Assembly (NCBI RefSeq): GCF_002804065.1
Contig: NZ_CP024955.1
Location: 3,162,001 to 3,226,000, forward strand
Source: Kyrpidia spormannii
Lineage (GTDB): Bacteria > Bacillota > Bacilli > Kyrpidiales > Kyrpidiaceae
Length of the DNA: 64,000 nt
Direction of reading: 5' to 3'
Within the stretch, counting starts at the first letter, position 1. Every line of letters begins with the position of its first letter. The position numbers and the translations under genes were made by a program. Positions 1-64,000 of the stretch are shown piece after piece. The notes below the pieces were generated by a model, which saw only the letters and a list, made by a program, of their open reading frames with translations, was not told the DNA's origin and did no database searches.

Positions 1-222
1 CTGACCGAGGCCCTGCTTCGGGATCTGGAAAACCACCCGGACCGGCTGGATGGGCTGCGACTCGCAAACCGGGTTTATCCGCCGGTTGCACCGGGCAACG
101 GGCCGTCCCCAGGTGTACCCCCGCACCCGGGCCGCCCGGGCCCAGAACCCCCTCAGACCTCTGGAGAGGGCCGAGAGGGAAACAACACCGCCGCCGAGGA
201 GGAAGGAGAGAAAGAACCATGA
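1..222 (+). CDS. C-terminal end of an unidentified protein (partial)
   Basis: An open frame runs from the first base of the window to a TGA that overlaps the ATG of the next gene in an ATGA arrangement, so the two are translationally coupled. The visible part begins with a short helical stretch (LTEALLRDLENHPDRLDGL) and continues as a Pro/Gly- and then Glu-rich tail that looks disordered. The helix would suit the last helix of an M42 peptidase, which would make it a paired partner of the downstream M42-like gene, but too little is visible to decide. The start lies outside the window. Confidence 0.6.
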   Translation: MTEALLRDLENHPDRLDGLRLANRVYPPVAPGNGPSPGVPPHPGRPGPEPPQTSGEGREGNNTAAEEEGEKEP

Positions 223-1190
223 CCGACTGGAACCGCATGACCGCCGAAGCGTCATCTGCCTTTGGCCCCGCCGGATTCGAAGAAGGGATTCGCCGCTGGG
301 TCACGGGCGCGGTGGGAGGAAAACTCGACCGCTGTGAAACGGACCCTTTTGGCAATGTCCTGGCCCGGACTTGGACCCCGGGGGCCAAAGGCCGGGTCCT
401 TCTCGTCGCCGGCCTCGATCAACCGGGCATCCTGGCCACCCACGTCGACGGCGATGGCCGGGTGCGCATCGCACCCATCGGGCCGATTCAGCCCCGGGAC
501 CTGCCCGGCCAAAAAATCCGCTTTCAAAGCGGAGCCACGGGCTTGGTGGACGCCGAGGTCAAGGGCGAGGGCGAGGCCGTCGATTGGCACTCGTTGTTCG
601 TCGTGCCCATTTCCGGAACGGTGGGCATTGGTGAACCGGGGGTGATCGACCCCCGGGTAGAGATCCTCGGGGAGATCGCCGTAGGCGCAAATCTTCCGTG
701 GCGGGCCGGAACCATCGTCCTCGCGGCTTTGGCGGACCAGCTCGCGGGCGGTCGCTACGATGTGACCCTGCTGTTCAGCGCCCAGCGCTCGGTGGGAGCC
801 CGGGCCGGGCGGCTCGCAGCCTTTGAGGAAGCTTTCGACTGGGCTCTGGACATCGGCACGGCCGCCGTCAACGCGGCGCCAGGAAGCTCAAAGGGCGGCC
901 TCCGGGTCGGCGGTGGTCCGGTGATCCGGGCCATGGACCGGTCTTTGGTGGTGCGGCCGGAGATGAAACAGCGCCTGTGGGACCTGGCCGAAACCCGGGG
1001 GATTCCCCACCAAGCGGGCGTCACACCCGAGGCCACGTCCGACGGAGGAATCCTGGCGATGAGCGAATCCGGGCTTCTCGTGGGCGGCATCGACATCCCC
1101 GTTTACAAGACCCGGGGAAGCCTGGGATTCCTGCAGTTGACCGACCTCCAGGCAGCCCTGGATCTTCTGCGGGCGGCCCTGGAGACCTGA
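219..1190 (+). CDS. M42-family aminopeptidase homologue lacking most metal ligands
   Basis: This 323-residue protein follows the M42 (TET/glutamyl aminopeptidase) fold in order. HVDGDGRVRIAPIG near residue 75 matches the segment after the first metal ligand, and VVRPEM near 245 and EATSDGG near 271 also match family blocks. The catalytic positions are altered. The His of the usual AHMDE motif is Gly65 (VAGLDQPG), the bridging Asp of FDDR falls at Leu159/Pro160, the EE pair before VG.RG is Arg190-Ser191, and the last His is replaced near Arg299. Asp211 and Asp275 remain. It is probably a non-catalytic subunit or binding protein. The ATG overlaps the upstream stop, and GGAGGAAGGAGAG precedes it. 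Confidence 0.8.
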   Translation: MTDWNRMTAEASSAFGPAGFEEGIRRWVTGAVGGKLDRCETDPFGNVLARTWTPGAKGRVLLVAGLDQPGILATHVDGDGRVRIAPIGPIQPRDLPGQKIRFQSGATGLVDAEVKGEGEAVDWHSLFVVPISGTVGIGEPGVIDPRVEILGEIAVGANLPWRAGTIVLAALADQLAGGRYDVTLLFSAQRSVGARAGRLAAFEEAFDWALDIGTAAVNAAPGSSKGGLRVGGGPVIRAMDRSLVVRPEMKQRLWDLAETRGIPHQAGVTPEATSDGGILAMSESGLLVGGIDIPVYKTRGSLGFLQLTDLQAALDLLRAALET

Positions 1191-1200
1191 GGCTGAGGCG

Positions 1201-1220
1201 CAGGGCCGCACGGGGCCCTG
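1201..1220. terminator. Hairpin between convergent genes
   Basis: CAGGGCC and GGCCCTG form a 7-bp stem around a 6-nt loop in the 34-bp gap between the M42-like gene and the convergent small membrane-protein gene. There is no clear T-run, so termination is likely but not proven. Confidence 0.4.
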
Positions 1221-1224
1221 CCCC

Positions 1225-1569
1225 CTACGACTGAGCGATCAGAGCCACGCCCACGAGAATCACCAACACCCCGAGCCAGCGAACCGGCGACACGGCCTCG
1301 TGAAAAATCCACGCCGCCGCCAGGACCCCGAGGACATAGGACAAACTCTGGAGGGGATAGGCGATGCTCAGGGACAACCGGGAGAGGACGGCGAACCAGG
1401 CCACCGTGGCCGCCACATAGAGAAGTAAACCGAGGAGGATCCAGGGGGAGAAAAACGTCTCCGCCACATTGTTCAAATGAAGGCCGCCCACCTGGCCCAG
1501 GCCGATTTTAAAACACACCTGCCCGGCCACCAATAAAACGATATTGAAGAGTAACAGCAGGTAGATCAC
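1225..1569 (-). CDS. Small EmrE/ArnE-like membrane protein
   Basis: This 114-residue protein has four predicted membrane helices, the layout of small multidrug resistance and ArnE/ArnF-type half-transporters. The helix ends carry SLSIAYPLQSLSYVLGVLAA and IFHEAVSPVRWLGVLVILVG, typical of the DMT superfamily. Its start overlaps the stop of the upstream DUF2304 gene. It ends an operon with a GT2 and a GT-C glycosyltransferase. That context suggests flipping of an undecaprenyl-linked sugar rather than drug export, but the substrate is an inference. Confidence 0.75.
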   Translation of the reverse strand: MIYLLLLFNIVLLVAGQVCFKIGLGQVGGLHLNNVAETFFSPWILLGLLLYVAATVAWFAVLSRLSLSIAYPLQSLSYVLGVLAAAWIFHEAVSPVRWLGVLVILVGVALIAQS

Positions 1570-1928
1570 CCTTTGTTCCCCCGTTCGGCAACGGCTTTCT
1601 GTTCAATTTCCTCCCTCAGGATGGCCGCCTCCTGGGCCAGGCGCACCACCCGGTCCTCCAGCCGGGACAAAACCACCGTCACATGAAGGATCAGGGAAAA
1701 ACAAAACACGAGGCCGACCAAGAATAACAGTGAAGGCGCGTAATACACGTGGAAAAACGCCGCCATATGTTCGATGGCGGATCGAAAGGTCGAGAGCACG
1801 AGCATCAACAGCCCGACAAAAATCCAAAGGAGCGAATATTTCTCCTTCAGTCGCCGGCGACGGACCAAATCCAGCACAATCAAGATAAACCCGACGGAAA
1901 ACAAAATGGCCAATTGATAGACATCCAT
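1566..1928 (-). CDS. DUF2304 membrane protein
   Basis: This is a 120-residue protein with three hydrophobic helices. An N-terminal helix is followed by a basic stretch (LVRRRRLKEKYSLLW), two more helices and a C-terminal coiled-coil tail rich in Glu, Arg and Gln. This is the DUF2304 pattern, a family usually found beside polyprenyl-phosphate GT2 enzymes, as here. The frame extends further upstream, but the ATG at 1928 gives the normal family length and avoids a long overlap with the GT2 gene. The stop overlaps the next start in an ATGA arrangement. Confidence 0.75.
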   Translation of the reverse strand: MDVYQLAILFSVGFILIVLDLVRRRRLKEKYSLLWIFVGLLMLVLSTFRSAIEHMAAFFHVYYAPSLLFLVGLVFCFSLILHVTVVLSRLEDRVVRLAQEAAILREEIEQKAVAERGNKG

Positions 1929-1945
1929 CCCCGCAGCCCCCTCGA

Positions 1946-2665
1946 TCAACCGTGATTTTCCCGGGACAGGCGGGGCCGGCGGAGAACGTTCATCATGAGG
2001 GCGAGAATCACTTTGATCATATAATAGGCCGACCGGAGCGGCGTGATGGAAGACCGCCCCGCTTTCCGCTCCTCCATCTTCACCGCCACTTCCCGGATAC
2101 AAAGCCCGTGATAATGGGCCAGTACCAAGGCCTCCACTTCCGGATAATCGGCGGGATACTGCTCGGCAAAGAGGCGAATCCCCTCCCGGTTCACCACCCG
2201 ATACCCGCTGGTGGTGTCATAAACCGCCTGATGGAGAATGCCGCTCACCAGACGGGCCAGCACGATCATCCCCGCCCGCCGGGCCCGGGAGGAACGATAC
2301 CCCGTTTCCTCCACATACCGGGATCCGACGATCAGATCCGCCCGCCCCCTCCACAGCTCCCGGAGCAATTGCGGCAAGTCTTCCGGGTTGTGCTGACCGT
2401 CGGCGTCCACCTGAACCGCGACGTCGTAGCCGTGGCGCCAAGCGTAGCGATACCCCGTCTGCATGGCCCCCCCGATCCCCAGGTTAAAGGGCAAGCGCAA
2501 CACCCGGGCCCCGGCCCTCCTCGCCACATCCGCCGTGGCATCCCGAGAACCGTCGTCCACCACCAGCACATCCACGCCTTCCAGGGCACCGAGTGCCCGG
2601 CGGACCACCTGGCCAACCGTTTTTTCCTCGTTATAAGCTGGGATAATCACCAAGACTTTCGGCAT
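1946..2665 (-). CDS. GT2 polyprenyl-phosphate glycosyltransferase
   Basis: This 239-residue GT2 (GT-A fold) transferase starts with VLVIIPAYNEEKTVGQVV, followed by the nucleotide-binding DVLVVDDGSRDAT and the DxD-containing QVDADGQHNPEDL. It resembles dolichol- or undecaprenyl-phosphate mannosyl/glucosyltransferases that charge a lipid carrier with one sugar. No C-terminal membrane helices are obvious. An ATG at 2665 with AGGGTGA eight bases upstream is preferred over a GTG 12 bases earlier. The gene overlaps the end of the upstream GT-C gene by 35 bp. The pair fits donor synthesis (GT2) and transfer outside the membrane (GT-C). Confidence 0.85.
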   Translation of the reverse strand: MPKVLVIIPAYNEEKTVGQVVRRALGALEGVDVLVVDDGSRDATADVARRAGARVLRLPFNLGIGGAMQTGYRYAWRHGYDVAVQVDADGQHNPEDLPQLLRELWRGRADLIVGSRYVEETGYRSSRARRAGMIVLARLVSGILHQAVYDTTSGYRVVNREGIRLFAEQYPADYPEVEALVLAHYHGLCIREVAVKMEERKAGRSSITPLRSAYYMIKVILALMMNVLRRPRLSRENHG

Positions 2666-3902
2666 CTTGCACGTCACCCTTTTCCCCCCGCCGTCGAAGG
2701 CGAAAAACGAGCCCGAGCAGGCGAATCACCGCCACCGAGGCCATCATGATTAGAATGGGCATCATGGGAAACGCGTAACGGGCCAAGGGCAAAAAAAGCA
2801 GTTGGATCCCGGTGAGAATAAGCAGGACGAACGAAAGAACCCGCAAGTTCCGCCACCAGGGCGTGAGCAGTACCGAAGCCCACCCGGCGTAAACGATGGG
2901 CAGGTGCAGCGAATCCATGCCTTCCCAAAAATGCCCGGTAATCAGCGCCTCACTTTCATTCCATCCCCAGGGTCGACGAAAGAGATACCACCATTTTCCT
3001 GTTGTAAACCATTGGAGGTACAAGACGGGTTCGTGGGTGAATCCCTCCACGATGCGCTGCTTGGCCATCTGGGTCAAATCCGCCCCGGGAGGGACGGTCT
3101 GGTACAGCTTGTCCCCCAATCGAAAATACGGATCGGTGCCGGCGAACATCGGATCGCCGCTCTCGGTGGCGAACAGGATCAGATGGCCAAACGTATGCAA
3201 ATTTCTCAGCCACCACGGCGCCATCACCATGGCAAAGGCCACCAGTGCAACGCCGAGATGGCGCCACATGTGCCTCCTCCGCTCCACCAGCCCATGATAC
3301 AAAAGCGGCAGCAGAACCACAAGGGGAGCCGGCGTCGGCCGCACCAGCGCCGTCAACCCGAGGACGGCGCCGCCAAGGCCGCTCCACCGCCAATCGTCTT
3401 TCTGCATGGCGATCAAAAATACGTACAGGTAGAGAACGAAAAAGAAGTTGAACAATGTCTCGGTGAGAATGGCCGCCGGCGCCCAAATCATGCTGACATA
3501 TACCGCGCCGAGCACGACGGCGAGCAAAGCGGCCACCCTCCCCTGGAGCCGGCGCACAGTCAGGTACATCCAAAGGAGCGTGACCACCGACAACAGGGCC
3601 TGGGCATACCGGGCATCCATGAGCCGATTCCCGCCGATCCAATCGGCGATCGTGTACACCAAGGCCAAAAACAACGGATATCCGGGGGTGACGTAGGCAT
3701 CGGGGCCATTCCCCCAGTAACTGAAGACCCCGGTATGAAGCAGGCGGAGCGCCGTCTCGTCATAATTCTTCGCATCGGTAAACAGGGGCGGTTGTGGCAC
3801 CGTATGAATGTAGTACGCCCGGACCACCAGGGCAGCCAATAAGATCAATCCGAGAACGAGGCTCTCCAGAGCCGTATTTCGGAATCGCGTACCCTCAGGC
3901 AT
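2631..3902 (-). CDS. GT-C family (ArnT/PMT-like) membrane glycosyltransferase
   Basis: This is a 423-residue integral membrane protein with about 10-12 hydrophobic segments. A first extracellular loop holds acidic residues (LFTDAKNYDETALRLL), the hallmark catalytic-loop position of GT39/GT83 enzymes that take sugars from polyprenyl phosphates. VTPGYPLFLALVY and ALVRPTPAPLVVLLP are typical of the family. The ATG at 3902 has GGAGAGGG upstream, whereas a longer frame lacks a good ribosome site. It is first in the operon with the GT2, DUF2304 and EmrE-like genes and likely uses the GT2 product to modify an envelope polymer. Confidence 0.8.
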   Translation of the reverse strand: MPEGTRFRNTALESLVLGLILLAALVVRAYYIHTVPQPPLFTDAKNYDETALRLLHTGVFSYWGNGPDAYVTPGYPLFLALVYTIADWIGGNRLMDARYAQALLSVVTLLWMYLTVRRLQGRVAALLAVVLGAVYVSMIWAPAAILTETLFNFFFVLYLYVFLIAMQKDDWRWSGLGGAVLGLTALVRPTPAPLVVLLPLLYHGLVERRRHMWRHLGVALVAFAMVMAPWWLRNLHTFGHLILFATESGDPMFAGTDPYFRLGDKLYQTVPPGADLTQMAKQRIVEGFTHEPVLYLQWFTTGKWWYLFRRPWGWNESEALITGHFWEGMDSLHLPIVYAGWASVLLTPWWRNLRVLSFVLLILTGIQLLFLPLARYAFPMMPILIMMASVAVIRLLGLVFRLRRRGEKGDVQDAESLGDYPSL

Positions 3903-3939
3903 ACCACCCTCTCCTCGAATCATCGACGGTTCGGAGCCC

Positions 3940-3948
3940 ATTATACCA
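3940..3948 (-). promoter_or_regulatory. Extended -10 promoter for the 3902-1225 glycosyl operon
   Basis: On the minus strand TGGTATAAT is a perfect extended -10 (TGn plus TATAAT) 38 bp upstream of the GT-C start. No good -35 is visible, which is tolerated for extended -10 promoters. Confidence 0.5.
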
Positions 3949-3995
3949 TGGCCGTGTGTCGAAGATTGGATCTTCCCGAGCCGCACCACAAGAGG

Positions 3996-4024
3996 CCGGG
4001 GCGGGCCCACTGGCCCCACCCCGG
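3996..4024 (-). terminator. GC-rich hairpin after natB
   Basis: CCGGGG and CCCCGG close a long imperfect stem just after the ABC permease stop. No T-run follows, so it may be a weak terminator or a processing site. Confidence 0.35.
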
Positions 4025-4026
4025 GC

Positions 4027-5223
4027 TCACCCCCGCACCACCAACGATTCCCGGCCGAAGGCCGCTGCCGACAAGGCCACCGCCCCGGCGGTGTACACCG
4101 CCAGGCTCCCGATCACCAGAGCGGCGTGCCCGGCGTTCATAATCCCGTACAGCAACTCCTTCATGAGAGCCGCCACATTCACGAAGGGCACAACAAAATA
4201 CCAGCCAGGCAATGCATCCGGCGCGGCAAACATCACCATATACCCCGCCACCGCCGCCACGAGCACAAAGGGCGTCATATAAGTCTGGGACTCTTTAAAA
4301 GATTTGGCATACGAACTCACCGTCAACATCAGCGCGGCAAAAAGCAGGGCCACCAGCAGAATCATCATCAGCATCACCACCGCCAATCCCGGGGTCAGCA
4401 CGGTGAGAATCGACCGGGCAAACTCCCCCGCCGTTCCCGCAGCCGCTCCCGCAGCGGCGGGAAGCCGGGAGAACGTCACCATCATCACGACCACCGAAAT
4501 CACCCCGGAAAATGCCCCCATCACCGCCGTGGCCGCCATTTTCCCCAGCAGAATCGACCGGGCGGACGCCGGCGTGGTGAGAAGCGCCTCCAACGTTCCC
4601 CGCTCTTTTTCCCCCGCCATAAAATCGGTGGCCGCCGGCATCGCCCCGGTGGCCGTCGACAGAATGAGCATGAGGGGGATGATAAACCCCAGCAAACTTC
4701 CGGCCTTCTGTCCCTGAGTCGAAGCGTCCTCACCGGTGATCGCCAAGGGTGTCACCGCCTGCTCGGTCAACCCCAAACTCCACAACCGCTCCGCTTCCAG
4801 GTGCTTCCTGAGAGCCTGAAGCCGCTGGTTGACCAGATCGTAGGCCGCCTGGGAATTCGAGTTCGAAGCGTTATACACCACCGTCACCGTCGCCGTTTGC
4901 CGGTGGGCGATTTTGTTGTCAAACTGATCGTCGATCCGCACAATCGCCCGCACATCCCCGGCCCGCAACGCCCCGAGAGGATCTGCAGGCTGCACAATCT
5001 GGATGTGGCCATCCGCCCACAGGGCCTCCTCCACCCGGCTCTGATGCCCCTGGATCGCGATGGGGACGTTCTGCCGGGCCTGATTCTCCGATTGGACCTG
5101 AAGATTCACCATCAAAAGGATCAGCGCCGGCCACAGGACGATGGGGAGAATCACCGCGGCCATCCATGTCTTGCGGTCCCGGAACAGATCGAGCAGCTCT
5201 TTTCGCAGGATCACGCCGATCAT
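4027..5223 (-). CDS. natB: ABC-2 exporter permease, NatB-like
   Basis: This 398-residue protein has an N-terminal helix preceded by ILRKELLDLFRDRKTW, the ABC-2 permease N-terminal elbow. A large extracellular domain (about residues 45-170) follows, then five or six C-terminal helices, with GEKERGTLEALLTTPASA as the conserved cytoplasmic coupling segment. This is the NatB/ABC2_membrane_3 layout known from Na+ export and drug or envelope-stress ABC systems. Its start overlaps the stop of the natA-like gene by four bases, so the two form one exporter. The substrate is not evident from sequence, and the Na+ role is by family only. Confidence 0.85.
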   Translation of the reverse strand: MIGVILRKELLDLFRDRKTWMAAVILPIVLWPALILLMVNLQVQSENQARQNVPIAIQGHQSRVEEALWADGHIQIVQPADPLGALRAGDVRAIVRIDDQFDNKIAHRQTATVTVVYNASNSNSQAAYDLVNQRLQALRKHLEAERLWSLGLTEQAVTPLAITGEDASTQGQKAGSLLGFIIPLMLILSTATGAMPAATDFMAGEKERGTLEALLTTPASARSILLGKMAATAVMGAFSGVISVVVMMVTFSRLPAAAGAAAGTAGEFARSILTVLTPGLAVVMLMMILLVALLFAALMLTVSSYAKSFKESQTYMTPFVLVAAVAGYMVMFAAPDALPGWYFVVPFVNVAALMKELLYGIMNAGHAALVIGSLAVYTAGAVALSAAAFGRESLVVRG

Positions 5224-5951
5224 CGACCAAGCCCCCCTTCAGCCGCCCGGACGAAAGCCGCATCCAGATCTTCCGTCCCCGTGCGACGGTACAATTCGGC
5301 GATAGATCCAGCGAATTCCAGCCCACCCCGGCGCAAAATCAACACGCGGTCGCACAGCCGCTCCACTTCGCCCGAAATGTGGCTGGAGAAAATCACGGTC
5401 CGGCCCTCTTTCTGAAAATCCCGGATCAGCTGCCGAATCGCAGCAGCGGAGGTGATGTCTAGCCCCGAAGTGGGCTCGTCCAGCAGCACCACCTCGGGCT
5501 GGTGGATCAACGAACGGGCGATCACCGTTTTCTGCCGCATTCCCTTCGAGAATCCCCCCACCCGCCGGTCGAGATATTCCGTCATCGCAAACCGCTCGGC
5601 CAAAGCCTCGGTGCGCCGGTGAATCTCCCCGTCATCAAGACCAAACAACCGGCCGAAGTACGCGATGTTCTCCCGGGCCGTAAGCCGGTCGTACAGTCCC
5701 GTTTCTCCGCCGAAGAGAAGCCCGACTTTGCGCCTGACCTCCCGGGGATGCCGGACCGTGTCCAGCCCGGCCACTCGGATCGAACCGGCCGTCGGGCGCA
5801 ACACCGTGGCGATCAGCCGAAGGGTCGTGGTTTTGCCGGCGCCGTTCTCCCCGATCAACCCCACCACTTCACCCCGCTGAACATCAAAAGACACGTCGTG
5901 AAGAGCAGTCACTTGCTTGAACCGTTTCGTCACACTCCGAAGCTCGATCAT
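5220..5951 (-). CDS. natA: ABC exporter ATPase, NatA-like
   Basis: This 243-residue nucleotide-binding subunit is complete: Walker A GENGAGKTT near residue 35, Q-loop region with LLFGGETGLYDRL, signature GFSKGMRQK near 133, and Walker B with D-loop VVLLDEPTSGLD. The switch His is in IFSSHISGEVE. The signature variant FSKGM is typical of NatA/CcmA-type exporters. It pairs with the overlapping permease gene downstream. A weak candidate promoter (TACAAT, complement of 6032-6037) lies about 80 bp upstream of the start. Confidence 0.9.
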   Translation of the reverse strand: MIELRSVTKRFKQVTALHDVSFDVQRGEVVGLIGENGAGKTTTLRLIATVLRPTAGSIRVAGLDTVRHPREVRRKVGLLFGGETGLYDRLTARENIAYFGRLFGLDDGEIHRRTEALAERFAMTEYLDRRVGGFSKGMRQKTVIARSLIHQPEVVLLDEPTSGLDITSAAAIRQLIRDFQKEGRTVIFSSHISGEVERLCDRVLILRRGGLEFAGSIAELYRRTGTEDLDAAFVRAAEGGLGR

Positions 5952-6265
5952 CCAAAACCTCCCACGCCCACCCGGCCCACTCCCGCTCCCGGGTGTTCTG
6001 GCCCACTCATTGGGGCAAAGATTGCGCGATCATTGTACCAAAGAAGGCCCTGCGCGTGGTAAAACAAAAGTGAAGGCTTGGTAAATACGGAGGAAGTGGA
6101 TCAACCCAAAGTTTACGGAAAAAACGATACCCTGCGGTCGATGTGCTTTGAAAATTTAACTATCCGGTTAAGCGAGATTTTCCAATAGCGACAAGGGGCT
6201 TTTCCGGCAACGAGACACACCCGGCATGCAGTGATACATCTGCGGCCTTATCGAGGCCGGCCCGG
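5952..6265. other. Intergenic region between natA and bshA
   Basis: No gene is seen in these 314 bp. They hold the natA ribosome site, a possible minus-strand -10 TACAAT at 6032-6037 with a poor -35, an AT-rich stretch at 6060-6175, and a GGCC-rich imperfect hairpin next to the bshA stop that may terminate bshA transcription. Confidence 0.4.
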
Positions 6266-7423
6266 TCAGCCGGCCTGTTCGGCATCCGTGACATCCGCCC
6301 CCTGGGCATCCAAAATCTGCCTGTACAACTCTTCATATCTTTGCACCTGATGGGTGCAGGAAAAATACCGTTCGACGCGATCCCGCCCCTTGGCCGCAAA
6401 ATCCCGGTGAAGGGCCGGGTCGTCGAGCAGCCGATTGACATAATCCGCCATCGCCGACACATCCCCCACCTCGGCCAGGAAACCCGTTTCTCCGTGGACG
6501 ACCACCTCCGGAAGTCCCCCTGCCCGGCTCGCCACCACCGGCGTTTCGCAGGCCATGGCTTCAACGGCCACCAACCCGAAACCCTCTTGTTCCGAAGGCA
6601 AGAGCAGGACGTCCGCCATGGAAAGCACCGTCTCCACATCCGATTGCTTACCGAGAAAATGCACGTCTTCTTCCAACCCGAGTTCCCTCACTAAGGCGCG
6701 TATCTCCGGCACCCCCGGCCCTTCTCCCACCAGGGCGAGTTTGGCCCGGCGCCGGCGGCGGACCCCGGCGAACACCCGCACCACATCCGGCACCCTTTTT
6801 ACCGGTCGAAAATTCGAAATATGCATCAATAGAGGTTCATCCGGATCGGCATACTGCCGTCGCAGCTCTGTCACTTCCTGTCGGATATATCGGGAAACAT
6901 CAACATAGTTATGAATCACGGTGATATCTTTTTTCAAGGAGAAGATCCGCATCGCCTCTTCCGCCAAACTGGCCGAAACCGCCGTTACGGCATCGCTTTT
7001 CTCAAGCCCCAGGCGAATGGGGGCAAACAGGGCCTTCTCCCGGCTCAGCTGAGTGATGTCCGTCCCGTGCAGCGTCGTGACGACGGGCACCGGGTGCTCC
7101 GGGACCATTTGCCGAGCGAGATAAGCGCTGATCGCAAAGGGGACCACATAATGAACATGGAGGATATCGAAAAAATATTTCTTCATCAACTCGGCCATCG
7201 TCCCGGCCAAGGCCATCTCAAACGGCGGATAGCGAAACACGTGGTGGTGCGGAAGCTCCACGACGTGAAGAAACATCCTTTCATGGGGCCGCACGAACCG
7301 GAAAGGGACACCATCCGAAATCACGTGGACTTCATGCCCTTTGTGCGCCAAGCTCCTGGCGAGTTCCACCGCCAGTGCACCCGAGCCGCCCAGCCCCGAA
7401 TGACAGGCAATGGCGATTCTCAT
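6266..7423 (-). CDS. bshA: BshA, N-acetyl-alpha-D-glucosaminyl L-malate synthase
   Basis: This 385-residue GT4 (GT-B fold) transferase makes the first bacillithiol intermediate from UDP-GlcNAc and L-malate. The N-terminal MRIAIACHSGLGGSG loop, DGVPFRF, HVHYVVPFAISAYLARQM and TLHGTDITQL are BshA family blocks. The UDP-binding C-terminal domain has HISNFRPVKRV and the EX7E segment in SEQEGFGLVAVEAMACE. The ATG at 7423 with GAGGGGA upstream gives the usual family length (about 377-380), while a longer frame does not align. Neighbouring bsh genes are absent here. It supports bacillithiol as the low-molecular-weight thiol. Confidence 0.85.
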   Translation of the reverse strand: MRIAIACHSGLGGSGALAVELARSLAHKGHEVHVISDGVPFRFVRPHERMFLHVVELPHHHVFRYPPFEMALAGTMAELMKKYFFDILHVHYVVPFAISAYLARQMVPEHPVPVVTTLHGTDITQLSREKALFAPIRLGLEKSDAVTAVSASLAEEAMRIFSLKKDITVIHNYVDVSRYIRQEVTELRRQYADPDEPLLMHISNFRPVKRVPDVVRVFAGVRRRRRAKLALVGEGPGVPEIRALVRELGLEEDVHFLGKQSDVETVLSMADVLLLPSEQEGFGLVAVEAMACETPVVASRAGGLPEVVVHGETGFLAEVGDVSAMADYVNRLLDDPALHRDFAAKGRDRVERYFSCTHQVQRYEELYRQILDAQGADVTDAEQAG

Positions 7424-7533
7424 TCCCCTCACTCCTGACTGTTGAGTCTTGTCCGAAACCAACGTTCGACTCATGCCGCAATCAACAGTCGGTGGATGCT
7501 GTCGTCGATCACCATCGAAACTGTGAATCCTCC

Positions 7534-7720
7534 CCCCACTGAAGTGGGGAGCATCCATCCATAGGCACGGGAGAAGCCTCGGCATCCGGCAGCGGGGCTG
7601 CCACCCAGGCTTTCCTGACCCCTTAGGCTGGACGGGTTCCTGGATTCCCGGACACCTGCCGGGAACCTCGTCCCGCAGGCGACCCCTCCCTTTCGGGAGT
7701 CGCAGGCTTTCGCAACACGG
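7534..7720 (-). ncRNA. Putative omega (reRNA) region of the TnpB element
   Basis: About 190 nt between the tnpB stop and the element end fold into several hairpins on the minus strand (GCGACTCCCGAAAGGGAG, GGCAGCCCCGCTGCC, and the terminal CCCCACTTCAGTGGGG). Structured RNA ending at the right end is the usual position of the TnpB guide RNA. The sequence just outside, below 7534, would act as guide. This is inference from position and foldability. Confidence 0.4.
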
Positions 7721-9099
7721 TTAGGCGGTTTTCTGGCGAAACCGCTTTTCCTCCCGGATGAACCAGGCCATGCCGATGTTAATGGCGGCATTCACGTGGC
7801 TGTTGTGAACGGTGCCGCAGTTCCTACACGCCAAGATGTTGCCGGCCCTTAAAGTATCCAGCGAGCCGCACAGCGAACACCGGGTGCTGGTGTCCTTCGG
7901 AGAGATAAGAGCAACCAAAATTCCCCGTGCTTTTGCTTTGTACGCGGTGTACTTCATGACTCTCCGGTGCAACCAGTAACCCACCCTCTGGCGCATCCTC
8001 GTCGAACCGTGCCTGTTTCTGTCCGGCCTGAAGTGTTTCAAGTTCTCGAACACAATGACCCGTGCATCCCACTCCACAGCAAGGTCAACCAGGCGTTTGC
8101 TCAGGTGGTGGGCGTAATTGTCGTTTGCCGCATGAACCTTCCGCCAGAGCTTCTTGCAGGGCCGATGTCCTTTTGGGACGATTCCCAGGCCGCTCACGTT
8201 CCGAGCAATGAGCCCCAGCAGGTGGTGGACATTCGTCGTGTTACACGCCGTCAGGCCGATGTGCCTGACTTTGTGAACCGTACCGTCCTTCCCCACCAAG
8301 GCGCACACCGCCCGGTTCTTGCGGCCCAAGTTCAGGTCTGCGGCCAGTACCTTCGGGTTCTTGGACCGGTAGTAGTCGGCAAACTTCATCACGTTGGACT
8401 TCTTCTCGAAGGCGGTCACCAGATAAAAGATACCCTCTTTTTCATAAACGGTGGGTACCATCATCTCCCAAGAATCATCCAGATGGAGCTTCCTCGAATG
8501 ACTGGTGGGTTCCACTTCCACGGTGATGAACCGCCAGTCGCTTCCCAGACTTTTAGCTGAATCGTGTTGGTTTTGAGCGAAAGATTCTTGAAGTCGCCTT
8601 TGTAAAAGGTGATACCCACATTGCCCACCGCCGGATACTTCGGCGGGTGTTCGTCGAAAAGGATTGGTTTTTTGCCTTCGGCAACACGTCTTTCGTTTCT
8701 GTCCTGTATCCTTTCTTTTTTTCTGAGCCACCGCTGGTAGTTGGAATGCCAGCTCTTCGCCATCCCGATCGCCTTGGAGATAATCGCCCGGCGCAAATAT
8801 GCGGGAAACTTCGGCCAGACGGCATCAATCGGGTAAGGCGGGTTGGGATTGCCGCCGAATGGTTTCCCGGTTTTCCTGTTCATGCGCGGCTCTGTCCGGA
8901 CCGTCAGTTTTTCCAGCGCCCTTGTTCCGGAATTCCGGTCCCACCCGGGCAGTTTGTCAAAATTGTCATGGATCACGCCCAGGTAAAACCCCAAGACGGC
9001 CCGGTAGATTTCTTCTGTCCGGCGGATCATCTCCGGAGAGCCGGTGATAAATCTTCTCATACGCTGTTTGGTTGAGATTATATTTTTAAGCAAGGGCAT
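7721..9099 (-). pseudogene. tnpB: tnpB, frameshifted and with an altered RuvC site
   Basis: The N-terminal half starts at ATG 9099 (ribosome site AAGGTGAAGAGA) and runs to about 8545. The frame is then lost by one base, and the C-terminal half continues in another frame to 7721. The joined product would be about 460 residues. RuvC-I Asp is in VLAADLNLGRKN, RuvC-II Glu in VIVFENLKHF, and the zinc ribbon is CSLC...CRNC. The third catalytic Asp, normally in D.NAA.NI, is His in SHVNAAINIG. The gene is therefore broken twice, by frame and by active site. A single-base deletion near the AAAA run at 8555 would explain the shift. Confidence 0.8.
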
Positions 9100-9201
9100 T
9101 CTCTTCACCTTCCATGGTTTAATTGTACCATAGAAGGAGTTACAAACAAACGTTTCCAAGGATTCAGGATTTGGCCGCCTTGACCCCCCATTAAAATGGG
9201 G

Positions 9202-9527
9202 AGGATGCGGCGGCCGGTTTCTCAAGGAACACGGAAAGGCCGAAAGATGAGAGAAAACGAAAGAAACACCGCAAAGATGGGCACGCTCCGCGCTGAGGAT
9301 CACTCGTCTTGACTCGACTTTACTCCGTGCGGGCGATGACTGTAGATGGATTGAAATGGCTTCACATTGAGGGGGCTGCATTTCCAAGATCTATTGTACC
9401 GGTTCGCCGGGAGACGATCAACCGTTTGTCCCGGAACGCACAGAATGGCCACAATGTGCGGCGGCTCGGCGCCGACCGACACCCTCCCCGGAGAGGCACG
9501 AACAACCGGTTAAGAAAAACGGGCTCT
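9202..9527. other. Gap between the TnpB element and the SLH gene terminator
   Basis: No convincing gene is seen. It holds the flank of the insertion element and AT/GC-mixed sequence with no clear promoter. Confidence 0.4.
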
Positions 9528-9556
9528 AAAAAGGGCCCGGGAAAACTCCCGGGCCC
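9528..9556 (-). terminator. Rho-independent terminator of the SLH/Ig-like gene
   Basis: A perfect 10-bp stem (GGGCCCGGGA with TCCCGGGCCC) and 4-nt loop is followed on the minus strand by TTTTTAGAG. It lies about 60 bp after the stop at 9617. Confidence 0.85.
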
Positions 9557-9616
9557 GTGTGTGACCCCGCCCCATCCCGGCGGGCCAGTCCCCGAAGATC
9601 GGTCCGGCACTCCCGA

Positions 9617-11104
9617 CTAGCTGCCGCTGTTGCCGCTCGTCGCCGGGGCGGGATCCACGGTGATTCCCAAGGAGGCCGTCGCCGTTTGCGGAGGATCGGA
9701 GCTGTCCGTCGCCTGCACCGTGAACGTCACGGTGTCCGCTGTGGTCGGTGTCCCGCTGATCGTCCCGTCGGTGGACAAGGTCAGTCCATCAGGCAGCGAC
9801 CCGTTCACCACAGTCCAGGTATACGGTGACGTCCCCCCGCTCGCATCGAGACTCGCCGCATAGTCGCTCCCCACCGTGCCGTTCGGCAGCGACTGCGTGT
9901 TGATGGACAGCGCCTGGGCGGCCGGATCCACCGTGATGCTGAGATCCGCCGTCGCGCTCTGCGGCGTGCCCGAACTGTCCGTCACCTGCACCGTGAACGT
10001 GCTCGTGCCCGCTGTGGTCGGTGTCCCGCTGATCGTCCCGTCGTTGGACAAGGTCAGTCCATCAGGCAGCGACCCGTTCACCACAGTCCAGGTATACGGC
10101 GACGTCCCCCCGCTCGCATCGAGACTCGCCGCATAGTCGCTCCCCACCGTGCCGTTCGGCAGCGACTGCGTGTTGATGGACAGCGCCTGGGCGGCCGGAT
10201 CCACCGTGATGCTGAGATCCGCCGTCGCGCTCTGCGGCGTGCCCGAACTGTCCATCACCTGCACCGTGAACGTGCTCGTGCCCGCTGTGGTCGGCGTCCC
10301 GCTGATCGTCCCGTCGGTGGTCAGGGTAAGCCCATCGGGTAGACTGCCGCCGACGAGCGACCAACTGTAGGGCGCCATACCCCCGCTCGCCTGCAAGCTT
10401 GCCGAGTAGTCGCTCCCCACCGTGGCCGCGGCAAGCGAAGCCGTGATCACGGATAACGTCGAGGTTCCCCCGTTCCCCGACTGACCGGCCGCCGCCATCG
10501 CTTTATCCAGAGCCACCACCGCCTCCGCCCGGGTGATCGGACTCTCCGGGCGGAACGTCCCGTCGGGATAGCCGTTCATGATCTGCGCATCTGCAACGGC
10601 GCCGATCGCCCCTTTGCTCCAAGAGGGAATCGCCGACCCGTCGGTGAATTTGTCCGCAGCCGCGGGATCCGCCGTCAGCTTCTTCACCTGCATGATGATC
10701 GCCGCCGCCTCGGCCCGGGTAATGGGACTGTTCGGTCTCATCGTCCCGTCGTCATACCCGTTGATGTATCCGGCGGCCTTCGCTTCGGCCACCACATCGT
10801 AAAACCAGGCATGATTCGGAACGTCTATGTAGGCAATGTCCGACTTTGCCGTAAATCCGAAAGCACCGTTGACCAAAGCCATGAATTCAGCGCGGGAAAT
10901 ATTGTTGTCCGGTTTAAAGGTGCCGTCCGGGTACCCTTTGATCAATCCTTTATTCACCCAGTCCGCAATCTGGGGCTCCGCCCAGTGGCCGGAAATATCC
11001 GACGGAACCGCCGCGAAAGCCATGGTCGGCAACATAGCGACCAACATCGACACAATGGTGAACACAGAGAACACTGTGCGTCGCCCCAGGACCAAGACAT
11101 TCAC
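9617..11104 (-). CDS. Secreted surface protein: three SLH domains plus three Ig-like (He_PIG) repeats
   Basis: This 495-residue protein has a signal peptide ending near AFAAVPS. Three S-layer homology domains follow at roughly residues 31-80, 92-140 and 150-200, each with GYPDGTF/GYDDGTM and ITRAEA motifs that bind pyruvylated secondary wall polymer. Residues 217 to the end are three 91-residue putative-Ig (He_PIG) repeats with SGGxxPYxW and LPDGLTL...GTISGTPT. The start is GTG with GGAGG eight bases upstream. It is likely a wall-anchored adhesin or architectural protein. A strong terminator follows, and the neighbouring gene upstream is also secreted. Confidence 0.85.
   Translation of the reverse strand: MNVLVLGRRTVFSVFTIVSMLVAMLPTMAFAAVPSDISGHWAEPQIADWVNKGLIKGYPDGTFKPDNNISRAEFMALVNGAFGFTAKSDIAYIDVPNHAWFYDVVAEAKAAGYINGYDDGTMRPNSPITRAEAAAIIMQVKKLTADPAAADKFTDGSAIPSWSKGAIGAVADAQIMNGYPDGTFRPESPITRAEAVVALDKAMAAAGQSGNGGTSTLSVITASLAAATVGSDYSASLQASGGMAPYSWSLVGGSLPDGLTLTTDGTISGTPTTAGTSTFTVQVMDSSGTPQSATADLSITVDPAAQALSINTQSLPNGTVGSDYAASLDASGGTSPYTWTVVNGSLPDGLTLSNDGTISGTPTTAGTSTFTVQVTDSSGTPQSATADLSITVDPAAQALSINTQSLPNGTVGSDYAASLDASGGTSPYTWTVVNGSLPDGLTLSTDGTISGTPTTADTVTFTVQATDSSDPPQTATASLGITVDPAPATSGNSGS
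9647..10456 (-). repeat. Three tandem 273-bp coding repeats
   Basis: The Ig-like repeats begin at 10456, 10183 and 9910 on the minus strand, exactly 273 bp apart. The second and third are nearly identical over their first two thirds and the first is more diverged. This suggests recent duplication or homogenisation, and repeat number could vary between strains. Confidence 0.85.
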
Positions 11105-11157
11105 GCCGACAACCTCCTCTCTGCTCTTGAATCTTTGCTCGACCCATCTATGAAAAC

Positions 11158-11190
11158 GGGAAGGAGGGGGGCACAGAGCCCCCGCCCTTC
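11158..11190 (-). terminator. Hairpin downstream of the secreted repeat-protein gene
   Basis: GGGGGC and GCCCCC with flanking GAAGG/CCTTC arms form a stable hairpin between the two secreted-protein genes. The following T-rich tract is weak (CCCGTTTTC). Confidence 0.4.
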
Positions 11191-11299
11191 ACCGGTGTAG
11201 GTTTCAGAATATCCGCAGGGGGGCGAATCGCCGTTCAAACCCCGGGGGAGGTCAAAGATTCATGCGCAATCCACGTCAGCTTTGTTGCCTGTGACGCCG

Positions 11300-12049
11300 T
11301 CACATCGTCGACGAGGTTGTGGTACCGGCCGATGAACCGGAGTTCGAAGAAGCTGCGGGCGCCTGGGAATCCTCGCCGGAGCCTGCCGTTCCCTCCGCTT
11401 TGTTCCCATCCCACTTGTGCTCGACAAACTTCGTCAGTGCGTCCTTCTCTTTGTTCATGAGCGCGTCGATCAATTGCGCCTCGCTCATCCCTTTGCTCTG
11501 GGCCACGTCGGCAATGGACTTGCCGGTTTTAAGCTGCGCGAGCAAGTCTTGAGGCGTCATGCCGAGGATGGACGCGGCGTCGGCGATACCGCCTCGGGCA
11601 AATGAATGCCCTTTTTCCTCCAACGATCCGGCATGTTCGACGATGTTCTTCACGCGGGCGGACAAATTGGCTTTCATCTGGGCCGCTTTGTCCTGGGACA
11701 ATTTACCGGACTGGACCTTCTGGTCGATGGACGCCGAGATCTTTTGCACAACGGCGTCGATGACCTGCTGCTCAGAGACGCCCTTGCTTTGCGCCACCTG
11801 GGCGATCGATTGGCCGCTCCGCAGATTCTGGGCCAGTTGTTGCGGCGTGACGCCGAGCACCTGCGCCGCGGTCGACAGAACACCTCCCCACGGCTGGTGA
11901 TGCTCCGCCTGAGCCGGTTGGGTGCTGCCGGAAGCGGTCGTCGCCGTGTCTGCCGCGGCCACGGCGAAGGGTGCAGCCGCAGTGACGGCCGCCGCCCCGC
12001 CTCCGGCCACCGCCAACGCCAACGCACTGTAGAGAAGCGATTTTTTCAT
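11300..12049 (-). CDS. Secreted Ala/Ser-rich protein with two repeats
   Basis: This 249-residue protein has a signal peptide (KKSLLYSALALAVAGG, cleavage near AVAAAD). Two related segments follow, around VLGVTPQQLAQNLRSGQSIA and ILGMTPQDLLAQLKTGKSIA, each followed by VAQSKG(V/M)SE and a helical stretch. The C-terminus is a Ser/Thr/Gly-rich tail. Similar secreted proteins with LGVTPQxLxxxLxxGKSIAxVA repeats occur in Firmicutes and actinobacteria without assigned function. I do not recognise a catalytic motif. The ribosome site is GGAGGAGAAAACG. A promoter with an internal dyad lies upstream. Confidence 0.75.
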   Translation of the reverse strand: MKKSLLYSALALAVAGGGAAAVTAAAPFAVAAADTATTASGSTQPAQAEHHQPWGGVLSTAAQVLGVTPQQLAQNLRSGQSIAQVAQSKGVSEQQVIDAVVQKISASIDQKVQSGKLSQDKAAQMKANLSARVKNIVEHAGSLEEKGHSFARGGIADAASILGMTPQDLLAQLKTGKSIADVAQSKGMSEAQLIDALMNKEKDALTKFVEHKWDGNKAEGTAGSGEDSQAPAASSNSGSSAGTTTSSTM

Positions 12050-12108
12050 CGTTTTCTCCTCCTTGGATGCTTGGGGTTTTTGCAGGCCGGTATCCCGGCC
12101 ACGTTTTC

Positions 12109-12140
12109 ATTCTAGCCGGTGGATATGGACACCGGGTCAA
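12109..12140 (-). promoter_or_regulatory. Promoter with 20-bp spacer and internal dyad (MerR-like layout)
   Basis: On the minus strand TTGACC (12135-12140) and TAGAAT (12109-12114) are separated by 20 bp. The spacer holds the dyad CCGGTG-N8-CACCGG, the geometry of promoters remodelled by MerR-family activators. It would drive the secreted protein gene starting at 12049. The regulator is not in the window. Confidence 0.45.
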
Positions 12141-12325
12141 GCAATTATGGATATGTTATGGAGATCGATGAAAATATTGGGCGCCCACGTCGGGATCGAT
12201 GCCGCCGGCGATACCCGCGGGCTGCCCCGCTCCCGTCGATCGTACATCCGCCGTCAACCGGCCCTTGCGGAACAAGCCGTCGCAGGATAGAATTTTCCAC
12301 AAAGATGGACGAAGGGGGCGGGCAG

Positions 12326-12655
12326 ATGGACCGAACAGCCTTGCTGGAAACAGTCAGGCGCATCGCTCTCGAGCATGTCCGCGGGACAGACGTCCGCGTG
12401 TATCTTTTTGGCTCTTGGGCCAGGGGAGAGGAGCGGCGGTCCTCGGACATCGATATCGGGCTGTGGAGTTCCCGGCCGCTGTCTCGGGAATGGATCGCTT
12501 CCCTCCGGGAGCGATTCGAAGAATCCACCGTCCCACGCCGAGTGGACGTGGTGGACCTCACCCGGGTGGATCCAGCTTTTGTGCAACGCGTACTGAAGGA
12601 GGGAATCCAGTGGAGCGACTCAGAAATCGCCTCAAAACCGCCCTCCGGGCGCTGA
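12326..12655 (+). CDS. Minimal nucleotidyltransferase (MNT) of an MNT/HEPN pair
   Basis: This 109-residue MNT-fold protein has the complete active site: LFGSWARGEERRSSDIDIG carries GS...RG and the SDxD pair near residue 40, and a third Asp lies in RVDVVDL. In known pairs such as MntA/HepT the MNT acts as antitoxin by AMPylating the HEPN RNase. The ATG at 12326 has GGGGGCGGG upstream, and a second ATG 21 bases earlier is possible. Its partner gene starts inside its 3' end but is truncated, so this antitoxin-like enzyme is probably orphaned. Confidence 0.8.
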   Translation: MDRTALLETVRRIALEHVRGTDVRVYLFGSWARGEERRSSDIDIGLWSSRPLSREWIASLRERFEESTVPRRVDVVDLTRVDPAFVQRVLKEGIQWSDSEIASKPPSGR

Positions 12656-12804
12656 ACTCATTAGAGACCGTCCTGTCGGAGCCTGGGGATTCGCCTATTG
12701 TTCGGGATGCGGCCATCCAGCGTTTCGAGTACACTTTTGAAGCCGCGTGGAAGGCCGCGCAACTCTTTTTGGCAGTAGTGGAAGGGATGCCGCCCCGCGG
12801 TTAA
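12610..12804 (+). pseudogene. HEPN (HepT/HI0074-like) gene, truncated
   Basis: A GTG start overlapping the MNT gene by 46 bp opens a frame with VERLRNRLKTALRALNSLE and the conserved QRFEYTFEAAWKAAQLFL of nucleotidyltransferase-substrate-binding (HEPN) proteins. It stops after 64 codons, whereas family members have about 130-145, so the catalytic R-x4-6-H motif in the second half is missing. The stop TAA shares bases with the stop of the convergent SLH gene. The break looks like a deletion or replacement that brought the SLH gene next to it. Confidence 0.75.
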
Positions 12805-15503
12805 TCACTCAACTGCACAAACCTCAACATTTTGCCCAGCATCGCGGCAGCCTCGGCCCGGGACGAAACCTTTCCGGGCTCCAGCTTCCCGTCCGACCCG
12901 ACCACGACTCCGGTCTGAACCGCCACCGCCACGTCGCCCTGGGCCCAGTTGCTCACCTCGCCGCCATCGGAAAAACGAGTGAGCACAGTGGTATCCGGGG
13001 ACGGTAGCTCCCCTTTCACCTGACGCATCGCCCGGGTGAGCACCGCGATCATTTGCTCCCGGGTCATGGGATCATCGGGAGCAAACCGCCCGCCCCCCAC
13101 CCCGGACATCAGCCCCTCCTGGGCCACCACATCGATTTCGTGCCGGTTCCAGGCGTCGGCCGACACGTCGGCAAAATCCGCCGGTCTCGCTTGCACCGTC
13201 TCCAGTCCCAAGGCCCGGACCAACAACACCGCAAACTGCCCCCGGGTCACCGGCCGATCCGGCGCAAAATGCTGCCCATCCACGCCGCCGATCACGCCCG
13301 CGGCAGCCAGCCGCGCCACCTGGTCCTCCGCCCAGTGTCCCTTCATATCGACAAAGGATTTGGGATCGTGCACGGCCACATAAGTCCCGGGCGAAACCTG
13401 AGCCACAAGGGCCGCCTGCCCTTGGCCTGTGGTCACGAACCGCGCAGGAACCGGTGCCCAGACGCGGCGGGCGACGTCATACGTGAACACCCCCATCTCC
13501 TGCGACCCTCCGGCATTTTGCCCGAGCGGGATCAGAGCCCGAAAATATGCCTTCCCGGCGCTCACCGGCACAGCGGTGCCGTCTGCGCGGACTTCTCGGA
13601 CGGAAAAGTCGACGGCATCTGCGACCGGTGTGCCGCCTGTCTGATCCGCCAGCCCCTGAACCGGCACACTTCCGTCCGGCCGGGCCACAGAGATCAAGAT
13701 TTCTTTGTCACCCGAATCCGGTTTCACGGCCTTTACCGGCACCTGATACGCCCCGAGAGGAATTTGAAGGACGACAACCCCTGAGTCACCCGTCTTATCT
13801 GCCAACGCTTGCCACACCCCCACCGGGATGTGAACATCCACCGCCGGGGCGTCCGTCTGGACAGGCAGGACAAAGGTCGACACCCCCGCATCGGCACTGC
13901 GCACCCGGTCGGCGGTTTCATCCAGGACTTGAACGGAGAGGCGATCCCCCGACCGGCTCTCGGCCACCGTCTCCTGCCACACGAGGGGCCGGCCGGCAAT
14001 CAGGGATCCCGCGTCCGGCAACGTCACTGAGCCGCCACCCCCGGGCTGGGTGCCCGTAGAGGGATGAGGATTCTGTCCGGGTTGCTGGCCTGGCTGTCCA
14101 GGTTGTCCGGTGCCCGGTTGTTGCCCGGATTGCTGACCCGGTTGCCCACTCCCCGGTTGCTGCCCGGGCTGGCCACCCCCGCCACCCGGCTGTTGCCCAC
14201 TCGGCGGCGCCGGTGGCTGCGGCGGCTCTGGCGGCGCCGGCGGCTCCGGAGGCAGCGAACTATACACGAAAAGCCCATCCGCCACCGGACGCTCATGCCC
14301 GTCACTCGGCGAATTCACCACAGACACCCCGCTGCTTCCCGGCAGGCGGGCCACCATGTCCACCGATCCACCCGAATCGAACCCAATGGCATCCGTGTAG
14401 CCCAGCGTCTGGAGATACGACGCCATCTCCGCCCGGGTGAGCCCAACACTCCGCCCGGGCTGCCGGCCATCCACCGCCACCATGGCCATCCGGCGCCCGT
14501 CCGCCGACAAACCCACCGCAATGATGGGATTGCGTCCACTGTCCCCGGGATTCGGCGCCTGGGGATCGGCATAGGCCTGCCCGCCCTTCAGCAAGATCGG
14601 CCCGCCGCCGATCACCGTCTGGTAACTCCGCCAATCCGGCGACGTGTACAATCCCACCTGGATCTTTTCCCCTGGGGCCATGTTCCCTTTCAACCAATCC
14701 CCCCACTGCTCATGCCCGATGAGCACCGCTTGTCCGGGCGGCACAGGGGGAACGGCCGAATCCTCCACCACTGAACTCACCGTATAGACCGTCGGATCGG
14801 CCGTTTTTGTCAAATACACCGCCACCCGGCGGGCGGCAGGATTGGGAGCCGGAAAAGAGTAGCCGAATTTATCATCGTATAGGTAAATCCCCTGGTCCCC
14901 CAGAAAACTGTTGAACGCTGCCAACGGTTGGCTCTGCCCTGATGGGGCCTCAGTCTTCTGCCCGCTCTTTTGCCAAGCTTCGGAATTGTCCCCGCCCGGC
15001 AGCACCATGACTTGCCCACTCCACTGGAACCGCACGATGGACGCCCGATTCTGCCCATCGATGGCCAGCGCCGCCCAGCCGATGGGACTCCGGTACAGTT
15101 GCCCATTCGCTACCAGAATATTCAGTGGACCATAGGTCTGGCCGATGTCGTAATAGTCCCCGTTGATCCCCGCCACGGCCCCGGTGCGATTCGCCATGGA
15201 ACTCACCGTCTCGCCCCGCCCGGCAAAGATCTTATCCCCCGCCGCCACCGCCTGGACCCGCAGCTGCGGAGCCGTCAGATCCACCTCGATCCGGTGAATC
15301 CGCAGCGGCCCGGCGTCCGTAGAGAGCGCCGCATCTTGGAGTTTCACACCCCGGGCGATCCCCACCTCCGGATCCACCGATTGCGACAAAATCGTCGGCC
15401 AGCCCGTCGGTTGCGGCCACGCCGCCTGGACGATCCCCGGCACCATCACCAGCGCCGACACCGCGGCCGCCCCCGCGAACCAGCGCCGTCCGAGTTTCCC
15501 CAT
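12801..15503 (-). CDS. Secreted phosphodiester glycosidase (NAGPA/DUF2233) with C-terminal SLH domains
   Basis: This 900-residue protein starts with a signal peptide (cleavage near IVQAAW). A phosphodiester glycosidase domain spans about residues 60-415, with GINGDYYD, VIGGGPILLKGG, NPIIAVGLSADG and GYTDAIGFDSGGSVDM, the family's conserved core. Residues about 415-500 form a Pro/Gln/Gly linker, then come a beta-rich region and three SLH domains at the C-terminus (FVDMKGHWAEDQVARLAAAG onward). The enzyme class cleaves sugar-phosphodiester bonds, as in uncovering of mannose-6-phosphate or wall polymer turnover. The bacterial substrate is unknown. SLH domains would hold it on the wall. The two downstream stops overlap (TTAA). 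Confidence 0.85.
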   Translation of the reverse strand: MGKLGRRWFAGAAAVSALVMVPGIVQAAWPQPTGWPTILSQSVDPEVGIARGVKLQDAALSTDAGPLRIHRIEVDLTAPQLRVQAVAAGDKIFAGRGETVSSMANRTGAVAGINGDYYDIGQTYGPLNILVANGQLYRSPIGWAALAIDGQNRASIVRFQWSGQVMVLPGGDNSEAWQKSGQKTEAPSGQSQPLAAFNSFLGDQGIYLYDDKFGYSFPAPNPAARRVAVYLTKTADPTVYTVSSVVEDSAVPPVPPGQAVLIGHEQWGDWLKGNMAPGEKIQVGLYTSPDWRSYQTVIGGGPILLKGGQAYADPQAPNPGDSGRNPIIAVGLSADGRRMAMVAVDGRQPGRSVGLTRAEMASYLQTLGYTDAIGFDSGGSVDMVARLPGSSGVSVVNSPSDGHERPVADGLFVYSSLPPEPPAPPEPPQPPAPPSGQQPGGGGGQPGQQPGSGQPGQQSGQQPGTGQPGQPGQQPGQNPHPSTGTQPGGGGSVTLPDAGSLIAGRPLVWQETVAESRSGDRLSVQVLDETADRVRSADAGVSTFVLPVQTDAPAVDVHIPVGVWQALADKTGDSGVVVLQIPLGAYQVPVKAVKPDSGDKEILISVARPDGSVPVQGLADQTGGTPVADAVDFSVREVRADGTAVPVSAGKAYFRALIPLGQNAGGSQEMGVFTYDVARRVWAPVPARFVTTGQGQAALVAQVSPGTYVAVHDPKSFVDMKGHWAEDQVARLAAAGVIGGVDGQHFAPDRPVTRGQFAVLLVRALGLETVQARPADFADVSADAWNRHEIDVVAQEGLMSGVGGGRFAPDDPMTREQMIAVLTRAMRQVKGELPSPDTTVLTRFSDGGEVSNWAQGDVAVAVQTGVVVGSDGKLEPGKVSSRAEAAAMLGKMLRFVQLSD

Positions 15504-15663
15504 CTTCCGTTTCTCCTCTCTCCATCTCTCTACCTATGTACCGAATCTGCAAACCTCGCGGCAGAACTTGCCCAGGTTCCACTATATCACCCCCCTCTTC
15601 CCACGAAAAATCCTTCACCTCCACCCATGGGGCCGTCCGCGGCCTTTCGCCGCCGCCTTGGAC

Positions 15664-15714
15664 AAACAAAACGGGCTGCAGCCCCGGCACCTGTCTTAGC
15701 CGGTCTACAGCCCG
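15664..15714 (-). terminator. Rho-independent terminator of the acuI-like gene
   Basis: CGGGCTGTAG...CTGCAGCCCG with an inner CCGGC/GCCGG stem is followed on the minus strand by TTTTGTTTG. It lies about 40 bp after the stop at 15756. Confidence 0.8.
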
Positions 15715-15755
15715 CATTTTGGGGATTATGGAAAATTCCCGTTGGTCCCGGGGAA

Positions 15756-16748
15756 TCACCCCATCCGAATCACCGTGCGTCCCTTCACTTTCCCTTTTAA
15801 AATCGCCTCCAACGTCGCCGGGACGTCTTCCATGGCGATCTCCTGCCCGATGTCCGCCAGCCCCGCCGGCTTCCACGGACCTGCCAGCCGCTCCCACACC
15901 TCCCGGCGCTCCTCCATCGGGCAATAAGCCGAATCGATCCCGAGCAGGCTCACCCCGCGAAGAATAAAAGGAAACACTGTGGTCTCCAAAGCCGACCCGC
16001 CGGTCAGCCCGCTCAAGGCCACCGCTCCCCCGTATTTCATCGTGCGCAGCAGATACGCCAGGGTGCGGCCGCCCACCGGATCCACAGCCCCGGCCCAGCG
16101 CTCCTTCTCCAGCGCCTTGCGGCTCTCCGCCGACACCTCGTCCCGGCTCAGCACCTCGGAAGCCCCGATGCTCCGGAGATACGCCTCGGCCTCCGCCTTC
16201 CCGGTGCTGGCCGCCACGGTGTAGCCCAGCTTGGTGAGAATCGCCACCGCCACGCTGCCCACGCCGCCCGACGCCCCGGTAACCAGCACCGGGCCCCGTT
16301 CCGGCGTAAGTCCGTATCGCTCCAGGCGATACACCGAGAGGCCCGCCGTAAACCCCGCGGTCCCGAGTACCATCGCTTCTTTCACGCTTAAGCCCGTGGG
16401 CAGGGGCACCACCCAATCCGCCGGAACACGGGCGTATTCACCAAACCCGCCGTCGTGGGACACCCCGAGATCATAGCCGGTCACGACCACCTCGTCGCCT
16501 TCGCGAAAACGCCTATCGGTCGAGGTCTCCACCGTTCCCGCCAGATCGATCCCAGGGACCAGGGGATACTTCCGGGCCACCCGTCCGGTGGGTATCACCG
16601 CCAACCCGTCCTTGTAATTGACGCTGGAGTACGCCACCCGAACGGTGACCTCCCCCGGCGGCAGGTCGTCCCAACCCCGTTCCACCAAATTCAGCGCAAT
16701 AGATTCATCTTGTTGATCCGCCACCCATGCCCGAAACCGTTCCGCCAT
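15756..16748 (-). CDS. acuI: AcuI/YhdH-type quinone oxidoreductase (acrylyl-CoA reductase family)
   Basis: This 330-residue zinc-free medium-chain dehydrogenase has YSSVNYKDGLAVIPTGRVAR and PLVPGIDLAGTVETS in the N-terminal domain, and VLVTGASGGVGSVAVAIL as the NADPH-binding loop. The DSAYCPMEERREVWERL block is diagnostic for the YhdH/AcuI subgroup, which reduces acrylyl-CoA to propionyl-CoA with NADPH. The ATG at 16748 has AGGAGAG seven bases upstream and gives normal length. It stands alone, with a terminator downstream. Confidence 0.85.
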   Translation of the reverse strand: MAERFRAWVADQQDESIALNLVERGWDDLPPGEVTVRVAYSSVNYKDGLAVIPTGRVARKYPLVPGIDLAGTVETSTDRRFREGDEVVVTGYDLGVSHDGGFGEYARVPADWVVPLPTGLSVKEAMVLGTAGFTAGLSVYRLERYGLTPERGPVLVTGASGGVGSVAVAILTKLGYTVAASTGKAEAEAYLRSIGASEVLSRDEVSAESRKALEKERWAGAVDPVGGRTLAYLLRTMKYGGAVALSGLTGGSALETTVFPFILRGVSLLGIDSAYCPMEERREVWERLAGPWKPAGLADIGQEIAMEDVPATLEAILKGKVKGRTVIRMG

Positions 16749-16949
16749 GCAATCTCTCCTCCCTGCGGGGTCACTCTGCCTGAATTCTATCATAAGTTCA
16801 GCGCACAGTCTCGCCGGTCACGGCCCTGGCGTATTCAGTTGGCCTGGGAAACAAGGGCGACTGACGTTAGAGACAGCCCGGGCCGTCACGGAATCGAACT
16901 GAGACCGGCCAGGGCGGACGCTCCGTTGTCCAATGTTTGGACAAGGCCA

Positions 16950-17235
16950 TTAACGATAGGCAGAATCGTGGTCCGGGTGGAGGGACAACACGCGCAGCCA
17001 GTATCCATCCCGGTACGCCACGGCGCGGAATCCTTTTCCCATGCGAAAACTGTATAGCCGTTCTCCGTTCGGACCAGTGCGGGTATGAATGATCTCGATA
17101 GGCTTGGTCCCATGTCATATCGGACAGTTTCCGCAACGTTCCAAGAACGGCCCATTGCTCCCGTTTGGGGAGACCAAACCATGAACGCTGGAAAACCGGG
17201 TTGTTCAAGTCCAGACGAATCCATGCGTCACTCAT
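16950..17235 (-). pseudogene. RelE-like toxin, frameshifted
   Basis: The frame starts at ATG 17235, overlapping the antitoxin stop by 8 bp, and reads DAWIRLDLNNPVFQRSWFGL and LRKLSDMTWDQAYRD. Near 17095 a one-base shift is needed to continue as EIIHTRTGPNGERLYSFRMG and then FRAVAYRDGYWLRVLSLHPD up to a TAA at 16950. The rejoined 95-residue product looks like a complete RelE-superfamily toxin with its conserved C-terminal strands. As written it is interrupted, leaving an intact antitoxin with a dead toxin unless the shift is a sequencing error. Confidence 0.75.
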
Positions 17236-17485
17236 CGCGCAATCTTTTCTCCAAGTCGTCTAGGGAAGTCTCCGCGGGGGGATGGTTCTTGGCCCATTCG
17301 ATAGCATCGTCCAGATCCTTTTGAACTTTCTTGTCTATTAGCCACCGTTCACTGTCGGGAATGAATTGTCCGACCTTGATGATCCAAACACCGGGTTCCA
17401 CCTCATCCACCAGAACGGTCCTACCCGCATACTCTTTGCCGAGGGAGATTTGGCCATTGTTGCCGACGGTCTTGATCGTGGGCAC
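17228..17485 (-). CDS. AbrB-like antitoxin
   Basis: This 85-residue protein has an N-terminal swapped-hairpin-like DNA-binding part (TIKTVGNNGQISLGKEYAG, VLVDEVEPGVWIIKVG). The helical C-terminal arm (DDAIEWAKNHPPAETSLDDL) probably wraps the toxin. The GTG start has GAGGTGAT eight bases upstream. It overlaps the downstream toxin frame, the usual order of type II pairs, and probably represses its own promoter at 17521-17529. Confidence 0.75.
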   Translation of the reverse strand: MPTIKTVGNNGQISLGKEYAGRTVLVDEVEPGVWIIKVGQFIPDSERWLIDKKVQKDLDDAIEWAKNHPPAETSLDDLEKRLRDE

Positions 17486-17520
17486 CGGCGATCACCTCAT
17501 GAAATGTGTGGTTGAATATT

Positions 17521-17529
17521 ATTATAGCA
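17521..17529 (-). promoter_or_regulatory. Extended -10 promoter of the 17485 antitoxin
   Basis: TGCTATAAT on the minus strand, 36 bp before the antitoxin start, is a perfect extended -10. A weak TTGGAT lies too close to be a proper -35. Confidence 0.5.
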
Positions 17530-17573
17530 CGAATGCACGAATCCAAGACGCGGCCAATCGGGCGATAGGGGCA

Positions 17574-17606
17574 AAACGTGCCCGGCCTCATCCCCGAGGA
17601 GCCGGG
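17574..17606 (-). terminator. Hairpin after the diguanylate cyclase gene
   Basis: GCCGGGT/CCCGGC arms around a 14-nt loop are followed by ACGTTTTGC on the minus strand, just after the stop at 17614. Confidence 0.5.
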
Positions 17607-17613
17607 TGAGGCC

Positions 17614-19104
17614 TCACAATGGCTGGAAAACCTCGTCCGGCCAGGCGATCTGCCCCCGGCCCCGGCGTTTTGCTTCATACAACCGCTGGTCTGCAGCCCG
17701 ATAAAGCTCCCGGAATTCATCCCCATCGTCGGGAAAGGCCGCCACCCCGGCGCTCACACCCAGACCCTCAAAAGCCCGGGACAACTCCCCGAGCAGGGCC
17801 GCCAACCGCTTTTGAATCCCCTCGGTCTGAGGACTGCAACGGGCCAAGAGCAGGGCGAACTCGTCCCCCCCAAGGCGCGAGGCAACATCGAAGGGACGGA
17901 CCGCCCGGCGCAGATGGTCGGCCACCACCCGAAGCAGCCGATCGCCCTCTGGGTGACCCTGGGTATCGTTGATCTGTTTAAAATGATCCAAGTCGAGCAA
18001 GACAAACAGAAAGGGCCAGGTGTACCGCCGGCCTTCTGCTACCAGCTCGTCGAGCCGTTCCTGAAGGCCCGTCCGGTTGGCCAGGCCTGTCAGGGGGTCG
18101 GTTTGCGCCCCGGCGATAAGCCGGCGGCGCACCCGGAGCAGCTCCAGGGCTGTGGAGACCTCCTCGGCCAGAGCGCGCAGCACATATTGCTTATTATTGA
18201 AAAAATCAGGTTCGTAGCTCCAGAGGGTGAAGACCCCGGCCAGTTGTCCGTCCACTCTCAACTGCCCGGAGATCCCGCTGCGGAATTGCAGTTGCTCCAG
18301 GATGTCCCGGTACCGTCCCCGGCGCTTTCGATAACTAAAGGGCTCCGACAGCCAGTCCCCCCGGGGCGGGTTCATCCGTATCAGTCGCATCAACAGCGGC
18401 CCCAACTCCTCCTCGTAGCCCGTGAGAAGACCGAACATTTTGAGAGAAGGGCGTTCCTCCTTGTCGTACAGGATGATATAGCCGCCATTGGCGCCGAGGA
18501 CTTGAATCGCGATATCCCCAAACTCTATCATCAATTCCTCCTCGGACTGCACCCGCCCCAGAACTTGAATGGCGGAAATCAGCGTGGACAAGCCCTTTGA
18601 CCGCTCTTCGAGGAGCATCCGGTCCCGCTGGTCTTTGATCATCATGCTGAGGACCGGGGCGAGGATCTCCATCATGTGGCGCATGCGGGGCTGGATGGAT
18701 TTTCCCCGGGTCACGTAAAGGCCGATGACTCCGAACACTTGATGTTCGTAGACGAGAGGCACGGCCAGGGATGTCCCCAGCACGTGGCGCTCGCGCAGTT
18801 CCCGCCAGTGCCGGTCCGACTCCCGGAGAGGATCATACAACACCGTGCGCCGCTCCCGGAACGCCCGGCCGCTGGGCCCCTGGCCCCCGGGGACATCTTC
18901 CCGGGTGCTGAACACCAAGGCCCGGCCGTAATCCGCCGCCCGCCCCCCCACGGCCACCGGAATGAGGTCCGTCTTCTCTTCCATCCAAATCCCAACCAGT
19001 GCCACCCCGAGCAACGCGGCCATTTGATCGACCATGTATTGCAGCCGGACCCTGGAATTTCCAAACCCGATCATCCCTTGCAACACCCTGGCCAGTTTTT
19101 CCAT
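17614..19104 (-). CDS. GAF-GAF-GGDEF diguanylate cyclase
   Basis: This 496-residue soluble protein has a first GAF at about residues 10-165 (LGVALVGIW, SGRAFRERRTVLYD, LAVPLVYEHQVFGVIGLY) and a second GAF at about 185-330. The GGDEF domain sits at about 340-490. The active site is GGDEF, with DLDHFKQINDTQGH as the metal-binding half. RPFD lies exactly five residues before GGDEF, giving an I-site for product inhibition by c-di-GMP. The second GAF probably senses an unknown ligand. The ATG at 19104 (GGGGATGAC upstream) is preferred over one 48 bases earlier. Confidence 0.85.
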   Translation of the reverse strand: MEKLARVLQGMIGFGNSRVRLQYMVDQMAALLGVALVGIWMEEKTDLIPVAVGGRAADYGRALVFSTREDVPGGQGPSGRAFRERRTVLYDPLRESDRHWRELRERHVLGTSLAVPLVYEHQVFGVIGLYVTRGKSIQPRMRHMMEILAPVLSMMIKDQRDRMLLEERSKGLSTLISAIQVLGRVQSEEELMIEFGDIAIQVLGANGGYIILYDKEERPSLKMFGLLTGYEEELGPLLMRLIRMNPPRGDWLSEPFSYRKRRGRYRDILEQLQFRSGISGQLRVDGQLAGVFTLWSYEPDFFNNKQYVLRALAEEVSTALELLRVRRRLIAGAQTDPLTGLANRTGLQERLDELVAEGRRYTWPFLFVLLDLDHFKQINDTQGHPEGDRLLRVVADHLRRAVRPFDVASRLGGDEFALLLARCSPQTEGIQKRLAALLGELSRAFEGLGVSAGVAAFPDDGDEFRELYRAADQRLYEAKRRGRGQIAWPDEVFQPL

Positions 19105-19493
19105 GTCATCCCCGTGATGCGATTCACGGGTTCCCAATCCGCGTGTCTCCAAGCCTGTTCACCCACAAATGGTAGTTTCGCGGCCCCTTTGGCGTACGTA
19201 GCGGTGTATAGGCTGCATCGGATAGATGAGATCTTTGTCGTTTCGGGGATCGTGTTCCGGCGGGCGGATCCACCTGGGGCGGCCGCACGCCACAGACAGC
19301 GCACCATCGAGTCCATCTCAAGCATTATAAACCATTTCTACGGCCAAACAAAAGGGAAGAACGGACAATTTCCGAGGAGTTTTTCTTTGCACAAGTGAAA
19401 AACTGGAGAAAACAATAACCCGGGGGATCGGCTCAGACCATGCCCAAGGCCCCGGAGCTGCACATAGGATCGACGATAAATGTCGAGCACGAA
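19105..19493. other. Intergenic region upstream of the diguanylate cyclase
   Basis: These 389 bp hold no gene I can support. They contain the likely promoter at 19324-19351 and, beyond it, the 3' flank of the Rpn-type gene, where no T-tailed hairpin is obvious. Confidence 0.4.
19324..19351 (-). promoter_or_regulatory. Promoter of the diguanylate cyclase gene
   Basis: On the minus strand a perfect -10 TATAAT (19324-19329) is preceded after 16 bp by TTGTTT (19346-19351). The start codon is about 220 bp downstream, so a long leader is implied. Confidence 0.5.
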
Positions 19494-20423
19494 TTAGGAG
19501 GTGAGATTTCGCTGAATTTCTTCCACTTCGGATTTCGGCAACCCCGTCATTTTAACCACGTATTCCAGCGCAGCGCCGTTCCGGAGCATCCGCTCCGCAA
19601 CCTGCTTCAGCCCTTGGTGCACCCCTTGCTGCAACCCTTGTTGCAACCCTTGTTGCAGCCCTTGTTGCAGCCCTTGTTCTAGCCCTTGTTGCAGCCCTTG
19701 TTCTAGCCCTTCTTTTAGAGCCTTCTCCCGCACTTCCTGTTCCATGTCGTGCAACAGTTCTCTTAACAAATCCGTCATCCCCAACACCTCCTTGAGCCGC
19801 TCTTTTTGCTCACTGGTGAGAACCCGACCGCTAAACCCGAGGATCAAGGCCGCGATATAATTCTGCTCACGGCGATCCGGCAGCTGTTGAATCAGTCCCA
19901 CAATCTCCGAAAAAGCCTCATCCCGGGTCCGCTTCTCAAAACGCATATGAAAAGTAAAAGCCAGCCGCACCCGGTCGGTTTCCGACCACTCATCAACCGC
20001 CAGATGGCGGATGATCGTGTCAAGAGCGCCATCGCCATCCATGCGGTTCAGGTAGACATTCTCGACACGGTATTGGATCGTCCCGGCGTCTAACTCCTCC
20101 ATCGCATACGGAATATCTGCAGTGTACAACACCACAGTTCGAACCTTGCGCCGGTATTTCTCCGCAATCGCCGCATCATAGTGCAAAAACCGGTACAGAT
20201 TCGGTTCTCTGGTGGTTTGGAACTCCAGGTGCAACAACCGCCCATCTTCCAATTCCAACAGGATATCGGCAAAATCTTGCCACACTTCAACCCGAGGCAA
20301 ATCCGCCGCAAGGACCCGGGTGACATAGGCATTGCGAATGCCGATCACTTCCAGAACTTCGTGAGGAACAGCCCCCGCCAAATGGCGCGCCACAATGTCG
20401 TTTGAATTTCGCGCAATGTCCAT
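19494..20423 (-). CDS. Rpn-family PD-(D/E)XK nuclease / putative transposase
   Basis: This 309-residue protein has a PD-(D/E)XK nuclease core in the N-terminal half: VWQDFADILLELEDGR supplies the Asp and LHLEFQTTREPNLY the E-x-Q pair of Rpn (YhgA-like) proteins. DEWSETDRVRLAFTFHMRF and an armadillo-like helical region follow. Near residues 235-270 there is a run of LQQG/LEQG tetrapeptides, then a short helical end. Rpn proteins are recombination-promoting nucleases, often varying in repeat number. It stands alone with no partner. Confidence 0.8.
   Translation of the reverse strand: MDIARNSNDIVARHLAGAVPHEVLEVIGIRNAYVTRVLAADLPRVEVWQDFADILLELEDGRLLHLEFQTTREPNLYRFLHYDAAIAEKYRRKVRTVVLYTADIPYAMEELDAGTIQYRVENVYLNRMDGDGALDTIIRHLAVDEWSETDRVRLAFTFHMRFEKRTRDEAFSEIVGLIQQLPDRREQNYIAALILGFSGRVLTSEQKERLKEVLGMTDLLRELLHDMEQEVREKALKEGLEQGLQQGLEQGLQQGLQQGLQQGLQQGVHQGLKQVAERMLRNGAALEYVVKMTGLPKSEVEEIQRNLTS
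19611..19712 (-). repeat. Tandem 12-bp repeats inside the Rpn gene
   Basis: About eight near-perfect copies of a 12-bp unit (CAACAAGGGTTG-like on the minus strand) encode the (L/E)QQG tetrapeptide run. Because the unit is a multiple of three, copy-number change would alter length without breaking the frame. Confidence 0.8.
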
Positions 20424-20522
20424 GTTTCACCTCGCTATCTTTTATTTTACCGGGTAGAACAGTTGCTGCGCAATCCCATCGCCGGGACGCACTTCAGGAC
20501 GAGGCCTCGCCCCCGTCCCCCC

Positions 20523-20957
20523 TCAACCGCGGGCCACGAAGATCACCCCGGCCAAGATCAGCAGCGTCCCCACCGTCTTCGCCCAGGTGAATGGCTCCCG
20601 AAAGACCGCCATGGACGCCAGGGCGACAAGCACCAGCCCCAGGCTCGTCATCATCGGATACGCCACACTCAGCTGAAACCGCGTCAACGCAAAAGTGTAG
20701 GCTCCGAGGGCCAGCACAAAACTGACGATCCCCGCCAGAAGATACACATTCGTCACCAGGGAAAGCACCGCGCCCACCAGCCCGCCGGATCCCAAGGGGC
20801 TCGCAGCCCCGCCCCCGGCGGCTTGCCCCAGACCCGGGAACGCCCCGGACATCCCCGAAGCGCCGCCCAGGACACCGCCGTGCTGCGCCGCCGCCTTCAT
20901 CAACACATTGGCCAGGGCATTAAACACAATCCCCAGTCCCAAAGCGAGCCATTTCAT
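20523..20957 (-). CDS. Small DMT/EamA-like membrane protein with Gly-rich insert
   Basis: This 144-residue, four-helix protein resembles the EmrE/ArnE group: LALGLGIVFNALANVLMKAA at the N-terminus and LTRFQLSVAYPMMTSLGLVL and FTWAKTVGTLLILAGV near the end. Between helices 1 and 2 lies an unusual insert of about 40 residues rich in Gly, Ala and Ser. The ATG at 20957 is chosen over a start seven codons earlier. It is the last gene of the DprE1/DprE2/GT-C cluster, where it could move a polyprenyl-phosphate sugar across the membrane. Confidence 0.7.
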   Translation of the reverse strand: MKWLALGLGIVFNALANVLMKAAAQHGGVLGGASGMSGAFPGLGQAAGGGAASPLGSGGLVGAVLSLVTNVYLLAGIVSFVLALGAYTFALTRFQLSVAYPMMTSLGLVLVALASMAVFREPFTWAKTVGTLLILAGVIFVARG

Positions 20958-21042
20958 CCGTAACCCCCCAGCCCACAACCCTTATCGGCACCGGCGGCCC
21001 CAAAATCCCGGTCGCTGTCACCGCCGACCCTCCCAGCCCGAA

Positions 21043-21795
21043 CTACAGCGACATCTTCTTAAACACCCGCTCGGGCACCGCCCGCACCCCGGCCATGATC
21101 CAGCGCCAGAATCCGGGCACATACACCACATCCCGCCCTTTCTTGAGCGCCTTCATCACCCCCCGGGCCACCGCTTCGGGGCTCGCCACCAACATCATCC
21201 CTTCCTTCCCGAAGGTCATCGCCGTATCCACGAACCCGGGCTTCACCGTCAGCACCCGCACCCCGGACCTCGCCAAGCGGTTCCTCAGCCCCTGCAGAAA
21301 CAAGGACAAGCCCCCCTTCGCCGCCCCGTACATGTAGTTGCTCTGGCGCCCCCGGTCCCCGGCCACCGACGAAAACACGCACAGCCAACCCCGCCCGCGC
21401 TGTTCCATATGTGCCGCAAACGGGTGGAGGACTGACACGCACGAGACAAAATTCGTCTCCACGATCCGCCGCGCTTCTTCAAAATCCCGCTCGGCCCGCT
21501 TCTGGTCCCCGAGGTACCCGTAGGCCAGCACCACCCCTTCCAACTCCCCGCCAAACTCCCGTACCGCCTCTTCCAGGCACTCCTCAACAAAAGCCGGGTG
21601 GCTCTTCTCATCCAGGGCGTCAAACCGCCGCGCCCGGGCCAGGGTGCCGTACCGGACCCCCAGGTCCGCCGCCAGAGCCTCCAACTCCTCCAGATCTCTT
21701 CCCGCCAAGATCAACCCGTACCCCTCCCGGGCCAACTCCCCGGCCAGGGCCCGGGCGATTCCCGACGTCGCCCCCAGCACCACCGCCGTCTTCAT
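21043..21795 (-). CDS. dprE2: SDR reductase, DprE2-like
   Basis: This 250-residue short-chain dehydrogenase has a cofactor loop GATSGIARALA, the catalytic Ser in FSSVAGDRGRQSN and the Tyr/Lys pair in YMYGAAKGG. Overall it matches DprE2, the NADH-dependent 2'-ketoreductase that completes epimerisation of decaprenyl-phosphoryl ribose to arabinose. Its start overlaps the stop of the DprE1-like oxidase, the same order as in mycobacteria. The family also contains related polyprenyl-sugar epimerases, so the sugar is not certain. Confidence 0.75.
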   Translation of the reverse strand: MKTAVVLGATSGIARALAGELAREGYGLILAGRDLEELEALAADLGVRYGTLARARRFDALDEKSHPAFVEECLEEAVREFGGELEGVVLAYGYLGDQKRAERDFEEARRIVETNFVSCVSVLHPFAAHMEQRGRGWLCVFSSVAGDRGRQSNYMYGAAKGGLSLFLQGLRNRLARSGVRVLTVKPGFVDTAMTFGKEGMMLVASPEAVARGVMKALKKGRDVVYVPGFWRWIMAGVRAVPERVFKKMSL

Positions 21796-23153
21796 TGGAC
21801 TCCCTCCACCACACGCAACCTCCGGGCCAGGGAGGATGAGAACCGGTTTTCCGGATCGATCCGCCCCTTGATCTCCCGAAACTGCCCCAGCCTGGGATAC
21901 ATCGCTTCAAAAATCTCCGGCGCCAACTCCGCGTCCTTCGTCAAATACACCCGCCCGCCCATTCTCAGCACCCACTCGTCCATCTCCCGCAAAAAACCGA
22001 ATAAACCCGCGTCCCGGAATGGGATGTCCAGGGCCAGGGTATACCCCGGGCGGGGGAAAGACAACAGCCCCGGCCCTTCCGCCCCAAAGCGTTTTAACAC
22101 GGCCAAAAAGGACGACCGGCGGTCCTTGGCCAGGCGTTCCAGGAGGGCAATTAACCCTTCCCGACTCGTCTCAAAGGGGAACACCACCTGATACTGCAAA
22201 AACCCCCGCCTGCCGTACAGCCGGTTCCAGTGCAGCACCGAATCCAGAGGATAAAAGAAAGGATCGTAGTGGACCACCACCCCGGGGGTCCCCTTCGACA
22301 CCCGGTAATACAGCGCGTTAAACGCCCGAATCGATGCGTAGTTCAGTGTCACCGACGGAAAATCAAAAGGCACGACGAGCTTTCCCTTTTTCCCGGTCGC
22401 CAGGGGCTCCCCCCTCAGCTTCTCCGGCAGTGCCTCGGCCGGTACGTGATTCCCCCGCATCAGCACGGACCGGCCCAGGGACCGCCCGCCCGCCAAACAG
22501 TCAATCCATGCCACCGAGTACTGGTACTGCTCATCCGTCGCCTCGAACACCTCAAAGGCCTCATCAATATTTCTCGCCTTAAAATAATCCACCCGCAGGT
22601 ATGACGAGGAAATCGGCACCAGCCGCAGCGATGCCCGAAGAATCACCCCGGTCAGCCCCATTCCCCCCACCGTGGCCCAGAACAGGTCGGCGTTCTCCCG
22701 GGGGGTGCAGCGAACGATCTCTCCGTCCGCCGTGAGCAGATCGAAATCCAGGATAAAATTCGAAATCGACCCGTCCTTGTGGTGATTTTTCCCATGGACG
22801 TCCGAAGCGATCGCCCCGCCGAGGGTGACAAATTTGGTGCCCGGCGTCACCGGCAAAAAATACCCACGGGGCACAAACACATCGAGGATCTCCGCAAGAG
22901 ACACCCCGGCCTCGCACCGAAGCACCCCCGCCGCCTCATCAAAGTTGAGAAACCGGTTGCGCCTCGTCTGCAGGATCACCCCGGCCCCCTCGTTCAGCGC
23001 CGCGTCGCCGTACGCCCGCCCGAGCCCCCGGGCGAGGACGCTCCTCTCCTCCCCGGAGACCACCACCTCTTTCAGCGCCCGCAGGGATTCCGGACGGTAC
23101 ACCCGACACCGCTGCACAGGGTACCTTCCCCAGCCCGACAGTGAAACTTCCAC
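21792..23153 (-). CDS. dprE1: FAD oxidase, DprE1-like (polyprenyl-phosphoribose 2'-oxidase)
   Basis: This 453-residue VAO-type flavoenzyme has ARGLGRAYGDAAL as the pyrophosphate loop, LPVTPGTKFVTLGGAIASD followed by VHGKNHH, and LLTADGEIV, all matching mycobacterial DprE1. The C-terminal MYPRLGQFREIKGRIDP and active-site Lys in YLTKDAEL are present. The Cys of GWNICVDFPI that benzothiazinones attack in mycobacteria is Ala here (GYTLALDIPF). The GTG start at 23153 has GGGAGG seven bases upstream. Coupled to the DprE2-like gene, it should begin epimerisation at C2 of a lipid-linked pentose. Confidence 0.8.
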   Translation of the reverse strand: MEVSLSGWGRYPVQRCRVYRPESLRALKEVVVSGEERSVLARGLGRAYGDAALNEGAGVILQTRRNRFLNFDEAAGVLRCEAGVSLAEILDVFVPRGYFLPVTPGTKFVTLGGAIASDVHGKNHHKDGSISNFILDFDLLTADGEIVRCTPRENADLFWATVGGMGLTGVILRASLRLVPISSSYLRVDYFKARNIDEAFEVFEATDEQYQYSVAWIDCLAGGRSLGRSVLMRGNHVPAEALPEKLRGEPLATGKKGKLVVPFDFPSVTLNYASIRAFNALYYRVSKGTPGVVVHYDPFFYPLDSVLHWNRLYGRRGFLQYQVVFPFETSREGLIALLERLAKDRRSSFLAVLKRFGAEGPGLLSFPRPGYTLALDIPFRDAGLFGFLREMDEWVLRMGGRVYLTKDAELAPEIFEAMYPRLGQFREIKGRIDPENRFSSSLARRLRVVEGVQ

Positions 23154-23169
23154 GCAAAGCCCTCCCGTT

Positions 23170-24606
23170 CTAGCCCCGGTCCTCGGCTGTTTTATCAGAA
23201 GCCGCGCGATGCGCCACAAACGCCACCCCGGCGATCCAAAACCCATAGATCGGAAACAGGTACCTCGGCTGCCCCTCGGACGCGAAAATCACGGCGGTCA
23301 CGAAGGCAATCATGAGCACATTCACGCGATGCGCCGCCCCGAGCCGAAGCCCCGCGATCCTTCGCAGCCCCATCGCCAACACGTACACCCAGCCGCCACC
23401 GATCACCACCAGGGCCGCGGCCCGGGCCCCCTGCAACAGCGGCTCCACCCATCGCCGGTCGATCCGCAGCTCGGCCGGAGCCACCGACCAGTCCGCCACA
23501 TCCCCGGCGAGGTTAAAATAACTCACACTCAGCCGGTCGATCCCCAGACGGATAAACCCCAGCGGATGCGCCCGGATCCAGGCCATCCCTTCCTCTTTGG
23601 CCCTGGCCATTGCCACCGCCTCGTCGTACACCCCGTCCGGCCCCAAAACCCGATCGGTCTTAAAAATCGAATTCGGCACCTGCAGCGGATCCAGGTACCA
23701 GCCCCGGTTGGCGTCATTGTTGTTGATGTACAGGACAAAATCTCCGTTGGTGGAGATGGGGATGAACCGGTGAAACACCAGGGCGTTCCGGACCGTCCAC
23801 GGGGCGACGACTGCCGCCGCCGCCGCGCCGCTGACCACCAGCGCCAGGATCGCCCGCCGCCAGGCAGTCCCCACCGTCCATGGCCTGAGCCACCCCCGCG
23901 GCCCTGCCCCTGGGTGTCGAAGCGCCGTCACCGGCGCTCCCCTCTCCTCCCGGGCCCGCAGGTAGTGCAGTGCCCCGTACAACGCCGGCATCACCGCAAA
24001 ATACGGTTTGACCAGGGCGAGCCCCCCCATCAGGGCGCCGAGGGCCGCCATCCCGGCCGGCCTCCGGTCAAAACCCCGAACGTGCAGAGCGGCGATCACC
24101 GTCACCAGAGCCGCCGACAGGGTCTCGGTCCCGAGCACGCTGCTGTACGCCACGGAGGTGGGGAACACTGCGGCAACTCCGGCCGCAAGAAGCCCGGCCC
24201 TCTTTCCTCCGGCCGCCGCCGCCAGGGTGTACACCGCCCAGATCCACAGGCCGTCCAGGGCCACATTGGCCAGCTTCGCCGCCAGGACCGACGGATAAAC
24301 CGCATAAACCGCCGTGAGGAAAAAGGGGTAACCCGGCGGCCGGAAAGCTGTGGGATAATGCACCCCCGTCTTCACATAGGGCGTGTCCATTTTGATGTAA
24401 TCCAGCCCCTCGGGCATCTCATAGCGCCCCTGATGGAGCAGCGACATGGCCAAATCGTGATAATGCAAAAAATCCGAGATGGGCTGGGTGTTCACCGCCC
24501 AGATCCACCCCAGGCGCAGGGCGATCCCGAACAGGAGGATCGCCGCGAGCCAAGGCCTTCCGCCGCGCCCCGGGCCGGGCACCCCGCCCGCCGCCCGGAG
24601 CCTCAT
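23170..24606 (-). CDS. GT-C family membrane glycosyltransferase
   Basis: This 478-residue protein has about 10-12 membrane helices. The first loop has the acidic motif ISDFLHYHDLAMSLL, and TAFRPPGYPFFLTAVYAVYP follows, as in ArnT/PMT-type (GT39/GT83) transferases using polyprenyl-phosphate sugars. VRNALVFHRFIPISTNGDF is the usual segment before the C-terminal half. It lies directly upstream of the DprE1/DprE2-like pair and overlaps the Wzz-like gene by four bases. A role in moving the epimerised pentose onto an envelope glycan is plausible, but the acceptor is unknown. Confidence 0.8.
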   Translation of the reverse strand: MRLRAAGGVPGPGRGGRPWLAAILLFGIALRLGWIWAVNTQPISDFLHYHDLAMSLLHQGRYEMPEGLDYIKMDTPYVKTGVHYPTAFRPPGYPFFLTAVYAVYPSVLAAKLANVALDGLWIWAVYTLAAAAGGKRAGLLAAGVAAVFPTSVAYSSVLGTETLSAALVTVIAALHVRGFDRRPAGMAALGALMGGLALVKPYFAVMPALYGALHYLRAREERGAPVTALRHPGAGPRGWLRPWTVGTAWRRAILALVVSGAAAAAVVAPWTVRNALVFHRFIPISTNGDFVLYINNNDANRGWYLDPLQVPNSIFKTDRVLGPDGVYDEAVAMARAKEEGMAWIRAHPLGFIRLGIDRLSVSYFNLAGDVADWSVAPAELRIDRRWVEPLLQGARAAALVVIGGGWVYVLAMGLRRIAGLRLGAAHRVNVLMIAFVTAVIFASEGQPRYLFPIYGFWIAGVAFVAHRAASDKTAEDRG

Positions 24607-26030
24607 CTCACGCCTGGGCGCTCCAGCCAGCCCGGCATCGCCACTGCACGCGCCCGGGCGAACAAACGGCCCCGAGCCGGCCCGTCGGCATCCCAGAGCA
24701 CGGCGCCCAGCACCCTGGCCCGGGCCAGGTCGAGCAGCCGGGCCGCCTCTTCCACCGCTTCCTTCCGGACCTGCCCCCCGCTCAGAACCACCAGCACCCC
24801 GTCGGCCACGTGACAGAAAATCCGCCCCTCCACCGTGCCCAGCAAAGCCGGTCCTCCGATCACCACCTGATCGTAAACCCGCCGGGCCTCATCCACTAAA
24901 GCAGCAATCTGCTCATCGACCCCGGGGCCGCCCTTTTCCTCCCCGGCGCCCACACAGAGCCTCTCAAGTCCCTCCACGCCGGTGGGCTGCACTTTCGACT
25001 GCCAGTTCGCCGGCATCCCCCCGGATCCGGTCCAATCGATAAACAACGTCCTCCGGCCGGCTTCCGCCTCGACCCGGGCCAGGGATGCCGCCGTCACCCG
25101 GCTGTCAGCGCCGGGCACACAACCCGCCACCGCCAGCACCCGGGGCACACGGTCCCCGGCTGCAAAAGCCACATTGACCCGAAGCGCCCGGTAGATGGAC
25201 CCCGGGTGCGCCCCGTCGGCGGTCCCATCCCCGGAGGCGCCGGCGCCATCCACCGCCGGCGCCGGCCGCCGGACCGCGGACAACACCCGCGCCCCCAAGT
25301 GCCGCTCCACCTCCGGGACCGTGCGCACCATGGGAGTCGTGTACTCCCGGACCAGCGCCGCCCCGGCCCCGAGGATCAGCCCGAGCACCACCGCCACGGT
25401 CACCTTTGCCAAGGAGTGGGACACTGCGGCAGGGGCCTGTTCGACAGCCACCGGCGCACTCACCACACTCAAACTCTGGGGCTGGGGAATGCGCTTCATC
25501 ATCTCCCCGAGCACATCAATGGCCGCCCCGGCCAGGGTCGTCGCCCCCTCTGCAGAGCGGTCCTTCGCCGTGATCGAGAACAGGTGGCCGGACCGGGCCA
25601 CCGACAAAGACGCCCCGTCCGGAAGCGCCCCGGCGCCGACGACACCCCCAGGCGCAGCCCCCGCACCTCCCGAGCCCGCCGTCCCGTCGGCGTACGCCCG
25701 GGCCACCGCCTGTTGAAACGCCTGGCTCTGCATGAGGGCCAAATCACTGCCCAGCACCGCATCCACCGCCTGGGCGGCGTCCGCCGCCGACCCCGCAGCC
25801 ACCCCGGGCCCGCCCGGCCCGGATCCGCCGGCCGCCCCGGGCGTCACCTGCACGTAGATCGCCGCCGTGGCCGTGTATGTAGGCGCGGGGGCCGGCTGCC
25901 CCCGAAAACTCACCCAGGCTCCCAGAACGGCGACCACAGCCGTTACCAGGGCAATCAGCGGGATCTGCCGGCCCAGTGCCCTCAGCAGATCCCTCAGATC
26001 CACCACATCCTCCATCTGCTGCTCGTTCAC
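24603..26030 (-). CDS. Wzz/CpsC chain-length protein fused to a degenerate BY-kinase-like domain
   Basis: This 475-residue protein has VDLRDLLRALGRQIPLIALV (Wzz N-terminal helix) and an extracytoplasmic domain with Gly/Ala-rich insertions. The second helix with the Pro-rich motif is near residue 205. A cytoplasmic domain then resembles bacterial tyrosine kinases but has lost the nucleotide site. The Walker A position reads GCVPGADSRVTAAS with no Gly-Lys-Ser/Thr, and the A' motif is TLFIDWT. There is no C-terminal Tyr cluster. It probably regulates polymer length without kinase activity. It sits between the O-antigen ligase and GT-C genes. Confidence 0.75.
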   Translation of the reverse strand: MNEQQMEDVVDLRDLLRALGRQIPLIALVTAVVAVLGAWVSFRGQPAPAPTYTATAAIYVQVTPGAAGGSGPGGPGVAAGSAADAAQAVDAVLGSDLALMQSQAFQQAVARAYADGTAGSGGAGAAPGGVVGAGALPDGASLSVARSGHLFSITAKDRSAEGATTLAGAAIDVLGEMMKRIPQPQSLSVVSAPVAVEQAPAAVSHSLAKVTVAVVLGLILGAGAALVREYTTPMVRTVPEVERHLGARVLSAVRRPAPAVDGAGASGDGTADGAHPGSIYRALRVNVAFAAGDRVPRVLAVAGCVPGADSRVTAASLARVEAEAGRRTLFIDWTGSGGMPANWQSKVQPTGVEGLERLCVGAGEEKGGPGVDEQIAALVDEARRVYDQVVIGGPALLGTVEGRIFCHVADGVLVVLSGGQVRKEAVEEAARLLDLARARVLGAVLWDADGPARGRLFARARAVAMPGWLERPGVR

Positions 26031-27664
26031 CGTTTACCCCCCTTGACGGGCTCCGTCCGCGGCCGGTACCGGAAGAGGATCGACACAGCCGCCCCGAACA
26101 GGACCCACACCACCCCCGAAAGCCCGATCACCGAGTCGTTGACAAGACCCTGCACCAGCCAGGCCACCCAGGCCGCGAAAAGTGGCACCAACAACCGCAC
26201 CGCCTGCCCGGGCAGGATCCGCCGCCAAAGCGTGGCCACCATGCGCCAGGCGTGCAGCGCAAACAACGCGAGCAGCGCCACAAGGGCCGGCACCCCCGCC
26301 CCGAAAGCCCAGGCCAGATACATGTTGTGGGGCTTGTCCACGATAATGTTATAATCGTGCAAATTGCTGTTCTTGGCCGGATCGTCCTGGGGAAAATAAA
26401 ACATGAAGGTATCCATGCCGTGTCCCAGCCAAGGGGAGTCGGCGATCATCGACACCGCCCACTTCCAGATGTACAGCCGTCCGCTCCCGGCTCCGGTCTC
26501 GGCGGGAGGCAGGTAGATACCATCCGGAGCATTGGGCTTCGGCCCCCCGGCCGGCTGGCCCGCGGCCGCCTCACCTCCGGCTGCCTGGGCGGACCCCGCC
26601 TTCATCGGAGATGCCCCCTGTTCCGCCGCCACCGCCCGTGGATAACCCGCCTCTAAAAGACCCGAGGCGCCCGGCGCCCCCCGCTGCTCCAATCCGCCGA
26701 GATTCACAAAAGTCCCGATGGTGTTCTCCCACACCGCCGGGTTGTGCGGACTCATGACGGCAAACACCCCAACGAAAGCCACCAGGGGCACGGCAAAGCC
26801 TAGCCACCCCCGCCGGGGGCGCAGCCGCAAGCCCGCCACCGCCAACACCACGAGGATGCCCACCAAGGTCGCGAATCCGCTGGTGGAGGTGGAGGCAAGA
26901 ACGGCGGCAAAAGAAATCACCGCCAGCACCACGTCGACAACCCACCGGGACCACCGGCCGCCGTCCCACATCGCCCGGGCCCAAAACAGGGCGGTGGTCA
27001 CCGCCGCAAACCCGCTGAGATAGTTCGGGTTGGCCAGGGAGGTGACCAGATACCCCGTCGTGTGTTCGGACCCCGGCCCCGGCGGCACGATCAACGCCCG
27101 GAACCAAGGGATTTGGAACATGTCGTGTCCATAAAAATACATCAGCGAAATGAGGACGTTCACCACCACCGGAACCGCCAGACCGTACATGAGCAGCTCC
27201 ACCCGCCGGTCGGTGTACTCCGTATTCGCCGCAATGAGGAAAAGGGCAAAATAACACAGGTAGGTCAAAGTCCCTTCAAATCGGCTGGGATCGCCCCCCA
27301 GGGCCAGGAACATATACGGTGCGGCCAGGCCTGAAGCCAAGAAAAGCACAAAGGCGACGGCCAGTGGCGGATTTATGTACCCCGGGCGGATCTCGTAGCG
27401 CCCTTTGGTCATTTTGTAGAGAAAGAAGGCCGCCACAACCACCGTCACAACCAGCAGAAAGACGTATTTATAATAGTTGAACACATCCCCCTTGCCGCCG
27501 GTGCCCATCGCCCCGGGATACAGCACCGGGCTGATGAACAGAAACGCTTTCACCCGCATGATAATAGGCGCCAGCGCCACAAAAACGATCAAAATTCCCG
27601 CAACCCATCGGTCCACCTTTTGTTGGGTTTCCAAGTGGACCGACCGGAGAAGTGCACGACTCAC
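26027..27664 (-). CDS. O-antigen ligase / Wzy-type polymerase
   Basis: This 545-residue membrane protein has about 12 helices and the large periplasm-side loop typical of Wzy_C (O-antigen ligase) proteins. Conserved features include TGYLVTSLANPNYLSGFAA, STSTSGFATLVGI, WAVSMIADSPWLGHGMDTF and DKPHNMYLAWAFGAG, the last with the family His. The loop has a Gly/Ala/Pro-rich low-complexity insert (around AQAAGGEAAAGQPAGGPKP). The GTG at 27664 with GAGGTGA eight bases upstream is chosen; a longer frame overlaps the TPR gene completely and is spurious. It likely joins or ligates glycan units made by this cluster. Confidence 0.8.
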   Translation of the reverse strand: MSRALLRSVHLETQQKVDRWVAGILIVFVALAPIIMRVKAFLFISPVLYPGAMGTGGKGDVFNYYKYVFLLVVTVVVAAFFLYKMTKGRYEIRPGYINPPLAVAFVLFLASGLAAPYMFLALGGDPSRFEGTLTYLCYFALFLIAANTEYTDRRVELLMYGLAVPVVVNVLISLMYFYGHDMFQIPWFRALIVPPGPGSEHTTGYLVTSLANPNYLSGFAAVTTALFWARAMWDGGRWSRWVVDVVLAVISFAAVLASTSTSGFATLVGILVVLAVAGLRLRPRRGWLGFAVPLVAFVGVFAVMSPHNPAVWENTIGTFVNLGGLEQRGAPGASGLLEAGYPRAVAAEQGASPMKAGSAQAAGGEAAAGQPAGGPKPNAPDGIYLPPAETGAGSGRLYIWKWAVSMIADSPWLGHGMDTFMFYFPQDDPAKNSNLHDYNIIVDKPHNMYLAWAFGAGVPALVALLALFALHAWRMVATLWRRILPGQAVRLLVPLFAAWVAWLVQGLVNDSVIGLSGVVWVLFGAAVSILFRYRPRTEPVKGGKR

Positions 27665-27780
27665 CCGCTTTTTCACCTCTTCCCGATCCGCGTTCCGGCT
27701 GATGCGGGGTACTCGCGACGCCGTGCCCCTTGACGTCCCCGCGTGTCGACTTATCCAAGGCCGGGCCCGATCCCCGCCCT

Positions 27781-28290
27781 CTATGGCTTGGCCCGGGCCT
27801 GGGCTTCTTTCGCCTGGATCTTGTCCAGCCACGACTTCGCTTCCTTCGCCAGATCGGTGCCGCCGTTCAGCGACACGCTGCGCTCCAGATACTCCTTCGC
27901 CCGGGCGAGATCCCCTTTGGCGTACAGCAGTTCTCCATACTGGGTCACGTACAGTTGGTCGTTCAGCAAAAAGGGCCGCTGCTCCCTCGCCTTGGTGAAG
28001 TATTGATCCGCCAAGTCGTAGTTTTTCAGTCCGAATTGGCAAATTCCATAGTTCCACAACGCCATGAAGCTGTGCGGCTGGGCCTCGACCACTTTCTTCA
28101 GCAGCGGTTCCGCCTGGGCGTACTGCTGCTGTTGCATCAGGGTCTGGGACTGTTGAAACGCCTGGAATGTCTTGAGAAATTGTTTGTTCTGGTCCGAGGC
28201 GATATTGTACCCGATCAACAGCCCCACCACAGCCGCCGCGGCCAGCACGTACACCACGGCATTTCTCACCGCTCCGGTTATCGCCGCCAT
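27781..28290 (-). CDS. Membrane-anchored TPR protein
   Basis: This 169-residue protein has one N-terminal membrane helix (AVVYVLAAAAVVGLLIGYNI). Tetratricopeptide repeats follow, including YAQAEPLLKKVVEAQPHSFM, YDLADQYFTKAREQRPFLL and LARAKEYLERSVSLNGGTD. TPR anchors next to Wzy-type polymerases often act as scaffolds, and the gene lies just upstream of the O-antigen ligase in the same direction. The start at 28290 follows a G-rich ribosome site. Its partners are unknown. Confidence 0.75.
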   Translation of the reverse strand: MAAITGAVRNAVVYVLAAAAVVGLLIGYNIASDQNKQFLKTFQAFQQSQTLMQQQQYAQAEPLLKKVVEAQPHSFMALWNYGICQFGLKNYDLADQYFTKAREQRPFLLNDQLYVTQYGELLYAKGDLARAKEYLERSVSLNGGTDLAKEAKSWLDKIQAKEAQARAKP

Positions 28291-28443
28291 CCCCCACCCC
28301 CCTCATCCACCACCGATTCTATTGAACTTTCCCAGCTCCGTAAAGGGTGGATGGGCCCGGTCGGCCCCATGCGGCACCCCGAAGCAACAAAGCGGCCGCC
28401 GCCCGTCCCCGCGGACCGGCGACAACCGCTTCATCGCCAAGGC

Positions 28444-31400
28444 TCACGCCTCGGCCTCCCGCTTCCGGCGGCCGAAAACCCGCCCCAACCGGCGCCGGAT
28501 CCAGTGGCCGAAATCGTCAAAGAGGGTGTACACCACAGGCACCAGCACCAGGGTCACCAGCGTCGACACCGTGAGCCCGAAGGCCACCACCGTGGCCATG
28601 GGCGCCTGGGCCTCTGCCCCTTCGCCGTATCCGATCACCAACGGCAGCATGGCCAACACCGTGGTGGCGGTGGTCATCAGGATCGGGCGCAGCCGGATCG
28701 GGCCCGCCTGCTCAATGGCGTCGTTGCGCGCCAACCCCCGCTTGCGTAACTGGTTGATATAGTCCACCAGCACGATGGCGTTGTTCACCACGATCCCGAT
28801 CACCATGATCATGCCGGTCAGCGCATCAATGCTCAGCGCCCGGTGGGTCACCACCAGCCCCAAAGCCGCCCCGATGAAAGTCGGGGGCAGGGAGAACATG
28901 ATGATAAAGGGACTGAACAGGGACTCGAACTGACTCGCCATGACCATGTAGACGAACACGATGGCCAGAGGCATCGCCAACCCGAGACTCCGGAACGAGT
29001 CGTTCAGGTCATTGGCCTGGCCGCCGAGCTGCACCGTATAACCGTCGGGCAGCGGAAGTTCCTGCAGCTTTGCCGTCACCGCCTGCTGGGCGTTCCCCAG
29101 GGGCACGTTGAACAACTCCGCTGATACGGTGACCGTCCGGTTCTGGTTGACCCGGGTGATGGTCGCCGGCCCCACCCCCGGCACGATCTTCGCCACGTCC
29201 CCCAGGGCCACCTGGCCCCCGGTGGGAGTTGCGATCATGATCTGGCTGAGGTTCGAATACTGCCGGGTGAAGGAGTCCGGGTATTTCACCAGCACGTCGA
29301 TGGACGCATCCGCTGCCCGGTACTGTGTGGCCACATTCCCCGCCGACGCCGTCCTCACCGCGGAGACAATGCTCCCCACCGACAGCCCGTACTGGGCCGC
29401 CCGCTGCCGGTCGACCAGGATTTGGAATTGCGGCACCTGGCGGTCCAGAGAGCTCTGGATATTCCGCAGGCCCGGCACCGCGGAAAGCGCTTTTTGCACC
29501 TCATCGCTCAGTTGTTGTAACACCGCGACATCCGGTCCGGAGATCTGAACCTGAATGGGGGCGCCCCCCGCCCCAATCTGGGGCCCGGCCCCGGCGCTCA
29601 CGGTGATTCTTGCGCCGGGAATGCGGGACACCTCCTGGCGGAGTTGCTCCATCACCTGTTCGGTGGACCGGTGCCGCTCGGCCAGAGGCTTGAGTTCCAC
29701 CTGCAGGTTCGCCCGGTCGGTGGAAGCGGCGGCGCCAAAGCCCATCTGCCCCCCGCCGCCGAGCTGGGTGAACACCCGATCGACCTCCGGAATCCTGTGG
29801 AGAACGGTTTCGACCTGGGTCGCCACCCGATCCGTCGTTTGCAGATTGGTGCCCGTGCCCGTTTCAATGGAAACCCGAAACTGCCCGTTGTCCACGGTGG
29901 GCGTCAGCTCGAATCCGATCAAGGGCACCATGGCGACACTCGCCACAAAGAGTGCCAGGGTCGCGGCAATCACCGTTTTGCGATGTCCCAGCGCCCAGCG
30001 GAGCAGGTGCCCGTACCCCCGATTCAGGGTCTGAATCCCCCGGCCGAAGGCCGCCACCGGGTTCCACCGGGCCGCCCGGCGAAGTTCCTCCTCCTCGTTC
30101 ATCTCGGGAATCCACCGCGCCGCCAGCATGGGCACCAGCGTAAGGGCGCCGAACAATGCGGCGATATGGGAGAAGCTCACCGTCAGGGCAAGGGGGCCGA
30201 ACAACTGCTGGGCCAACCCCTGGGTGAAAGCGATGGGCAAAAACACCGCAATCTGCGACAGGGCCGATGCCATGACGGCGGTGCCCACCTCCGCCGTCCC
30301 CACCTTCGCCGCTTCCTTGGGGCCGGCACCCTCGCTCCGGTGGCGGAAGATACTTTCCAGCACCACCACGGCGAAGTCCACGAGGGACCCCAGTCCCAAG
30401 GCCAGACCCCCAAGAGTGATCACATTGATGGTCTGTCCGCTAAAATAGAGCAACGAAAAGGTGCTGATCACCGAGATGGGGATCACCACGGCGATGACCA
30501 GCGTGGTGCGCACCCGGCGCAAAAACAGATAGAGCACCACCACCGAAAACAGGGCCCCGAGCAGGGTGTGGTTGACAACGGTATCGATGGATTGTTTGAT
30601 AAACGTCGCCTGGTCAGAAATGACACTGAGTTTTACCGTCGGCGGCAAAAGCTTTTGCAAAGTGTCGAGCTCCTTCCGGACGTTGTCCGACACCTGGACG
30701 GTGTTGCCGTCCGACACTTTGTACACATCGATGCTCACACTCTGCTGCCCGTCGAGTCTGGCCGACTGAGTGACCTCGGCGAAGGTATCCTGGATGTCGG
30801 CGATGTCCCGCAGGTGCAGGACCGGAACCCCGGGAACGTCCCCGGCAGAGCCCGGGCCAGCGGCGCCGGACGGCGACCCGGAGAGATGGATGGGCACATC
30901 CCCAAGATCCTGGACCGATTGAAAATCCCCGATCACTCGCACCGTGACCCGCCGGGTGCCCTGGTCCACCACTCCGGCATCCGCCGACGTATTGTCCCCC
31001 TGAATGGCCTGAAGCACCTGATTGATCGAGATCCCGTAAGCCTGCATTTTGGCCGGATCCAGGACCACCTGGATCTGCCGCTGCCGCCCCCCGCTCACCG
31101 TGGCCGAAGCCACCCCGTTCACCCGGGACAGCCGGGGCTCCACCACATCCGACGCCAACCGCTGCAACTCGACAGGGTCCATCGGGCCGGACATTGCAAT
31201 GCTCAAGATCGGCATGCTGTTCGGGTCCAGCCGCATCACCTGGGGCGTGTCCGCCCCGTCGGGCAAAGCCTTTCGCACCCGATCCAGTTTGTCACGCATG
31301 TTGAGCATGGCCTGGTCGAGATTGACGCCATAGTTGAAATGCACCACGACCAAGGATCCGCCCTGTCGGGAGCTGGAATCGACCTCACTGACCCCCTGCA

Positions 31401-31620
31401 CCGTCGCCATGGCGGCCTCGATGGGCTTACTCACCTGCTGCTCCATCTCTTCCGGGGACGCTCCGTTCCAGGTCGTCGTCACCACCGCCACCGGAATGCT
31501 GAGGGTGGGGTAGAGATCCACCCGCAACAGCGGCAAGGCGATGCTTCCGAGCAGGATCAGCACCACCATGATCATGGAGATCGTGACCGGACGTTCTACC
31601 GAAAAATCCGCGATCTTCAT
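28444..31620 (-). CDS. RND efflux transporter, SwrC/AcrB type
   Basis: This 1058-residue RND pump has the two-fold layout of 12 helices and two large extracytoplasmic loops. It starts with FSVERPVTISMIMVVLILLG, and the porter domain has ASPEEMEQQVSKPIEAAM. The TM4 motif reads GSLVDFAVVVLES, keeping one Asp of the usual DD pair. GIVVNNAIVLVDYINQLRKR marks the second half. It resembles B. subtilis SwrC/YerP (surfactin and lipid export). The start overlaps the stop of its adaptor gene. The substrate is probably hydrophobic, but this cannot be read from the sequence. Confidence 0.9.
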   Translation of the reverse strand: MKIADFSVERPVTISMIMVVLILLGSIALPLLRVDLYPTLSIPVAVVTTTWNGASPEEMEQQVSKPIEAAMATVQGVSEVDSSSRQGGSLVVVHFNYGVNLDQAMLNMRDKLDRVRKALPDGADTPQVMRLDPNSMPILSIAMSGPMDPVELQRLASDVVEPRLSRVNGVASATVSGGRQRQIQVVLDPAKMQAYGISINQVLQAIQGDNTSADAGVVDQGTRRVTVRVIGDFQSVQDLGDVPIHLSGSPSGAAGPGSAGDVPGVPVLHLRDIADIQDTFAEVTQSARLDGQQSVSIDVYKVSDGNTVQVSDNVRKELDTLQKLLPPTVKLSVISDQATFIKQSIDTVVNHTLLGALFSVVVLYLFLRRVRTTLVIAVVIPISVISTFSLLYFSGQTINVITLGGLALGLGSLVDFAVVVLESIFRHRSEGAGPKEAAKVGTAEVGTAVMASALSQIAVFLPIAFTQGLAQQLFGPLALTVSFSHIAALFGALTLVPMLAARWIPEMNEEEELRRAARWNPVAAFGRGIQTLNRGYGHLLRWALGHRKTVIAATLALFVASVAMVPLIGFELTPTVDNGQFRVSIETGTGTNLQTTDRVATQVETVLHRIPEVDRVFTQLGGGGQMGFGAAASTDRANLQVELKPLAERHRSTEQVMEQLRQEVSRIPGARITVSAGAGPQIGAGGAPIQVQISGPDVAVLQQLSDEVQKALSAVPGLRNIQSSLDRQVPQFQILVDRQRAAQYGLSVGSIVSAVRTASAGNVATQYRAADASIDVLVKYPDSFTRQYSNLSQIMIATPTGGQVALGDVAKIVPGVGPATITRVNQNRTVTVSAELFNVPLGNAQQAVTAKLQELPLPDGYTVQLGGQANDLNDSFRSLGLAMPLAIVFVYMVMASQFESLFSPFIIMFSLPPTFIGAALGLVVTHRALSIDALTGMIMVIGIVVNNAIVLVDYINQLRKRGLARNDAIEQAGPIRLRPILMTTATTVLAMLPLVIGYGEGAEAQAPMATVVAFGLTVSTLVTLVLVPVVYTLFDDFGHWIRRRLGRVFGRRKREAEA

Positions 31621-33119
31621 GACAGGTTACCTCGCGCCCGATTGCTTTGATCCCATGAGGCCCACCCGTCCCAGGATGCCGAGGAGGAGGCGCCCATGAC
31701 AGCCGACGTCGCGCCACCGGCCGATGATCCGCGCGAAGACGCACCCGGCCCGCCGGGCGCGTGGCCGCCCTTGACCGGGCTGCCCGCGCCGCCAGAATTG
31801 TTCACCCCGCCGTTTGCGGCGGCGCCCGGAGTTCTCGCACCGGGACTCCCGTTGCCGCCCGAGGCGCCGCCCGAACCCGGTTGCACAATGGTCACCGCGG
31901 CGCCCTCGCCGAGCAGGTCCTGGCCGGAGATGACCAGCACATCCCCTTCTTTGAGGCCTTTCAGGACCTGGACGTGCTGGCTGTCCACCGCACCGACCTG
32001 GATCAAATGCTGGTGGGCCGTGTTATTCTCCACGGTGAAGACCTTCGGGCCATCCGGCGTCTCCACCATGGCCGAAGCCGGGATAACCAGCCCCCGGGCC
32101 GGGGTCAGCCCGTCGATCGTAACCTGGGCCACCATCCCGGGCTTGAGCCGTCCGTCCCCGTTCGGGATCTCCACCTCGGCGCCGTAGGATTTTGTGGTAT
32201 TATCCTCCACCGGATCGATCCTCGACAGGGTGCCCGACGCATCCATCCCCGCCGCCGGGACCTGCACCTTGACGGACATCCCGGCCTTGAGATCGTTGAT
32301 CCGGTTCTCCGGCACCTGGATCGTTACTTTGGCCGGATTGATCTGTGCGATGGTGACCACCGACGACTGCGGGCCGGCAAACTCCCCGGGCTCTACGTCC
32401 CGGGAGGCCACCACCCCGGCAACAGGCGAGGTGACCGTGGCCTCGGCCAACTGGCTCTGCAGGGTGGCAAGGGCCGTCTGGGCCTGATTCACCTGGGCCT
32501 GGGCCACTTTAATCCCATCCTGGTTGAGCGGATTGCCCCCCGGAGCCGCGGTCTGCACCTGTTGGAGCGCCGCGTCATACGCCGCCTGTTTGGTCTGCAG
32601 AGTCACCGATGCGGCATCGAGCTGCTGCTGGGAGGCCGCGCCGGCATCAAACAGATTTTTCGTGCGCTCATAATTAGTCTTTGCATCATCCAGGGCCACT
32701 TTGGCCTGGGTCAAGGCAGAGTTCGCCTGGGTGTACCCGTTTTGGGCATCCGAGCGGGCCTTGTTCAGTTGGGCCTCGGCGACCTGGAGCGCCGCCTGCT
32801 GTTGGGCAATCTGATGCTCCAGATCGCTGGTGTCGATCCTGGCCAGGGCTTGTCCGGCGGCCACCGCGTCTCCGGCCTTCACCAGGACTGCGGCGACTTT
32901 CCCGGATAGCTTTGGCGCCACTTTGGTCACTGCGGTCGCCTGGACCTGTCCGGTCAGGGTGAGGCTCCCCCCGACATCCCCCATCCGGACCACTGTAGTT
33001 TCGACGGGGATCGGTTTAGCTTGGCGCGTGGCGGCAGGCTTGCCCCCAGCGCACCCCGCGAGGGGCGCGCCCAGGACAAGGGCCGCAACCAGCGTGAGTG
33101 CGAGGCGGTGTGGTCTCAT
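31617..33119 (-). CDS. RND-type membrane fusion lipoprotein (HlyD/AcrA family)
   Basis: This 500-residue adaptor has a lipobox (APLAGCAGG) giving an acylated Cys near residue 23. A lipoyl half-motif (GKVAAVLVKAGDAVAAGQAL), a long coiled-coil hairpin rich in Gln/Ala (about 95-190), the second lipoyl half (VTSPVAGVVASRDVEPGEF) and a beta-barrel follow. The C-terminus is an unusual Gly/Ser/Ala-rich tail of about 75 residues. Its stop overlaps the RND pump start, so the two form one complex. A hairpin this long normally docks onto a TolC-type duct. Confidence 0.85.
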   Translation of the reverse strand: MRPHRLALTLVAALVLGAPLAGCAGGKPAATRQAKPIPVETTVVRMGDVGGSLTLTGQVQATAVTKVAPKLSGKVAAVLVKAGDAVAAGQALARIDTSDLEHQIAQQQAALQVAEAQLNKARSDAQNGYTQANSALTQAKVALDDAKTNYERTKNLFDAGAASQQQLDAASVTLQTKQAAYDAALQQVQTAAPGGNPLNQDGIKVAQAQVNQAQTALATLQSQLAEATVTSPVAGVVASRDVEPGEFAGPQSSVVTIAQINPAKVTIQVPENRINDLKAGMSVKVQVPAAGMDASGTLSRIDPVEDNTTKSYGAEVEIPNGDGRLKPGMVAQVTIDGLTPARGLVIPASAMVETPDGPKVFTVENNTAHQHLIQVGAVDSQHVQVLKGLKEGDVLVISGQDLLGEGAAVTIVQPGSGGASGGNGSPGARTPGAAANGGVNNSGGAGSPVKGGHAPGGPGASSRGSSAGGATSAVMGASSSASWDGWASWDQSNRARGNLS

Positions 33120-33389
33120 TATTCTCCTCCCTCGAGGACGGTTTTCTTCCCGGAATTGGCGTACCTCTGACGATGCACGAGCGGAGATGCGCCGCCCGCG
33201 GCCCCGAACGGGTGCCCGGCGAAGGTCCGGGCTCCGCTCCCGACCCGATCAAGAGGCCGGCGGCGCCGCACCCCCGCGCCGCCTCCGTGACGAGGCGGGC
33301 GAGGCTGCATCTGAGGCCATTGTATCGCCGGATTGTCGACGGGTTGTGAAAAACTCTTGAAGATCCTGTGGAGCACGACACCAAGTGCA

Positions 33390-35069
33390 TCATCCTTCAG
33401 CCTTCGCCGGAGCGGCCGAAGCCGCAGGGGAACCGGTGTGGGCCGGCTGGGCCTTCGGCCGGCTCCTCAGGAAGAAAATGAGCGGCAGGGCACAGAACAG
33501 CGGGATCGACGCCACCATGAACGTGTCGGCGACGGCCCGGGTCACCGCCTCCTTCTGGATGAGGCCCGCCAGGACCGCCGACGCTCCGCCCGCAGCTGTC
33601 GCCGGATCCAGCCCGGCCTGGCCCAGACCGGCACTGACCTGGGCCTGAAGCTGGGCGAAGGGCACCGAGTCGATGGTCACCCCGTCACTGATCCGGGACA
33701 ATTGCACCGCCGAACGCTGCTGGAGAATCGTGGTGAGCGCCGCGATGCCGAAGGAGGCGCTCACTTGGCGCACCATATTCCCGAGGCCGGACGCCCGGCC
33801 GATTGTATCGGGCGGCAGCGCGTTCATCCCGGAGGTGGTCAACGGCATCATCGAAAGACCGATCCCCAAACCCCGAAGGACCAAGACCCATGTCAGCCAG
33901 GAATTCGGCGTATCCAAGGCCAAATTGTGCAGATGATACGTCATGGCGGCCAGGAGCAGCACTCCCACGACCCCCAAAGGCACCGGGCCTATCTTGTCAA
34001 ATAATTTGCCGGAGACGGGCATCATCAGCGCCATGGCCAGAGCCTGGGGCATGAGGAGCAGTCCCGTGTCCATCGCCGACAGACCCTGGATATTCTCCAA
34101 GTACAGAGGTGTCAGAAACACCCCTCCGAACAGCCCCACCATCACGAGACTGGAGGTGATGGTGCTGATGGTGAAGGTCGGGTTCTTGAACAGCCGCAGG
34201 TCCACTAGGGGTTTGGCGGTGCCGAGCTCCACCCAGACCAGAAGGCTCAGGGCGGAGACGGCGATGAAGAAGAGACTGACAATGTAAAAGGACCCCCAGC
34301 CATCTTTTTGGCCGTCGCTGAGCGCCAGCAAAAGTGTCCCGGTGCCCACCATGGAGAGGATGAACCCCGCCGTGTCGAAACCGAGGTCTTTCTGGATCGG
34401 CGTTTCCCGCAGCAGGATCATCCCGAATAGGGCGGCGAGCAGTCCAAAGGGTACGTTGACCAGAAACAGCAGGTGCCAGGAAAAATATTGAATCAAGTAG
34501 CCTCCAAAAGTCGGGCCCACGGCGGGCGCGGCCATGGACGCGATCCCCCAGATTCCCAGCGCTAGGCCGATCTGGTGCCTGGGAATGATCTTGTAGATGA
34601 TCGTCATGCTGAGAGGCATCAGCGTCCCGCCGGCCAACCCCTGCAAAATCCGGAAACCGATCAAGGCTGAAGTGCTCCATGCGACCGAGCACAGAAACGA
34701 CGCCGCGACAAAGAGCAGAACGGAGATCAAATAGGATTTTTTGTAGCCGAACCGGTCACCGAGAAAACCACTCAGGGGCACCACCATGGCCGAAGCCAGG
34801 GTGTAGCCGGTCAGCACCCACTGGATCTGGTCCGTGGAGGCCCCGAAAAAATTCGCGAGTTGGGGCAGGGCGACGTTAATCAGGCTGTTGTTGAGGATCG
34901 CCATAAAGGCCCCGAGGATGATGACGACCAGAGCCAGCCACTGGGCCTCCACGACCTCATCGGGGGCGGCCGGCCCTCCGGACCCGGCCCCGGGACCCGG
35001 GCGATCCCCGGCGCCAGCCGCCGGGCCGCCTGGACCGCCCGGCTGCGCGACCACGTCCTCCCGGCTCAC
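33390..35069 (-). CDS. emrB: MFS drug transporter, EmrB/DHA2 family (14 helices)
   Basis: This 559-residue protein has a Gly/Pro-rich N-terminal tail and then 14 predicted helices. Motif A is GFLGDRFGYKKSYLI, motif D1 LNNSLINVALPQLANFFG, and motif C-like segments include AMAAPAVGPTFGGYL. This is the DHA2 proton-drug antiporter layout of EmrB. Its start overlaps the HlyD-type gene upstream by four bases, as in emrAB operons. A second, shorter EmrA-like gene lies one gene further upstream. Confidence 0.9.
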   Translation of the reverse strand: MSREDVVAQPGGPGGPAAGAGDRPGPGAGSGGPAAPDEVVEAQWLALVVIILGAFMAILNNSLINVALPQLANFFGASTDQIQWVLTGYTLASAMVVPLSGFLGDRFGYKKSYLISVLLFVAASFLCSVAWSTSALIGFRILQGLAGGTLMPLSMTIIYKIIPRHQIGLALGIWGIASMAAPAVGPTFGGYLIQYFSWHLLFLVNVPFGLLAALFGMILLRETPIQKDLGFDTAGFILSMVGTGTLLLALSDGQKDGWGSFYIVSLFFIAVSALSLLVWVELGTAKPLVDLRLFKNPTFTISTITSSLVMVGLFGGVFLTPLYLENIQGLSAMDTGLLLMPQALAMALMMPVSGKLFDKIGPVPLGVVGVLLLAAMTYHLHNLALDTPNSWLTWVLVLRGLGIGLSMMPLTTSGMNALPPDTIGRASGLGNMVRQVSASFGIAALTTILQQRSAVQLSRISDGVTIDSVPFAQLQAQVSAGLGQAGLDPATAAGGASAVLAGLIQKEAVTRAVADTFMVASIPLFCALPLIFFLRSRPKAQPAHTGSPAASAAPAKAEG

Positions 35070-36346
35070 GGGGTCTTCCCTCCCTGCACCTGGACCTGGG
35101 CGCCGTCTTTGAGGTCGGCCGGGGGCTGAATGACCAGCTTGTCGCCGATGTTCACCCCGGACGCGGCGATAAACCAGTTGTTGTCTTTCTGCTTCCCTTG
35201 CACCGCCACGCGACGAGCCTTGTCGCCTTCCAGTTTGAAGACTGCCGTTTGGCCACCCTGCTTGACCAAGGTGCTCACCGGGATCTCCACCCCGGCCTCG
35301 CCGCCGGCAAAGGTCACGTCCGCCACCATCCCCGCCCGGAGCTGGCCGCCCGAGTTGGGCACCGTGACTTCCACCGGGAAGGTGTTGTTGTTTTGATCGG
35401 ACACAGGGCTGAGGAAGGTGATCGTCCCGGTGAAGATCTGATCCCCCAGTTCGGCCACGTGCACCGCCACCGTCTGGCCGGTGTGAAGCCCGGGCAAAAG
35501 GGTCTGGGGCACACTGGCGTCCACCTTCACCGTGTCGAGATTCACCAGGGTCATCAGGGGCACCCCCGGGGCCGCCATCTCCCCCGGATTGATGTTTTTC
35601 GACGCGACCACTCCGTCCATGGGCGCGGTGATCTTCGTGTTCGCCAGGTTATTCTGCGCCGCCTGCAGCGCGGCCTGGGCCTGGTTCACCGCCCCCCGGG
35701 CCTGGTCGACCTGGGCTTTCAGCGCCGCGATGGTGTTCGCCGTGGCCCCGGCCTGGGCCAGACTGAGCTGGGCTTTGGCCTGATCCAGTGCCCCCTTGGC
35801 CTGGGCCAACCCGAGCTGGGCCTGATCCAGCGCCGACTGGGGTGCGGCCCCGGCGTTAAACAGGTTTTGCGTGCGGGTCAGGTTCTCCTGGGCGGTGTCA
35901 TACGCCGCCTGAGCCTGCTCCACCGCCGCCTGGAGCTGTTGAATCTGTTGCTCCCGGGCGCCGGCAAGGGTGTCGGCCAGCTTCGCCTGGGCGGCGGCGA
36001 GTCCAGCCTGGGCCTGTTCCACCCCGGCCTGGGCCTGGTTGACAGCGGCGGTATAGTCGGTGGGATCGAGCTCCACCAGGACCTGCCCCTTATGTACCCG
36101 GGACCCCTCGGTCACATGAACCGCCGTCACCCTTGCCCCCAATTTCGAGGACACCTGCACGGAATCGGCCGCCGCCACCTTGCCGGTCACCGTCTGGCCG
36201 CCGCCGGCCACGGTGAACACCTGGACCACGGGCCCGGTCAGCGCCGCCGGCGCCGATGTGGCACCGGAGCCGCAGCCGGAGAGCAACAGCAGCAGCGCGG
36301 AAGAGGCGGCGATGAACAAACCAAGGTTCTTCGGACCTCTTTTCAT
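35066..36346 (-). CDS. HlyD/MFP adaptor lipoprotein
   Basis: This 426-residue adaptor has lipobox LLLLLSGCGSG, N-terminal lipoyl half (GARVTAVHVTEGSRVHKGQV) and a very regular Ala/Gln-rich coiled-coil hairpin (about 95-225) with NLFNAGAAPQSALDQAQLGL at its tip. ITAPMDGVVASKNINPGEM is the second lipoyl half, followed by beta-barrel and membrane-proximal domains. It lies between a short EmrA-like gene and emrB with a 4-bp overlap. The hairpin tip resembles RND/MacA-type adaptors more than EmrA, so it may link the MFS pump to the TolC-like protein upstream. Confidence 0.85.
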   Translation of the reverse strand: MKRGPKNLGLFIAASSALLLLLSGCGSGATSAPAALTGPVVQVFTVAGGGQTVTGKVAAADSVQVSSKLGARVTAVHVTEGSRVHKGQVLVELDPTDYTAAVNQAQAGVEQAQAGLAAAQAKLADTLAGAREQQIQQLQAAVEQAQAAYDTAQENLTRTQNLFNAGAAPQSALDQAQLGLAQAKGALDQAKAQLSLAQAGATANTIAALKAQVDQARGAVNQAQAALQAAQNNLANTKITAPMDGVVASKNINPGEMAAPGVPLMTLVNLDTVKVDASVPQTLLPGLHTGQTVAVHVAELGDQIFTGTITFLSPVSDQNNNTFPVEVTVPNSGGQLRAGMVADVTFAGGEAGVEIPVSTLVKQGGQTAVFKLEGDKARRVAVQGKQKDNNWFIAASGVNIGDKLVIQPPADLKDGAQVQVQGGKTP

Positions 36347-36358
36347 CCCGTCCCCCTC

Positions 36359-37015
36359 CTATCCTTTGATGTGAATGCGGATCTCCGCGCTCATCCCCGG
36401 CGACAGGTCGGCCCCGTGCTGGTCGTCAATGCTGATCTTGATCGGGATCCGCTGGGTGACCTTGGTGAAGTTGCCGCTGGTGTTGAGCGCCGGAATGGCC
36501 GAGAAAGTTGAATTGGTGGCCTGGCCGATGTCCATCACCCTACCCGTAAAACGAAGGCCCGGAAAACTGTCCACCGTAAAATCCACCGGTTCGCCGAGAC
36601 GGATCTTCCCGAGGTTCGTCTCCTCGATGTTCGCTTCCACGTAGAGATTCTTCTTGTTGACGATGAGCGCGACCGGTTGTCCCGGTGAAACCACCTCCCC
36701 CACCTTGGCCAGGGTCTTGATCACCGTCCCGCTGGCGGGCGCCCGGAGCAGGGCGTTGTCGAGCAGGCTGTTCGGCAGATTGCTGACATCCTGCTGGCCC
36801 ACGATCTGGTCGGCGACCACGTAGTCCCCTTCGCGGATGTTTAAGGAAATCAGCTTCCCGGCTGTACGGGGCATCACGCGATAGATGTCCCCGTCGATCC
36901 GTGCGTCGTCGGTGGATACATAATGCGACGCCTGATACCAGTAATAGGCGCCGATGCCCCCGCCGCCGAGGACGATCGCAATCACGAGGATGATGAGGAT
37001 GATCTTCCGTTTCAT
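36359..37015 (-). CDS. Short EmrA-like membrane fusion protein
   Basis: This 218-residue protein has one N-terminal helix (IILIILVIAIVLGGGG), then YVSTDDARIDGDIYRVMPRTAGK as in EmrA, and a second lipoyl part (LLRAPASGTVIKTLAKVGEV). The long coiled-coil hairpin is missing and the two lipoyl halves are almost adjacent. The C-terminal beta-barrel is present. EmrA proteins are usually about 390 residues. Similar short forms occur in Firmicutes. The ATG at 37015 has a distant GGGAGGG. An in-frame ATT five codons earlier sits better but would be rare. Confidence 0.8.
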   Translation of the reverse strand: MKRKIILIILVIAIVLGGGGIGAYYWYQASHYVSTDDARIDGDIYRVMPRTAGKLISLNIREGDYVVADQIVGQQDVSNLPNSLLDNALLRAPASGTVIKTLAKVGEVVSPGQPVALIVNKKNLYVEANIEETNLGKIRLGEPVDFTVDSFPGLRFTGRVMDIGQATNSTFSAIPALNTSGNFTKVTQRIPIKISIDDQHGADLSPGMSAEIRIHIKG

Positions 37016-37422
37016 GACCGCGTCAATGGTCCCTCCCTCTTTCTTCGCCCGATGCCCGGCGCAAGCCCGGGGTGGGCGTTCTCTCTGTCGGGTTTGCCGT
37101 TGCGGCAGCGCACAGGCACCAGCGACATGATTCTTTACGCACAAAAAAAGACTCGTCGTTCCCAATTTCCGGATATGGCCGAGGCTCCCACCGCCTCCTT
37201 CCACGAAATCGTTAGTGTGCGAACGATCTCGGTGTATTCTATATTAACGCAAAGCGGCAACCGTGAACAGAGTTTGAAAAAAGAAAGGACGCCGGCCACA
37301 AGTCGCGGCCGGCCACGGGAGGGGCTTTTGCGCCGGATTTCTTGCCTTTTTATCATCTGGGAAGGATTGTTGTGTGGCTGTTGCGTGGTTCAGAAAAGGT
37401 TGGATGCCCCGGCCCCGCCGGA
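37016..37422 (-). other. Intergenic region between the TolC-like gene and the adaptor operon
   Basis: These 407 bp have no gene. They contain the terminator at 37276-37313 and, just downstream of it on the minus strand, an AT-rich TATAGAAT near 37240 that may be the -10 of the adaptor/emrB operon. Confidence 0.4.
37276..37313 (-). terminator. Rho-independent terminator after the TolC-like gene
   Basis: GCCGGCC and GGCCGGC form a 7-bp stem around a 9-nt loop, followed on the minus strand by TCCTTTCTTTTTTC. It separates the TolC-like gene from the downstream pump genes at the transcript level. Confidence 0.75.
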
Positions 37423-38937
37423 TCAACCCGCGGACCCGCCGCTCGAGGTGCCGGAGGTGCTCCCCGATCCGCCGGCCACCCAGGGCTTCTCAAAAACCAT
37501 CTTGAGATTGTCGAACTGGGCCGCGGTGTTGGCGAGCTGCTGCTTCAATTGATCCACCTTGGCCTGGGCCGCCACCACGTCCGCCTGGATGCCGGTCCCG
37601 TACTGGTACTGGATCTGGGCGAGCTTCAGGCTTTGCTCGGCGGCCGCGAGCTGGGACTGGAGCGATTGATACTGATCCCGGAGCTCGAGCAGCCCGTTGT
37701 AGGCGGAGCGCACCGCGCGGGAAAGTTGGTCTTGCAGATCCTGAACGGTGTTGGCCGCCTTTTGCACATCGATCTGCTTCGCCTCATACGGGTCCGGGTT
37801 CATTTTGTCGTTGAAGGTGTACAGGTCAAGCTGCAGCTTCGCGAGGTTGACCTGTTGCTCGGCCTGCCAGATCGCCGGGCTGTCCGAAGTCACCCGGGCC
37901 ACCTGGGCTTCGGGATCCACGTTTTTGAGATCGTCGACCTGGGGCTGGTCCACCACCTGGTACTTGGCATCCGTGGGGAGCCCCGTCAGGCTGTTGAGCC
38001 GCTGGTAGGCGTCGGTTACCGCCTTGTTGGCCGCCTCAAGACCGGCTTTCGCGGCTTGGAGCCCCTGCATGGCCTGTTGCCACTGGATGTCGCTCACAGT
38101 CCCGTACTGATGGCCAACCGTGGCAATGTTCGCCTGGACCTGGGCGTTTTTCAGGGCCGCTTCGGCCGCCTGTTGCTGGGCCTCGGCTTGGAGGATACCG
38201 TTGTACGCCTGTTTTACGGCGTAGGTCACCACATCCTGGGCCATGGTGTACGCCCGGAAGGACATCTGGTGAGCGATGGATGCCTGGGCATACCCCGCAT
38301 AGATCTGGGTGGTCGTGGTATCGCCGCCCCGGGCGGGCACGAATTCCACGTTATCCGAGACTTTGTCCAGAACCTTGCTGGTCCGCGTGATGTCTTCCAG
38401 GGCATTCTTCACCTTGTAACTATTGGCGTAGGCCAGCTCCAGCGCTTTCTCGTAGGTCAAGGGGACATTCGTCGTGTCCGGAGAGACCCCGGAGGTGATG
38501 GCCCCCTGGGTCGACAACACCAGGGTTTTCGTGCCGTCGATCCACTCACTGTCCCCGCCCAGCCACTGGGCAACCGGATTTGGCGGGACAAAGATTGCTC
38601 CGTCCAACAGAACCGGAGCCGTGGGCAACGGAACTTGGCTGCCACCGCGCCAGGCCATACTGGATCCAACCGTCAGGGTTACGTTCTGAGAACCCTTCGT
38701 TAAGGTAACCGTCTTAGAGCCTTCGTCTTGTTTAATCAGTGCCCCGAATTGTTTCGCCAATTGGTCAGCGGGTACAAGAACCTGGCCGTCCACCAACCGG
38801 GGCATGGACGTCCATTGCTGGGCTTGGCCGTTCACCACCACCTGCACCGGCTCCGCCTGCACGTCGGCCGCAAACACCGGAGCCGATCCGGCCAGCATCG
38901 CCGTCAACGTCAGCACAGCCACGGGCTTCCACTTCAC
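37423..38937 (-). CDS. TolC-family protein with N-terminal copper-amine-oxidase-like domain
   Basis: This 504-residue secreted protein has a signal peptide ending near PVFAAD. Residues about 28-145 form a copper-amine-oxidase N-terminal-like domain (QVVVNGQAQQWTSMPRLVDG, VLVPADQLAKQFGA, AIFVPPNPVAQWLGG). A TolC/OEP helical region follows with LTYEKALELAYANSYKVKNA, a first hairpin, QLNSLTG-like LNSLTGLPTDAKY, and a second hairpin ending LKLAQIQYQYGTGIQADVVAA. No outer-membrane beta-barrel strands are obvious. The end is a Gly/Ser tail. The GTG start has GGAGG eight bases upstream. It lies between an S-layer-like gene and efflux genes, suggesting a wall-side duct or spacer. Confidence 0.8.
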   Translation of the reverse strand: MKWKPVAVLTLTAMLAGSAPVFAADVQAEPVQVVVNGQAQQWTSMPRLVDGQVLVPADQLAKQFGALIKQDEGSKTVTLTKGSQNVTLTVGSSMAWRGGSQVPLPTAPVLLDGAIFVPPNPVAQWLGGDSEWIDGTKTLVLSTQGAITSGVSPDTTNVPLTYEKALELAYANSYKVKNALEDITRTSKVLDKVSDNVEFVPARGGDTTTTQIYAGYAQASIAHQMSFRAYTMAQDVVTYAVKQAYNGILQAEAQQQAAEAALKNAQVQANIATVGHQYGTVSDIQWQQAMQGLQAAKAGLEAANKAVTDAYQRLNSLTGLPTDAKYQVVDQPQVDDLKNVDPEAQVARVTSDSPAIWQAEQQVNLAKLQLDLYTFNDKMNPDPYEAKQIDVQKAANTVQDLQDQLSRAVRSAYNGLLELRDQYQSLQSQLAAAEQSLKLAQIQYQYGTGIQADVVAAQAKVDQLKQQLANTAAQFDNLKMVFEKPWVAGGSGSTSGTSSGGSAG

Positions 38938-39059
38938 GCCAGGACCCTCCTTCCAAACATGATTCCGAGCTACGGTTCTGCAACGTACCGGCCGAATGGA
39001 CTCCTGCGTCTTCGCAAAGCGTGGTTGATTGGAGCCGCCAAGTATCCCCTGGAAGGGGA

Positions 39060-39080
39060 AGGGCCCCATAAAGGGGCCCT
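39060..39080 (-). terminator. Hairpin between the S-layer-like and TolC-like genes
   Basis: AGGGCCCC and GGGGCCCT form an 8-bp stem with loop ATAAA, about 50 bp after the S-layer-like stop. No T-run follows, so it may only partly terminate or may stabilise the 3' end, leaving read-through into the TolC-like gene possible. Confidence 0.45.
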
Positions 39081-39128
39081 CCTTCGGCAGCCTCAGCCAC
39101 CTATCTGTTTCGACTGTCAAGCGACAAA

Positions 39129-41585
39129 TTATTGTTGGCTGGTCACCGTCACCGTCTGGGTGTTTTGATCCCAGCTCAGTTGCGCGCCGAGCGCCTGGCC
39201 GATCCAGCGAATCGGGAGCATCACGCGGCCATCGTTGTACAACTCCGGCGCCACGTCCATCTGGACCGCCACACCATTGACGACCATGGTGGTGCTGCCC
39301 ACCGTCATCTTCGCCACCGTGTTGCCCTTGAAGATGGTCACGGATTTATCCGCACCGTTCCAGACGATGTGGTCGTCAGTTACCCCCAGGGCGTTGGCCA
39401 CAAACCGCACCGGCAACATCACGCGGCCGTCGTTCTTGAGGTACGGAGCCACGTCCATGGTCTGCTGTACACCGTTGACCGTGTAGCTGTTGCTACCCAC
39501 GGTGAAGGTCGCCACATTGGAGCCGGACTGTGCCGGAGTGGTGACGTTGGCAATCGTCGTGCTGGCAGCGGTTTTGTTGTTGTCATACCAGGTCTGCACG
39601 GCATACGCGCCCTTGAGGTCTGGGTTTGCATCTTTTGCATAGGCCGTGTAAGACACAGATGAACCCTTGACCTTCAGCACAATGCTCCCTTGGGGTACCG
39701 TGCGGTCGAGCTTCAGCTTCGCATCCGAGATCGTAATCTGGCTCGGCGTCGTACTTTCGGCATCTACATAGAAGTCGAGGTAGCCTTTGTTGTCACTGCC
39801 GAGACCGGCGGTTATATCCTTGATCCGGAGGTCGCCTTGGGTGACCTCAACTTTGGGCGTGCCATCGAATTGCACACCATACGGCAGTTCAAGGTGGACC
39901 TGGTTGTAACCAGAGCCTACATCGGAATTCTTAGCAAATCCGCCGGCCACATTTTCGGTCAGTGTAATTGTACCGATTGCCTGACCGCCGGAGCCAACGA
40001 TCACACTGGGCGTCGTATCCGCCTTCACAGAGATGGGCGTCTGAACGGTAGCTACCGTGATGTTCCCGGTCACACCCTCGCTGCCACCGAGCTGAATCGT
40101 CAGATCCCCACTGAATCCGGGCTGCAGAGCAACCTGCATATTCCGCAGGTCGATTTCACCCGGGTTGGTGGAATTTTTGTTTGAACTTCCATTAATGACC
40201 AGTTTCAGGGTCCTGCGGTCGGTGTCCGTATAAAGCACTTGGGGAGTCCCCAAACCATTGGTGGCGGTGATTGACCCAACGTAGTTCCCGTTTGGGTCTT
40301 TACTGTTTTCGAAAGGAGTCTCCCACCGAGCTCCATCAGGCAATTGCAATGTCACGGTACGACCATCAATGAAGGAACCAGGTACAGTTTCCTTAATGAT
40401 GATGTCGCCGATGATCTGTTCCTTCTTGCCAGCGATGAGCGTCGGCTTGCTCACCACAGACGATTCAAAACCAACCTGACCATAATGGCCGACAACCAAG
40501 CTCGATACGTTTGTACTGGAGGCACCTGTGACCTGAACCGTTACGTCACCGTTTCGAGCCACGGTTTCGTCATCAACATAGAAATGCAACCCTGTAATTA
40601 GCCAACCGCTAGCTTGTGTGGTCGAAGCCGTTGTTGAGATCCAAAGGTCTTGATCCTGAACGTGAATTTGCATATTAGTTTGCGGCTTCGCCTCTTGGCC
40701 GTACACCAGAGCTGCGGACGCATTTTGTGAATCTGTATGCCACTTAAATCCACTGGGCAGTTTCAATTTCAGCGCATTGGTGCTCGTCTTAAGGGATCCC
40801 GCAACTTCCTCGTTCACGGCAAGGTTAAACTTGAAGTCATCGCTGCTGCTCTGGGTGTCAGTAGCTGCTAAGTCGACTTTTCCGGAAGATACCACATTAG
40901 CAACGGCGACAGTACCCGTTGGCAGCGCGCTGTTTGAAGGCGCAATCAGCGTTGCGTTAACTGGACCGTCGGAGGGTCCGGTCACGTTGACTTGTGGCAG
41001 GTGCAAAAGGAGGTGCACATCATCGTATTGCGTCCCTGACACCACTTTAACTTTCAGCAATGTTGCACTGGGGATTTCCCACGTTACTGTAGCGTCAGTA
41101 CTTATGGCATTCCCTACCGCCACATCCACGTATGGCGCTGGCACGATTGGGGTGTTGCGGCTGCCAGTCTTGGCGGGTAACCCGACGGGATACGTTACAC
41201 CATTAACCGCCACGTTGGTTGTTATTGTAGGTGCTGTTGTACCATCAAGCATGGTAACCGACGCATTTCCCGGCGAACCATTTACATTGGTCGTTTGCCA
41301 CTTGGTTCCCACAACGGCGGGGTCAAACTGAAAGCCGTTTGGCAACATAAGAGTAACTTGGTTATCCTGACCACTCGCTAAAGCACCTTTGGGAATGAAC
41401 AGATCAACCGTTCCCAAATCAGCAGTTTGCACAGAACTATTAATATTCGGCACGACCAACGCTGTCGCCGTTCCGGCCGCATGGGCCACCGTCGCGGTCA
41501 AGAAGGGCAGCGCCACAGCCGCCGGCGTAGTGCCGAAGAGAGCTGCGGTGGAAAGTACTGCAAGAGCCTTTTTGCCTTTGTTCAT
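39129..41585 (-). CDS. S-layer-like surface protein with C-terminal copper-amine-oxidase-like repeats
   Basis: This 818-residue secreted protein has a signal peptide of about 35 residues ending TVAHAAGT. A long beta-rich body has repeated blocks such as GTVDLFIPKGALASG, TVTLQLPDGARWETPF and NQVHLELPYGVQFDG. The last about 125 residues carry two copper-amine-oxidase N-domain-like repeats (VNGVQQTMDVAPYLKNDGRV and VNGVAVQMDVAPELYNDGRV). Composition is Thr/Val/Ser-rich and cysteine-free, as in S-layer proteins. The codon usage is less GC-biased than neighbours. The ATG at 41585 follows GGAGGAGAAACGAGGG. A long leader and a good promoter precede it, as expected for abundant surface protein. Confidence 0.8.
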   Translation of the reverse strand: MNKGKKALAVLSTAALFGTTPAAVALPFLTATVAHAAGTATALVVPNINSSVQTADLGTVDLFIPKGALASGQDNQVTLMLPNGFQFDPAVVGTKWQTTNVNGSPGNASVTMLDGTTAPTITTNVAVNGVTYPVGLPAKTGSRNTPIVPAPYVDVAVGNAISTDATVTWEIPSATLLKVKVVSGTQYDDVHLLLHLPQVNVTGPSDGPVNATLIAPSNSALPTGTVAVANVVSSGKVDLAATDTQSSSDDFKFNLAVNEEVAGSLKTSTNALKLKLPSGFKWHTDSQNASAALVYGQEAKPQTNMQIHVQDQDLWISTTASTTQASGWLITGLHFYVDDETVARNGDVTVQVTGASSTNVSSLVVGHYGQVGFESSVVSKPTLIAGKKEQIIGDIIIKETVPGSFIDGRTVTLQLPDGARWETPFENSKDPNGNYVGSITATNGLGTPQVLYTDTDRRTLKLVINGSSNKNSTNPGEIDLRNMQVALQPGFSGDLTIQLGGSEGVTGNITVATVQTPISVKADTTPSVIVGSGGQAIGTITLTENVAGGFAKNSDVGSGYNQVHLELPYGVQFDGTPKVEVTQGDLRIKDITAGLGSDNKGYLDFYVDAESTTPSQITISDAKLKLDRTVPQGSIVLKVKGSSVSYTAYAKDANPDLKGAYAVQTWYDNNKTAASTTIANVTTPAQSGSNVATFTVGSNSYTVNGVQQTMDVAPYLKNDGRVMLPVRFVANALGVTDDHIVWNGADKSVTIFKGNTVAKMTVGSTTMVVNGVAVQMDVAPELYNDGRVMLPIRWIGQALGAQLSWDQNTQTVTVTSQQ

Positions 41586-42031
41586 AACCCTCGTTTCTCC
41601 TCCCCCGTGTGTGTCTACTGAAATGAGGCGTGATGCAGGTGGTTCTTTTTCTGGATGGTCGTCCCCACTCGGGCCGGAGATCCTCAGCCGGCTTTCTTCC
41701 CTTCGGTCGAGGCGCACGACACTGTGCGCGACTCCAATCATCGAAGAAAGGCTGGTTATGTATCCGCCGCCCTGCGGGGCCGCATCACTCCCTTCAGTGG
41801 CGTGTAGTGGGCCGGGCGCATCGCACCGGGCCCGCATGAACATGCTAATCCTTGGGGTCTCTGCGCTCAACCCTCCGGGGCGCGATGTGCGGCTTCGCCT
41901 TCACTTCCTCACCCGGAACCCGCTCCCCTGGGGCCTTTCACTAGTACTGACGACGAGACCTTCGAAAAGGTTCCCCGGGGAGAGGATTTTTTTCACCCCA
42001 TCTCCCGCGGGAAAAATAGCCAAAATCCCAC
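41586..42031 (-). promoter_or_regulatory. Long structured 5' leader of the S-layer-like gene
   Basis: About 445 nt separate the predicted transcription start (near 42032) from the start codon, with no convincing coding frame of its own. Several stems are visible on the minus strand: GCGCACAGTGTCGTGCGC, GCATGTTCATGC, and GGGGAACCTTTTCGAAGGTC. Long leaders are known for S-layer mRNAs and usually raise stability or control translation. I compared it by eye with common riboswitches (c-di-GMP, c-di-AMP, cobalamin) and found no match. Confidence 0.5.
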
Positions 42032-42038
42032 GAGTGCT

Positions 42039-42067
42039 ATTATAGTCTGTCCGCCGGCAAAGGTAAA
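42039..42067 (-). promoter_or_regulatory. Promoter of the S-layer-like gene
   Basis: On the minus strand TTTACC (42062-42067), a 17-bp spacer and a perfect TATAAT (42039-42044). This is the best sigma-A-like promoter in the region and it points into the long leader. Confidence 0.7.
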
Positions 42068-42187
42068 GGGCGGCGTCTCTCCTTTCTCACCCACCCAGAA
42101 ATCTTCCGGATCCGCGAGTGCTCTCAGTCTAGTTCATTTTTCCGGCCGGCGCAAATTCACAAATCATCGTTTCTATGCGAAAGATTT

Positions 42188-43261
42188 TTAGAGGGACCTT
42201 TTCGCCAGGATTTCGGCGTAGACCTCCTCGGTGCTCCTCACCATGCGCTCTAGCGAGTACAGGCTCGCCACGGCGTCCGGATCGGGGAGGACCACCCGTT
42301 CCCGGACCATGCCGTCCACCGCAGCGGCAAGGGTATAGGGATCCCCCGGGGACACCAGGCGCACTCCCGCCAACCCCTCGCCCACTTCGGCGAAGCCTCC
42401 CACCCGGCTGGCCACAACCGGCTTGCCACACGCCAGAGCCTCAAGCAGCGCCAGGCCAAAGCCTTCGGAGAGAGACGGGAGCACAACGATATCCACCGCC
42501 CGCAGCCATCGCTCGACGTCTGGTTGATAGCCGACGATCCTCACCCGCTCCTCCAGTCCCGCCTCTTGGATGCGGCGGGCGAGCTGCGTTTTGAGCGGAC
42601 CGTCGCCAATCCAAACAAAGCTGCCGACAAAGCCCCCCTTGACCAGCTCCCGGGCGGCATCGAGGAGCACGTCATAGCCCTTGGCGGCGTGCATCCGAGC
42701 CACGGTGCCAATCAGCGGGCGGGGCAGGTTGAGAGACACGGCGTCGCCGTCGGGATGAAAACGGGAGGTGTCGATGCCGTTGTGGATCACCGTGAGACGT
42801 TCGAGAGGAATGCCCCCGGCGGCGAGGTCGTCCCGCAGGGCCCGGGAAACGCAGATGAATCGGTCGGTCTGGCGCCGGGTCAGGTGCTCCAGGCCGACGA
42901 AGAGCCACCGTTTGAGGGGGTCGGGATAGTCTGTCGCAAGCACGCTGTGGACGGTGGTAACCACCGGCACGCCCGCTCTTCGGGCCGCCAGGCGGCCGAT
43001 GACGTTGGCCCGGACCCCGTGAGTGTGAAGGAGGACGATGTTTTGAGCCCGGGCGTAATCCACCACCTCGGCGATGGCCCGCCAGGGGGAGCGGGACAAG
43101 ACCCGCACCGGCACCCCCACCGCCCGCATGCGGGAGGCCAACTCACCCTCGTAGAAGACGGCCAGGCGCGGCTCCACCCGCTTGACGCTTCGCAGCAGGT
43201 CGAAGACGTGCTGTTCCGCGCCGCCGAACTCCCCCGCGCCGATCATGGTGAGCACCCGCAT
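42188..43261 (-). CDS. GT4 glycosyltransferase
   Basis: This 357-residue GT-B fold transferase has VLTMIGAGEFGGAEQHVFDL at the N-terminus, HTHGVRANVIGRLAARRAGV and RFICVSRALRDDLAAGGIP in the acceptor domain. The donor domain has GTVARMHAAKGYDVLLDAA and the EX7E motif in SLSEGFGLALLEALACGKP. It resembles transferases acting on lipid-linked or polysaccharide acceptors, but the sugar cannot be assigned. The ATG at 43261 has GAGGAGGCC seven bases upstream, and the frame extends much further without homology. No operon partner is seen. Confidence 0.8.
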   Translation of the reverse strand: MRVLTMIGAGEFGGAEQHVFDLLRSVKRVEPRLAVFYEGELASRMRAVGVPVRVLSRSPWRAIAEVVDYARAQNIVLLHTHGVRANVIGRLAARRAGVPVVTTVHSVLATDYPDPLKRWLFVGLEHLTRRQTDRFICVSRALRDDLAAGGIPLERLTVIHNGIDTSRFHPDGDAVSLNLPRPLIGTVARMHAAKGYDVLLDAARELVKGGFVGSFVWIGDGPLKTQLARRIQEAGLEERVRIVGYQPDVERWLRAVDIVVLPSLSEGFGLALLEALACGKPVVASRVGGFAEVGEGLAGVRLVSPGDPYTLAAAVDGMVRERVVLPDPDAVASLYSLERMVRSTEEVYAEILAKRSL

Positions 43262-43622
43262 CCCAAGGCCTCCTCGCGCCGTATTCCCTTCCGATCGTAG
43301 ACCACCGGGAGGGCGTTGGCAAGAGGGAAGGGCATCGGCGGTGTGGGCGCGGGGATATTTTGTGGGGGAACAGGTTGTCAGCAGAGGCTCCTCGCTCGTG
43401 GTGCGCCAGGCCGCCGTCGCCCGCGTCACGGTAAGCCCCCTACAGCAGGCCCCCTTGGCCGCAGCACTGCTGACGGAAGGGCTGAGAGCAAAAGGAAAGA
43501 CATCGTAGGAGCCGCAGCGGGGTTTGCGGCGGCAAGGACGGCACCTGTATGGAGACGCCCCGCGGAGGCTTCCGCACGTGCCCCGGAAACCAGGGATGGT
43601 GCAATCGTTCACGGCACAAAAG
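43262..43622. other. Gap at the left edge of the accessory island
   Basis: No gene can be supported in these 361 bp. The sequence is GC-rich up to about 43600 and leads into the first decayed toxin cassette. Confidence 0.4.
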
Positions 43623-43654
43623 AACGCCCTTCTCCCATCCAAGGAGAGGGCGTT
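43623..43654. terminator. Strong hairpin before the first holin-like toxin remnant
   Basis: AACGCCCTTCTCC pairs with GGAGAGGGCGTT (one bulge) around a short loop. The T-run is weak on the plus strand (TTGTG), and on the minus strand TCTTTTGT follows, so it may terminate minus-strand transcription. Confidence 0.5.
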
Positions 43655-43655
43655 G

Positions 43656-43733
43656 TGTGAAAGTGTTCGCACAGTCGACACATCTGCACTCGTCTTCGCG
43701 ATCATCAATACCACTAGAAAAGACCGCCCCTGA
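43656..43733 (+). pseudogene. Holin-like toxin cassette, copy A (decayed)
   Basis: The frame ends LVFAIINTTRKDRP, almost the same as the end of the intact 29-residue toxin at 50847, and is followed by the same terminator stem (AAAAGACCGC at 43718 with GCGGTCTTTT at 43746). The N-terminal half is rearranged (ESVRTVDTSA) and lacks a start codon and ribosome site. The convergent antisense promoter position keeps TACTGT (complement of 43842-43847) but not a good -35. Confidence 0.7.
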
Positions 43734-43869
43734 GCCACTGGGTTGGCGGTCTTTTCGCCTAATCCGGAGGAGCCGCCCTTGTGAGCGCTCCTATGCGACC
43801 ATCGGCGCCCCCGCACCGTTGGCCTTATTTTTTACACATTTACAGTAGCACGAAACATCGCCCGCAGCA

Positions 43870-43935
43870 GTACGTCATCCGCTGTTCAAGTCCTGTTTCC
43901 TCAGTACAGAAGCACGCCCTTGTCGGGGGGTCTCC
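43870..43935 (+). repeat. 65-bp direct repeat, copy 1 (copy 2 at 44749-44806)
   Basis: TACGTCATCCGCTGTTC at 43871 and 44751 begins a shared stretch that continues with CTCAGTACAG and TTGTCGGGGG at about 85% identity. In copy 1 it is followed by AT-rich sequence to the AbrB-like remnant at 44075, and in copy 2 by the IS607 fragment at 44874. The surrounding 43734-44074 has no other gene. Confidence 0.65.
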
Positions 43936-44054
43936 TGTAAATTACTGGTCAGAACAAAATTGGGCGATAACAAGCGCGCTGTATTGTCGCCACCAAACTT
44001 AACATCGATACGTATAACGGTTATAAACGGTTTTAACGACTGGCGGATGAGCTT

Positions 44055-44287
44055 CGGAAATCCGCGATGCGGGGGTGATCCCATTGCGCCAAGTACGCCG
44101 GAAGGTCACGAGGATCGGCAACAGCGTCGGCATCACGTTCACAAAGGATGCGCTGCGGGCTCTTGGCCTGCACATGGGGGACGAGGTCGAGCTTACGGTC
44201 AACGAGTCAAACCGTGAAATCATCATCCGCAAAGCGCCGAGCATTCCGCTGGGGCTTGACCCGCAGTTCTTCGAAGTCTTATCCGCC
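44055..44287 (+). repeat. 233-bp direct repeat, copy 1 (copy 2 at 45135-45367)
   Basis: Both copies start at CGGAAATCCGCGATGC and end at GAAGTCTTATCCGCC, with about 95% identity, and carry an AbrB-like antitoxin reading frame. Beyond the shared ends the flanks differ completely. The two copies bracket an AbrB gene and an IS607 tnpA fragment. Confidence 0.8.
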
Positions 44288-44329
44288 GCCACAATATGGG
44301 TTCTCGGTAATGTTGTAATTGTCGGATGA
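44075..44329 (+). pseudogene. AbrB/PemI-like antitoxin with replaced C-terminus
   Basis: VRRKVTRIGNSVGITFTKDA and LGLHMGDEVELTVNES are the swapped-hairpin DNA-binding part of AbrB/MazE antitoxins. After FFEVLSA, where family members continue with a toxin-binding helix, the frame switches to an unrelated hydrophobic end (TIWVLGNVVIVG). A piece resembling a lost end (DEDVLRTLEDQSRN) lies in another frame just beyond, at about 44327-44370. No toxin follows. The start is GTG 44075 or a downstream TTG. Confidence 0.65.
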
Positions 44330-44404
44330 GGACGTGCTCAGGACCTTGGAAGACCAGTCCCGAAACTAGAACATTTGTGTCTAGGCACCAGAGTCGCGTC
44401 ATGT

Positions 44405-44674
44405 TTACTGTTTCACATCGGTTCGTTTGTTAAAAAGTTCTTGCCGGACACGTTCCACTTCCGCCACCAATTCCTCCGGTGAGATCCCTCGAGTTTTCGC
44501 TTCGTGTTCGAGTTGACGAGTAAGCAGTTCTAGACCGGAGACTGGCTCGATGATGATCCTTCTCCCTTCTTGGCGAATAACGAGCGGAGTATCAGCAGAG
44601 ATATGCAATGCTTCGCGGATATTTTTTGGGATAGTTACCTGTCCGCGTTCCGTTGGATGTATAATGCGCTCCAT
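44405..44674 (-). CDS. AbrB-family antitoxin (orphan)
   Basis: This 89-residue protein has MERIIHPTERGQVTIPKNIR and LVIRQEGRRIIIEPVSG, a clear AbrB/SpoVT swapped hairpin. The Glu/Arg-rich helical tail (LEHEAKTRGISPEELVAEVE) is usual for antitoxins of PIN or RelE partners. The ATG has AAGGAG nine bases upstream. No toxin gene follows on the minus strand; the next sequence is the convergent AbrB remnant. A similar tail occurs as a fragment at 55690-55758. Confidence 0.8.
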   Translation of the reverse strand: MERIIHPTERGQVTIPKNIREALHISADTPLVIRQEGRRIIIEPVSGLELLTRQLEHEAKTRGISPEELVAEVERVRQELFNKRTDVKQ

Positions 44675-44838
44675 TCGTCACGACTCCTTCACTTTGGGAT
44701 ATTCTTATTTTCTTATTTTCGTACCGCATTGGCAAGTGCACAAATGTCTACGTCATCCGCTGTTCGAGCCGTGTTTTCTCAGTACAGGAGCACCCTTTGT
44801 CGGGGGCTCGCAACTGCTCACATAAACCTTAATAAAGA

Positions 44839-44867
44839 TTGATATTCCTCATCATTTTGTGTAATAT
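44839..44867 (+). promoter_or_regulatory. Promoter of the IS607 tnpA fragment, leaderless layout
   Basis: TTGATA (44839-44844), 17-bp spacer, TAATAT (44862-44867), and the ATG begins exactly 6 bp later. No Shine-Dalgarno sequence fits, so the mRNA should start at or next to the ATG. Confidence 0.65.
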
Positions 44868-44873
44868 TATCTC

Positions 44874-45158
44874 ATGAAGGTTTCCATTGGTAGAGCCGCC
44901 AAAGAGTTGGGAGTTGCCCCGGAGACCCTTCGCCGCTGGGAGGCGGAAGGAAAAATCCGGGTGGAGCGGACGCCGGGCGGGCACCGTCGGTACGACCTGG
45001 CCAGCCTTCGCGGGTGGGCCCGCAAGAAACCGGAACCGAAAGAGCGGATCACTCTCGCCTATGCCCGGGCCTCCACTCACGACCAGAAGGGGGATTTGGA
45101 ACGGCAAGTGGAGTTGCTGGAGACGTTCTGCGCCCGGAAATCCGCGATGCCGAGGTGA
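44874..45158 (+). pseudogene. tnpA: IS607-type serine recombinase tnpA, 5' fragment
   Basis: The MerR-like helix-turn-helix (SIGRAAKELGVAPETLRRWE, GGHRRYDLASL) and the first part of the serine recombinase domain are present, including the nucleophile Ser in AYARASTHDQKGDLERQVEL. The gene breaks off after ETFCA where the 233-bp AbrB repeat begins. IS607 TnpA proteins are about 200 residues, so more than half is lost. No tnpB accompanies it. Confidence 0.8.
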
Positions 45159-45367
45159 TCCCATTGCGCCAAGTACGCCGGTAGGTTACGAAGATCGGCA
45201 GCAGCGTCGGCATCACGTTCACAAAGGATGCGCTGCGGGCTCTTGGCCTGCACATGGGGGACGAAGTCAAGCTTACGGTCAACGAGTCAAACTGTGAAAT
45301 CATCATCCGCAAAGCGCCGAGCATTCCGCCGGGGCTTGACCCGCATTTCTTCGAAGTCTTATCCGCC
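45155..45367 (+). pseudogene. AbrB-like antitoxin, second copy with early stop
   Basis: This copy of the 44075 frame differs by a nonsense change: the sixth or seventh codon of the conserved start (VRR then VT) reads TAG. The rest (KIGSSVGITFTKDALRALGL, DEVKLTVNESNCEIIIRKAP) stays open to FFEVLSA. The frame then joins the 86-bp repeat at 45371. Confidence 0.7.
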
Positions 45368-45370
45368 AAC

Positions 45371-45456
45371 TCGGTCCAGAAATACAGCCACACGCACTAC
45401 GGGAACCACCCTCCCCCCAATGGAAGAGGCGGAGAATTGGCACGGCCATTCGGCCA
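45371..45456. repeat. 86-bp direct repeat (second copy at 51183-51265)
   Basis: TCGGTCCAGAAATACAGCC through GGAGAATTGGCAC to CATTCGGCCA occurs at both sites in the same orientation with few changes, including a length difference in the C-run. It is next to broken toxin-antitoxin genes both times. Neither strand gives a protein I recognise. Confidence 0.75.
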
Positions 45457-45501
45457 TGTCCGTGGTTGGGAAGATGCCGTCCAGGATTGTCTGCGGGTGG
45501 T

Positions 45502-45776
45502 TCAGAGCCGTCGGTAGGCTTCTCCCCGCGGACGAACAGCCACAATCTCAATGATCCGTTCCTCGGTGCGGATCGTGAAAATAAGGCGCCAGTCACCCAC
45601 ACGCATCCTACAGAGTCCGGACACTCCTTGGAGGGGCGGATATCTTTTCCTGGACCTGGTGTTGGATCTTTGGCAATCCGATCGATGGCGCGGATTGTAC
45701 GCTCTTTCTGCTTGCGGTCGAGCCGCCACAGTGTTGCGGCGGCCTCACGCGACACAATCACGCGCCACTCACTCAC
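45502..45776 (-). pseudogene. relE: RelE/ParE-type toxin, frameshifted
   Basis: The frame opens at GTG 45776 with SEWRVIVSREAAATLWRLDR and AIDRIAKDPTPGPGKDIRP. Near 45630 it must shift by one base to continue as LQGVSGLCRMRVGDWRLIFT and IIEIVAVRPRGEAYRRL to the stop at 45502. Rejoined, it is a typical RelE of about 85-90 residues with the Arg-rich active-site strands. The toxin start overlaps the end of its antitoxin gene. Confidence 0.8.
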
Positions 45777-46035
45777 TCCTCCAACTCCTTCCGTAAATCA
45801 TTCCATTCCACGTACTCCCCGAGTTGGATCTGCTCCCGACCACGCTGTACCCTTCCTGATCTTCGAGAGACAGCGTATCATCCGGATCAACGAGTCGCAC
45901 CTTTTTTGGCCGCAGCAGAATACCTTCGGGTACCCGTTCAAATATCACATAGTCGCCCTCCTCGAGACCAATTGCGTCTCGGATCGACTTCGGGATCGTC
46001 ACCTGACCGTGGCTGGTGACTTTACTTTGTCTCAC
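45769..46035 (-). pseudogene. AbrB-type antitoxin of the RelE pair, frameshifted near its end
   Basis: The first 65 residues (KVTSHGQVTIPKSIRDAIGL, DYVIFERVPEGILLRPKKVR, DPDDTLSLEDQEGY) are a normal AbrB antitoxin. As written, the last 23 codons are out of register. Shifting by one base near 45845 gives REQIQLGEYVEWNDLRKELE and a TGA that overlaps the toxin GTG, as expected for a coupled pair. The toxin-binding tail is thus lost. Both partners of this pair are broken. Confidence 0.8.
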
Positions 46036-46155
46036 TCGTCACTTCGCCCCTTCCGTTGATCGGTTTGTCGATTCATAAATATTATTTCTTATTTCTTATT
46101 CTATGCGCTGTGCACAAAGGGGGTGATCAACAGCCTGGAAGTTTGTGAACATCTA

Positions 46156-46184
46156 TAGACGAACATACGTTTCTGTTATACAAT
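46156..46184 (+). promoter_or_regulatory. Promoter of the IS607 tnpA, leaderless layout
   Basis: TAGACG (46156-46161), 17-bp spacer and TACAAT (46179-46184). The ATG at 46191 follows after exactly 6 bp and no ribosome binding site is present. Confidence 0.6.
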
Positions 46185-46190
46185 CGTCTC

Positions 46191-46769
46191 ATGAAACTCT
46201 CCGATTGGGCTAGGCAACAAGGAATCTCCTGCATGACCGCTTGGCGTTGGTGGAAAGACGGCAAGCTGCCTGTACCTGCCCGTCAGACCGAATCCGGTAC
46301 GATCCTGGTGGATGTCCCTCCGACCCGTGAAGGCGGCCGGACGGTCGTGTATGCCCGGGTGTCCTCTCACGACCAGAGGAGTGACTTGGACAGGCAAGTG
46401 TCTCGAATCACCCAGTGGGCAACCGAGCGAGATCTCGTCGTGGACGAGGTGGTGACGGAGGTCGGATCGGGGATGAACGGGAAATGTCTAAAGCTCCGGC
46501 GTATTTTGGCGGATGCGCGGGTGACGACCATCATTGTGGAACACCGGGATCGACTGGCGAGGTTTGGCGTGGAGTACCTGGAATCTGCACTGGCTGCTCA
46601 GGGCCGTCACATTGTGGTGGTGGATGCCGGGGAGACCCGCGACGATCTGGTCCGGAACATGATCGAGGTCATGACATCGTTCTGCGCGCGGCCCTGCGGC
46701 CGACGGGGAGCACGGAATCGGGCTTTGCGGGCTGTGACCGCCGCTAAAAAGGACGGGAAAGAATCATGA
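46191..46769 (+). CDS. tnpA: IS607-family serine recombinase TnpA
   Basis: This 192-residue protein has an N-terminal MerR-like HTH (MKLSDWARQQGISCMTAWRW) and then a small serine recombinase domain with VVYARVSSHDQRSDLDRQV (nucleophile Ser), GSGMNGKCLKLRRILADARV, and IIVEHRDRLARFGVEYLES with the conserved Arg pair. It lacks the long C-terminal domain of large recombinases, as usual for IS607. The stop overlaps the tnpB start (ATGA). It appears intact, so the recombinase may still be active even though its element has lost one end. Confidence 0.9.
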   Translation: MKLSDWARQQGISCMTAWRWWKDGKLPVPARQTESGTILVDVPPTREGGRTVVYARVSSHDQRSDLDRQVSRITQWATERDLVVDEVVTEVGSGMNGKCLKLRRILADARVTTIIVEHRDRLARFGVEYLESALAAQGRHIVVVDAGETRDDLVRNMIEVMTSFCARPCGRRGARNRALRAVTAAKKDGKES

Positions 46770-47962
46770 AGGCGCTTCAGGCGTACCGCTTTGCACTCGA
46801 TCCTTCGCCGCATCAGGAGAGGATGCTGGCCTCCCACACCGGAGCCCGGCGGTTTGCCTTTAACTGGGGGCTGGCATTGGTGAAAGAGCGTTTGAAGGCC
46901 AGAGGACGAGGCGAAGATGTCGAAGTGCCGTGGACCCTTGCCGCCCTTCGGAAGGAGTGGAACCGGCAGAAGGAACAAGTCGCCCCGTGGTGGCGGGAGA
47001 ATTCCAAGGAAGCGTACTCGGCGGGGCTGGACGGCCTGGCCCGGGGGCTGAAGGCGTTTTTCGACAGCCGGTCCGGGAAGCGGAAGGGGCGTCGGGTGGG
47101 GTTTCCGAAGTTCCGGAAGAAGGGCCGGGGTCGGGAATCGGTGCGGTTCACGACGGGAGCGATCCGGGTGGACGACAAAAGCCACGTCGTTTTGCCCCGG
47201 ATCGGGCGGGTGAGAACGCACGAGATGACCACGGCGCTCTTGGAGCGGGTGCAAAGTGACCGGGCGCGGATCCTGTCGGCGACCGTCTCCCGGGAAGGCG
47301 GGCGATGGTTTGTGAGTTTCACCTGCGAAGTGGAGCGGGACGCCGGGCGGCCGAAGCGCCCCCGGGACGTGGTGGGAGTGGACGCCGGGCTGAAACACCT
47401 GGCGGTCCTGTCAACGGGGGAGAAGGTGCCGAACCCGCAACCCTTGCGCAAGGCATTGCGAAAGATCGCGCGGTTGAACCGGGAGTTGGTCCGGCGAAAA
47501 CGCAGAAGCCGACACTGGGAGGATACCCGTCGGCGGCTGAACCGGGCCCACGCGAGGGTGGCGAGAATTCGCTTGGACGCCATGCACAAGCTGACTCACC
47601 GGCTGGCGACCACGTTTGGCACCGTCGTGGTGGAAGACCTGAATGTGGCGGGGATGGGGCGGAACCGGCGATTGTCCCGGGCGATCTACGACGCGGGGCT
47701 GGCGGAGTTGAGACGGCAGTTGCAGTATAAATGCGAGTGGTACGGGTCCCGTCTTGTCCAGGCCCCCAGGATGTATCCCAGTTCCAAGACCTGCTCCAGG
47801 TGTGGGGCGATCAAGGAATTCCTTCCGCTTTGGGAGCGGGTGTATCGGTGTGAAGAGTGCGGGACGGTGATGGACCGGGACGAGAATGCGGCGATAGTTA
47901 CTCCCACGCAACACAAACGATCGCAACGGCGCAAAATGGCATTCGATTCGGTTCAACCATGA
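46766..47962 (+). CDS. tnpB: TnpB (IS607 partner), C-terminus replaced at an IS630 junction
   Basis: This 398-residue frame has the TnpB N-terminal helix-turn-helix region (YRFALDPSPHQERMLASHTG) and a RuvC-like domain with VVGVDAGLKHLAV (Asp), TVVVEDLNVAGM (Glu) and VMDRDENAAI (Asp). The zinc ribbon is CSRCG...CEECG. All catalytic residues remain. After NAAI, at about 47898, the frame runs antisense into an IS630 transposase for the last 20 or so codons. The normal end of tnpB, the omega RNA and the right end of the element are missing, so guide RNA production is unlikely. Confidence 0.85.
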   Translation: MKALQAYRFALDPSPHQERMLASHTGARRFAFNWGLALVKERLKARGRGEDVEVPWTLAALRKEWNRQKEQVAPWWRENSKEAYSAGLDGLARGLKAFFDSRSGKRKGRRVGFPKFRKKGRGRESVRFTTGAIRVDDKSHVVLPRIGRVRTHEMTTALLERVQSDRARILSATVSREGGRWFVSFTCEVERDAGRPKRPRDVVGVDAGLKHLAVLSTGEKVPNPQPLRKALRKIARLNRELVRRKRRSRHWEDTRRRLNRAHARVARIRLDAMHKLTHRLATTFGTVVVEDLNVAGMGRNRRLSRAIYDAGLAELRRQLQYKCEWYGSRLVQAPRMYPSSKTCSRCGAIKEFLPLWERVYRCEECGTVMDRDENAAIVTPTQHKRSQRRKMAFDSVQP

Positions 47963-48842
47963 TGCCTGGGTCGGTGTAAAAACCAGTTCTACATCGTTTT
48001 CTGCAGCCCACTCAGTCACAGTACGATGCTTGTGAGGTGAAAAATTGTCCAAGACCACGTACAGCCGTTCAGACCGGTGATACCGCCGGCGGAGCACCTT
48101 GAGAAAACGCAGTATGTCCTGGTGCTTCTTGCTGGATGAGACGTGCCCATACAGTTTATCCGCTTTCAGATCCAGAGCCGCAAAAAAGTGCCTCACCCCG
48201 TGGGTGCGGCGGTACGTTGCCGGCAATCGATCGGGCCGACTTTTCGGGTACCATCCGCAACCGGAAAACGGCTGAATGGACAACGGTCCAAACTCGTCAA
48301 CGCAGATGACCCGTCCGTCTTTGGGCGGATTCCGGTAGAGCGACTGGATTCGTTTTTTTTACCTCAAAGTCAGGATCATTCGAGGCTTTCCATGTCTTGG
48401 TATGCTGGTAGGTGATGTCGGCTTCCTCCAGAATGACACGGATAGTCTCAATGCTAATGGAGATCACGATGCCCCGCCTTTCGGCCTCCTCTTTGAGCTT
48501 GGACAGTGACCAATGGGTAAAGGGCAAACCCAGGGTGTTTGGCGGGATCTGGGCCAACTCAATGATCGCGGCTCTTTGTTCTTCGGTAAAGGTCCGCGGT
48601 CGTCCGCCCCTGTACCGAGGTTTTAAGGCCACAAATCCGTGCTGATTGAAGGCATGAATAATATGACGAATGTGCTCTTGAGACAGATGATACAACTCGG
48701 AGATCTCCGGCACCTTCATCTTTTGAGCGGAAGCCAACACGACCAAAGCCCGTCGCACTTCAACGGGGTTGGATCCTTTGCGAGCAATCTTTACAAGTTT
48801 ATTTCCCTCTTCAGGTGTCAGGTCTCGGACAAAGATGCACAT
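47898..48842 (-). pseudogene. IS630-family transposase, split by an A8 run and truncated
   Basis: The first frame starts at ATG 48842 (RDLTPEEGNKLVKIARKGSN; helix-turn-helix with ISELYHLSQEHIRHIIHAF) and runs to a run of eight A on the minus strand (48353-48360). The DDE domain continues in another frame: RIQSLYRNPPKDGRVICVDE, YVVLDNFSPHKH and SWLNRIECHF supply all three catalytic acids. Removing one A restores one continuous frame. The C-terminus is cut at about 47898, where sequence changes to antisense tnpB, losing roughly the last 40 residues and the right end. Confidence 0.8.
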
Positions 48843-48937
48843 GATGATCACCACCTGGGATGATCATTCGACAGACAACTGGACATTCCTTCCGATTTAT
48901 CCAACTATGTTTTCTGAAGGGGCACTAGAACTAGCCC

Positions 48938-49252
48938 TCATTCTCGGCGCTTCCAAATAACGTATCTCCAAATGAAAAGAATTACCCCCATAATAACTAC
49001 AATAGCCGCTGCTGCTTCGGATCGATACTTGTAATAATGGCGCCCCAAATTGATGATCCGAGTCATGTTATCAACGAGGTACCTGTTGGCATCGATCTCT
49101 TGAAACGAATTTGGGTCAGCAAAAGCATTCATAATGGGTTGGACAATTCCAAAAACTGTCCTCCTAGCCTCATTTGATAGGCTTGTCCCATCATTAAGCA
49201 ATATGATGACGATCGTAAGTATTATTGCACCCACGGTGACAATCGTGCGCAT
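48938..49252 (-). CDS. Small protein with two membrane helices, unknown function
   Basis: This 104-residue protein has a hydrophobic N-terminal segment (IVTVGAIILTIVIILLND) and a C-terminal one (AAAAIVVIMGVILFIWRYVI) ending in positive WKRRE. The middle, about 50 residues, is polar (NSFQEIDANRYLVDNMTRI). The ATG at 49252 has GAGGAGATC upstream. Its base composition is much lower in GC than most of the window, suggesting transfer. I do not recognise a family. Confidence 0.6.
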   Translation of the reverse strand: MRTIVTVGAIILTIVIILLNDGTSLSNEARRTVFGIVQPIMNAFADPNSFQEIDANRYLVDNMTRIINLGRHYYKYRSEAAAAIVVIMGVILFIWRYVIWKRRE

Positions 49253-49410
49253 ATCGATCTCCTCAGCTGACAAGTTTGCCACCTCAAAGGAGAAACAAAC
49301 CGTACTGAATACATCTGGAAATCATTAGGTGTTTTGGAAACGCACAGAGTAAGTCTCTTGCCAGAGTCGCTTTCTCCCCTATCCCTTATCCCAGAGACAA
49401 AGGGGGCATG
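49253..49410. other. Gap upstream of the small membrane protein
   Basis: About 160 bp with the ribosome site of the 49252 gene and no other feature I can support. Confidence 0.35.
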
Positions 49411-49496
49411 ATGAGCGTGATCGAACCATAATAGCCATCAATTCAGTCCTGCTCGTAATCGCAATCAGCAACACCACTAGAAAACTCCGCCCATGA
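49411..49496 (+). pseudogene. Holin-like toxin cassette, copy B (frameshifted)
   Basis: ATG AGC GTG begins like the intact copy (MSV then hydrophobic), but TAA comes after six codons. Shifting frame gives IIAINSVLLVIAISNTTRKL followed by RP and TGA, matching the membrane helix and end of the 50847 toxin. The terminator stem is degraded, while the convergent antisense promoter at 49605-49633 is well kept. Confidence 0.7.
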
Positions 49497-49604
49497 CCGA
49501 CCCGGATAAAGGCCTTGGCACTTCAAGCGGAGGAGCCGCCCCTGTAAAGGCTCTTGCGCGACCATCGGTCTCCGACCACCGACGGCCTTATCTTTTGCAC
49601 TTTT

Positions 49605-49633
49605 ACAATAGCACGAAACATTGCCATCCGCAA
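49605..49633 (-). promoter_or_regulatory. Antisense-RNA promoter of toxin cassette B
   Basis: Minus strand TTGCGG (49628-49633), 17-bp spacer, TGCTATTGT with -10 at 49605-49610. It has the same position and spacing as in the intact cassette at 51046-51074. Confidence 0.6.
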
Positions 49634-49962
49634 TATGTCATCTCATGGACAGAGCCCGTTTACGTAAAGCAGCCAGACTGTCCTCCATCCGTCCACGCAG
49701 ACACAATGTCCCTTGCGGTTTGGCAAAAGGTAGAGAGGGCATCTATGTACTCAGCTCCTTCCATGGGTTTCCCGTGGCAAGGCCTAAAAGCTCCTTCGAC
49801 AACCGGGCGAATCTGAGAAGGTAACTGCTGGTCAGGAACAGGAAATTTGTCAGGGCCCGCGCATTGAGTATCTGTTCACTTGGTTCAGCATTTGAGACTA
49901 TAATATGGCTAGACAGTCTGGCTAAATTCGCGCTTACCCATCTTGCGAGGGAAGGGATGGTC
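49634..49962. other. Gap with the promoter region of the Phd/VapC pair
   Basis: No supported gene. An open frame with EGIYVLSSFHGFPVARPKSS (about 49735-49800) may be a remnant of an unknown gene but has no recognisable family. The promoter at 49875-49904 lies near its end. Confidence 0.35.
49875..49904 (+). promoter_or_regulatory. Promoter of the Phd/VapC pair
   Basis: TTCACT (49875-49880), 18-bp spacer and a perfect TATAAT (49899-49904). The antitoxin probably binds here for autoregulation. Confidence 0.6.
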
Positions 49963-50214
49963 ATGGACAAGACCTGGCAGCTTCAGGATGCCAAAAATCG
50001 CCTCAGTGAACTTGTGAACAAGGCCATGCGGAACGGTCCGCAGATGATTACGGTGCGCGGGAAACCCGCGGTCGTCGTGGTGTCCGTTCAGGAATATGAG
50101 CGTTTAGCACATCCAAAGGCCAGTCTGGTGGAATTTTTTCGAAATTCCCCTCTGGTCGGGGTTGAACTGGACGTAGAACGAGTCCGGGACCATCCGCGGG
50201 AGACTGGACTGTGA
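49963..50214 (+). CDS. Phd/YefM-family antitoxin
   Basis: This 83-residue protein begins WQLQDAKNRLSELVNKAMRN and continues PQMITVRGKPAVVVVSVQEY, the Phd/YefM fold that binds operator DNA. The C-terminal part (SLVEFFRNSPLVGVELDVER) wraps the toxin. The ATG at 49963 has GGAAGGGATG upstream, and another ATG two codons earlier is possible. The stop overlaps the toxin GTG. Both genes of this pair are intact. Confidence 0.85.
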   Translation: MDKTWQLQDAKNRLSELVNKAMRNGPQMITVRGKPAVVVVSVQEYERLAHPKASLVEFFRNSPLVGVELDVERVRDHPRETGL

Positions 50215-50648
50215 AATACTTACTGGACACCTGTGTCATTTCTGAACTGGTCAAGAGGGCTCCCGCTCCCGCAGTCCTGAGGTGGGTCGAGAACCAGGAT
50301 GAGGAAAACCTGTATTTGAGCGTATTAACCCTGGGAGAACTGCAACGCGGTGTGAGTAAGTTGTTGGATCGCAGTCGCGCAGAACAATTGCAGGCGTGGT
50401 TGAAAGACGACTTAACCCAGCGTTTTCAGAGACGCATCTTGCCCGTCGACCAAAAGGTGGCGGTGGCTTGGGGCGAAATCAGTGGAGACGCGGCGCGGCG
50501 AGGAGAAACACTCCCTGTCATGGATAGTCTCATTGCAGCCACCGCCCGGGTTCATGGCCTGGTTGTGGTCACGCGAAACGTACGCGACATAGAACGTTGC
50601 CGCGTTCCGGTTACGAATCCTTGGCCGGACACGCGCGCCGACCTGTAA
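50211..50648 (+). CDS. vapC: VapC/FitB-type PIN-domain toxin
   Basis: This 145-residue PIN ribonuclease has YLLDTCVISELVKRA (first Asp), LTLGELQRGVSKL (Glu), ETLPVMDSLIAATARVHGL (Asp) and VTRNVRDIERC with the last acidic position. This matches FitB-like toxins acting on tRNA or mRNA. GTG at 50211 overlaps the antitoxin stop (GTGA). All catalytic acids are present, so the pair is probably functional and may stabilise the island. Confidence 0.9.
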   Translation: MKYLLDTCVISELVKRAPAPAVLRWVENQDEENLYLSVLTLGELQRGVSKLLDRSRAEQLQAWLKDDLTQRFQRRILPVDQKVAVAWGEISGDAARRGETLPVMDSLIAATARVHGLVVVTRNVRDIERCRVPVTNPWPDTRADL

Positions 50649-50739
50649 TCGCCCCCTCAAACGATGCGCGGTTCCCCAGGGCGACCCTTTATCCAGCACG
50701 CGATGGTTTGCTAAAAGTCCACAACCGGAGAAGATGCTG

Positions 50740-50768
50740 CTGAAAATTGCCCGCTGTCCGGCTATAAT
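50740..50768 (+). promoter_or_regulatory. Promoter of the intact holin-like toxin
   Basis: CTGAAA (50740-50745), 17-bp spacer, perfect TATAAT (50763-50768). The leader of about 70 nt contains a GGGCGGCCCTCCCTGATCCC region able to fold before the ribosome site. Confidence 0.6.
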
Positions 50769-50846
50769 GAAGAGGCTCAGGACAAGGCTCCATCAGGGGC
50801 GGCCCTCCCTGATCCCTGATTCCACAGGGGGAAGGGAGGTGGTGCG

Positions 50847-50936
50847 GTGAGCGTATTTGAAGCACTCATGGTGGCCATCAATGTAGCCATGCTCGTCATC
50901 GCGATCATCAACGCCAATAGAAAAGACCGCCCCTGA
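50847..50936 (+). CDS. Putative holin-like (type I) toxin peptide, 29 residues
   Basis: A GTG with GGGAGG seven bases upstream opens a 29-codon frame. A short N-terminus (SVFEAL) leads into one hydrophobic helix (VAINVAMLVIAII) and a basic end (NANRKDRP). This matches the Hol-Tox / Fst-like class of small membrane toxins of Gram-positives. The stop lies inside the first arm of a strong bidirectional terminator. A convergent promoter beyond the terminator (51046-51074) would make an antisense RNA overlapping the 3' end, the plan of par/Fst and TxpA/RatA type I systems. Two decayed copies lie at 43656 and 49411. Confidence 0.75.
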   Translation: MSVFEALMVAINVAMLVIAIINANRKDRP

Positions 50937-50958
50937 TGCACCGGGCAAGCGGTCTTTT
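50921..50958. terminator. Bidirectional terminator shared by toxin mRNA and antisense RNA
   Basis: AAAAGACCGC (50921-50930) and GCGGTCTTTT (50949-50958) form a perfect 10-bp stem whose A4/T4 ends serve both directions. Confidence 0.8.
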
Positions 50959-51039
50959 CGCGTAAACCGGAGGAGCCGCCCCTGAAAGGGCTCCTGGGCG
51001 GCCGTCGGTGTCGCCAACACCGGCGGCCTTATTTTGTGC
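50921..51039 (-). ncRNA. Putative antisense antitoxin RNA
   Basis: Transcription from the 51046-51074 promoter would yield about 120 nt. It carries two more hairpins (GCCGGTGTTGGCGACACCG and AGGAGCCCTTTCAGGGGC) and then the shared terminator. It pairs with the toxin mRNA over the last codons and terminator. The sequence is conserved in the other two cassettes better than their coding parts. Confidence 0.55.
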
Positions 51040-51045
51040 ATCTTT

Positions 51046-51074
51046 ATCGTAGCATGAAAATATCCCCGAAGCAA
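51046..51074 (-). promoter_or_regulatory. Antisense-RNA promoter of the intact toxin cassette
   Basis: Minus strand TTGCTT (51069-51074), 17-bp spacer, TACGAT (51046-51051) preceded by TGC as an extended -10. Confidence 0.55.
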
Positions 51075-51411
51075 CGCGGGCTTTGCACCGGAACGTCTTC
51101 CAAAAATCGCTTTAACAGCCGGAGAATGTCCGAGTCGTAGCAAAGCGCGGGACAAACCAGCTCGAGAGTGAGAGACCGTCTCTCGGTCCAGAAATACAGC
51201 CACACGCACTACGGGAACAACCCCCCCAATGGAAGAGGCGGAGAATTGGCACGACCATTCGGCCAATCCTCCGCCTCCGTTCTTGACCTGCCATCCCCCT
51301 TGCGGCGAACAGCAGCGTTTATCTCTGAATTTACTGTACCCAATGGGAACAAAAAATTCAACCTCCCGCAATCACTCAGTGGCACCTTCACAAACGAGTC
51401 ATTACCTGAAT
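51075..51411. other. Remnant DNA between the toxin cassette and Uma2 fragment
   Basis: No gene is supported. It includes the second copy of the 86-bp repeat (51183-51265). The rest is noncoding scrap. Confidence 0.4.
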
Positions 51412-51515
51412 TCCGGAAGCAGATTCGCCACGATGGCTCTGGTGAATCCCAAACGGGGGAGGTGAAGTGTCGTACACCCGTCCATCGATGACCTCTAGGA
51501 CCACCGGACCCGCTC
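51412..51515 (-). pseudogene. Uma2-family N-terminal fragment
   Basis: On the minus strand VVLEVIDGRVYDTSPPPFGI and, after a one-base shift, AIVANLLPEFR then a stop match the first third of the intact Uma2 gene at 51640 (YEVIDGRVYDMSPPPSEIHQ). The nuclease core is missing. Confidence 0.7.
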
Positions 51516-51639
51516 CCGAGTTCCCCTAGCCTTTCAACCCTTCAGTGAGGCCGGCGCGAAGACACGCACCTGTGTCGAGTTCATCTGCTACACCTGCGCG
51601 GGATATTTTCCCGGTTCGGTTCCAGACAAATGCTGTCAT

Positions 51640-52164
51640 TCAAAACACGTCTCTCAATTTGATGACGAGGTCGTCAAAGATGCGCACCGGTATTTCCCCA
51701 TCCCCGCCGTACACATCGGGCTGCTGAAAAACATTGTCCTCCCAGTGATAGACCTCCACCGTCTCGTGCTCAGGATCGACGATCCAGTACTCTCTGACGC
51801 CGGCGATACGGTATTTTGTCATTTTCACGCTCCGGTCCTTCTCCGCCGTCGATTTGCCGAGTACTTCGACGATGAGATCTGGAGCACCCACGCAACCTTG
51901 CGGCCGAATTTTGCCCGGATCGCAGATGACCGCAATATCCGGCTCCACGTGCTCATCGTCGTCCTCCTTCCACCACACGCCAAAGGGGGCCGGATAGGCA
52001 AAACATTCCCGCCCTTTCAGGTAGATGCTGAACTCCCGAAGCAGATTCGTCACAATTCTTTGGTGAATCTCGGACGGCGGAGGGGACATGTCGTACACCC
52101 TGCCATCAATCACCTCATACCGTTCAGGCAAAATCGGCTGGCGTGAATCGTGATCCTGCTGCAT
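51640..52164 (-). CDS. Uma2-family (DUF820) PD-(D/E)XK endonuclease-like protein
   Basis: This 174-residue protein has the Uma2 order: RYEVIDGRVYDMSPPPSEIH, YPAPFGVWW, then VEPDIAVICDPGKI and GAPDLIVEVLGKSTAEKDRS carrying the PD-(D/E)XK Asp, Glu and downstream Lys region. MTKYRIAGVREYWIVDPEHE completes the fold. Uma2 proteins are widespread, of unknown substrate, and expanded in cyanobacteria and some Firmicutes. A paralogue lies at 56641 and a fragment at 51412. The ATG follows AAAGGACG. It is flanked on its upstream side by TnpB remnants. Confidence 0.85.
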   Translation of the reverse strand: MQQDHDSRQPILPERYEVIDGRVYDMSPPPSEIHQRIVTNLLREFSIYLKGRECFAYPAPFGVWWKEDDDEHVEPDIAVICDPGKIRPQGCVGAPDLIVEVLGKSTAEKDRSVKMTKYRIAGVREYWIVDPEHETVEVYHWEDNVFQQPDVYGGDGEIPVRIFDDLVIKLRDVF

Positions 52165-52470
52165 CCCGCAACGTCCTTTCCACTCGTGTTTGGGTTACCA
52201 GCGCCCGACCGGCCACGTCACCGTGGCGTTCCGAATCGTCCCGTCGATGGGCCGGGACTTCCGGAACTTCACCCACCCGCCCCGGGGCAAGAAGACTTTT
52301 GACCAGACACCCCGCCCGTCCGCGTCCTTGGTCGTCAGGTCGAGTTTGATCTGTTTCGGGTCCGGAAAGGGCAGGATCAAACAACTTATCGAACTCGGCA
52401 GCATCCAAAGAACTCCGGATGGCCACCCACTCTTCTCTCCCTTCCCGTCGACGATCCACCCCCCGGCCAT
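52150..52470 (-). pseudogene. TnpB (OrfB) internal fragment
   Basis: QIKLDLTTKDADGRGVWSKV and LPRGGWVKFRKSRPIDGTIR followed by NATVTWPVGRW resemble the oligonucleotide-binding middle part of TnpB. A stop or frame change precedes TQTRVERTLRDAAGSRF. The RuvC domain is missing. It is not part of the IS607 element next to it, whose own tnpB is complete. Confidence 0.6.
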
Positions 52471-52544
52471 CTGAAAACGTACTTGGAGACTCGTGGTATC
52501 AGCAGCTGCCGGGATATCTTATCAAAACTATCCAACAAACCGCT

Positions 52545-52777
52545 GTCGGCCTGACCTGTGTCTCCTTCCATCCGGAAGGGAGCCGCCCCCGGGGTGGGCG
52601 CGCTTCTCGGCGTGTGCTTCCTCCCGCATCCGACCGCCTAAGATCGGCAAGCCGGTCCCCGAAGAGAGAAGCTCAGGGCCATCCCGTACCACACGGGCAC
52701 TCGAGAAAGGCAGGGGCGTGAATCCCTGTCCCGTCCAGGCGGTTAGCCTCCCGCGAGACCAGAGGGGTATTTTGCCC
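52545..52777 (-). ncRNA. Putative omega RNA (reRNA) of the IS607 element
   Basis: About 230 nt after the tnpB stop hold a chain of hairpins: CCAGAGG/CCTCTGG overlapping the tnpB end (52759-52792), CAGGGATTCACGCCCCTG-like, GACCG/CGGTC near 52627-52655, and a GC-rich stem near 52580. This is where TnpB guide RNAs lie. The true 3' end, and thus the guide, cannot be fixed here. Confidence 0.45.
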
Positions 52778-54274
52778 TCAGGCAACCTCTGGCTTTGGGT
52801 CATCCCCTTTGCGGGGATACACGAATGTCTTCGTCCATTTCCTGTACAGGTTCATCATCCCCACAAAATCCGCGTCCGCGCTGTACCGGTGGTTCGGGTT
52901 CTTGCATGTGAACCGTGAGCCGTTGCGTTCCCCGAGCACCTTGCAGTGCGGACAGACCTGGGAGGTATAGGCCGGGTTGCGCTCCACCGTCAGAATCCCT
53001 TCCCGAAACGCCAAGTCCCGGACCCATTTCATGATCTGTCCGCGCAACCAATACGCCCGTTTGTGGTTCTTCCGCCCGCTTTTGCTCATCCTCTCCTTGG
53101 GCGGCCGGTACCGGCGCAGGTGCTCGAACACGATCACCCTTGCGCCGTGCTCCATCGCGAATTGGACAATGGTTACGGCCGTCTGCTTGGCCGCGTTCTC
53201 GTCCAGGTTCCGGATCTTGTTCCACAAGTTCGCGTTGTCCTGGACGCCCGGCTGGAGCCGTCCGCTTTGCTCCCGCTTGCGGTGGATTGCCGTCAACAGC
53301 CGGTGCCGGCGATGGTTCAGGGCTCTGCCGTCCACGAACCTCGTGGTCGCCAGCCGCCCTTCCACAAACGCTCCCATCACCGCCAGCCTGCCCACGCCCA
53401 GGTCCACCGCAACCACCGGCATCTGTGGGTCTGCCCGGCGCTGTTCCTCTGCCTTCCGGGGTTTGTCTACGGATTTCTCCATCGGGATGTGCAGCGCATA
53501 CCGCACCCCGCCCGGATACCGTTTATCCCGCTTCCCGTGCACCGTCAGGGATTTCGCCACCCATGTCCGGCCCCCTTTTTCTTCGCCGGAACCGGCCTGG
53601 CCCGTCTTTGAACGTTTCCTTTCCCGAGCGATGCGTTCTTTCTCCAGGGCGGACCCGGCGAGAAGCGATTCGGCCTGGGCATGAACCACCACCGGCAGCG
53701 ACACCTTTTCCCACTTCTGCCCCGTGTGCAGTTTCAGGATAATGAACGTATGCCGCTTTTTCTTCTGCGGGTTTAGGTCATACGCGGGGTGCTCGACCAT
53801 CCCCGCATAAAACGTCACCGGTTCGTTCGGTGCGCCGGGTCGTGGTTCCCGCCCGCGCTGGTCCGGTGCTGTTTCCTCCCAAGTTTTCAGGTGGCTCCAC
53901 CAGGAACGCACCTTGCCAATCGCCTGGTTGATCGCCGCCCGCCGCAACTCCGTCGGCATTCCTCTGGCCGCCGGAACGTGTTCGTCGAGCGGCCACCCCG
54001 GGTTCGGGTGGGCTTTGGTCGCCAGGGTGTGAAACTCCGCGAAGGTCAACAGTTCCTGGTTGGTGCGCGTTCGTTCTTTGATAGACCCGTCCTTCTTCCG
54101 AACCTGAACCGGCTCGTCCAACACGTTCAGATGGGCCGCGAAAAAGTCCATGTAAAAGGCGACCACCTGGTTATAGATATCCTTCGTCCGCTCCAGCGCC
54201 TCCGTCTTGCACCGATGGACCTCCCTGTGAATCCCGATGCGGATCGCCCTGATGACAGTCGCCAGCGTCCTCAC
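52778..54274 (-). CDS. tnpB: TnpB RNA-guided nuclease of IS607 element
   Basis: This 498-residue TnpB is longer than the usual about 400, mainly through its N-terminal half. RuvC-I Asp is in PVVAVDLGVGRLAVMGAF, RuvC-II Glu in RVIVFEHLRRYRPPKE and RuvC-III Asp in YSADADFVGMMNLYRKW. The zinc site is CPHC with a second half C-x4-H (CKNPNH) instead of CxxC. Its ATG lies inside the 3' end of tnpA (about 100-bp overlap). With all three acids present it should be active as an omega-RNA-guided nuclease. Confidence 0.85.
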   Translation of the reverse strand: MRTLATVIRAIRIGIHREVHRCKTEALERTKDIYNQVVAFYMDFFAAHLNVLDEPVQVRKKDGSIKERTRTNQELLTFAEFHTLATKAHPNPGWPLDEHVPAARGMPTELRRAAINQAIGKVRSWWSHLKTWEETAPDQRGREPRPGAPNEPVTFYAGMVEHPAYDLNPQKKKRHTFIILKLHTGQKWEKVSLPVVVHAQAESLLAGSALEKERIARERKRSKTGQAGSGEEKGGRTWVAKSLTVHGKRDKRYPGGVRYALHIPMEKSVDKPRKAEEQRRADPQMPVVAVDLGVGRLAVMGAFVEGRLATTRFVDGRALNHRRHRLLTAIHRKREQSGRLQPGVQDNANLWNKIRNLDENAAKQTAVTIVQFAMEHGARVIVFEHLRRYRPPKERMSKSGRKNHKRAYWLRGQIMKWVRDLAFREGILTVERNPAYTSQVCPHCKVLGERNGSRFTCKNPNHRYSADADFVGMMNLYRKWTKTFVYPRKGDDPKPEVA

Positions 54275-54893
54275 CTCCCATCTCGTTCATGGCTTTTTGG
54301 ACCTTTTTCCGGAACTCCTGCGACCGCTTGCCGTACATCCGGGCTGAAAACACGGTGATGATCGTCAACAGATCCTCCACCAGCTCCTGCTGGGATGTCT
54401 TGGGCTCGGTCTTGTGAGTGGACTCGACCGTCACCCCGTGGCTTTCGAAAAACCGTTCCAGATACCGGTATCCGAACCGCGCCAGCCTGTCCGGGTATTC
54501 AATCAGTACCCGGTCGATCTCCCCGTCTTCCGCAAGTTTGAGCAGGGCCGCCAGTTGTTTCCGGTTCTCGCCCACCCCCGACGCCTGTTCGGAAAACACC
54601 CGGACCACATCGTACCCGCGCTCTTCCGCATACCGCTCCAGCCGTTCCCGCTGCCGCTGGAGATTGCCGTCCGCCTTTTGCTTGGCCGAAGACACCCGGG
54701 CGTAGATCGCCGTCCGGTCCCCGGCCCGTTTCCCCAAAAGTCGCCTCACCTCCTCGACGTCGAACAACCTGTGGTTCCCCGGCGAACGAATGGAATGAAT
54801 CTTTCCATCCCTGTCCCAGCGTCGGATCGTCTGCACGGTCAGTCCCAGCATTTTTGCCACTTTGCCGATGGGGAGATACTGTGTGTCTTTCAT
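54171..54893 (-). CDS. tnpA: IS607-family serine recombinase TnpA
   Basis: This 240-residue protein has the MerR-like HTH (LPIGKVAKMLGLTVQTIRRW, PGNHRLFDVEEVRRLLG) and the serine recombinase domain with TAIYARVSSAKQKADGNLQR (Ser), VFSEQASGVGENRKQLAALL and VLIEYPDRLARFGYRYLERF. The last about 35 residues (Gly/Asp-rich) come from overlap with tnpB and are not typical of the family. The ATG is exactly 6 bp after a TAATAT -10, without a ribosome site. Confidence 0.9.
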   Translation of the reverse strand: MKDTQYLPIGKVAKMLGLTVQTIRRWDRDGKIHSIRSPGNHRLFDVEEVRRLLGKRAGDRTAIYARVSSAKQKADGNLQRQRERLERYAEERGYDVVRVFSEQASGVGENRKQLAALLKLAEDGEIDRVLIEYPDRLARFGYRYLERFFESHGVTVESTHKTEPKTSQQELVEDLLTIITVFSARMYGKRSQEFRKKVQKAMNEMGGEDAGDCHQGDPHRDSQGGPSVQDGGAGADEGYL

Positions 54894-54899
54894 GAATAT

Positions 54900-54928
54900 A
54901 TATTATTATAAAATATGGTCTATGCAGA
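54900..54928 (-). promoter_or_regulatory. Leaderless-type promoter of the IS607 tnpA
   Basis: TAATAT (54900-54905) lies 6 bp before the ATG at 54893, embedded in AT-rich sequence. The -35 (TCTGCA at 54923-54928, 17-bp spacer) is poor. Confidence 0.5.
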
Positions 54929-54951
54929 TATATTTTTAACCTCCAAGTTCT

Positions 54952-55377
54952 TTAGCTATCCAGAATTCGCAGCAACTCCGCTGTGGAATACACTTTGCAC
55001 ACATCCTGTGCCTCTTCGAAATCCTTGTCCTGGCTCCAAATCGGCCAATCGTGTTCCAGCGCGAGAGCTAACGTAGGAACATCGTTGGGATCGCGTTGGT
55101 GCAGGCAATGCCACGCCTTCTCCCAAGCTGGTCCAAGTGTCGATGGAGCGACGATCTCCACCGGCAGTATTCGCCATACGGACCACAACAGTTTTTCGTT
55201 AAGGTTTTTCCGCTCAGCTAAGATGGGAAGATACTTTTCAACTTCGGAATACGCCTGCACCGTCGCATATAGTTCAGGAGCTTTTAAATGAAGGACAATG
55301 CGTTGAGCTGCCTTTCCGCCAATCACGATGGACAATAGAGCGTTCGCATCAATCACGATTTTTTCGATAGGCTTCAA
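54952..55377 (-). CDS. PIN-domain toxin
   Basis: This protein of about 141 residues starts KIVIDANALLSIVIGGKAAQ with the first PIN Asp, and has YSEVEKYLPILAERKN (Glu) and RDPNDVPTLALALEHDWPIW with SQDKDFEE for the later acids. This matches the DUF/COG4113-like PIN group paired with Phd antitoxins. It overlaps the antitoxin 3' end. The start is uncertain; TTG 55377 is chosen because it begins just before the conserved strand, and a GTG six codons later would cut into it. Confidence 0.75.
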   Translation of the reverse strand: MKPIEKIVIDANALLSIVIGGKAAQRIVLHLKAPELYATVQAYSEVEKYLPILAERKNLNEKLLWSVWRILPVEIVAPSTLGPAWEKAWHCLHQRDPNDVPTLALALEHDWPIWSQDKDFEEAQDVCKVYSTAELLRILDS

Positions 55378-55609
55378 AATCCGCCATGACCTCCTGCTCG
55401 GATACGTGCAACCTCTCCAGTTGCTCCTGCAATTGGCGAGACAGTTGCTCATACATGGCCTTTTTCACGATGTCAGGCGGCAACATGGACTCATCCCAAG
55501 GCAAGAAGACTCCGGCGGGCGTAGATCCGCGCATGATGATGATGGGTTCAGACGTTTTCAGGTGTTGAGTCGCGTGATCGCGGAACTCTTTAATACTGAT
55601 CATCTTCAT
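55349..55609 (-). CDS. Phd-like antitoxin
   Basis: This 86-residue protein begins MKMISIKEFRDHATQHLKTS and continues EPIIIMRGSTPAGVFLPWDE, a Phd/YefM-type N-terminal domain. A helical C-terminus follows (SRQLQEQLERLHVSEQEVMA, DFEAYRKNRD). The ATG has GAGGTGGTCACC upstream. Its stop lies inside the PIN toxin gene, the usual coupled arrangement. A clear promoter sits about 20 bp upstream. Confidence 0.8.
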   Translation of the reverse strand: MKMISIKEFRDHATQHLKTSEPIIIMRGSTPAGVFLPWDESMLPPDIVKKAMYEQLSRQLQEQLERLHVSEQEVMADFEAYRKNRD

Positions 55610-55628
55610 GGTGACCACCTCTGTGGTC

Positions 55629-55656
55629 ATTATAACTGATTCGCATCTGGTTGCAA
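55629..55656 (-). promoter_or_regulatory. Promoter of the Phd/PIN pair
   Basis: Minus strand TTGCAA (55651-55656), 16-bp spacer, perfect TATAAT (55629-55634). Confidence 0.65.
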
Positions 55657-55689
55657 AACGGGCTCCATACTCGTTACCAGCCGGCCGGG

Positions 55690-55758
55690 CCATGAAAGTT
55701 CTTCACGGACGCGTTCGCATTCCGCCATAAGAGTCTCTACAGGTATGCCCTCACCCAC
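55690..55758 (-). pseudogene. C-terminal scrap of an AbrB-type antitoxin
   Basis: VGEGIPVETLMAECERVREE then LSW resembles the tail of the 44405 antitoxin (RGISPEELVAEVERVRQELF). No DNA-binding part is present. The rest of 55657-55980 has no supported gene; a short frame (RKRSKGLLFLQIIEDIDKSS) is unassigned. Confidence 0.45.
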
Positions 55759-55980
55759 TCTGAGCACACGCCAAACGCATTCATGCTAAGAACTCTTGTC
55801 GATATCCTCAATAATCTGTAAGAAGAGAAGACCTTTGGAGCGCTTTCTGGCAATGGGTCGCACCTTAATCGCGAGCCATGCTACTGCAGCCATAAACGTT
55901 TAGCTCACATGAACTGACGAATCAGGAATCGACGAACATGGCAGACGTGCCCACCCTGAAAAAGGAAGGCTCCGCAGACG

Positions 55981-56502
55981 TTAATGGGCGAATAAACACT
56001 TCAATATGCAATCACTATTCGTGTCGTGAAGTTCCTCTTTCGAATATAAATTTCCGATTACTCTGTCCAATGTCTTCCTAGCGTAGACATTTTTACTCGG
56101 TAGTTTTTCAAAAGGTGGACACGACACCCCCTCAGTTTTCGACAACCCATCGTCTTCCACCCGCCACTCCCCACTCAATCCCGCACGCAGCACATGATCG
56201 CTCACCCGATCCCCGGCCCCCCCGGTCCCCCGGTCCTTCACCACCCCTTGCATTTCCATATCCCCGGCCTTGCATTTTTTAAGCAGTTCCTTTCCTTCGG
56301 TCCCCAAGTCAATGGCCTCATGGCGGTTTTCCGGGGTGATCTTCGCCAGCAACTCCTCTAAAGACGGTTTTCGCTTTCGCGGAACCACGGTAATTGTGCG
56401 GTTTATCAGCCTGAGTTCGACCTCAGATCCCTGTTGAATCGAAATGCTTTCGGCAAAGGCGCTAGGCAGGCGTATGGCCAGGCTGTTGCCCCACTTCTGC
56501 AC
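55981..56502 (-). pseudogene. MazE-like antitoxin fused to a copied decarboxylase 3' end
   Basis: Residues 1-75 are MazE-like (QKWGNSLAIRLPSAFAESIS, GSEVELRLINRTITVVPRKR, LEELLAKITPENRHEAID). The normal ending with the toxin-binding peptide is gone. From about residue 82 the frame reads DMEMQGVVKDRGTGGAGDRV, a near copy of the last residues of the decarboxylase at 57421 (EMEVQGVVKNRGAGDRV), and continues through its 3' flank. The DNA copy spans 56051-56268. The start is GTG. No MazF follows. Confidence 0.75.
56051..56268 (-). repeat. 218-bp duplication of the decarboxylase 3' end and flank (source 57295-57510)
   Basis: TTTCCGATTACTC through GTAGACATTTTT, AGTTTTTCAAAAGGTGGACA and CTCAATCCCGCACGCAG is shared in order with 57295-57510 at roughly 75-80% identity with small indels. 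It begins beyond the decarboxylase stop and ends about 90 bp inside the gene. Confidence 0.8.
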
Positions 56503-56640
56503 TCTCGTCCTGAAGGCACTGCGCTCCCCTCCTTACCCGCAGATCCCTTGTCCATCATTAAACCCGACCGGGGCAAGAAAGCGCGCCCAGAGCCACCGGT
56601 GATGCCGCTATTCGACAAATTATGACATGCGAAAAAAGGG

Positions 56641-57156
56641 CTAAAAGATGTCCTGCAGGTTTATGTGCAAGTCCCCGAAAATACCAACCGCAACCGTGTC
56701 GTCCTTTCCGTAGACTGTCGGGAACACGTTGTCGTCGACTAGCCCGTGTACCTCAACAATCTGGTTCGATGGGTCGGCGATCCAATACTCACGAACGCCT
56801 GCGGCTTTATACGCCCTCGGCTTGGCGGCCTTGTCCTTCTTGGCTGTGGCCGGACTCAGGACTTCGATCACCATGTCGGGAACGCCTACACAACCCTTCG
56901 GCTGTATCTTGCTCGGGTCACAGACGATTGTGATGTCCGGCTCCACGTAATTCCCGTCATCCTCTGTGTCCAACCAAACTCCAAAGGGGGCCGGATATGC
57001 CGTACACGTCTTGCCCTTCAAATAGACGCTGATTTCGCGAAACAGGTTGCCGACGATCCTTTGGTGCTCCGACGTTGGCGGCGGCGTCATGTCGTAGATC
57101 ACGCCGTCGATCCGCTCCCACCGTTCCAAACCAGCCGTGCTCGGTTGGTGCTCCAT
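56641..57156 (-). CDS. Uma2-family (DUF820) endonuclease-like protein, second copy
   Basis: This 171-residue paralogue of the 51640 gene has WERIDGVIYDMTPPPTSEHQ, AYPAPFGVWLDTEDDGNYVE, PDITIVCDPSKIQPKGCVGV and PDMVIEVLSPATAKKDKAAK. It ends YKAAGVREYWIADPSNQIVE. All Uma2 nuclease-core acids are present. The ATG at 57156 follows GGGGAGG by five bases. It stands alone, next to the duplicated decarboxylase flank. Confidence 0.85.
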   Translation of the reverse strand: MEHQPSTAGLERWERIDGVIYDMTPPPTSEHQRIVGNLFREISVYLKGKTCTAYPAPFGVWLDTEDDGNYVEPDITIVCDPSKIQPKGCVGVPDMVIEVLSPATAKKDKAAKPRAYKAAGVREYWIADPSNQIVEVHGLVDDNVFPTVYGKDDTVAVGIFGDLHINLQDIF

Positions 57157-57420
57157 GCGCACCTCCCCTTCCGAATTCTTTCCATATCCATATTGTAGCA
57201 TGAAATGCACGCCCGTCGGCGACCCGCCCGCCATAGCACAACAGGTGGCCATCACCGCCCCCGTCGCCCGGAGATTTGACGGTTGCGAAAAACTTTTCCG
57301 ATTACTCGGCCGAATGTCTCCTCACCGTAGACATTTTTGCTTAGTAGTTTTTCAAAAGGTGGACACAACACCCCCCTCGATTTTCGACGGCCCATATTCT
57401 TCCACCCTCCACACCTCCAC
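57157..57420. other. Gap between Uma2 and the decarboxylase
   Basis: No gene. The right part (57295-57420) is the flank that was copied to 56051-56140. No clear T-tailed hairpin terminates the decarboxylase. Confidence 0.4.
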
Positions 57421-59916
57421 TCAATCCCGCACGCAGTAAATCCGATAGTTCACCCGGTCCCCAGCCCCCCGGTTCTTCACCACCCCCTGCACTTCCATCT
57501 CAAACCCCGGAAACCGGTTATCCCAGGCTTCAAACAATCGCAGATACTCGATGATCGCCTTCGACCCCTCATCAAACCGCTCCCCGGGCACGATCACGGG
57601 TATCCCCGGCGGATACACCAAACCGATGACCGCCGACACCCGCCCGGGCAGCCCCTCCAGCGGCACCAGCTCCACCTCGCCGTCCACGAGTCGTCCAAAT
57701 GCCTCGGTGGGGGTGAGGACCGCTTCGGGCAGAACCGCATACATCTCCTCCTGCACCCGGGCGATCTCAGCCTCCCGCAGAAAATCATGCATCTCCTGGG
57801 CCAAATCCTTGACCCCCTGGCTCCGGTACCTCCCGGGGTTCGCCCGGTACACCTCGGGCAGCGCCTCTTTCACCGGGCGATTGCTGTCGTACAGCTGCTT
57901 GAACGCGTACAACTTCGACACCAGGGTCGACGACTTGCTGCGACTGGCGGCAATCGTAAACAGCACCAACAATGTATAAAATCCGGTCTTCTCCGCCACC
58001 ACCCCGTGATCCCGGAGGAACGCCGCCACCAGGGGACCCGGGATTCCGGTCGCTTCCGGCCGGCCGGCACTGTCCACCCCCGGCGTCAGGATCGTCACTT
58101 TGATGGGGTCGAGCATCGCAAAACCATCCGGCACCCCCTCAAACCCGTGCCACCGATCCCCAGCGCGGATCTGCCAGGGCGCATCACTCCGGGTCAGCCC
58201 CTCCAGTCCGGCCAGCGCACGCCTCTCATCGCCTCCCAGCCCTTCCCCCGGCACATCCCCGGCCGCCGCAAACACCGCTTCCACCGTCTCCGGCTGCCAG
58301 ACGTTGAACCACCAATCCCCCCGCCCCTCGGCCTCCCGGTGGATGCTGTACACCTGCCGGCGGAACTCCAGCGCCCGCTCCACCGCCTCCTGGACCAACC
58401 GCTCCCCCGCCTTGCCCATCATCATCCGGGTGCCCACGTCTAAAGAGGCGAGGATCGCGTACTGGGGGGACGTGGAGGTGTGCATCATAAACGCCTCATT
58501 GAACCGATCCTCGTCGATGGGCATGCGCCCGTTGCGAATGTGAATCATGGAGGCCTGAGAGAAGGCGGACAGCACCTTGTGGGTGGACACCGTGGAAATC
58601 ACCGTCGGCAAATCCTTCCGCCGGGTGGCCGGGGACAGTCCGTAGTGCCGCCGGTAGAGAGGGTGAAAAGCCGCGTAGGGAATCCACGCCTCGTCCATGT
58701 GGATGTAATCCGCAACTCCCTCCAGCCGCCGCAACAGCCGCTCGGCGTTATAAAGCACCCCGTCGTACGTGGAGTTCGTGATCACCACCATTTTCACCCG
58801 CGGGGCCGAACTCGCGGATGAACCCGCGGCCAAACCCGTTTCCGAATCCGCCGACCCGTTGCCGACGCCCACACCGTCCCGTCCGGCCGCCGCGGCCGCC
58901 GCAGCCGCCTCCGCCGCCCCGCTGCCCACACGGCCCCCTCCGGCAGCGTCCGCAGCCCCGGGATCCACCGCCCCCGCCTTTCGCCGCATCAGCGGATGGG
59001 CCGCCACCCGGGCCCGGATCGCCTCGGGATCCAGCGCCTCCCACCGGGCCGGCCCGATAATCCCCTGCCCGTTGCGGTGGGCCGGCAAAAACACCGGAAT
59101 CGCCCCGGTCATAATGCAGGCGTTGATCACCGACTTGTGGCAGTTGCGGTCCACCACCACCACATCCCCGGCCTTGAGCAGCGCCCGGTGTACGATCTGG
59201 TTGCTCATCGTCGTCCCATTGGTCACAAAAAATGTCCGATCCGCCCCGTGCGCCTCGGCGGCTTCGTCCTCCGCCTCCCGGATCACCCCCTGGTGCTCCA
59301 GCAGCGATCCCATCTCCGGCACCGAACTGCACAAATCGGTCAGAAAAATGTTCGGCCCGTAAAAATCATAAAAAATCTTCCCCACCGGAGATTTCAAGAA
59401 CGCCAGGCCGCCGCTGTGCCCGGGCGTGTGCCAGGCGTCCTTGAACTCGTTAACATAATCGTACAGCCGCCGGAAAAATGGCGGCATCAGGCTCCTGCGA
59501 TATCCCTCCGCCGCCCGGGCGATCCTCCCGGCGGAAAACTCCGGCTTATCCTCGGTGATCCATACGTACCCCGAAGTCTCTTGGAGCACCTCGTGGGGCA
59601 ATTCGTCCACCCGCAAAGATTCTGTCAACAAAAAAATCGGCAGGCTCTCCTGGATCTCCCGCACCAGACGGATCAGCCGTTCGATCCGCCGCCCGCCCCC
59701 GGGATCGTGATCCGGATCGTCCCAGCTCATCAGCACACAGGAGAGCTCCGGCCGGGTTTTGACGATCAGCTCCGCCTCCTCTTCACCCCGGGCGTTAACA
59801 ATGGCCAGACCCTGTGCCGCCAGCGCCTCGGCGATGTACCGCACCCCTTCGGCAATGGCCGGCGATGCCTCCGCCGGATCGTGCACCAGAAGAATCGGAA
59901 AATCCAGGTCGCTCAC
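57421..59916 (-). CDS. Orn/Lys/Arg decarboxylase, large (biodegradative-type) form
   Basis: This 831-residue PLP enzyme of fold type I has an N-terminal wing domain (residues about 1-130). The PLP domain has DAWHTPGHSGGLAFLKSPVG, DRTFFVTNGTTMSNQIVHRA, VVDRNCHKSVINACIMTGA, YIHMDEAWIPYAAFHPLY and the Schiff-base Lys in STVSTHKVLSAFSQASMIH. The C-terminal domain has the GYVYPPGIP-like VIGLVYPPGIPVIVPGERF. An Ala/Gly-rich insert of about 60 residues (AAEAAAAAAAAGRDGVGV) splits the PLP domain before VKMVVITNSTYDGVLYN. Specificity for Arg, Lys or Orn is undetermined. The start is GTG. Confidence 0.85.
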   Translation of the reverse strand: MSDLDFPILLVHDPAEASPAIAEGVRYIAEALAAQGLAIVNARGEEEAELIVKTRPELSCVLMSWDDPDHDPGGGRRIERLIRLVREIQESLPIFLLTESLRVDELPHEVLQETSGYVWITEDKPEFSAGRIARAAEGYRRSLMPPFFRRLYDYVNEFKDAWHTPGHSGGLAFLKSPVGKIFYDFYGPNIFLTDLCSSVPEMGSLLEHQGVIREAEDEAAEAHGADRTFFVTNGTTMSNQIVHRALLKAGDVVVVDRNCHKSVINACIMTGAIPVFLPAHRNGQGIIGPARWEALDPEAIRARVAAHPLMRRKAGAVDPGAADAAGGGRVGSGAAEAAAAAAAAGRDGVGVGNGSADSETGLAAGSSASSAPRVKMVVITNSTYDGVLYNAERLLRRLEGVADYIHMDEAWIPYAAFHPLYRRHYGLSPATRRKDLPTVISTVSTHKVLSAFSQASMIHIRNGRMPIDEDRFNEAFMMHTSTSPQYAILASLDVGTRMMMGKAGERLVQEAVERALEFRRQVYSIHREAEGRGDWWFNVWQPETVEAVFAAAGDVPGEGLGGDERRALAGLEGLTRSDAPWQIRAGDRWHGFEGVPDGFAMLDPIKVTILTPGVDSAGRPEATGIPGPLVAAFLRDHGVVAEKTGFYTLLVLFTIAASRSKSSTLVSKLYAFKQLYDSNRPVKEALPEVYRANPGRYRSQGVKDLAQEMHDFLREAEIARVQEEMYAVLPEAVLTPTEAFGRLVDGEVELVPLEGLPGRVSAVIGLVYPPGIPVIVPGERFDEGSKAIIEYLRLFEAWDNRFPGFEMEVQGVVKNRGAGDRVNYRIYCVRD

Positions 59917-60109
59917 CCTCTCTCACCACGATGCCCGAACCGAACATTAACGGTTTACCATTAGCATATCATAGCCCGATCTCTTTTCCCATTCCCCACC
60001 TCTTGTCCACTTCACGTGGACAAAGCCGCCACTCCGTCCGATCAAAGGGCGGACACAACACCCTCCTCGCACTTTTACAATCCACAATCTCCCACCTGCC
60101 GGCACCCGC
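59917..60109. other. Intergenic region upstream of the decarboxylase
   Basis: About 190 bp with a possible minus-strand TATGAT -10 near 59970 and a 21-bp element (GCGGACACAACACCCTCCTC) also found at 57359 and, diverged, at 56115. No gene. Confidence 0.4.
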
Positions 60110-60143
60110 AAAAAAAGCGCGGGGCCTCAACAACTCCCCGCGC
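60110..60143 (-). terminator. Rho-independent terminator of the RND/DUF2892 genes
   Basis: GCGCGGGG/CCCCGCGC, 8-bp stem with 11-nt loop, followed on the minus strand by seven T. It lies 60 bp after the DUF2892 stop. Confidence 0.9.
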
Positions 60144-60202
60144 TCTCATCGGTTCGGCGGCCGATCTCCTCATTCCCCGACCGCCCATCCGAAACCCTTC
60201 TT

Positions 60203-60433
60203 TTACCGCCCCACCCGTCTCACCGTACACTGGGCGTCTTTGATCCCCAAAGCCCGCAGAATATAATACATCGGGCAAAACCCGGTCAGGGCCGAGATGA
60301 TCAGCATCAACCCGACAAAGGCGTCAAAATACACCCAGTGGGGATGCACCCAAAGCGACAGTCCCGCTCCGATCAAAATGAACACCCCAGCGACAATCCG
60401 GATGAGGGAACCCTTTCCGGACTCGACGAACAT
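60203..60433 (-). CDS. DUF2892 membrane protein (YgaP-type transmembrane domain)
   Basis: This protein of about 76 residues has two hydrophobic helices and the DUF2892 signature. SLIRIVAGVFILIGAGLSLW is followed by DAFVGLMLIISALTGFCPMY with the conserved Cys-Pro and YILRALGI. Such domains occur alone or fused to rhodanese (YgaP). GGGAGG lies nine bases before the ATG at 60433; an ATG two codons earlier is too close to it. The gene follows the RND pump by about 40 bp and shares its terminator, so it is likely co-transcribed. Confidence 0.8.
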   Translation of the reverse strand: MFVESGKGSLIRIVAGVFILIGAGLSLWVHPHWVYFDAFVGLMLIISALTGFCPMYYILRALGIKDAQCTVRRVGR

Positions 60434-60471
60434 ATCCATCACCCTCCCCTTATGTCAACCCGCCACGCGCC

Positions 60472-63400
60472 TCACGCGTTCGCCCTCGCCCTGGCCTTCG
60501 CTTCTTTCCGCATCCGCGCCTTGGCCCGGCGGATCTCCACCGCATAATACAAAACCGGGATCACGAACAACGTCAACACCGTTGAAGCGATCGTCCCAAA
60601 CATCAGCGAGATGGCGAGCCCCTGGAAGATCGGGTCGAACAGGATGACAAACGCCCCCACCACCACCGCCGCCGCGGTGAGGAGGATCGGCTTCGAACGG
60701 ACGACCCCGGCGGTCACCACCGCCGCATCCAGATCCTCGCCTTCCTTGCGCCGGCGCTCGGCGAACTCCACCAGCAAGATCGAGTTCCGCACGATAATGC
60801 CGGCCAGGGCGATCACCCCGATCATCGACGTGGCCGTGAAAAAGGCCCCAAAAAGCCAGTGTCCCGGCACCACCCCGATCATGGTGAGCGGAATCGGCGC
60901 CATAATCACCAGAGGTGTGATAAAGGACTGGAACCAGGCGACCACCAGAAGGTACATCACCACCAGCGCCACCCCGAAGGCCAATCCGAGGTCCCGGAAC
61001 ACCTCGTAGGTGATCTGCCATTCCCCGTCCCATTTCACCTTGACGCCATTTTCCAGCCAAGGCTGATGGGTCAGGTACTGCTCCACCTTCGCGCCGCTCG
61101 GCACATGAATCTGGCTCACGGCGTTCCACATCTTGGCGATATCGTAAGCCGGGCTCTCCTCATACCCCGCCACATCCCCGAACACGTAGGCGACGCTTTG
61201 GAGATTCTTCCGGTAGAGCGTCTGCTCCGCCGTCTCCTGTTGAATATTCGCCACCTCGCCCAAAGGAATCAGCTTCCCGGAGGGCGTCGGCACCTGGATG
61301 CTCTTCAGCTCATCCAAGCTCGACCGACGGTCCCGGGGCGGTTGCAGCCAGATTTTCACCGGCTCCAGCTCGTGAGGCGGATGCACCAACCCCACCTGGG
61401 CCCCGGCCAACATCATTTGCAGCGTCTGGGCCACTTCCTGGTCCGTGATGCCGTTGAGCCGGGCTTGGTCGGTCAGCGTAAACGAATACTGGGTCTGAGG
61501 CGCCTGCAGAGACGTGTCCACGTCCACCACGCCGGGCGTCTTCTTGAAAATCTCCGCCGCCTGCTGGACCGCGGCGTACTGGTCGGCGGGATCGTTGCTA
61601 TAGACCTCGAGCACCAGGGTATCCTGGACCGGCGGCCCCGGCGGCACCTCCACCACCTTAACGTTGGCGCCGTATTTCTCCCCGATGGCCTGTACCGCCG
61701 GCCGAATGCGTTTCGCGATATCGTGGCTCTGCTGCTGCCGCTCGCCCTTGGCCACCAGATTCACCTGAATGTCGGCCACGTCCGGGCCTTGGCGCAGGTA
61801 GTAGTGGCGGACCAAGCCGTTAAAATTAAAGGGCGACGCGGTCCCGATGTACATTTCGTAATCGGTGACCTCATTGACCGTCGACAGATAATCCCCGATG
61901 GCCTTGGTGGCCGCCGCCGTTTGTTCCAGGGTCGTCCCCCGGGGCATGTCGATGACCACCTGAAATTCGCTCTTGTTATCAAACGGCAGCATCTTCATCG
62001 CGACGGCCTTCGTGTAAAACAAGATCAATGACGCGAAGAGCAGGAGCACCACCGCGAGGAAGAACAGGTTGCGCTTCTTGCGGCTGTGCACCATGGCCAT
62101 GAGCACACCCGCGTACATCCGGGAGACCCGGCCGCCGTGCTCTTCGCCGACGTGATACCCGTTGCCGACGTGATCCCCGTTGCCAGAGCGTCCCCCTTCG
62201 GCCCCGGGGCCGTCTTCGGACGCGCCTCCCGTCGACATCCCCACACCTGGCGCACCCCCCGGCGACGACGCCGGTCCCACGGCCACCGTACCCTCATCCC
62301 CGCCGCCCACACCGGCCGCCGCCGGGACCGCCGCCTTCGGCTCATCCCGCTTCAGCAGCCGCAGCCCAAACCAGGGCGTGACGATAAAAGCCACGAGCAG
62401 CGAGAAAAACATCGCAATCGAGGCGTTGATGGGAATCGGCGCCATATACGGCCCCATGAGCCCGCGAACGAAAGCCATGGGAATCAACACGGCAATGACC
62501 GTAAAAGTCGCGAGGATCGTGGGATTTCCCACCTCGTCCACCGAATGGACCGCCGCATCCAAGGGCTTGAGCGTTCGCATCCGGAACCACCGGTGCATAT
62601 TCTCCACGACGACAATGGCGTCGTCCACCAGGATCCCGATGGCAAAGATCAAAGCAAAAAGCGTCACCCGGTTCAGGGTGTACCCGTGCATGTAACTCAG
62701 GAACAAAGCCAGCGCCAGGGTCACGGGCACCGCGATGCCCACCACGATGGCCTCCCGGATTCCGAGCACCACCCCGATGAGCAGGATCACCGACGCCGTG
62801 GCGATGAGCAGGTGATCGATCAGCTCATTGGCCTTTTCCATCGCCGTCTCTCCGTAATCCCGGGTCACCGTGACCTGCACGTCCGAAGGGATGACCTTGC
62901 CCTTGAGATCATCCACCTTCTTGATGACGTCGTTCGCCACCCAGACCGCATTGGTCCCGGGCTTTTTCGAGACGGAGATGGTCACTGCGGGGAAGATGCG
63001 CCCGGGGGGCTCGGTCACGCCTTTGTCCGCCGCCCGGGGCCCGGTCCCAAAGAGGACGTACTGATTGACCTCGGAAGGTCCGTCCGTCACCGTGGCCACG
63101 TCTTTCAGAAACACCGGGCGCTGCTCATAAACCCCGACCACCAAGTTCTTGACCTGTTCGGGATCCACCAGATACGTCCCGGCTTTGACCTTGAACTGCT
63201 TGTTCGCCTCGGCGAACTGGCCGGCGTCCAGGGACTGGTTCCCGCTCTGGAGCGTCCTTTCCAGTGTCAGCGGCGAAATCCCGTAGGCCGCCAACCGGGT
63301 GGGATCGACCTCCACCCGGACTTGCCGCTCCCGGCCGCCGATCACCTGGACCTTGGCGACGTTTTCCACCCGGTTGACCTCGTCGGCCACCACCGCAGTG

Positions 63401-63882
63401 ATCCGCCGCAAATCGTAGTCGTTGAGCTTGTTGCTCCACAGGGTCACCGAGACGATGGGCACATCGTCGATGGTCATCGGCTTGACCAAGGGCTGGCCCA
63501 CGCCGGGGGGAACCTCATCCATGTTGGACATCACTTCGTTATAGGTGCGGACCACCGCGTCGTTCAGGTCGGTACCAACATAGTACCGAAGCGTGATCAG
63601 CGCCTGACCGGGCTGGGATGTAGAATAGATATACTCGACCCCTTTGATCTTCCAGAGCTTCTTTTCGAGAACTTTCGTCACCCGGTCCTCCACGTCTTTC
63701 GCCGTGGCACCGGGATAAGGGACGAAAATATCGATCATCGGCACGGAGATCTGGGGTTCTTCTTCCCGGGGCGTGTTCAGCACCGCCAGCACGCCCATCA
63801 ACAGCGCGGCCAGCACCAAAAGCGGCGTGATCTTAGAATTGATGAATGCCTTGGCGATTCTGCCCGAGAGGCCGATCTTCAT
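60472..63882 (-). CDS. RND efflux transporter, second system
   Basis: This 1136-residue RND pump begins AFINSKITPLLVLAALLMGV. It has the porter domain (EEEPQISVPMIDIFVPYPGA) and the TM4 proton-relay motif GILVDDAIVVVENMHRWFRM with both Asp residues. The second half starts near SRKKRNLFFLAVVLLLFASL. Between the halves is a Gly/Ala-rich cytoplasmic insert of about 80 residues (GVGGGDEGTVAVGPASSPGG). It differs from the SwrC-like pump at 28444 and resembles the subfamily annotated as AcrB/CusA-like in Firmicutes and Proteobacteria. Its start overlaps its adaptor's stop. Confidence 0.9.
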   Translation of the reverse strand: MKIGLSGRIAKAFINSKITPLLVLAALLMGVLAVLNTPREEEPQISVPMIDIFVPYPGATAKDVEDRVTKVLEKKLWKIKGVEYIYSTSQPGQALITLRYYVGTDLNDAVVRTYNEVMSNMDEVPPGVGQPLVKPMTIDDVPIVSVTLWSNKLNDYDLRRITAVVADEVNRVENVAKVQVIGGRERQVRVEVDPTRLAAYGISPLTLERTLQSGNQSLDAGQFAEANKQFKVKAGTYLVDPEQVKNLVVGVYEQRPVFLKDVATVTDGPSEVNQYVLFGTGPRAADKGVTEPPGRIFPAVTISVSKKPGTNAVWVANDVIKKVDDLKGKVIPSDVQVTVTRDYGETAMEKANELIDHLLIATASVILLIGVVLGIREAIVVGIAVPVTLALALFLSYMHGYTLNRVTLFALIFAIGILVDDAIVVVENMHRWFRMRTLKPLDAAVHSVDEVGNPTILATFTVIAVLIPMAFVRGLMGPYMAPIPINASIAMFFSLLVAFIVTPWFGLRLLKRDEPKAAVPAAAGVGGGDEGTVAVGPASSPGGAPGVGMSTGGASEDGPGAEGGRSGNGDHVGNGYHVGEEHGGRVSRMYAGVLMAMVHSRKKRNLFFLAVVLLLFASLILFYTKAVAMKMLPFDNKSEFQVVIDMPRGTTLEQTAAATKAIGDYLSTVNEVTDYEMYIGTASPFNFNGLVRHYYLRQGPDVADIQVNLVAKGERQQQSHDIAKRIRPAVQAIGEKYGANVKVVEVPPGPPVQDTLVLEVYSNDPADQYAAVQQAAEIFKKTPGVVDVDTSLQAPQTQYSFTLTDQARLNGITDQEVAQTLQMMLAGAQVGLVHPPHELEPVKIWLQPPRDRRSSLDELKSIQVPTPSGKLIPLGEVANIQQETAEQTLYRKNLQSVAYVFGDVAGYEESPAYDIAKMWNAVSQIHVPSGAKVEQYLTHQPWLENGVKVKWDGEWQITYEVFRDLGLAFGVALVVMYLLVVAWFQSFITPLVIMAPIPLTMIGVVPGHWLFGAFFTATSMIGVIALAGIIVRNSILLVEFAERRRKEGEDLDAAVVTAGVVRSKPILLTAAAVVVGAFVILFDPIFQGLAISLMFGTIASTVLTLFVIPVLYYAVEIRRAKARMRKEAKARARANA

Positions 63883-64000
63883 GAGCCGGTCCTCACTTCC
63901 GCCCCGTCGCTCACCCGATCCACGCCGGAGACGACGATCCGTTCACCGGGGTTCAGCCCGCTCAGCACCTCGACCTGATCCCCGGATTCCCGACCCAATG
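63879..64000 (-). CDS. C-terminal end of an RND adaptor (partial)
   Basis: The last 40 residues are visible: GRESGDQVEVLSGLNPGERI, then VVSGVDRVSDGAEVRTGS and TGA, the membrane-proximal end typical of HlyD/AcrA-type adaptors (V.V.SGL.PGD.VV..G...L..G..V). The stop overlaps the RND start in an ATGA arrangement. The rest lies outside the window. Confidence 0.8.
   Translation of the reverse strand, partial: LGRESGDQVEVLSGLNPGERIVVSGVDRVSDGAEVRTGS

Follow-up and report, generated by a model that had tools for sequence, protein, structure and literature searches.

A gene for a TolC-like protein that lacks an outer-membrane barrel was found next to a gene for a large secreted surface protein, hereafter SLP, in the 64,000 nucleotides of Kyrpidia spormannii DNA that make up our window. 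On balance, we take the TolC-like protein to be probably an exit duct that serves tripartite drug pumps in a cell with one membrane, opening at a protein surface layer and having SLP as its specific partner. The two genes lie at 37423..38937 and 39129..41585, both on the minus strand, which is where the original prediction had placed them.

Predicted fold of the TolC-like protein

The TolC-like protein (504 aa, GTG start) was analysed with Pfam, AlphaFold, Foldseek and VIA-align. It consists of a signal peptide, set by eye at about residues 1-24, a PF07833 “stalk” domain at residues 34-140, and OEP repeats at residues 159-492, where Pfam recognised PF02321 as two stretches. The AlphaFold monomer had a mean pLDDT of 84.6, with helices only from residue 162 onwards, and aligned with E. 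coli TolC from end to end over residues 160-492 (Z 26.4, 322 of 433 TolC residues aligned). The beta hairpins of the membrane barrel were not found in this model. According to its secondary structure and to the alignment, their places are taken by two 12-residue coils: residues 195-206 (38320..38355, minus strand), where the first TolC hairpin stands, and residues 372-383 (37789..37824, minus strand), where the second one stands, the latter coil adjoining a conserved PYxAK stretch. The second interval is also some 50 residues shorter than in TolC. A barrel elsewhere in the protein was ruled out, as the strands of the model are those of the PF07833 domain and a two-residue strand near 327-328. 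At the level of the model, the protein is confirmed as a predicted duct of OEP fold without outer-membrane barrel, as had been suspected from the sequence at first sight. The outer-membrane factors E. coli TolC, OprM and CusC (PF02321) share with it the helical tube fold (Z between 14.3 and 26.4 in the first 29 structural matches) and the hairpin tips; in contrast to these proteins, the one studied here has no barrel, comes with no outer-membrane sign in an Omp85 search, and bears an additional N-terminal PF07833 domain. NCBIfam gave nothing above cut-offs for the four proteins tried.

Conservation was examined in a 59-row alignment, with identities to the window protein down to 20%. G279 (38101..38103, minus strand) and G447 (37597..37599, minus strand), which align with the first and second helical hairpin tips of TolC, are two of its three invariant columns. 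Among the best-conserved single residues were also P201 and Y384 of the outer loops, and P485 and W486 near the C-terminus. When conservation was averaged over 14 regions, tip 2 came out at the top and tip 1 at the bottom, and the outer loops did not exceed the other regions. As the picture for the tips is mixed, the argument drawn from them rests on the two glycines, and no special binding site is claimed at the outer end.

The host appears to have a single membrane: no Omp85 was found in the window's genome, in a search for this outer-membrane marker alone, nor in any of 37 further genomes with a TolC-like gene. The lack of both barrel and Omp85 is what would be expected if the protein were a functionless, decaying remnant of an outer-membrane TolC, left behind after loss of that membrane. 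We nevertheless regard this as very improbable, since the reading frames are intact, residues are invariant, and the partner is conserved across samples.

The surface protein and the shared stalk domain

SLP (818 aa), analysed with Pfam, AlphaFold and Foldseek, carries, behind a signal peptide, a chain of some four Ig-like beta repeats (counted by eye) and a PF07833 domain at the C-terminal residues 702-814 (39144..39482, minus strand). Its AlphaFold model is all-beta (pLDDT 74.6), and Foldseek matched it to Ig domains of Gram-positive adhesins (best E 1.6e-14). It has in common with the adhesins PrgB and antigen I/II a chain of beta sandwiches, but the likeness is distant (TM-scores of 0.16-0.26 for the top four, 9-12% identity), no LPxTG motif was found in SLP, and the C-terminal PF07833 sets it apart. 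Like S-layer proteins with SLH domains, SLP is secreted, large, beta-rich and found in a wall context; unlike them it has no SLH, PF07833 being its sole Pfam match above cut-off. SLH proteins do occur in the window's genome, SLP not being among them. Its description as S-layer-like in the original prediction is therefore a putative one.

The sharing of one domain type between the two proteins, the starting point of the original prediction, holds: PF07833 was scored by Pfam at 71.6 bits in the TolC-like protein (38518..38838, minus strand, E 6e-20) and at 148.9 bits in SLP, for a cut-off of 24.2. The two copies are 29% identical in alignment, each with two half repeats, the copy of the TolC-like protein being the more degenerate. 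The latter resembles the N-terminal domain of E. coli amine oxidase in fold (Z 9.5, 76 residues), and PF07833 is described, in the part of PMC10432803 consulted, as the dimerisation domain of the Paenibacillus superoxide dismutase PaSOD-1 (8IMD). The present domains are related to both proteins in sequence and to amine oxidase also in fold; here, in contrast, they are joined to an OEP protein and an Ig-like surface protein, with no amine oxidase or SOD domain (Pfam found no catalytic copper amine oxidase domain in either protein). A single-sequence search with the SLP stalk returned no solved relative at E 0.1, and a stalk profile matched 8imd at E 0.0017, over 36 profile positions only.

With a known dimerisation domain on both proteins, the PF07833 copies of duct and SLP might be thought to pair directly as a heterotypic dimer. 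We find this improbable: the match to 8IMD covers just those 36 positions, the two half repeats may pair within one chain, and the duct has no PF07833 at 22 of the 34 core loci (close homologues) where it is linked to SLP.

The survey of relatives brought 14 fusions of PF07833 to a TolC-like protein among the 59 aligned, one of them C-terminal, while the other 45 had neither barrel nor PF07833. By these counts, stalk fusion to the duct is a secondary feature. On a quick tree the fusion changed label six times, of which starred branches force three to four. The domain had been proposed to dock the duct to the wall in place of the barrel. The docking half of this idea keeps some ground, as duct and SLP are paired by their genes and PF07833 can mediate contacts. 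The other half does not: those 45 of 59 relatives do without both barrel and PF07833, and many of them still adjoin an SLP gene, so that the domain is not a general substitute for the barrel. In TolC, both termini lie at the equatorial waist of the tube. Together with the helix layout of the model, this topology puts both termini of the present protein at the waist as well, which again speaks against replacement of the barrel; the PF07833 domain of the duct would sit at the waist, away from the outer end. Wide occurrence of the domain with no link to the wall had been named as evidence against the proposal. This was found in part for PF07833, which here also occurs with SNase and MORN repeats and has been published together with SOD as well as with wall hydrolases; it concerns the domain and leaves the gene pair untouched.

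Conservation of the gene pair

Of the 64 core places in the class and phylum samples, the phylum being presumably Bacillota, 46 have SLP encoded upstream of the TolC-like gene and on its strand. Such a gene was present in 50 of 52 genomes with a core TolC-like homologue. By contrast, where no core homologue exists, SLP turned up in 7 of 375 genomes of the class sample and in 14 of 269 of the phylum sample, a weaker TolC-like match being present in 9 of the latter 14. These counts ignore kinship and come from two samples sharing a few genomes. For weaker matches, the phylum scan used 73 places, excluding the window's own, and is complete at E 2e-20 or better and a selection below. Among the 18 core places with no upstream SLP are some second copies, one place cut by a contig end (G044), and two that lie beside an adaptor gene (L104 and L106). 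A true exception is G502, whose genome has no SLP even though sequence and another gene lie upstream of its TolC-like gene. Across both samples, relatives recur that leave no space for a barrel and stand beside the same kind of gene, and the association of a predicted barrel-less duct with a surface-protein neighbour is confirmed as exceeding chance at the sequence level.

Spread by plasmids was considered separately and rejected. A plasmid search yielded 8 records, none with at least 80% query coverage, and the matches listed ended at query residue 207 or earlier; the annotation of the one plasmid region inspected contained no TolC-like gene.

Gene adjacency could be merely historical or regulatory, SLP being a general wall protein that has no contact with the duct. 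Several observations point this way. Between the two genes of the window is a stem-loop (39059..39081, minus strand; 9 pairs in the fold, no T-run, fold z -4.08), and an uninterrupted stem of at least 8 was present in 26 of 34 homologous gaps, compared with 2.5 expected in shuffles (100 bases past the SLP stop were scanned, with simple shuffles of base pairs). Such stem-loops speak against one simple operon. At several loci separate promoter-like sites precede the TolC-like gene. Lastly, SLP exists without any TolC-like match in 11 genomes (7 of the class and 5 of the phylum sample, G047 being in both), in one of which, G002, the contig ends shortly past the SLP gene. We still hold adjacency alone to be unlikely, because loci from 17 family codes, many near 30% identity, share one gene order and strand, because fusions of PF07833 occur at both termini of the duct, with the label changes counted above, and because a Pelotomaculum genome has a free PF07833 protein encoded between the two genes. 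The comparisons support the view that duct and SLP belong together and are probably tied in function.

Two further elements of the locus are a promoter-like site about 450 bases ahead of the SLP start (42039..42067, minus strand; 10 of 12 matches, 5 such sites in the region versus 2.0 in shuffles) and a weak terminator-like stem-loop past the TolC-like gene (37291..37313, minus strand), the pattern scan having found 8 of these against 7.2 in shuffles.

Pump genes and the proposed duct

Directly downstream of the TolC-like gene in the window, Pfam identified an MFS and an RND pump with three adaptors, all on the minus strand. The first is a short HlyD-type adaptor (36359..37204, likely true start near 37012 by eye); it has a single membrane helix, at the N-terminus, and is too short to accommodate a helical hairpin. 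It is followed by the lipoprotein adaptor MFP1 (35066..36346), which has a helical hairpin, an RxxxLxxxG motif at 158 and a lipobox seen by eye, and by an MFS drug exporter (MFS_1, 33390..35069), which we take to be of the EmrB type. The lipoprotein adaptor MFP2 (31617..33119, R-L-S motif at 152) and an AcrB-type RND pump of 1058 aa (28444..31620, ACR_tran E 3.1e-256) complete the set.

Core loci were scored after dropping five repeats (L117-L120 and L126), and only the stalk-less copy was scored in L129, which has two TolC-like genes. SLP was linked at 34 of the 39 loci and pump parts at 18 of 39, in the fetched stretches. No pump gene lay in the fetched stretch at 19 of the 34 SLP-linked loci. 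All 19 genomes tested, those of 18 of these loci and G044, have RND and adaptor genes elsewhere, a weak support given that B. subtilis also matches both families. In Thermosyntropha lipolytica (L105/L126), the gene order is SLP, TolC-like, adaptor, RND and a TetR regulator, and a palindrome lies within the promoter-like site ahead of the TolC-like gene; among 51 loci scanned, this palindrome pattern was seen at that place only in L102, L105/L126, L107, L127 and L128.

That SLP pairing is steadier than pump linkage, and that the outer-loop and C-terminal residues listed above are so well conserved, would suit a tube serving as a structural strut and not for transport: a coiled-coil spacer that spans the wall and fixes the distance of SLP, or of the S-layer, from the membrane. 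We consider this rather unlikely in view of the invariant glycines of the hairpin tips, the TetR-type control alongside RND in one lineage, and the pump genes directly downstream of the duct here.

In TolC, the hairpin tips are the part that docks adaptors. For the exit duct that we favour, three TolC-like chains would form a helical tube of the TolC type, whose lower tips would receive the hairpins of the adaptor lipoproteins that belong to the MFS and RND pumps encoded next to it. At its upper end, with six short loops and no barrel, the tube would lie in or under a protein surface layer rather than within a lipid bilayer. SLP, an Ig-like chain with PF07833 whose gene lies upstream, would be the specific partner of the surface end or of the waist, and in some lineages the duct may have gained a PF07833 of its own, fused to one terminus, for extra anchoring at the waist. 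In published work, the PF02321 protein Dred_3141 was detected in surface extracts of Desulfotomaculum reducens.

The study of TolC-like proteins in monoderm Firmicutes is reportedly that of Stubenrauch and colleagues, of 2022. Such proteins were published in that year, one of them, from C. difficile, being modelled with an omission in the barrel, and the sections consulted propose an S-layer seat for 12 proteins of 5 families, on the basis of S-layer genes that these 12 hosts also carry, two C. difficile secretome studies and a single homology model whose surface is hydrophilic (PMC8809574). These proteins have in common with ours, as far as those sections describe them, a monoderm host, the OEP fold, a truncated barrel, and pump and adaptor genes alongside. 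They differ in that the same sections name no neighbouring surface-protein family, PF07833 fusion or SLP-TolC pair, the words “copper amine” being absent from the main text. The remark that no system of this form had been described goes too far with respect to these monoderm proteins; the specific SLP partner of the barrel-less duct appears to be new. Neither the pair nor the PF07833-OEP fusion was found described in the one open-access library searched.

More tentatively, SLP may be a dedicated collar that grips the barrel-less end or the waist of the tube and seals it into the surface layer in place of an outer membrane. This is possible, if not the likelier outcome, and a widespread group of monoderm Bacillota would thus export drugs in a single step past both the wall and the surface layer. 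A conserved specific partner makes it directly testable how a duct of the TolC type can work without an outer membrane. The pair may also bear on outer-membrane loss in the phylum, since a duct with a protein partner in exchange for its barrel could plausibly be an intermediate of that process or have survived it, and it offers a lead on how TolC-type ducts might open to the outside where cells have no outer membrane.

The TolC-like protein and its relatives

Both genes were found where the original prediction had placed them, at 37423-38937 (-) and 39129-41585 (-), and its domain claim held in Pfam: the 504-residue protein carries PF07833 (the stalk, residues 34-140) and two OEP stretches (PF02321), and the 818-residue surface protein (SLP) carries PF07833 near its C-terminus. 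The AlphaFold model of the 504-residue protein, built with 13 relatives as input (mean pLDDT 84.6), has a small beta domain at 32-142 and helices thereafter, with 12-residue coils at 195-206 and 372-383. Foldseek ranks 1-44 were TolC, OprM, CusC and similar channels, three of these entries bearing the title "membrane protein" alone, followed by E. coli amine oxidase entries. Residues 160-492 aligned with TolC (Z 26.4, 322 residues), and residues 53-128 with the amine oxidase N-terminal domain (Z 9.5, 76 residues). Given the two coils, an inter-repeat interval of 59 positions in the sequence profile versus 110 in TolC, and the TolC-aligned helical fold, the protein is TolC-like and lacks the beta barrel, as the remark that no barrel was obvious had anticipated.

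At E 1e-6, the OEP part matched 48 of 398 class-sample and 105 of 299 phylum-sample genomes, Aneurinibacillus, Ammoniphilus, Desulfofundulus, Pelotomaculum, Anaerovirgula and Thermosyntropha among them. In an alignment of 59 TolC-like proteins, the window's included, OEP was matched by all and PF07833 by 14; measured landmark intervals (54-74 and 49-59 residues; 61 and 57 in the window) left no room for barrel hairpins in any row. The proposal that the shared domain replaces the barrel is thus unsupported, as few relatives carry it and none has that room. The invariant columns are A165, G279 and G447, the two glycines lying at the hairpin tips, which in TolC are the adaptor docking part. When conservation is averaged over whole regions, it is highest at tip 2 and lowest at tip 1. 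At locus L129 (6705-10962), two TolC-like genes stand in tandem, one with a stalk, and a gene for a stalk-MORN-repeat protein comes after them.

Gene pairing with a candidate surface protein

The SLP model (pLDDT 74.6) is a nearly all-beta chain, whose best Foldseek matches, all at low TM-scores, were to PrgB and antigen I/II in their Ig-like domains. About four repeats are visible by eye; neither a Pfam SLH match nor an LPxTG motif was found in it. We consider SLP a surface-protein candidate.

Searches with the SLP body minus the stalk matched 43 of 299 phylum-sample and 29 of 398 class-sample genomes. Taking TolC-like places at E 2e-20 or below as core, we found SLP no more than 4 kb upstream, and always on the same strand, for 22 of 26 in the class sample, where the window was counted, and for 24 of 38 in the phylum sample, where it was not. 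It was present in 22 of 23 class and 28 of 29 phylum core genomes. In one of the two lacking it (G044), the TolC-like gene begins a 9,468-base contig; the other (G502) is a true exception, with a different gene upstream. Among genomes without a core homologue, SLP was present in 7 of the 375 from the class sample and in 14 of the 269 from the phylum sample, as plain counts that ignore kinship, and 11 different genomes had SLP with no TolC-like match whatsoever. Over 47 distinct loci, SLP was upstream in 34 of 39 core loci versus none of 8 weaker ones, four of the latter (L097, L109-L111) coming from family f22. A fused stalk occurred in 13 core loci, 12 of them SLP-linked. The association of duct and SLP is conserved, widespread and real, and this gene pair supports the idea that the two act together.

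Within 100 bases behind the SLP stop, an uninterrupted stem of at least 8 pairs was found in 26 of 34 gaps, versus 2.5 expected from shuffles, and under the criterion applied, 13 of these 26 stems were also followed by a T-rich tail. Nearly all remaining gaps show interrupted stems, judged by eye; the window's gap folds with a z of -4.08 and has no T-run. The stem-loops are consistent with a strongly expressed SLP gene from which few transcripts read through, or with a promoter for each gene. In G003, a close relative, an extra 126-codon stalk-coding stretch follows the SLP stop codon in frame (L079, 14217-14594), which could be a read-through extension, a decaying remnant or a small protein of its own.

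The stalk domain

Rather than marking the wall, PF07833 is a common module of extracellular proteins. It occurs in three further places of the window's genome, two scanned proteins there showing no other domain, and adjoins SNase and MORN repeats in scanned loci. PaSOD-1 dimerises through it, both in the crystal and in solution (PMC10432803), and wall hydrolases carry it too. At L118 (1902-4217), stalk and SNase domain share one protein, directly after the TolC-like gene.

On the OEP tree, a quick tree that leaves 18 of its 55 inner branches open, the 12 rows with an N-terminal fusion require 5 changes and all labels jointly 6; its starred branches force 3 to 4. The C-terminal stalk of the TolC-like protein in L108, together with a free stalk protein encoded between the SLP and TolC-like genes in Pelotomaculum, suggests that stalk-duct coupling arose repeatedly. 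From the AlphaFold helix lengths and TolC topology, both termini would lie about half way between the tips and the outer end, so the stalk would ring the waist of the duct.

Host envelope, pumps and earlier work

Omp85, the outer-membrane marker used, was not found when the window's genome was searched, while 7 of 14 control genomes were positive; another 37 genomes that carry a TolC-like gene had no match either. SLH domains occur in 23 places of the window's genome. Judged by these searches, the host is most likely a monoderm with SLH-type wall proteins. Two SLH proteins are encoded at 9617-11104 and 12801-15503 (-), one with Ig-like repeats and the other with a phosphodiester glycosidase (NAGPA) domain.

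MFS and RND pump genes lie just behind the TolC-like gene; of the three adaptors, two have hairpins, and one of these two has an R-L-S motif. From this gene order, the duct most likely works with these pumps. Pump parts were shown in 18 of the 39 core loci, and the 19 of 34 SLP-linked loci without pump genes favour a tube serving as a structural strut rather than a conduit, which we consider unlikely; RND and adaptors were encoded elsewhere in all 19 genomes tested, but the B. subtilis control was positive for both too, which makes this outcome compatible with a pump role and no more. A palindrome (TTGACC-N2-4-GGTC) lies within a promoter-like site before the TolC-like gene at L102:9324, L105:4689 (= L126), L107:3308, L127:2467 and L128:2162, and in Thermosyntropha (L105) a gene for a TetR regulator stands behind RND, an arrangement that looks like that of inducible efflux genes.

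The first gene of the window's pump cluster, 36359-37204 (-), encodes an adaptor of HlyD type so short that a helical hairpin would not fit. Such an adaptor is also kept beside an MFS pump and a second adaptor in L083, L086, L087, L091, L094 and L103; a pump with two unlike adaptors seems to merit separate study. Polysaccharide-type genes (Wzy_C, Wzz and PMT_2 matches) lie at 23170-28306 (-), immediately behind the RND pump gene.

PMC8809574 already describes TolC-like proteins of monoderm Firmicutes, one with an omission in the modelled barrel, along with pump operons and a proposed S-layer seat, and cites C. difficile secretome work. These proteins share with the window's the OEP fold and pump genes alongside, and the one modelled with an omission shares the shortened barrel region too. 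D. reducens surface extracts contained the OEP protein Dred_3141, and the same study also lists Dred_3143, with PF07833, as a surface protein. The original prediction knew of no described system of this form: a duct in the S-layer is already known as a proposal, and no report of the SLP/TolC-like gene pair or the PF07833-OEP fusion was found in the open-access literature. What appears to be new is the partner protein and its evolution.
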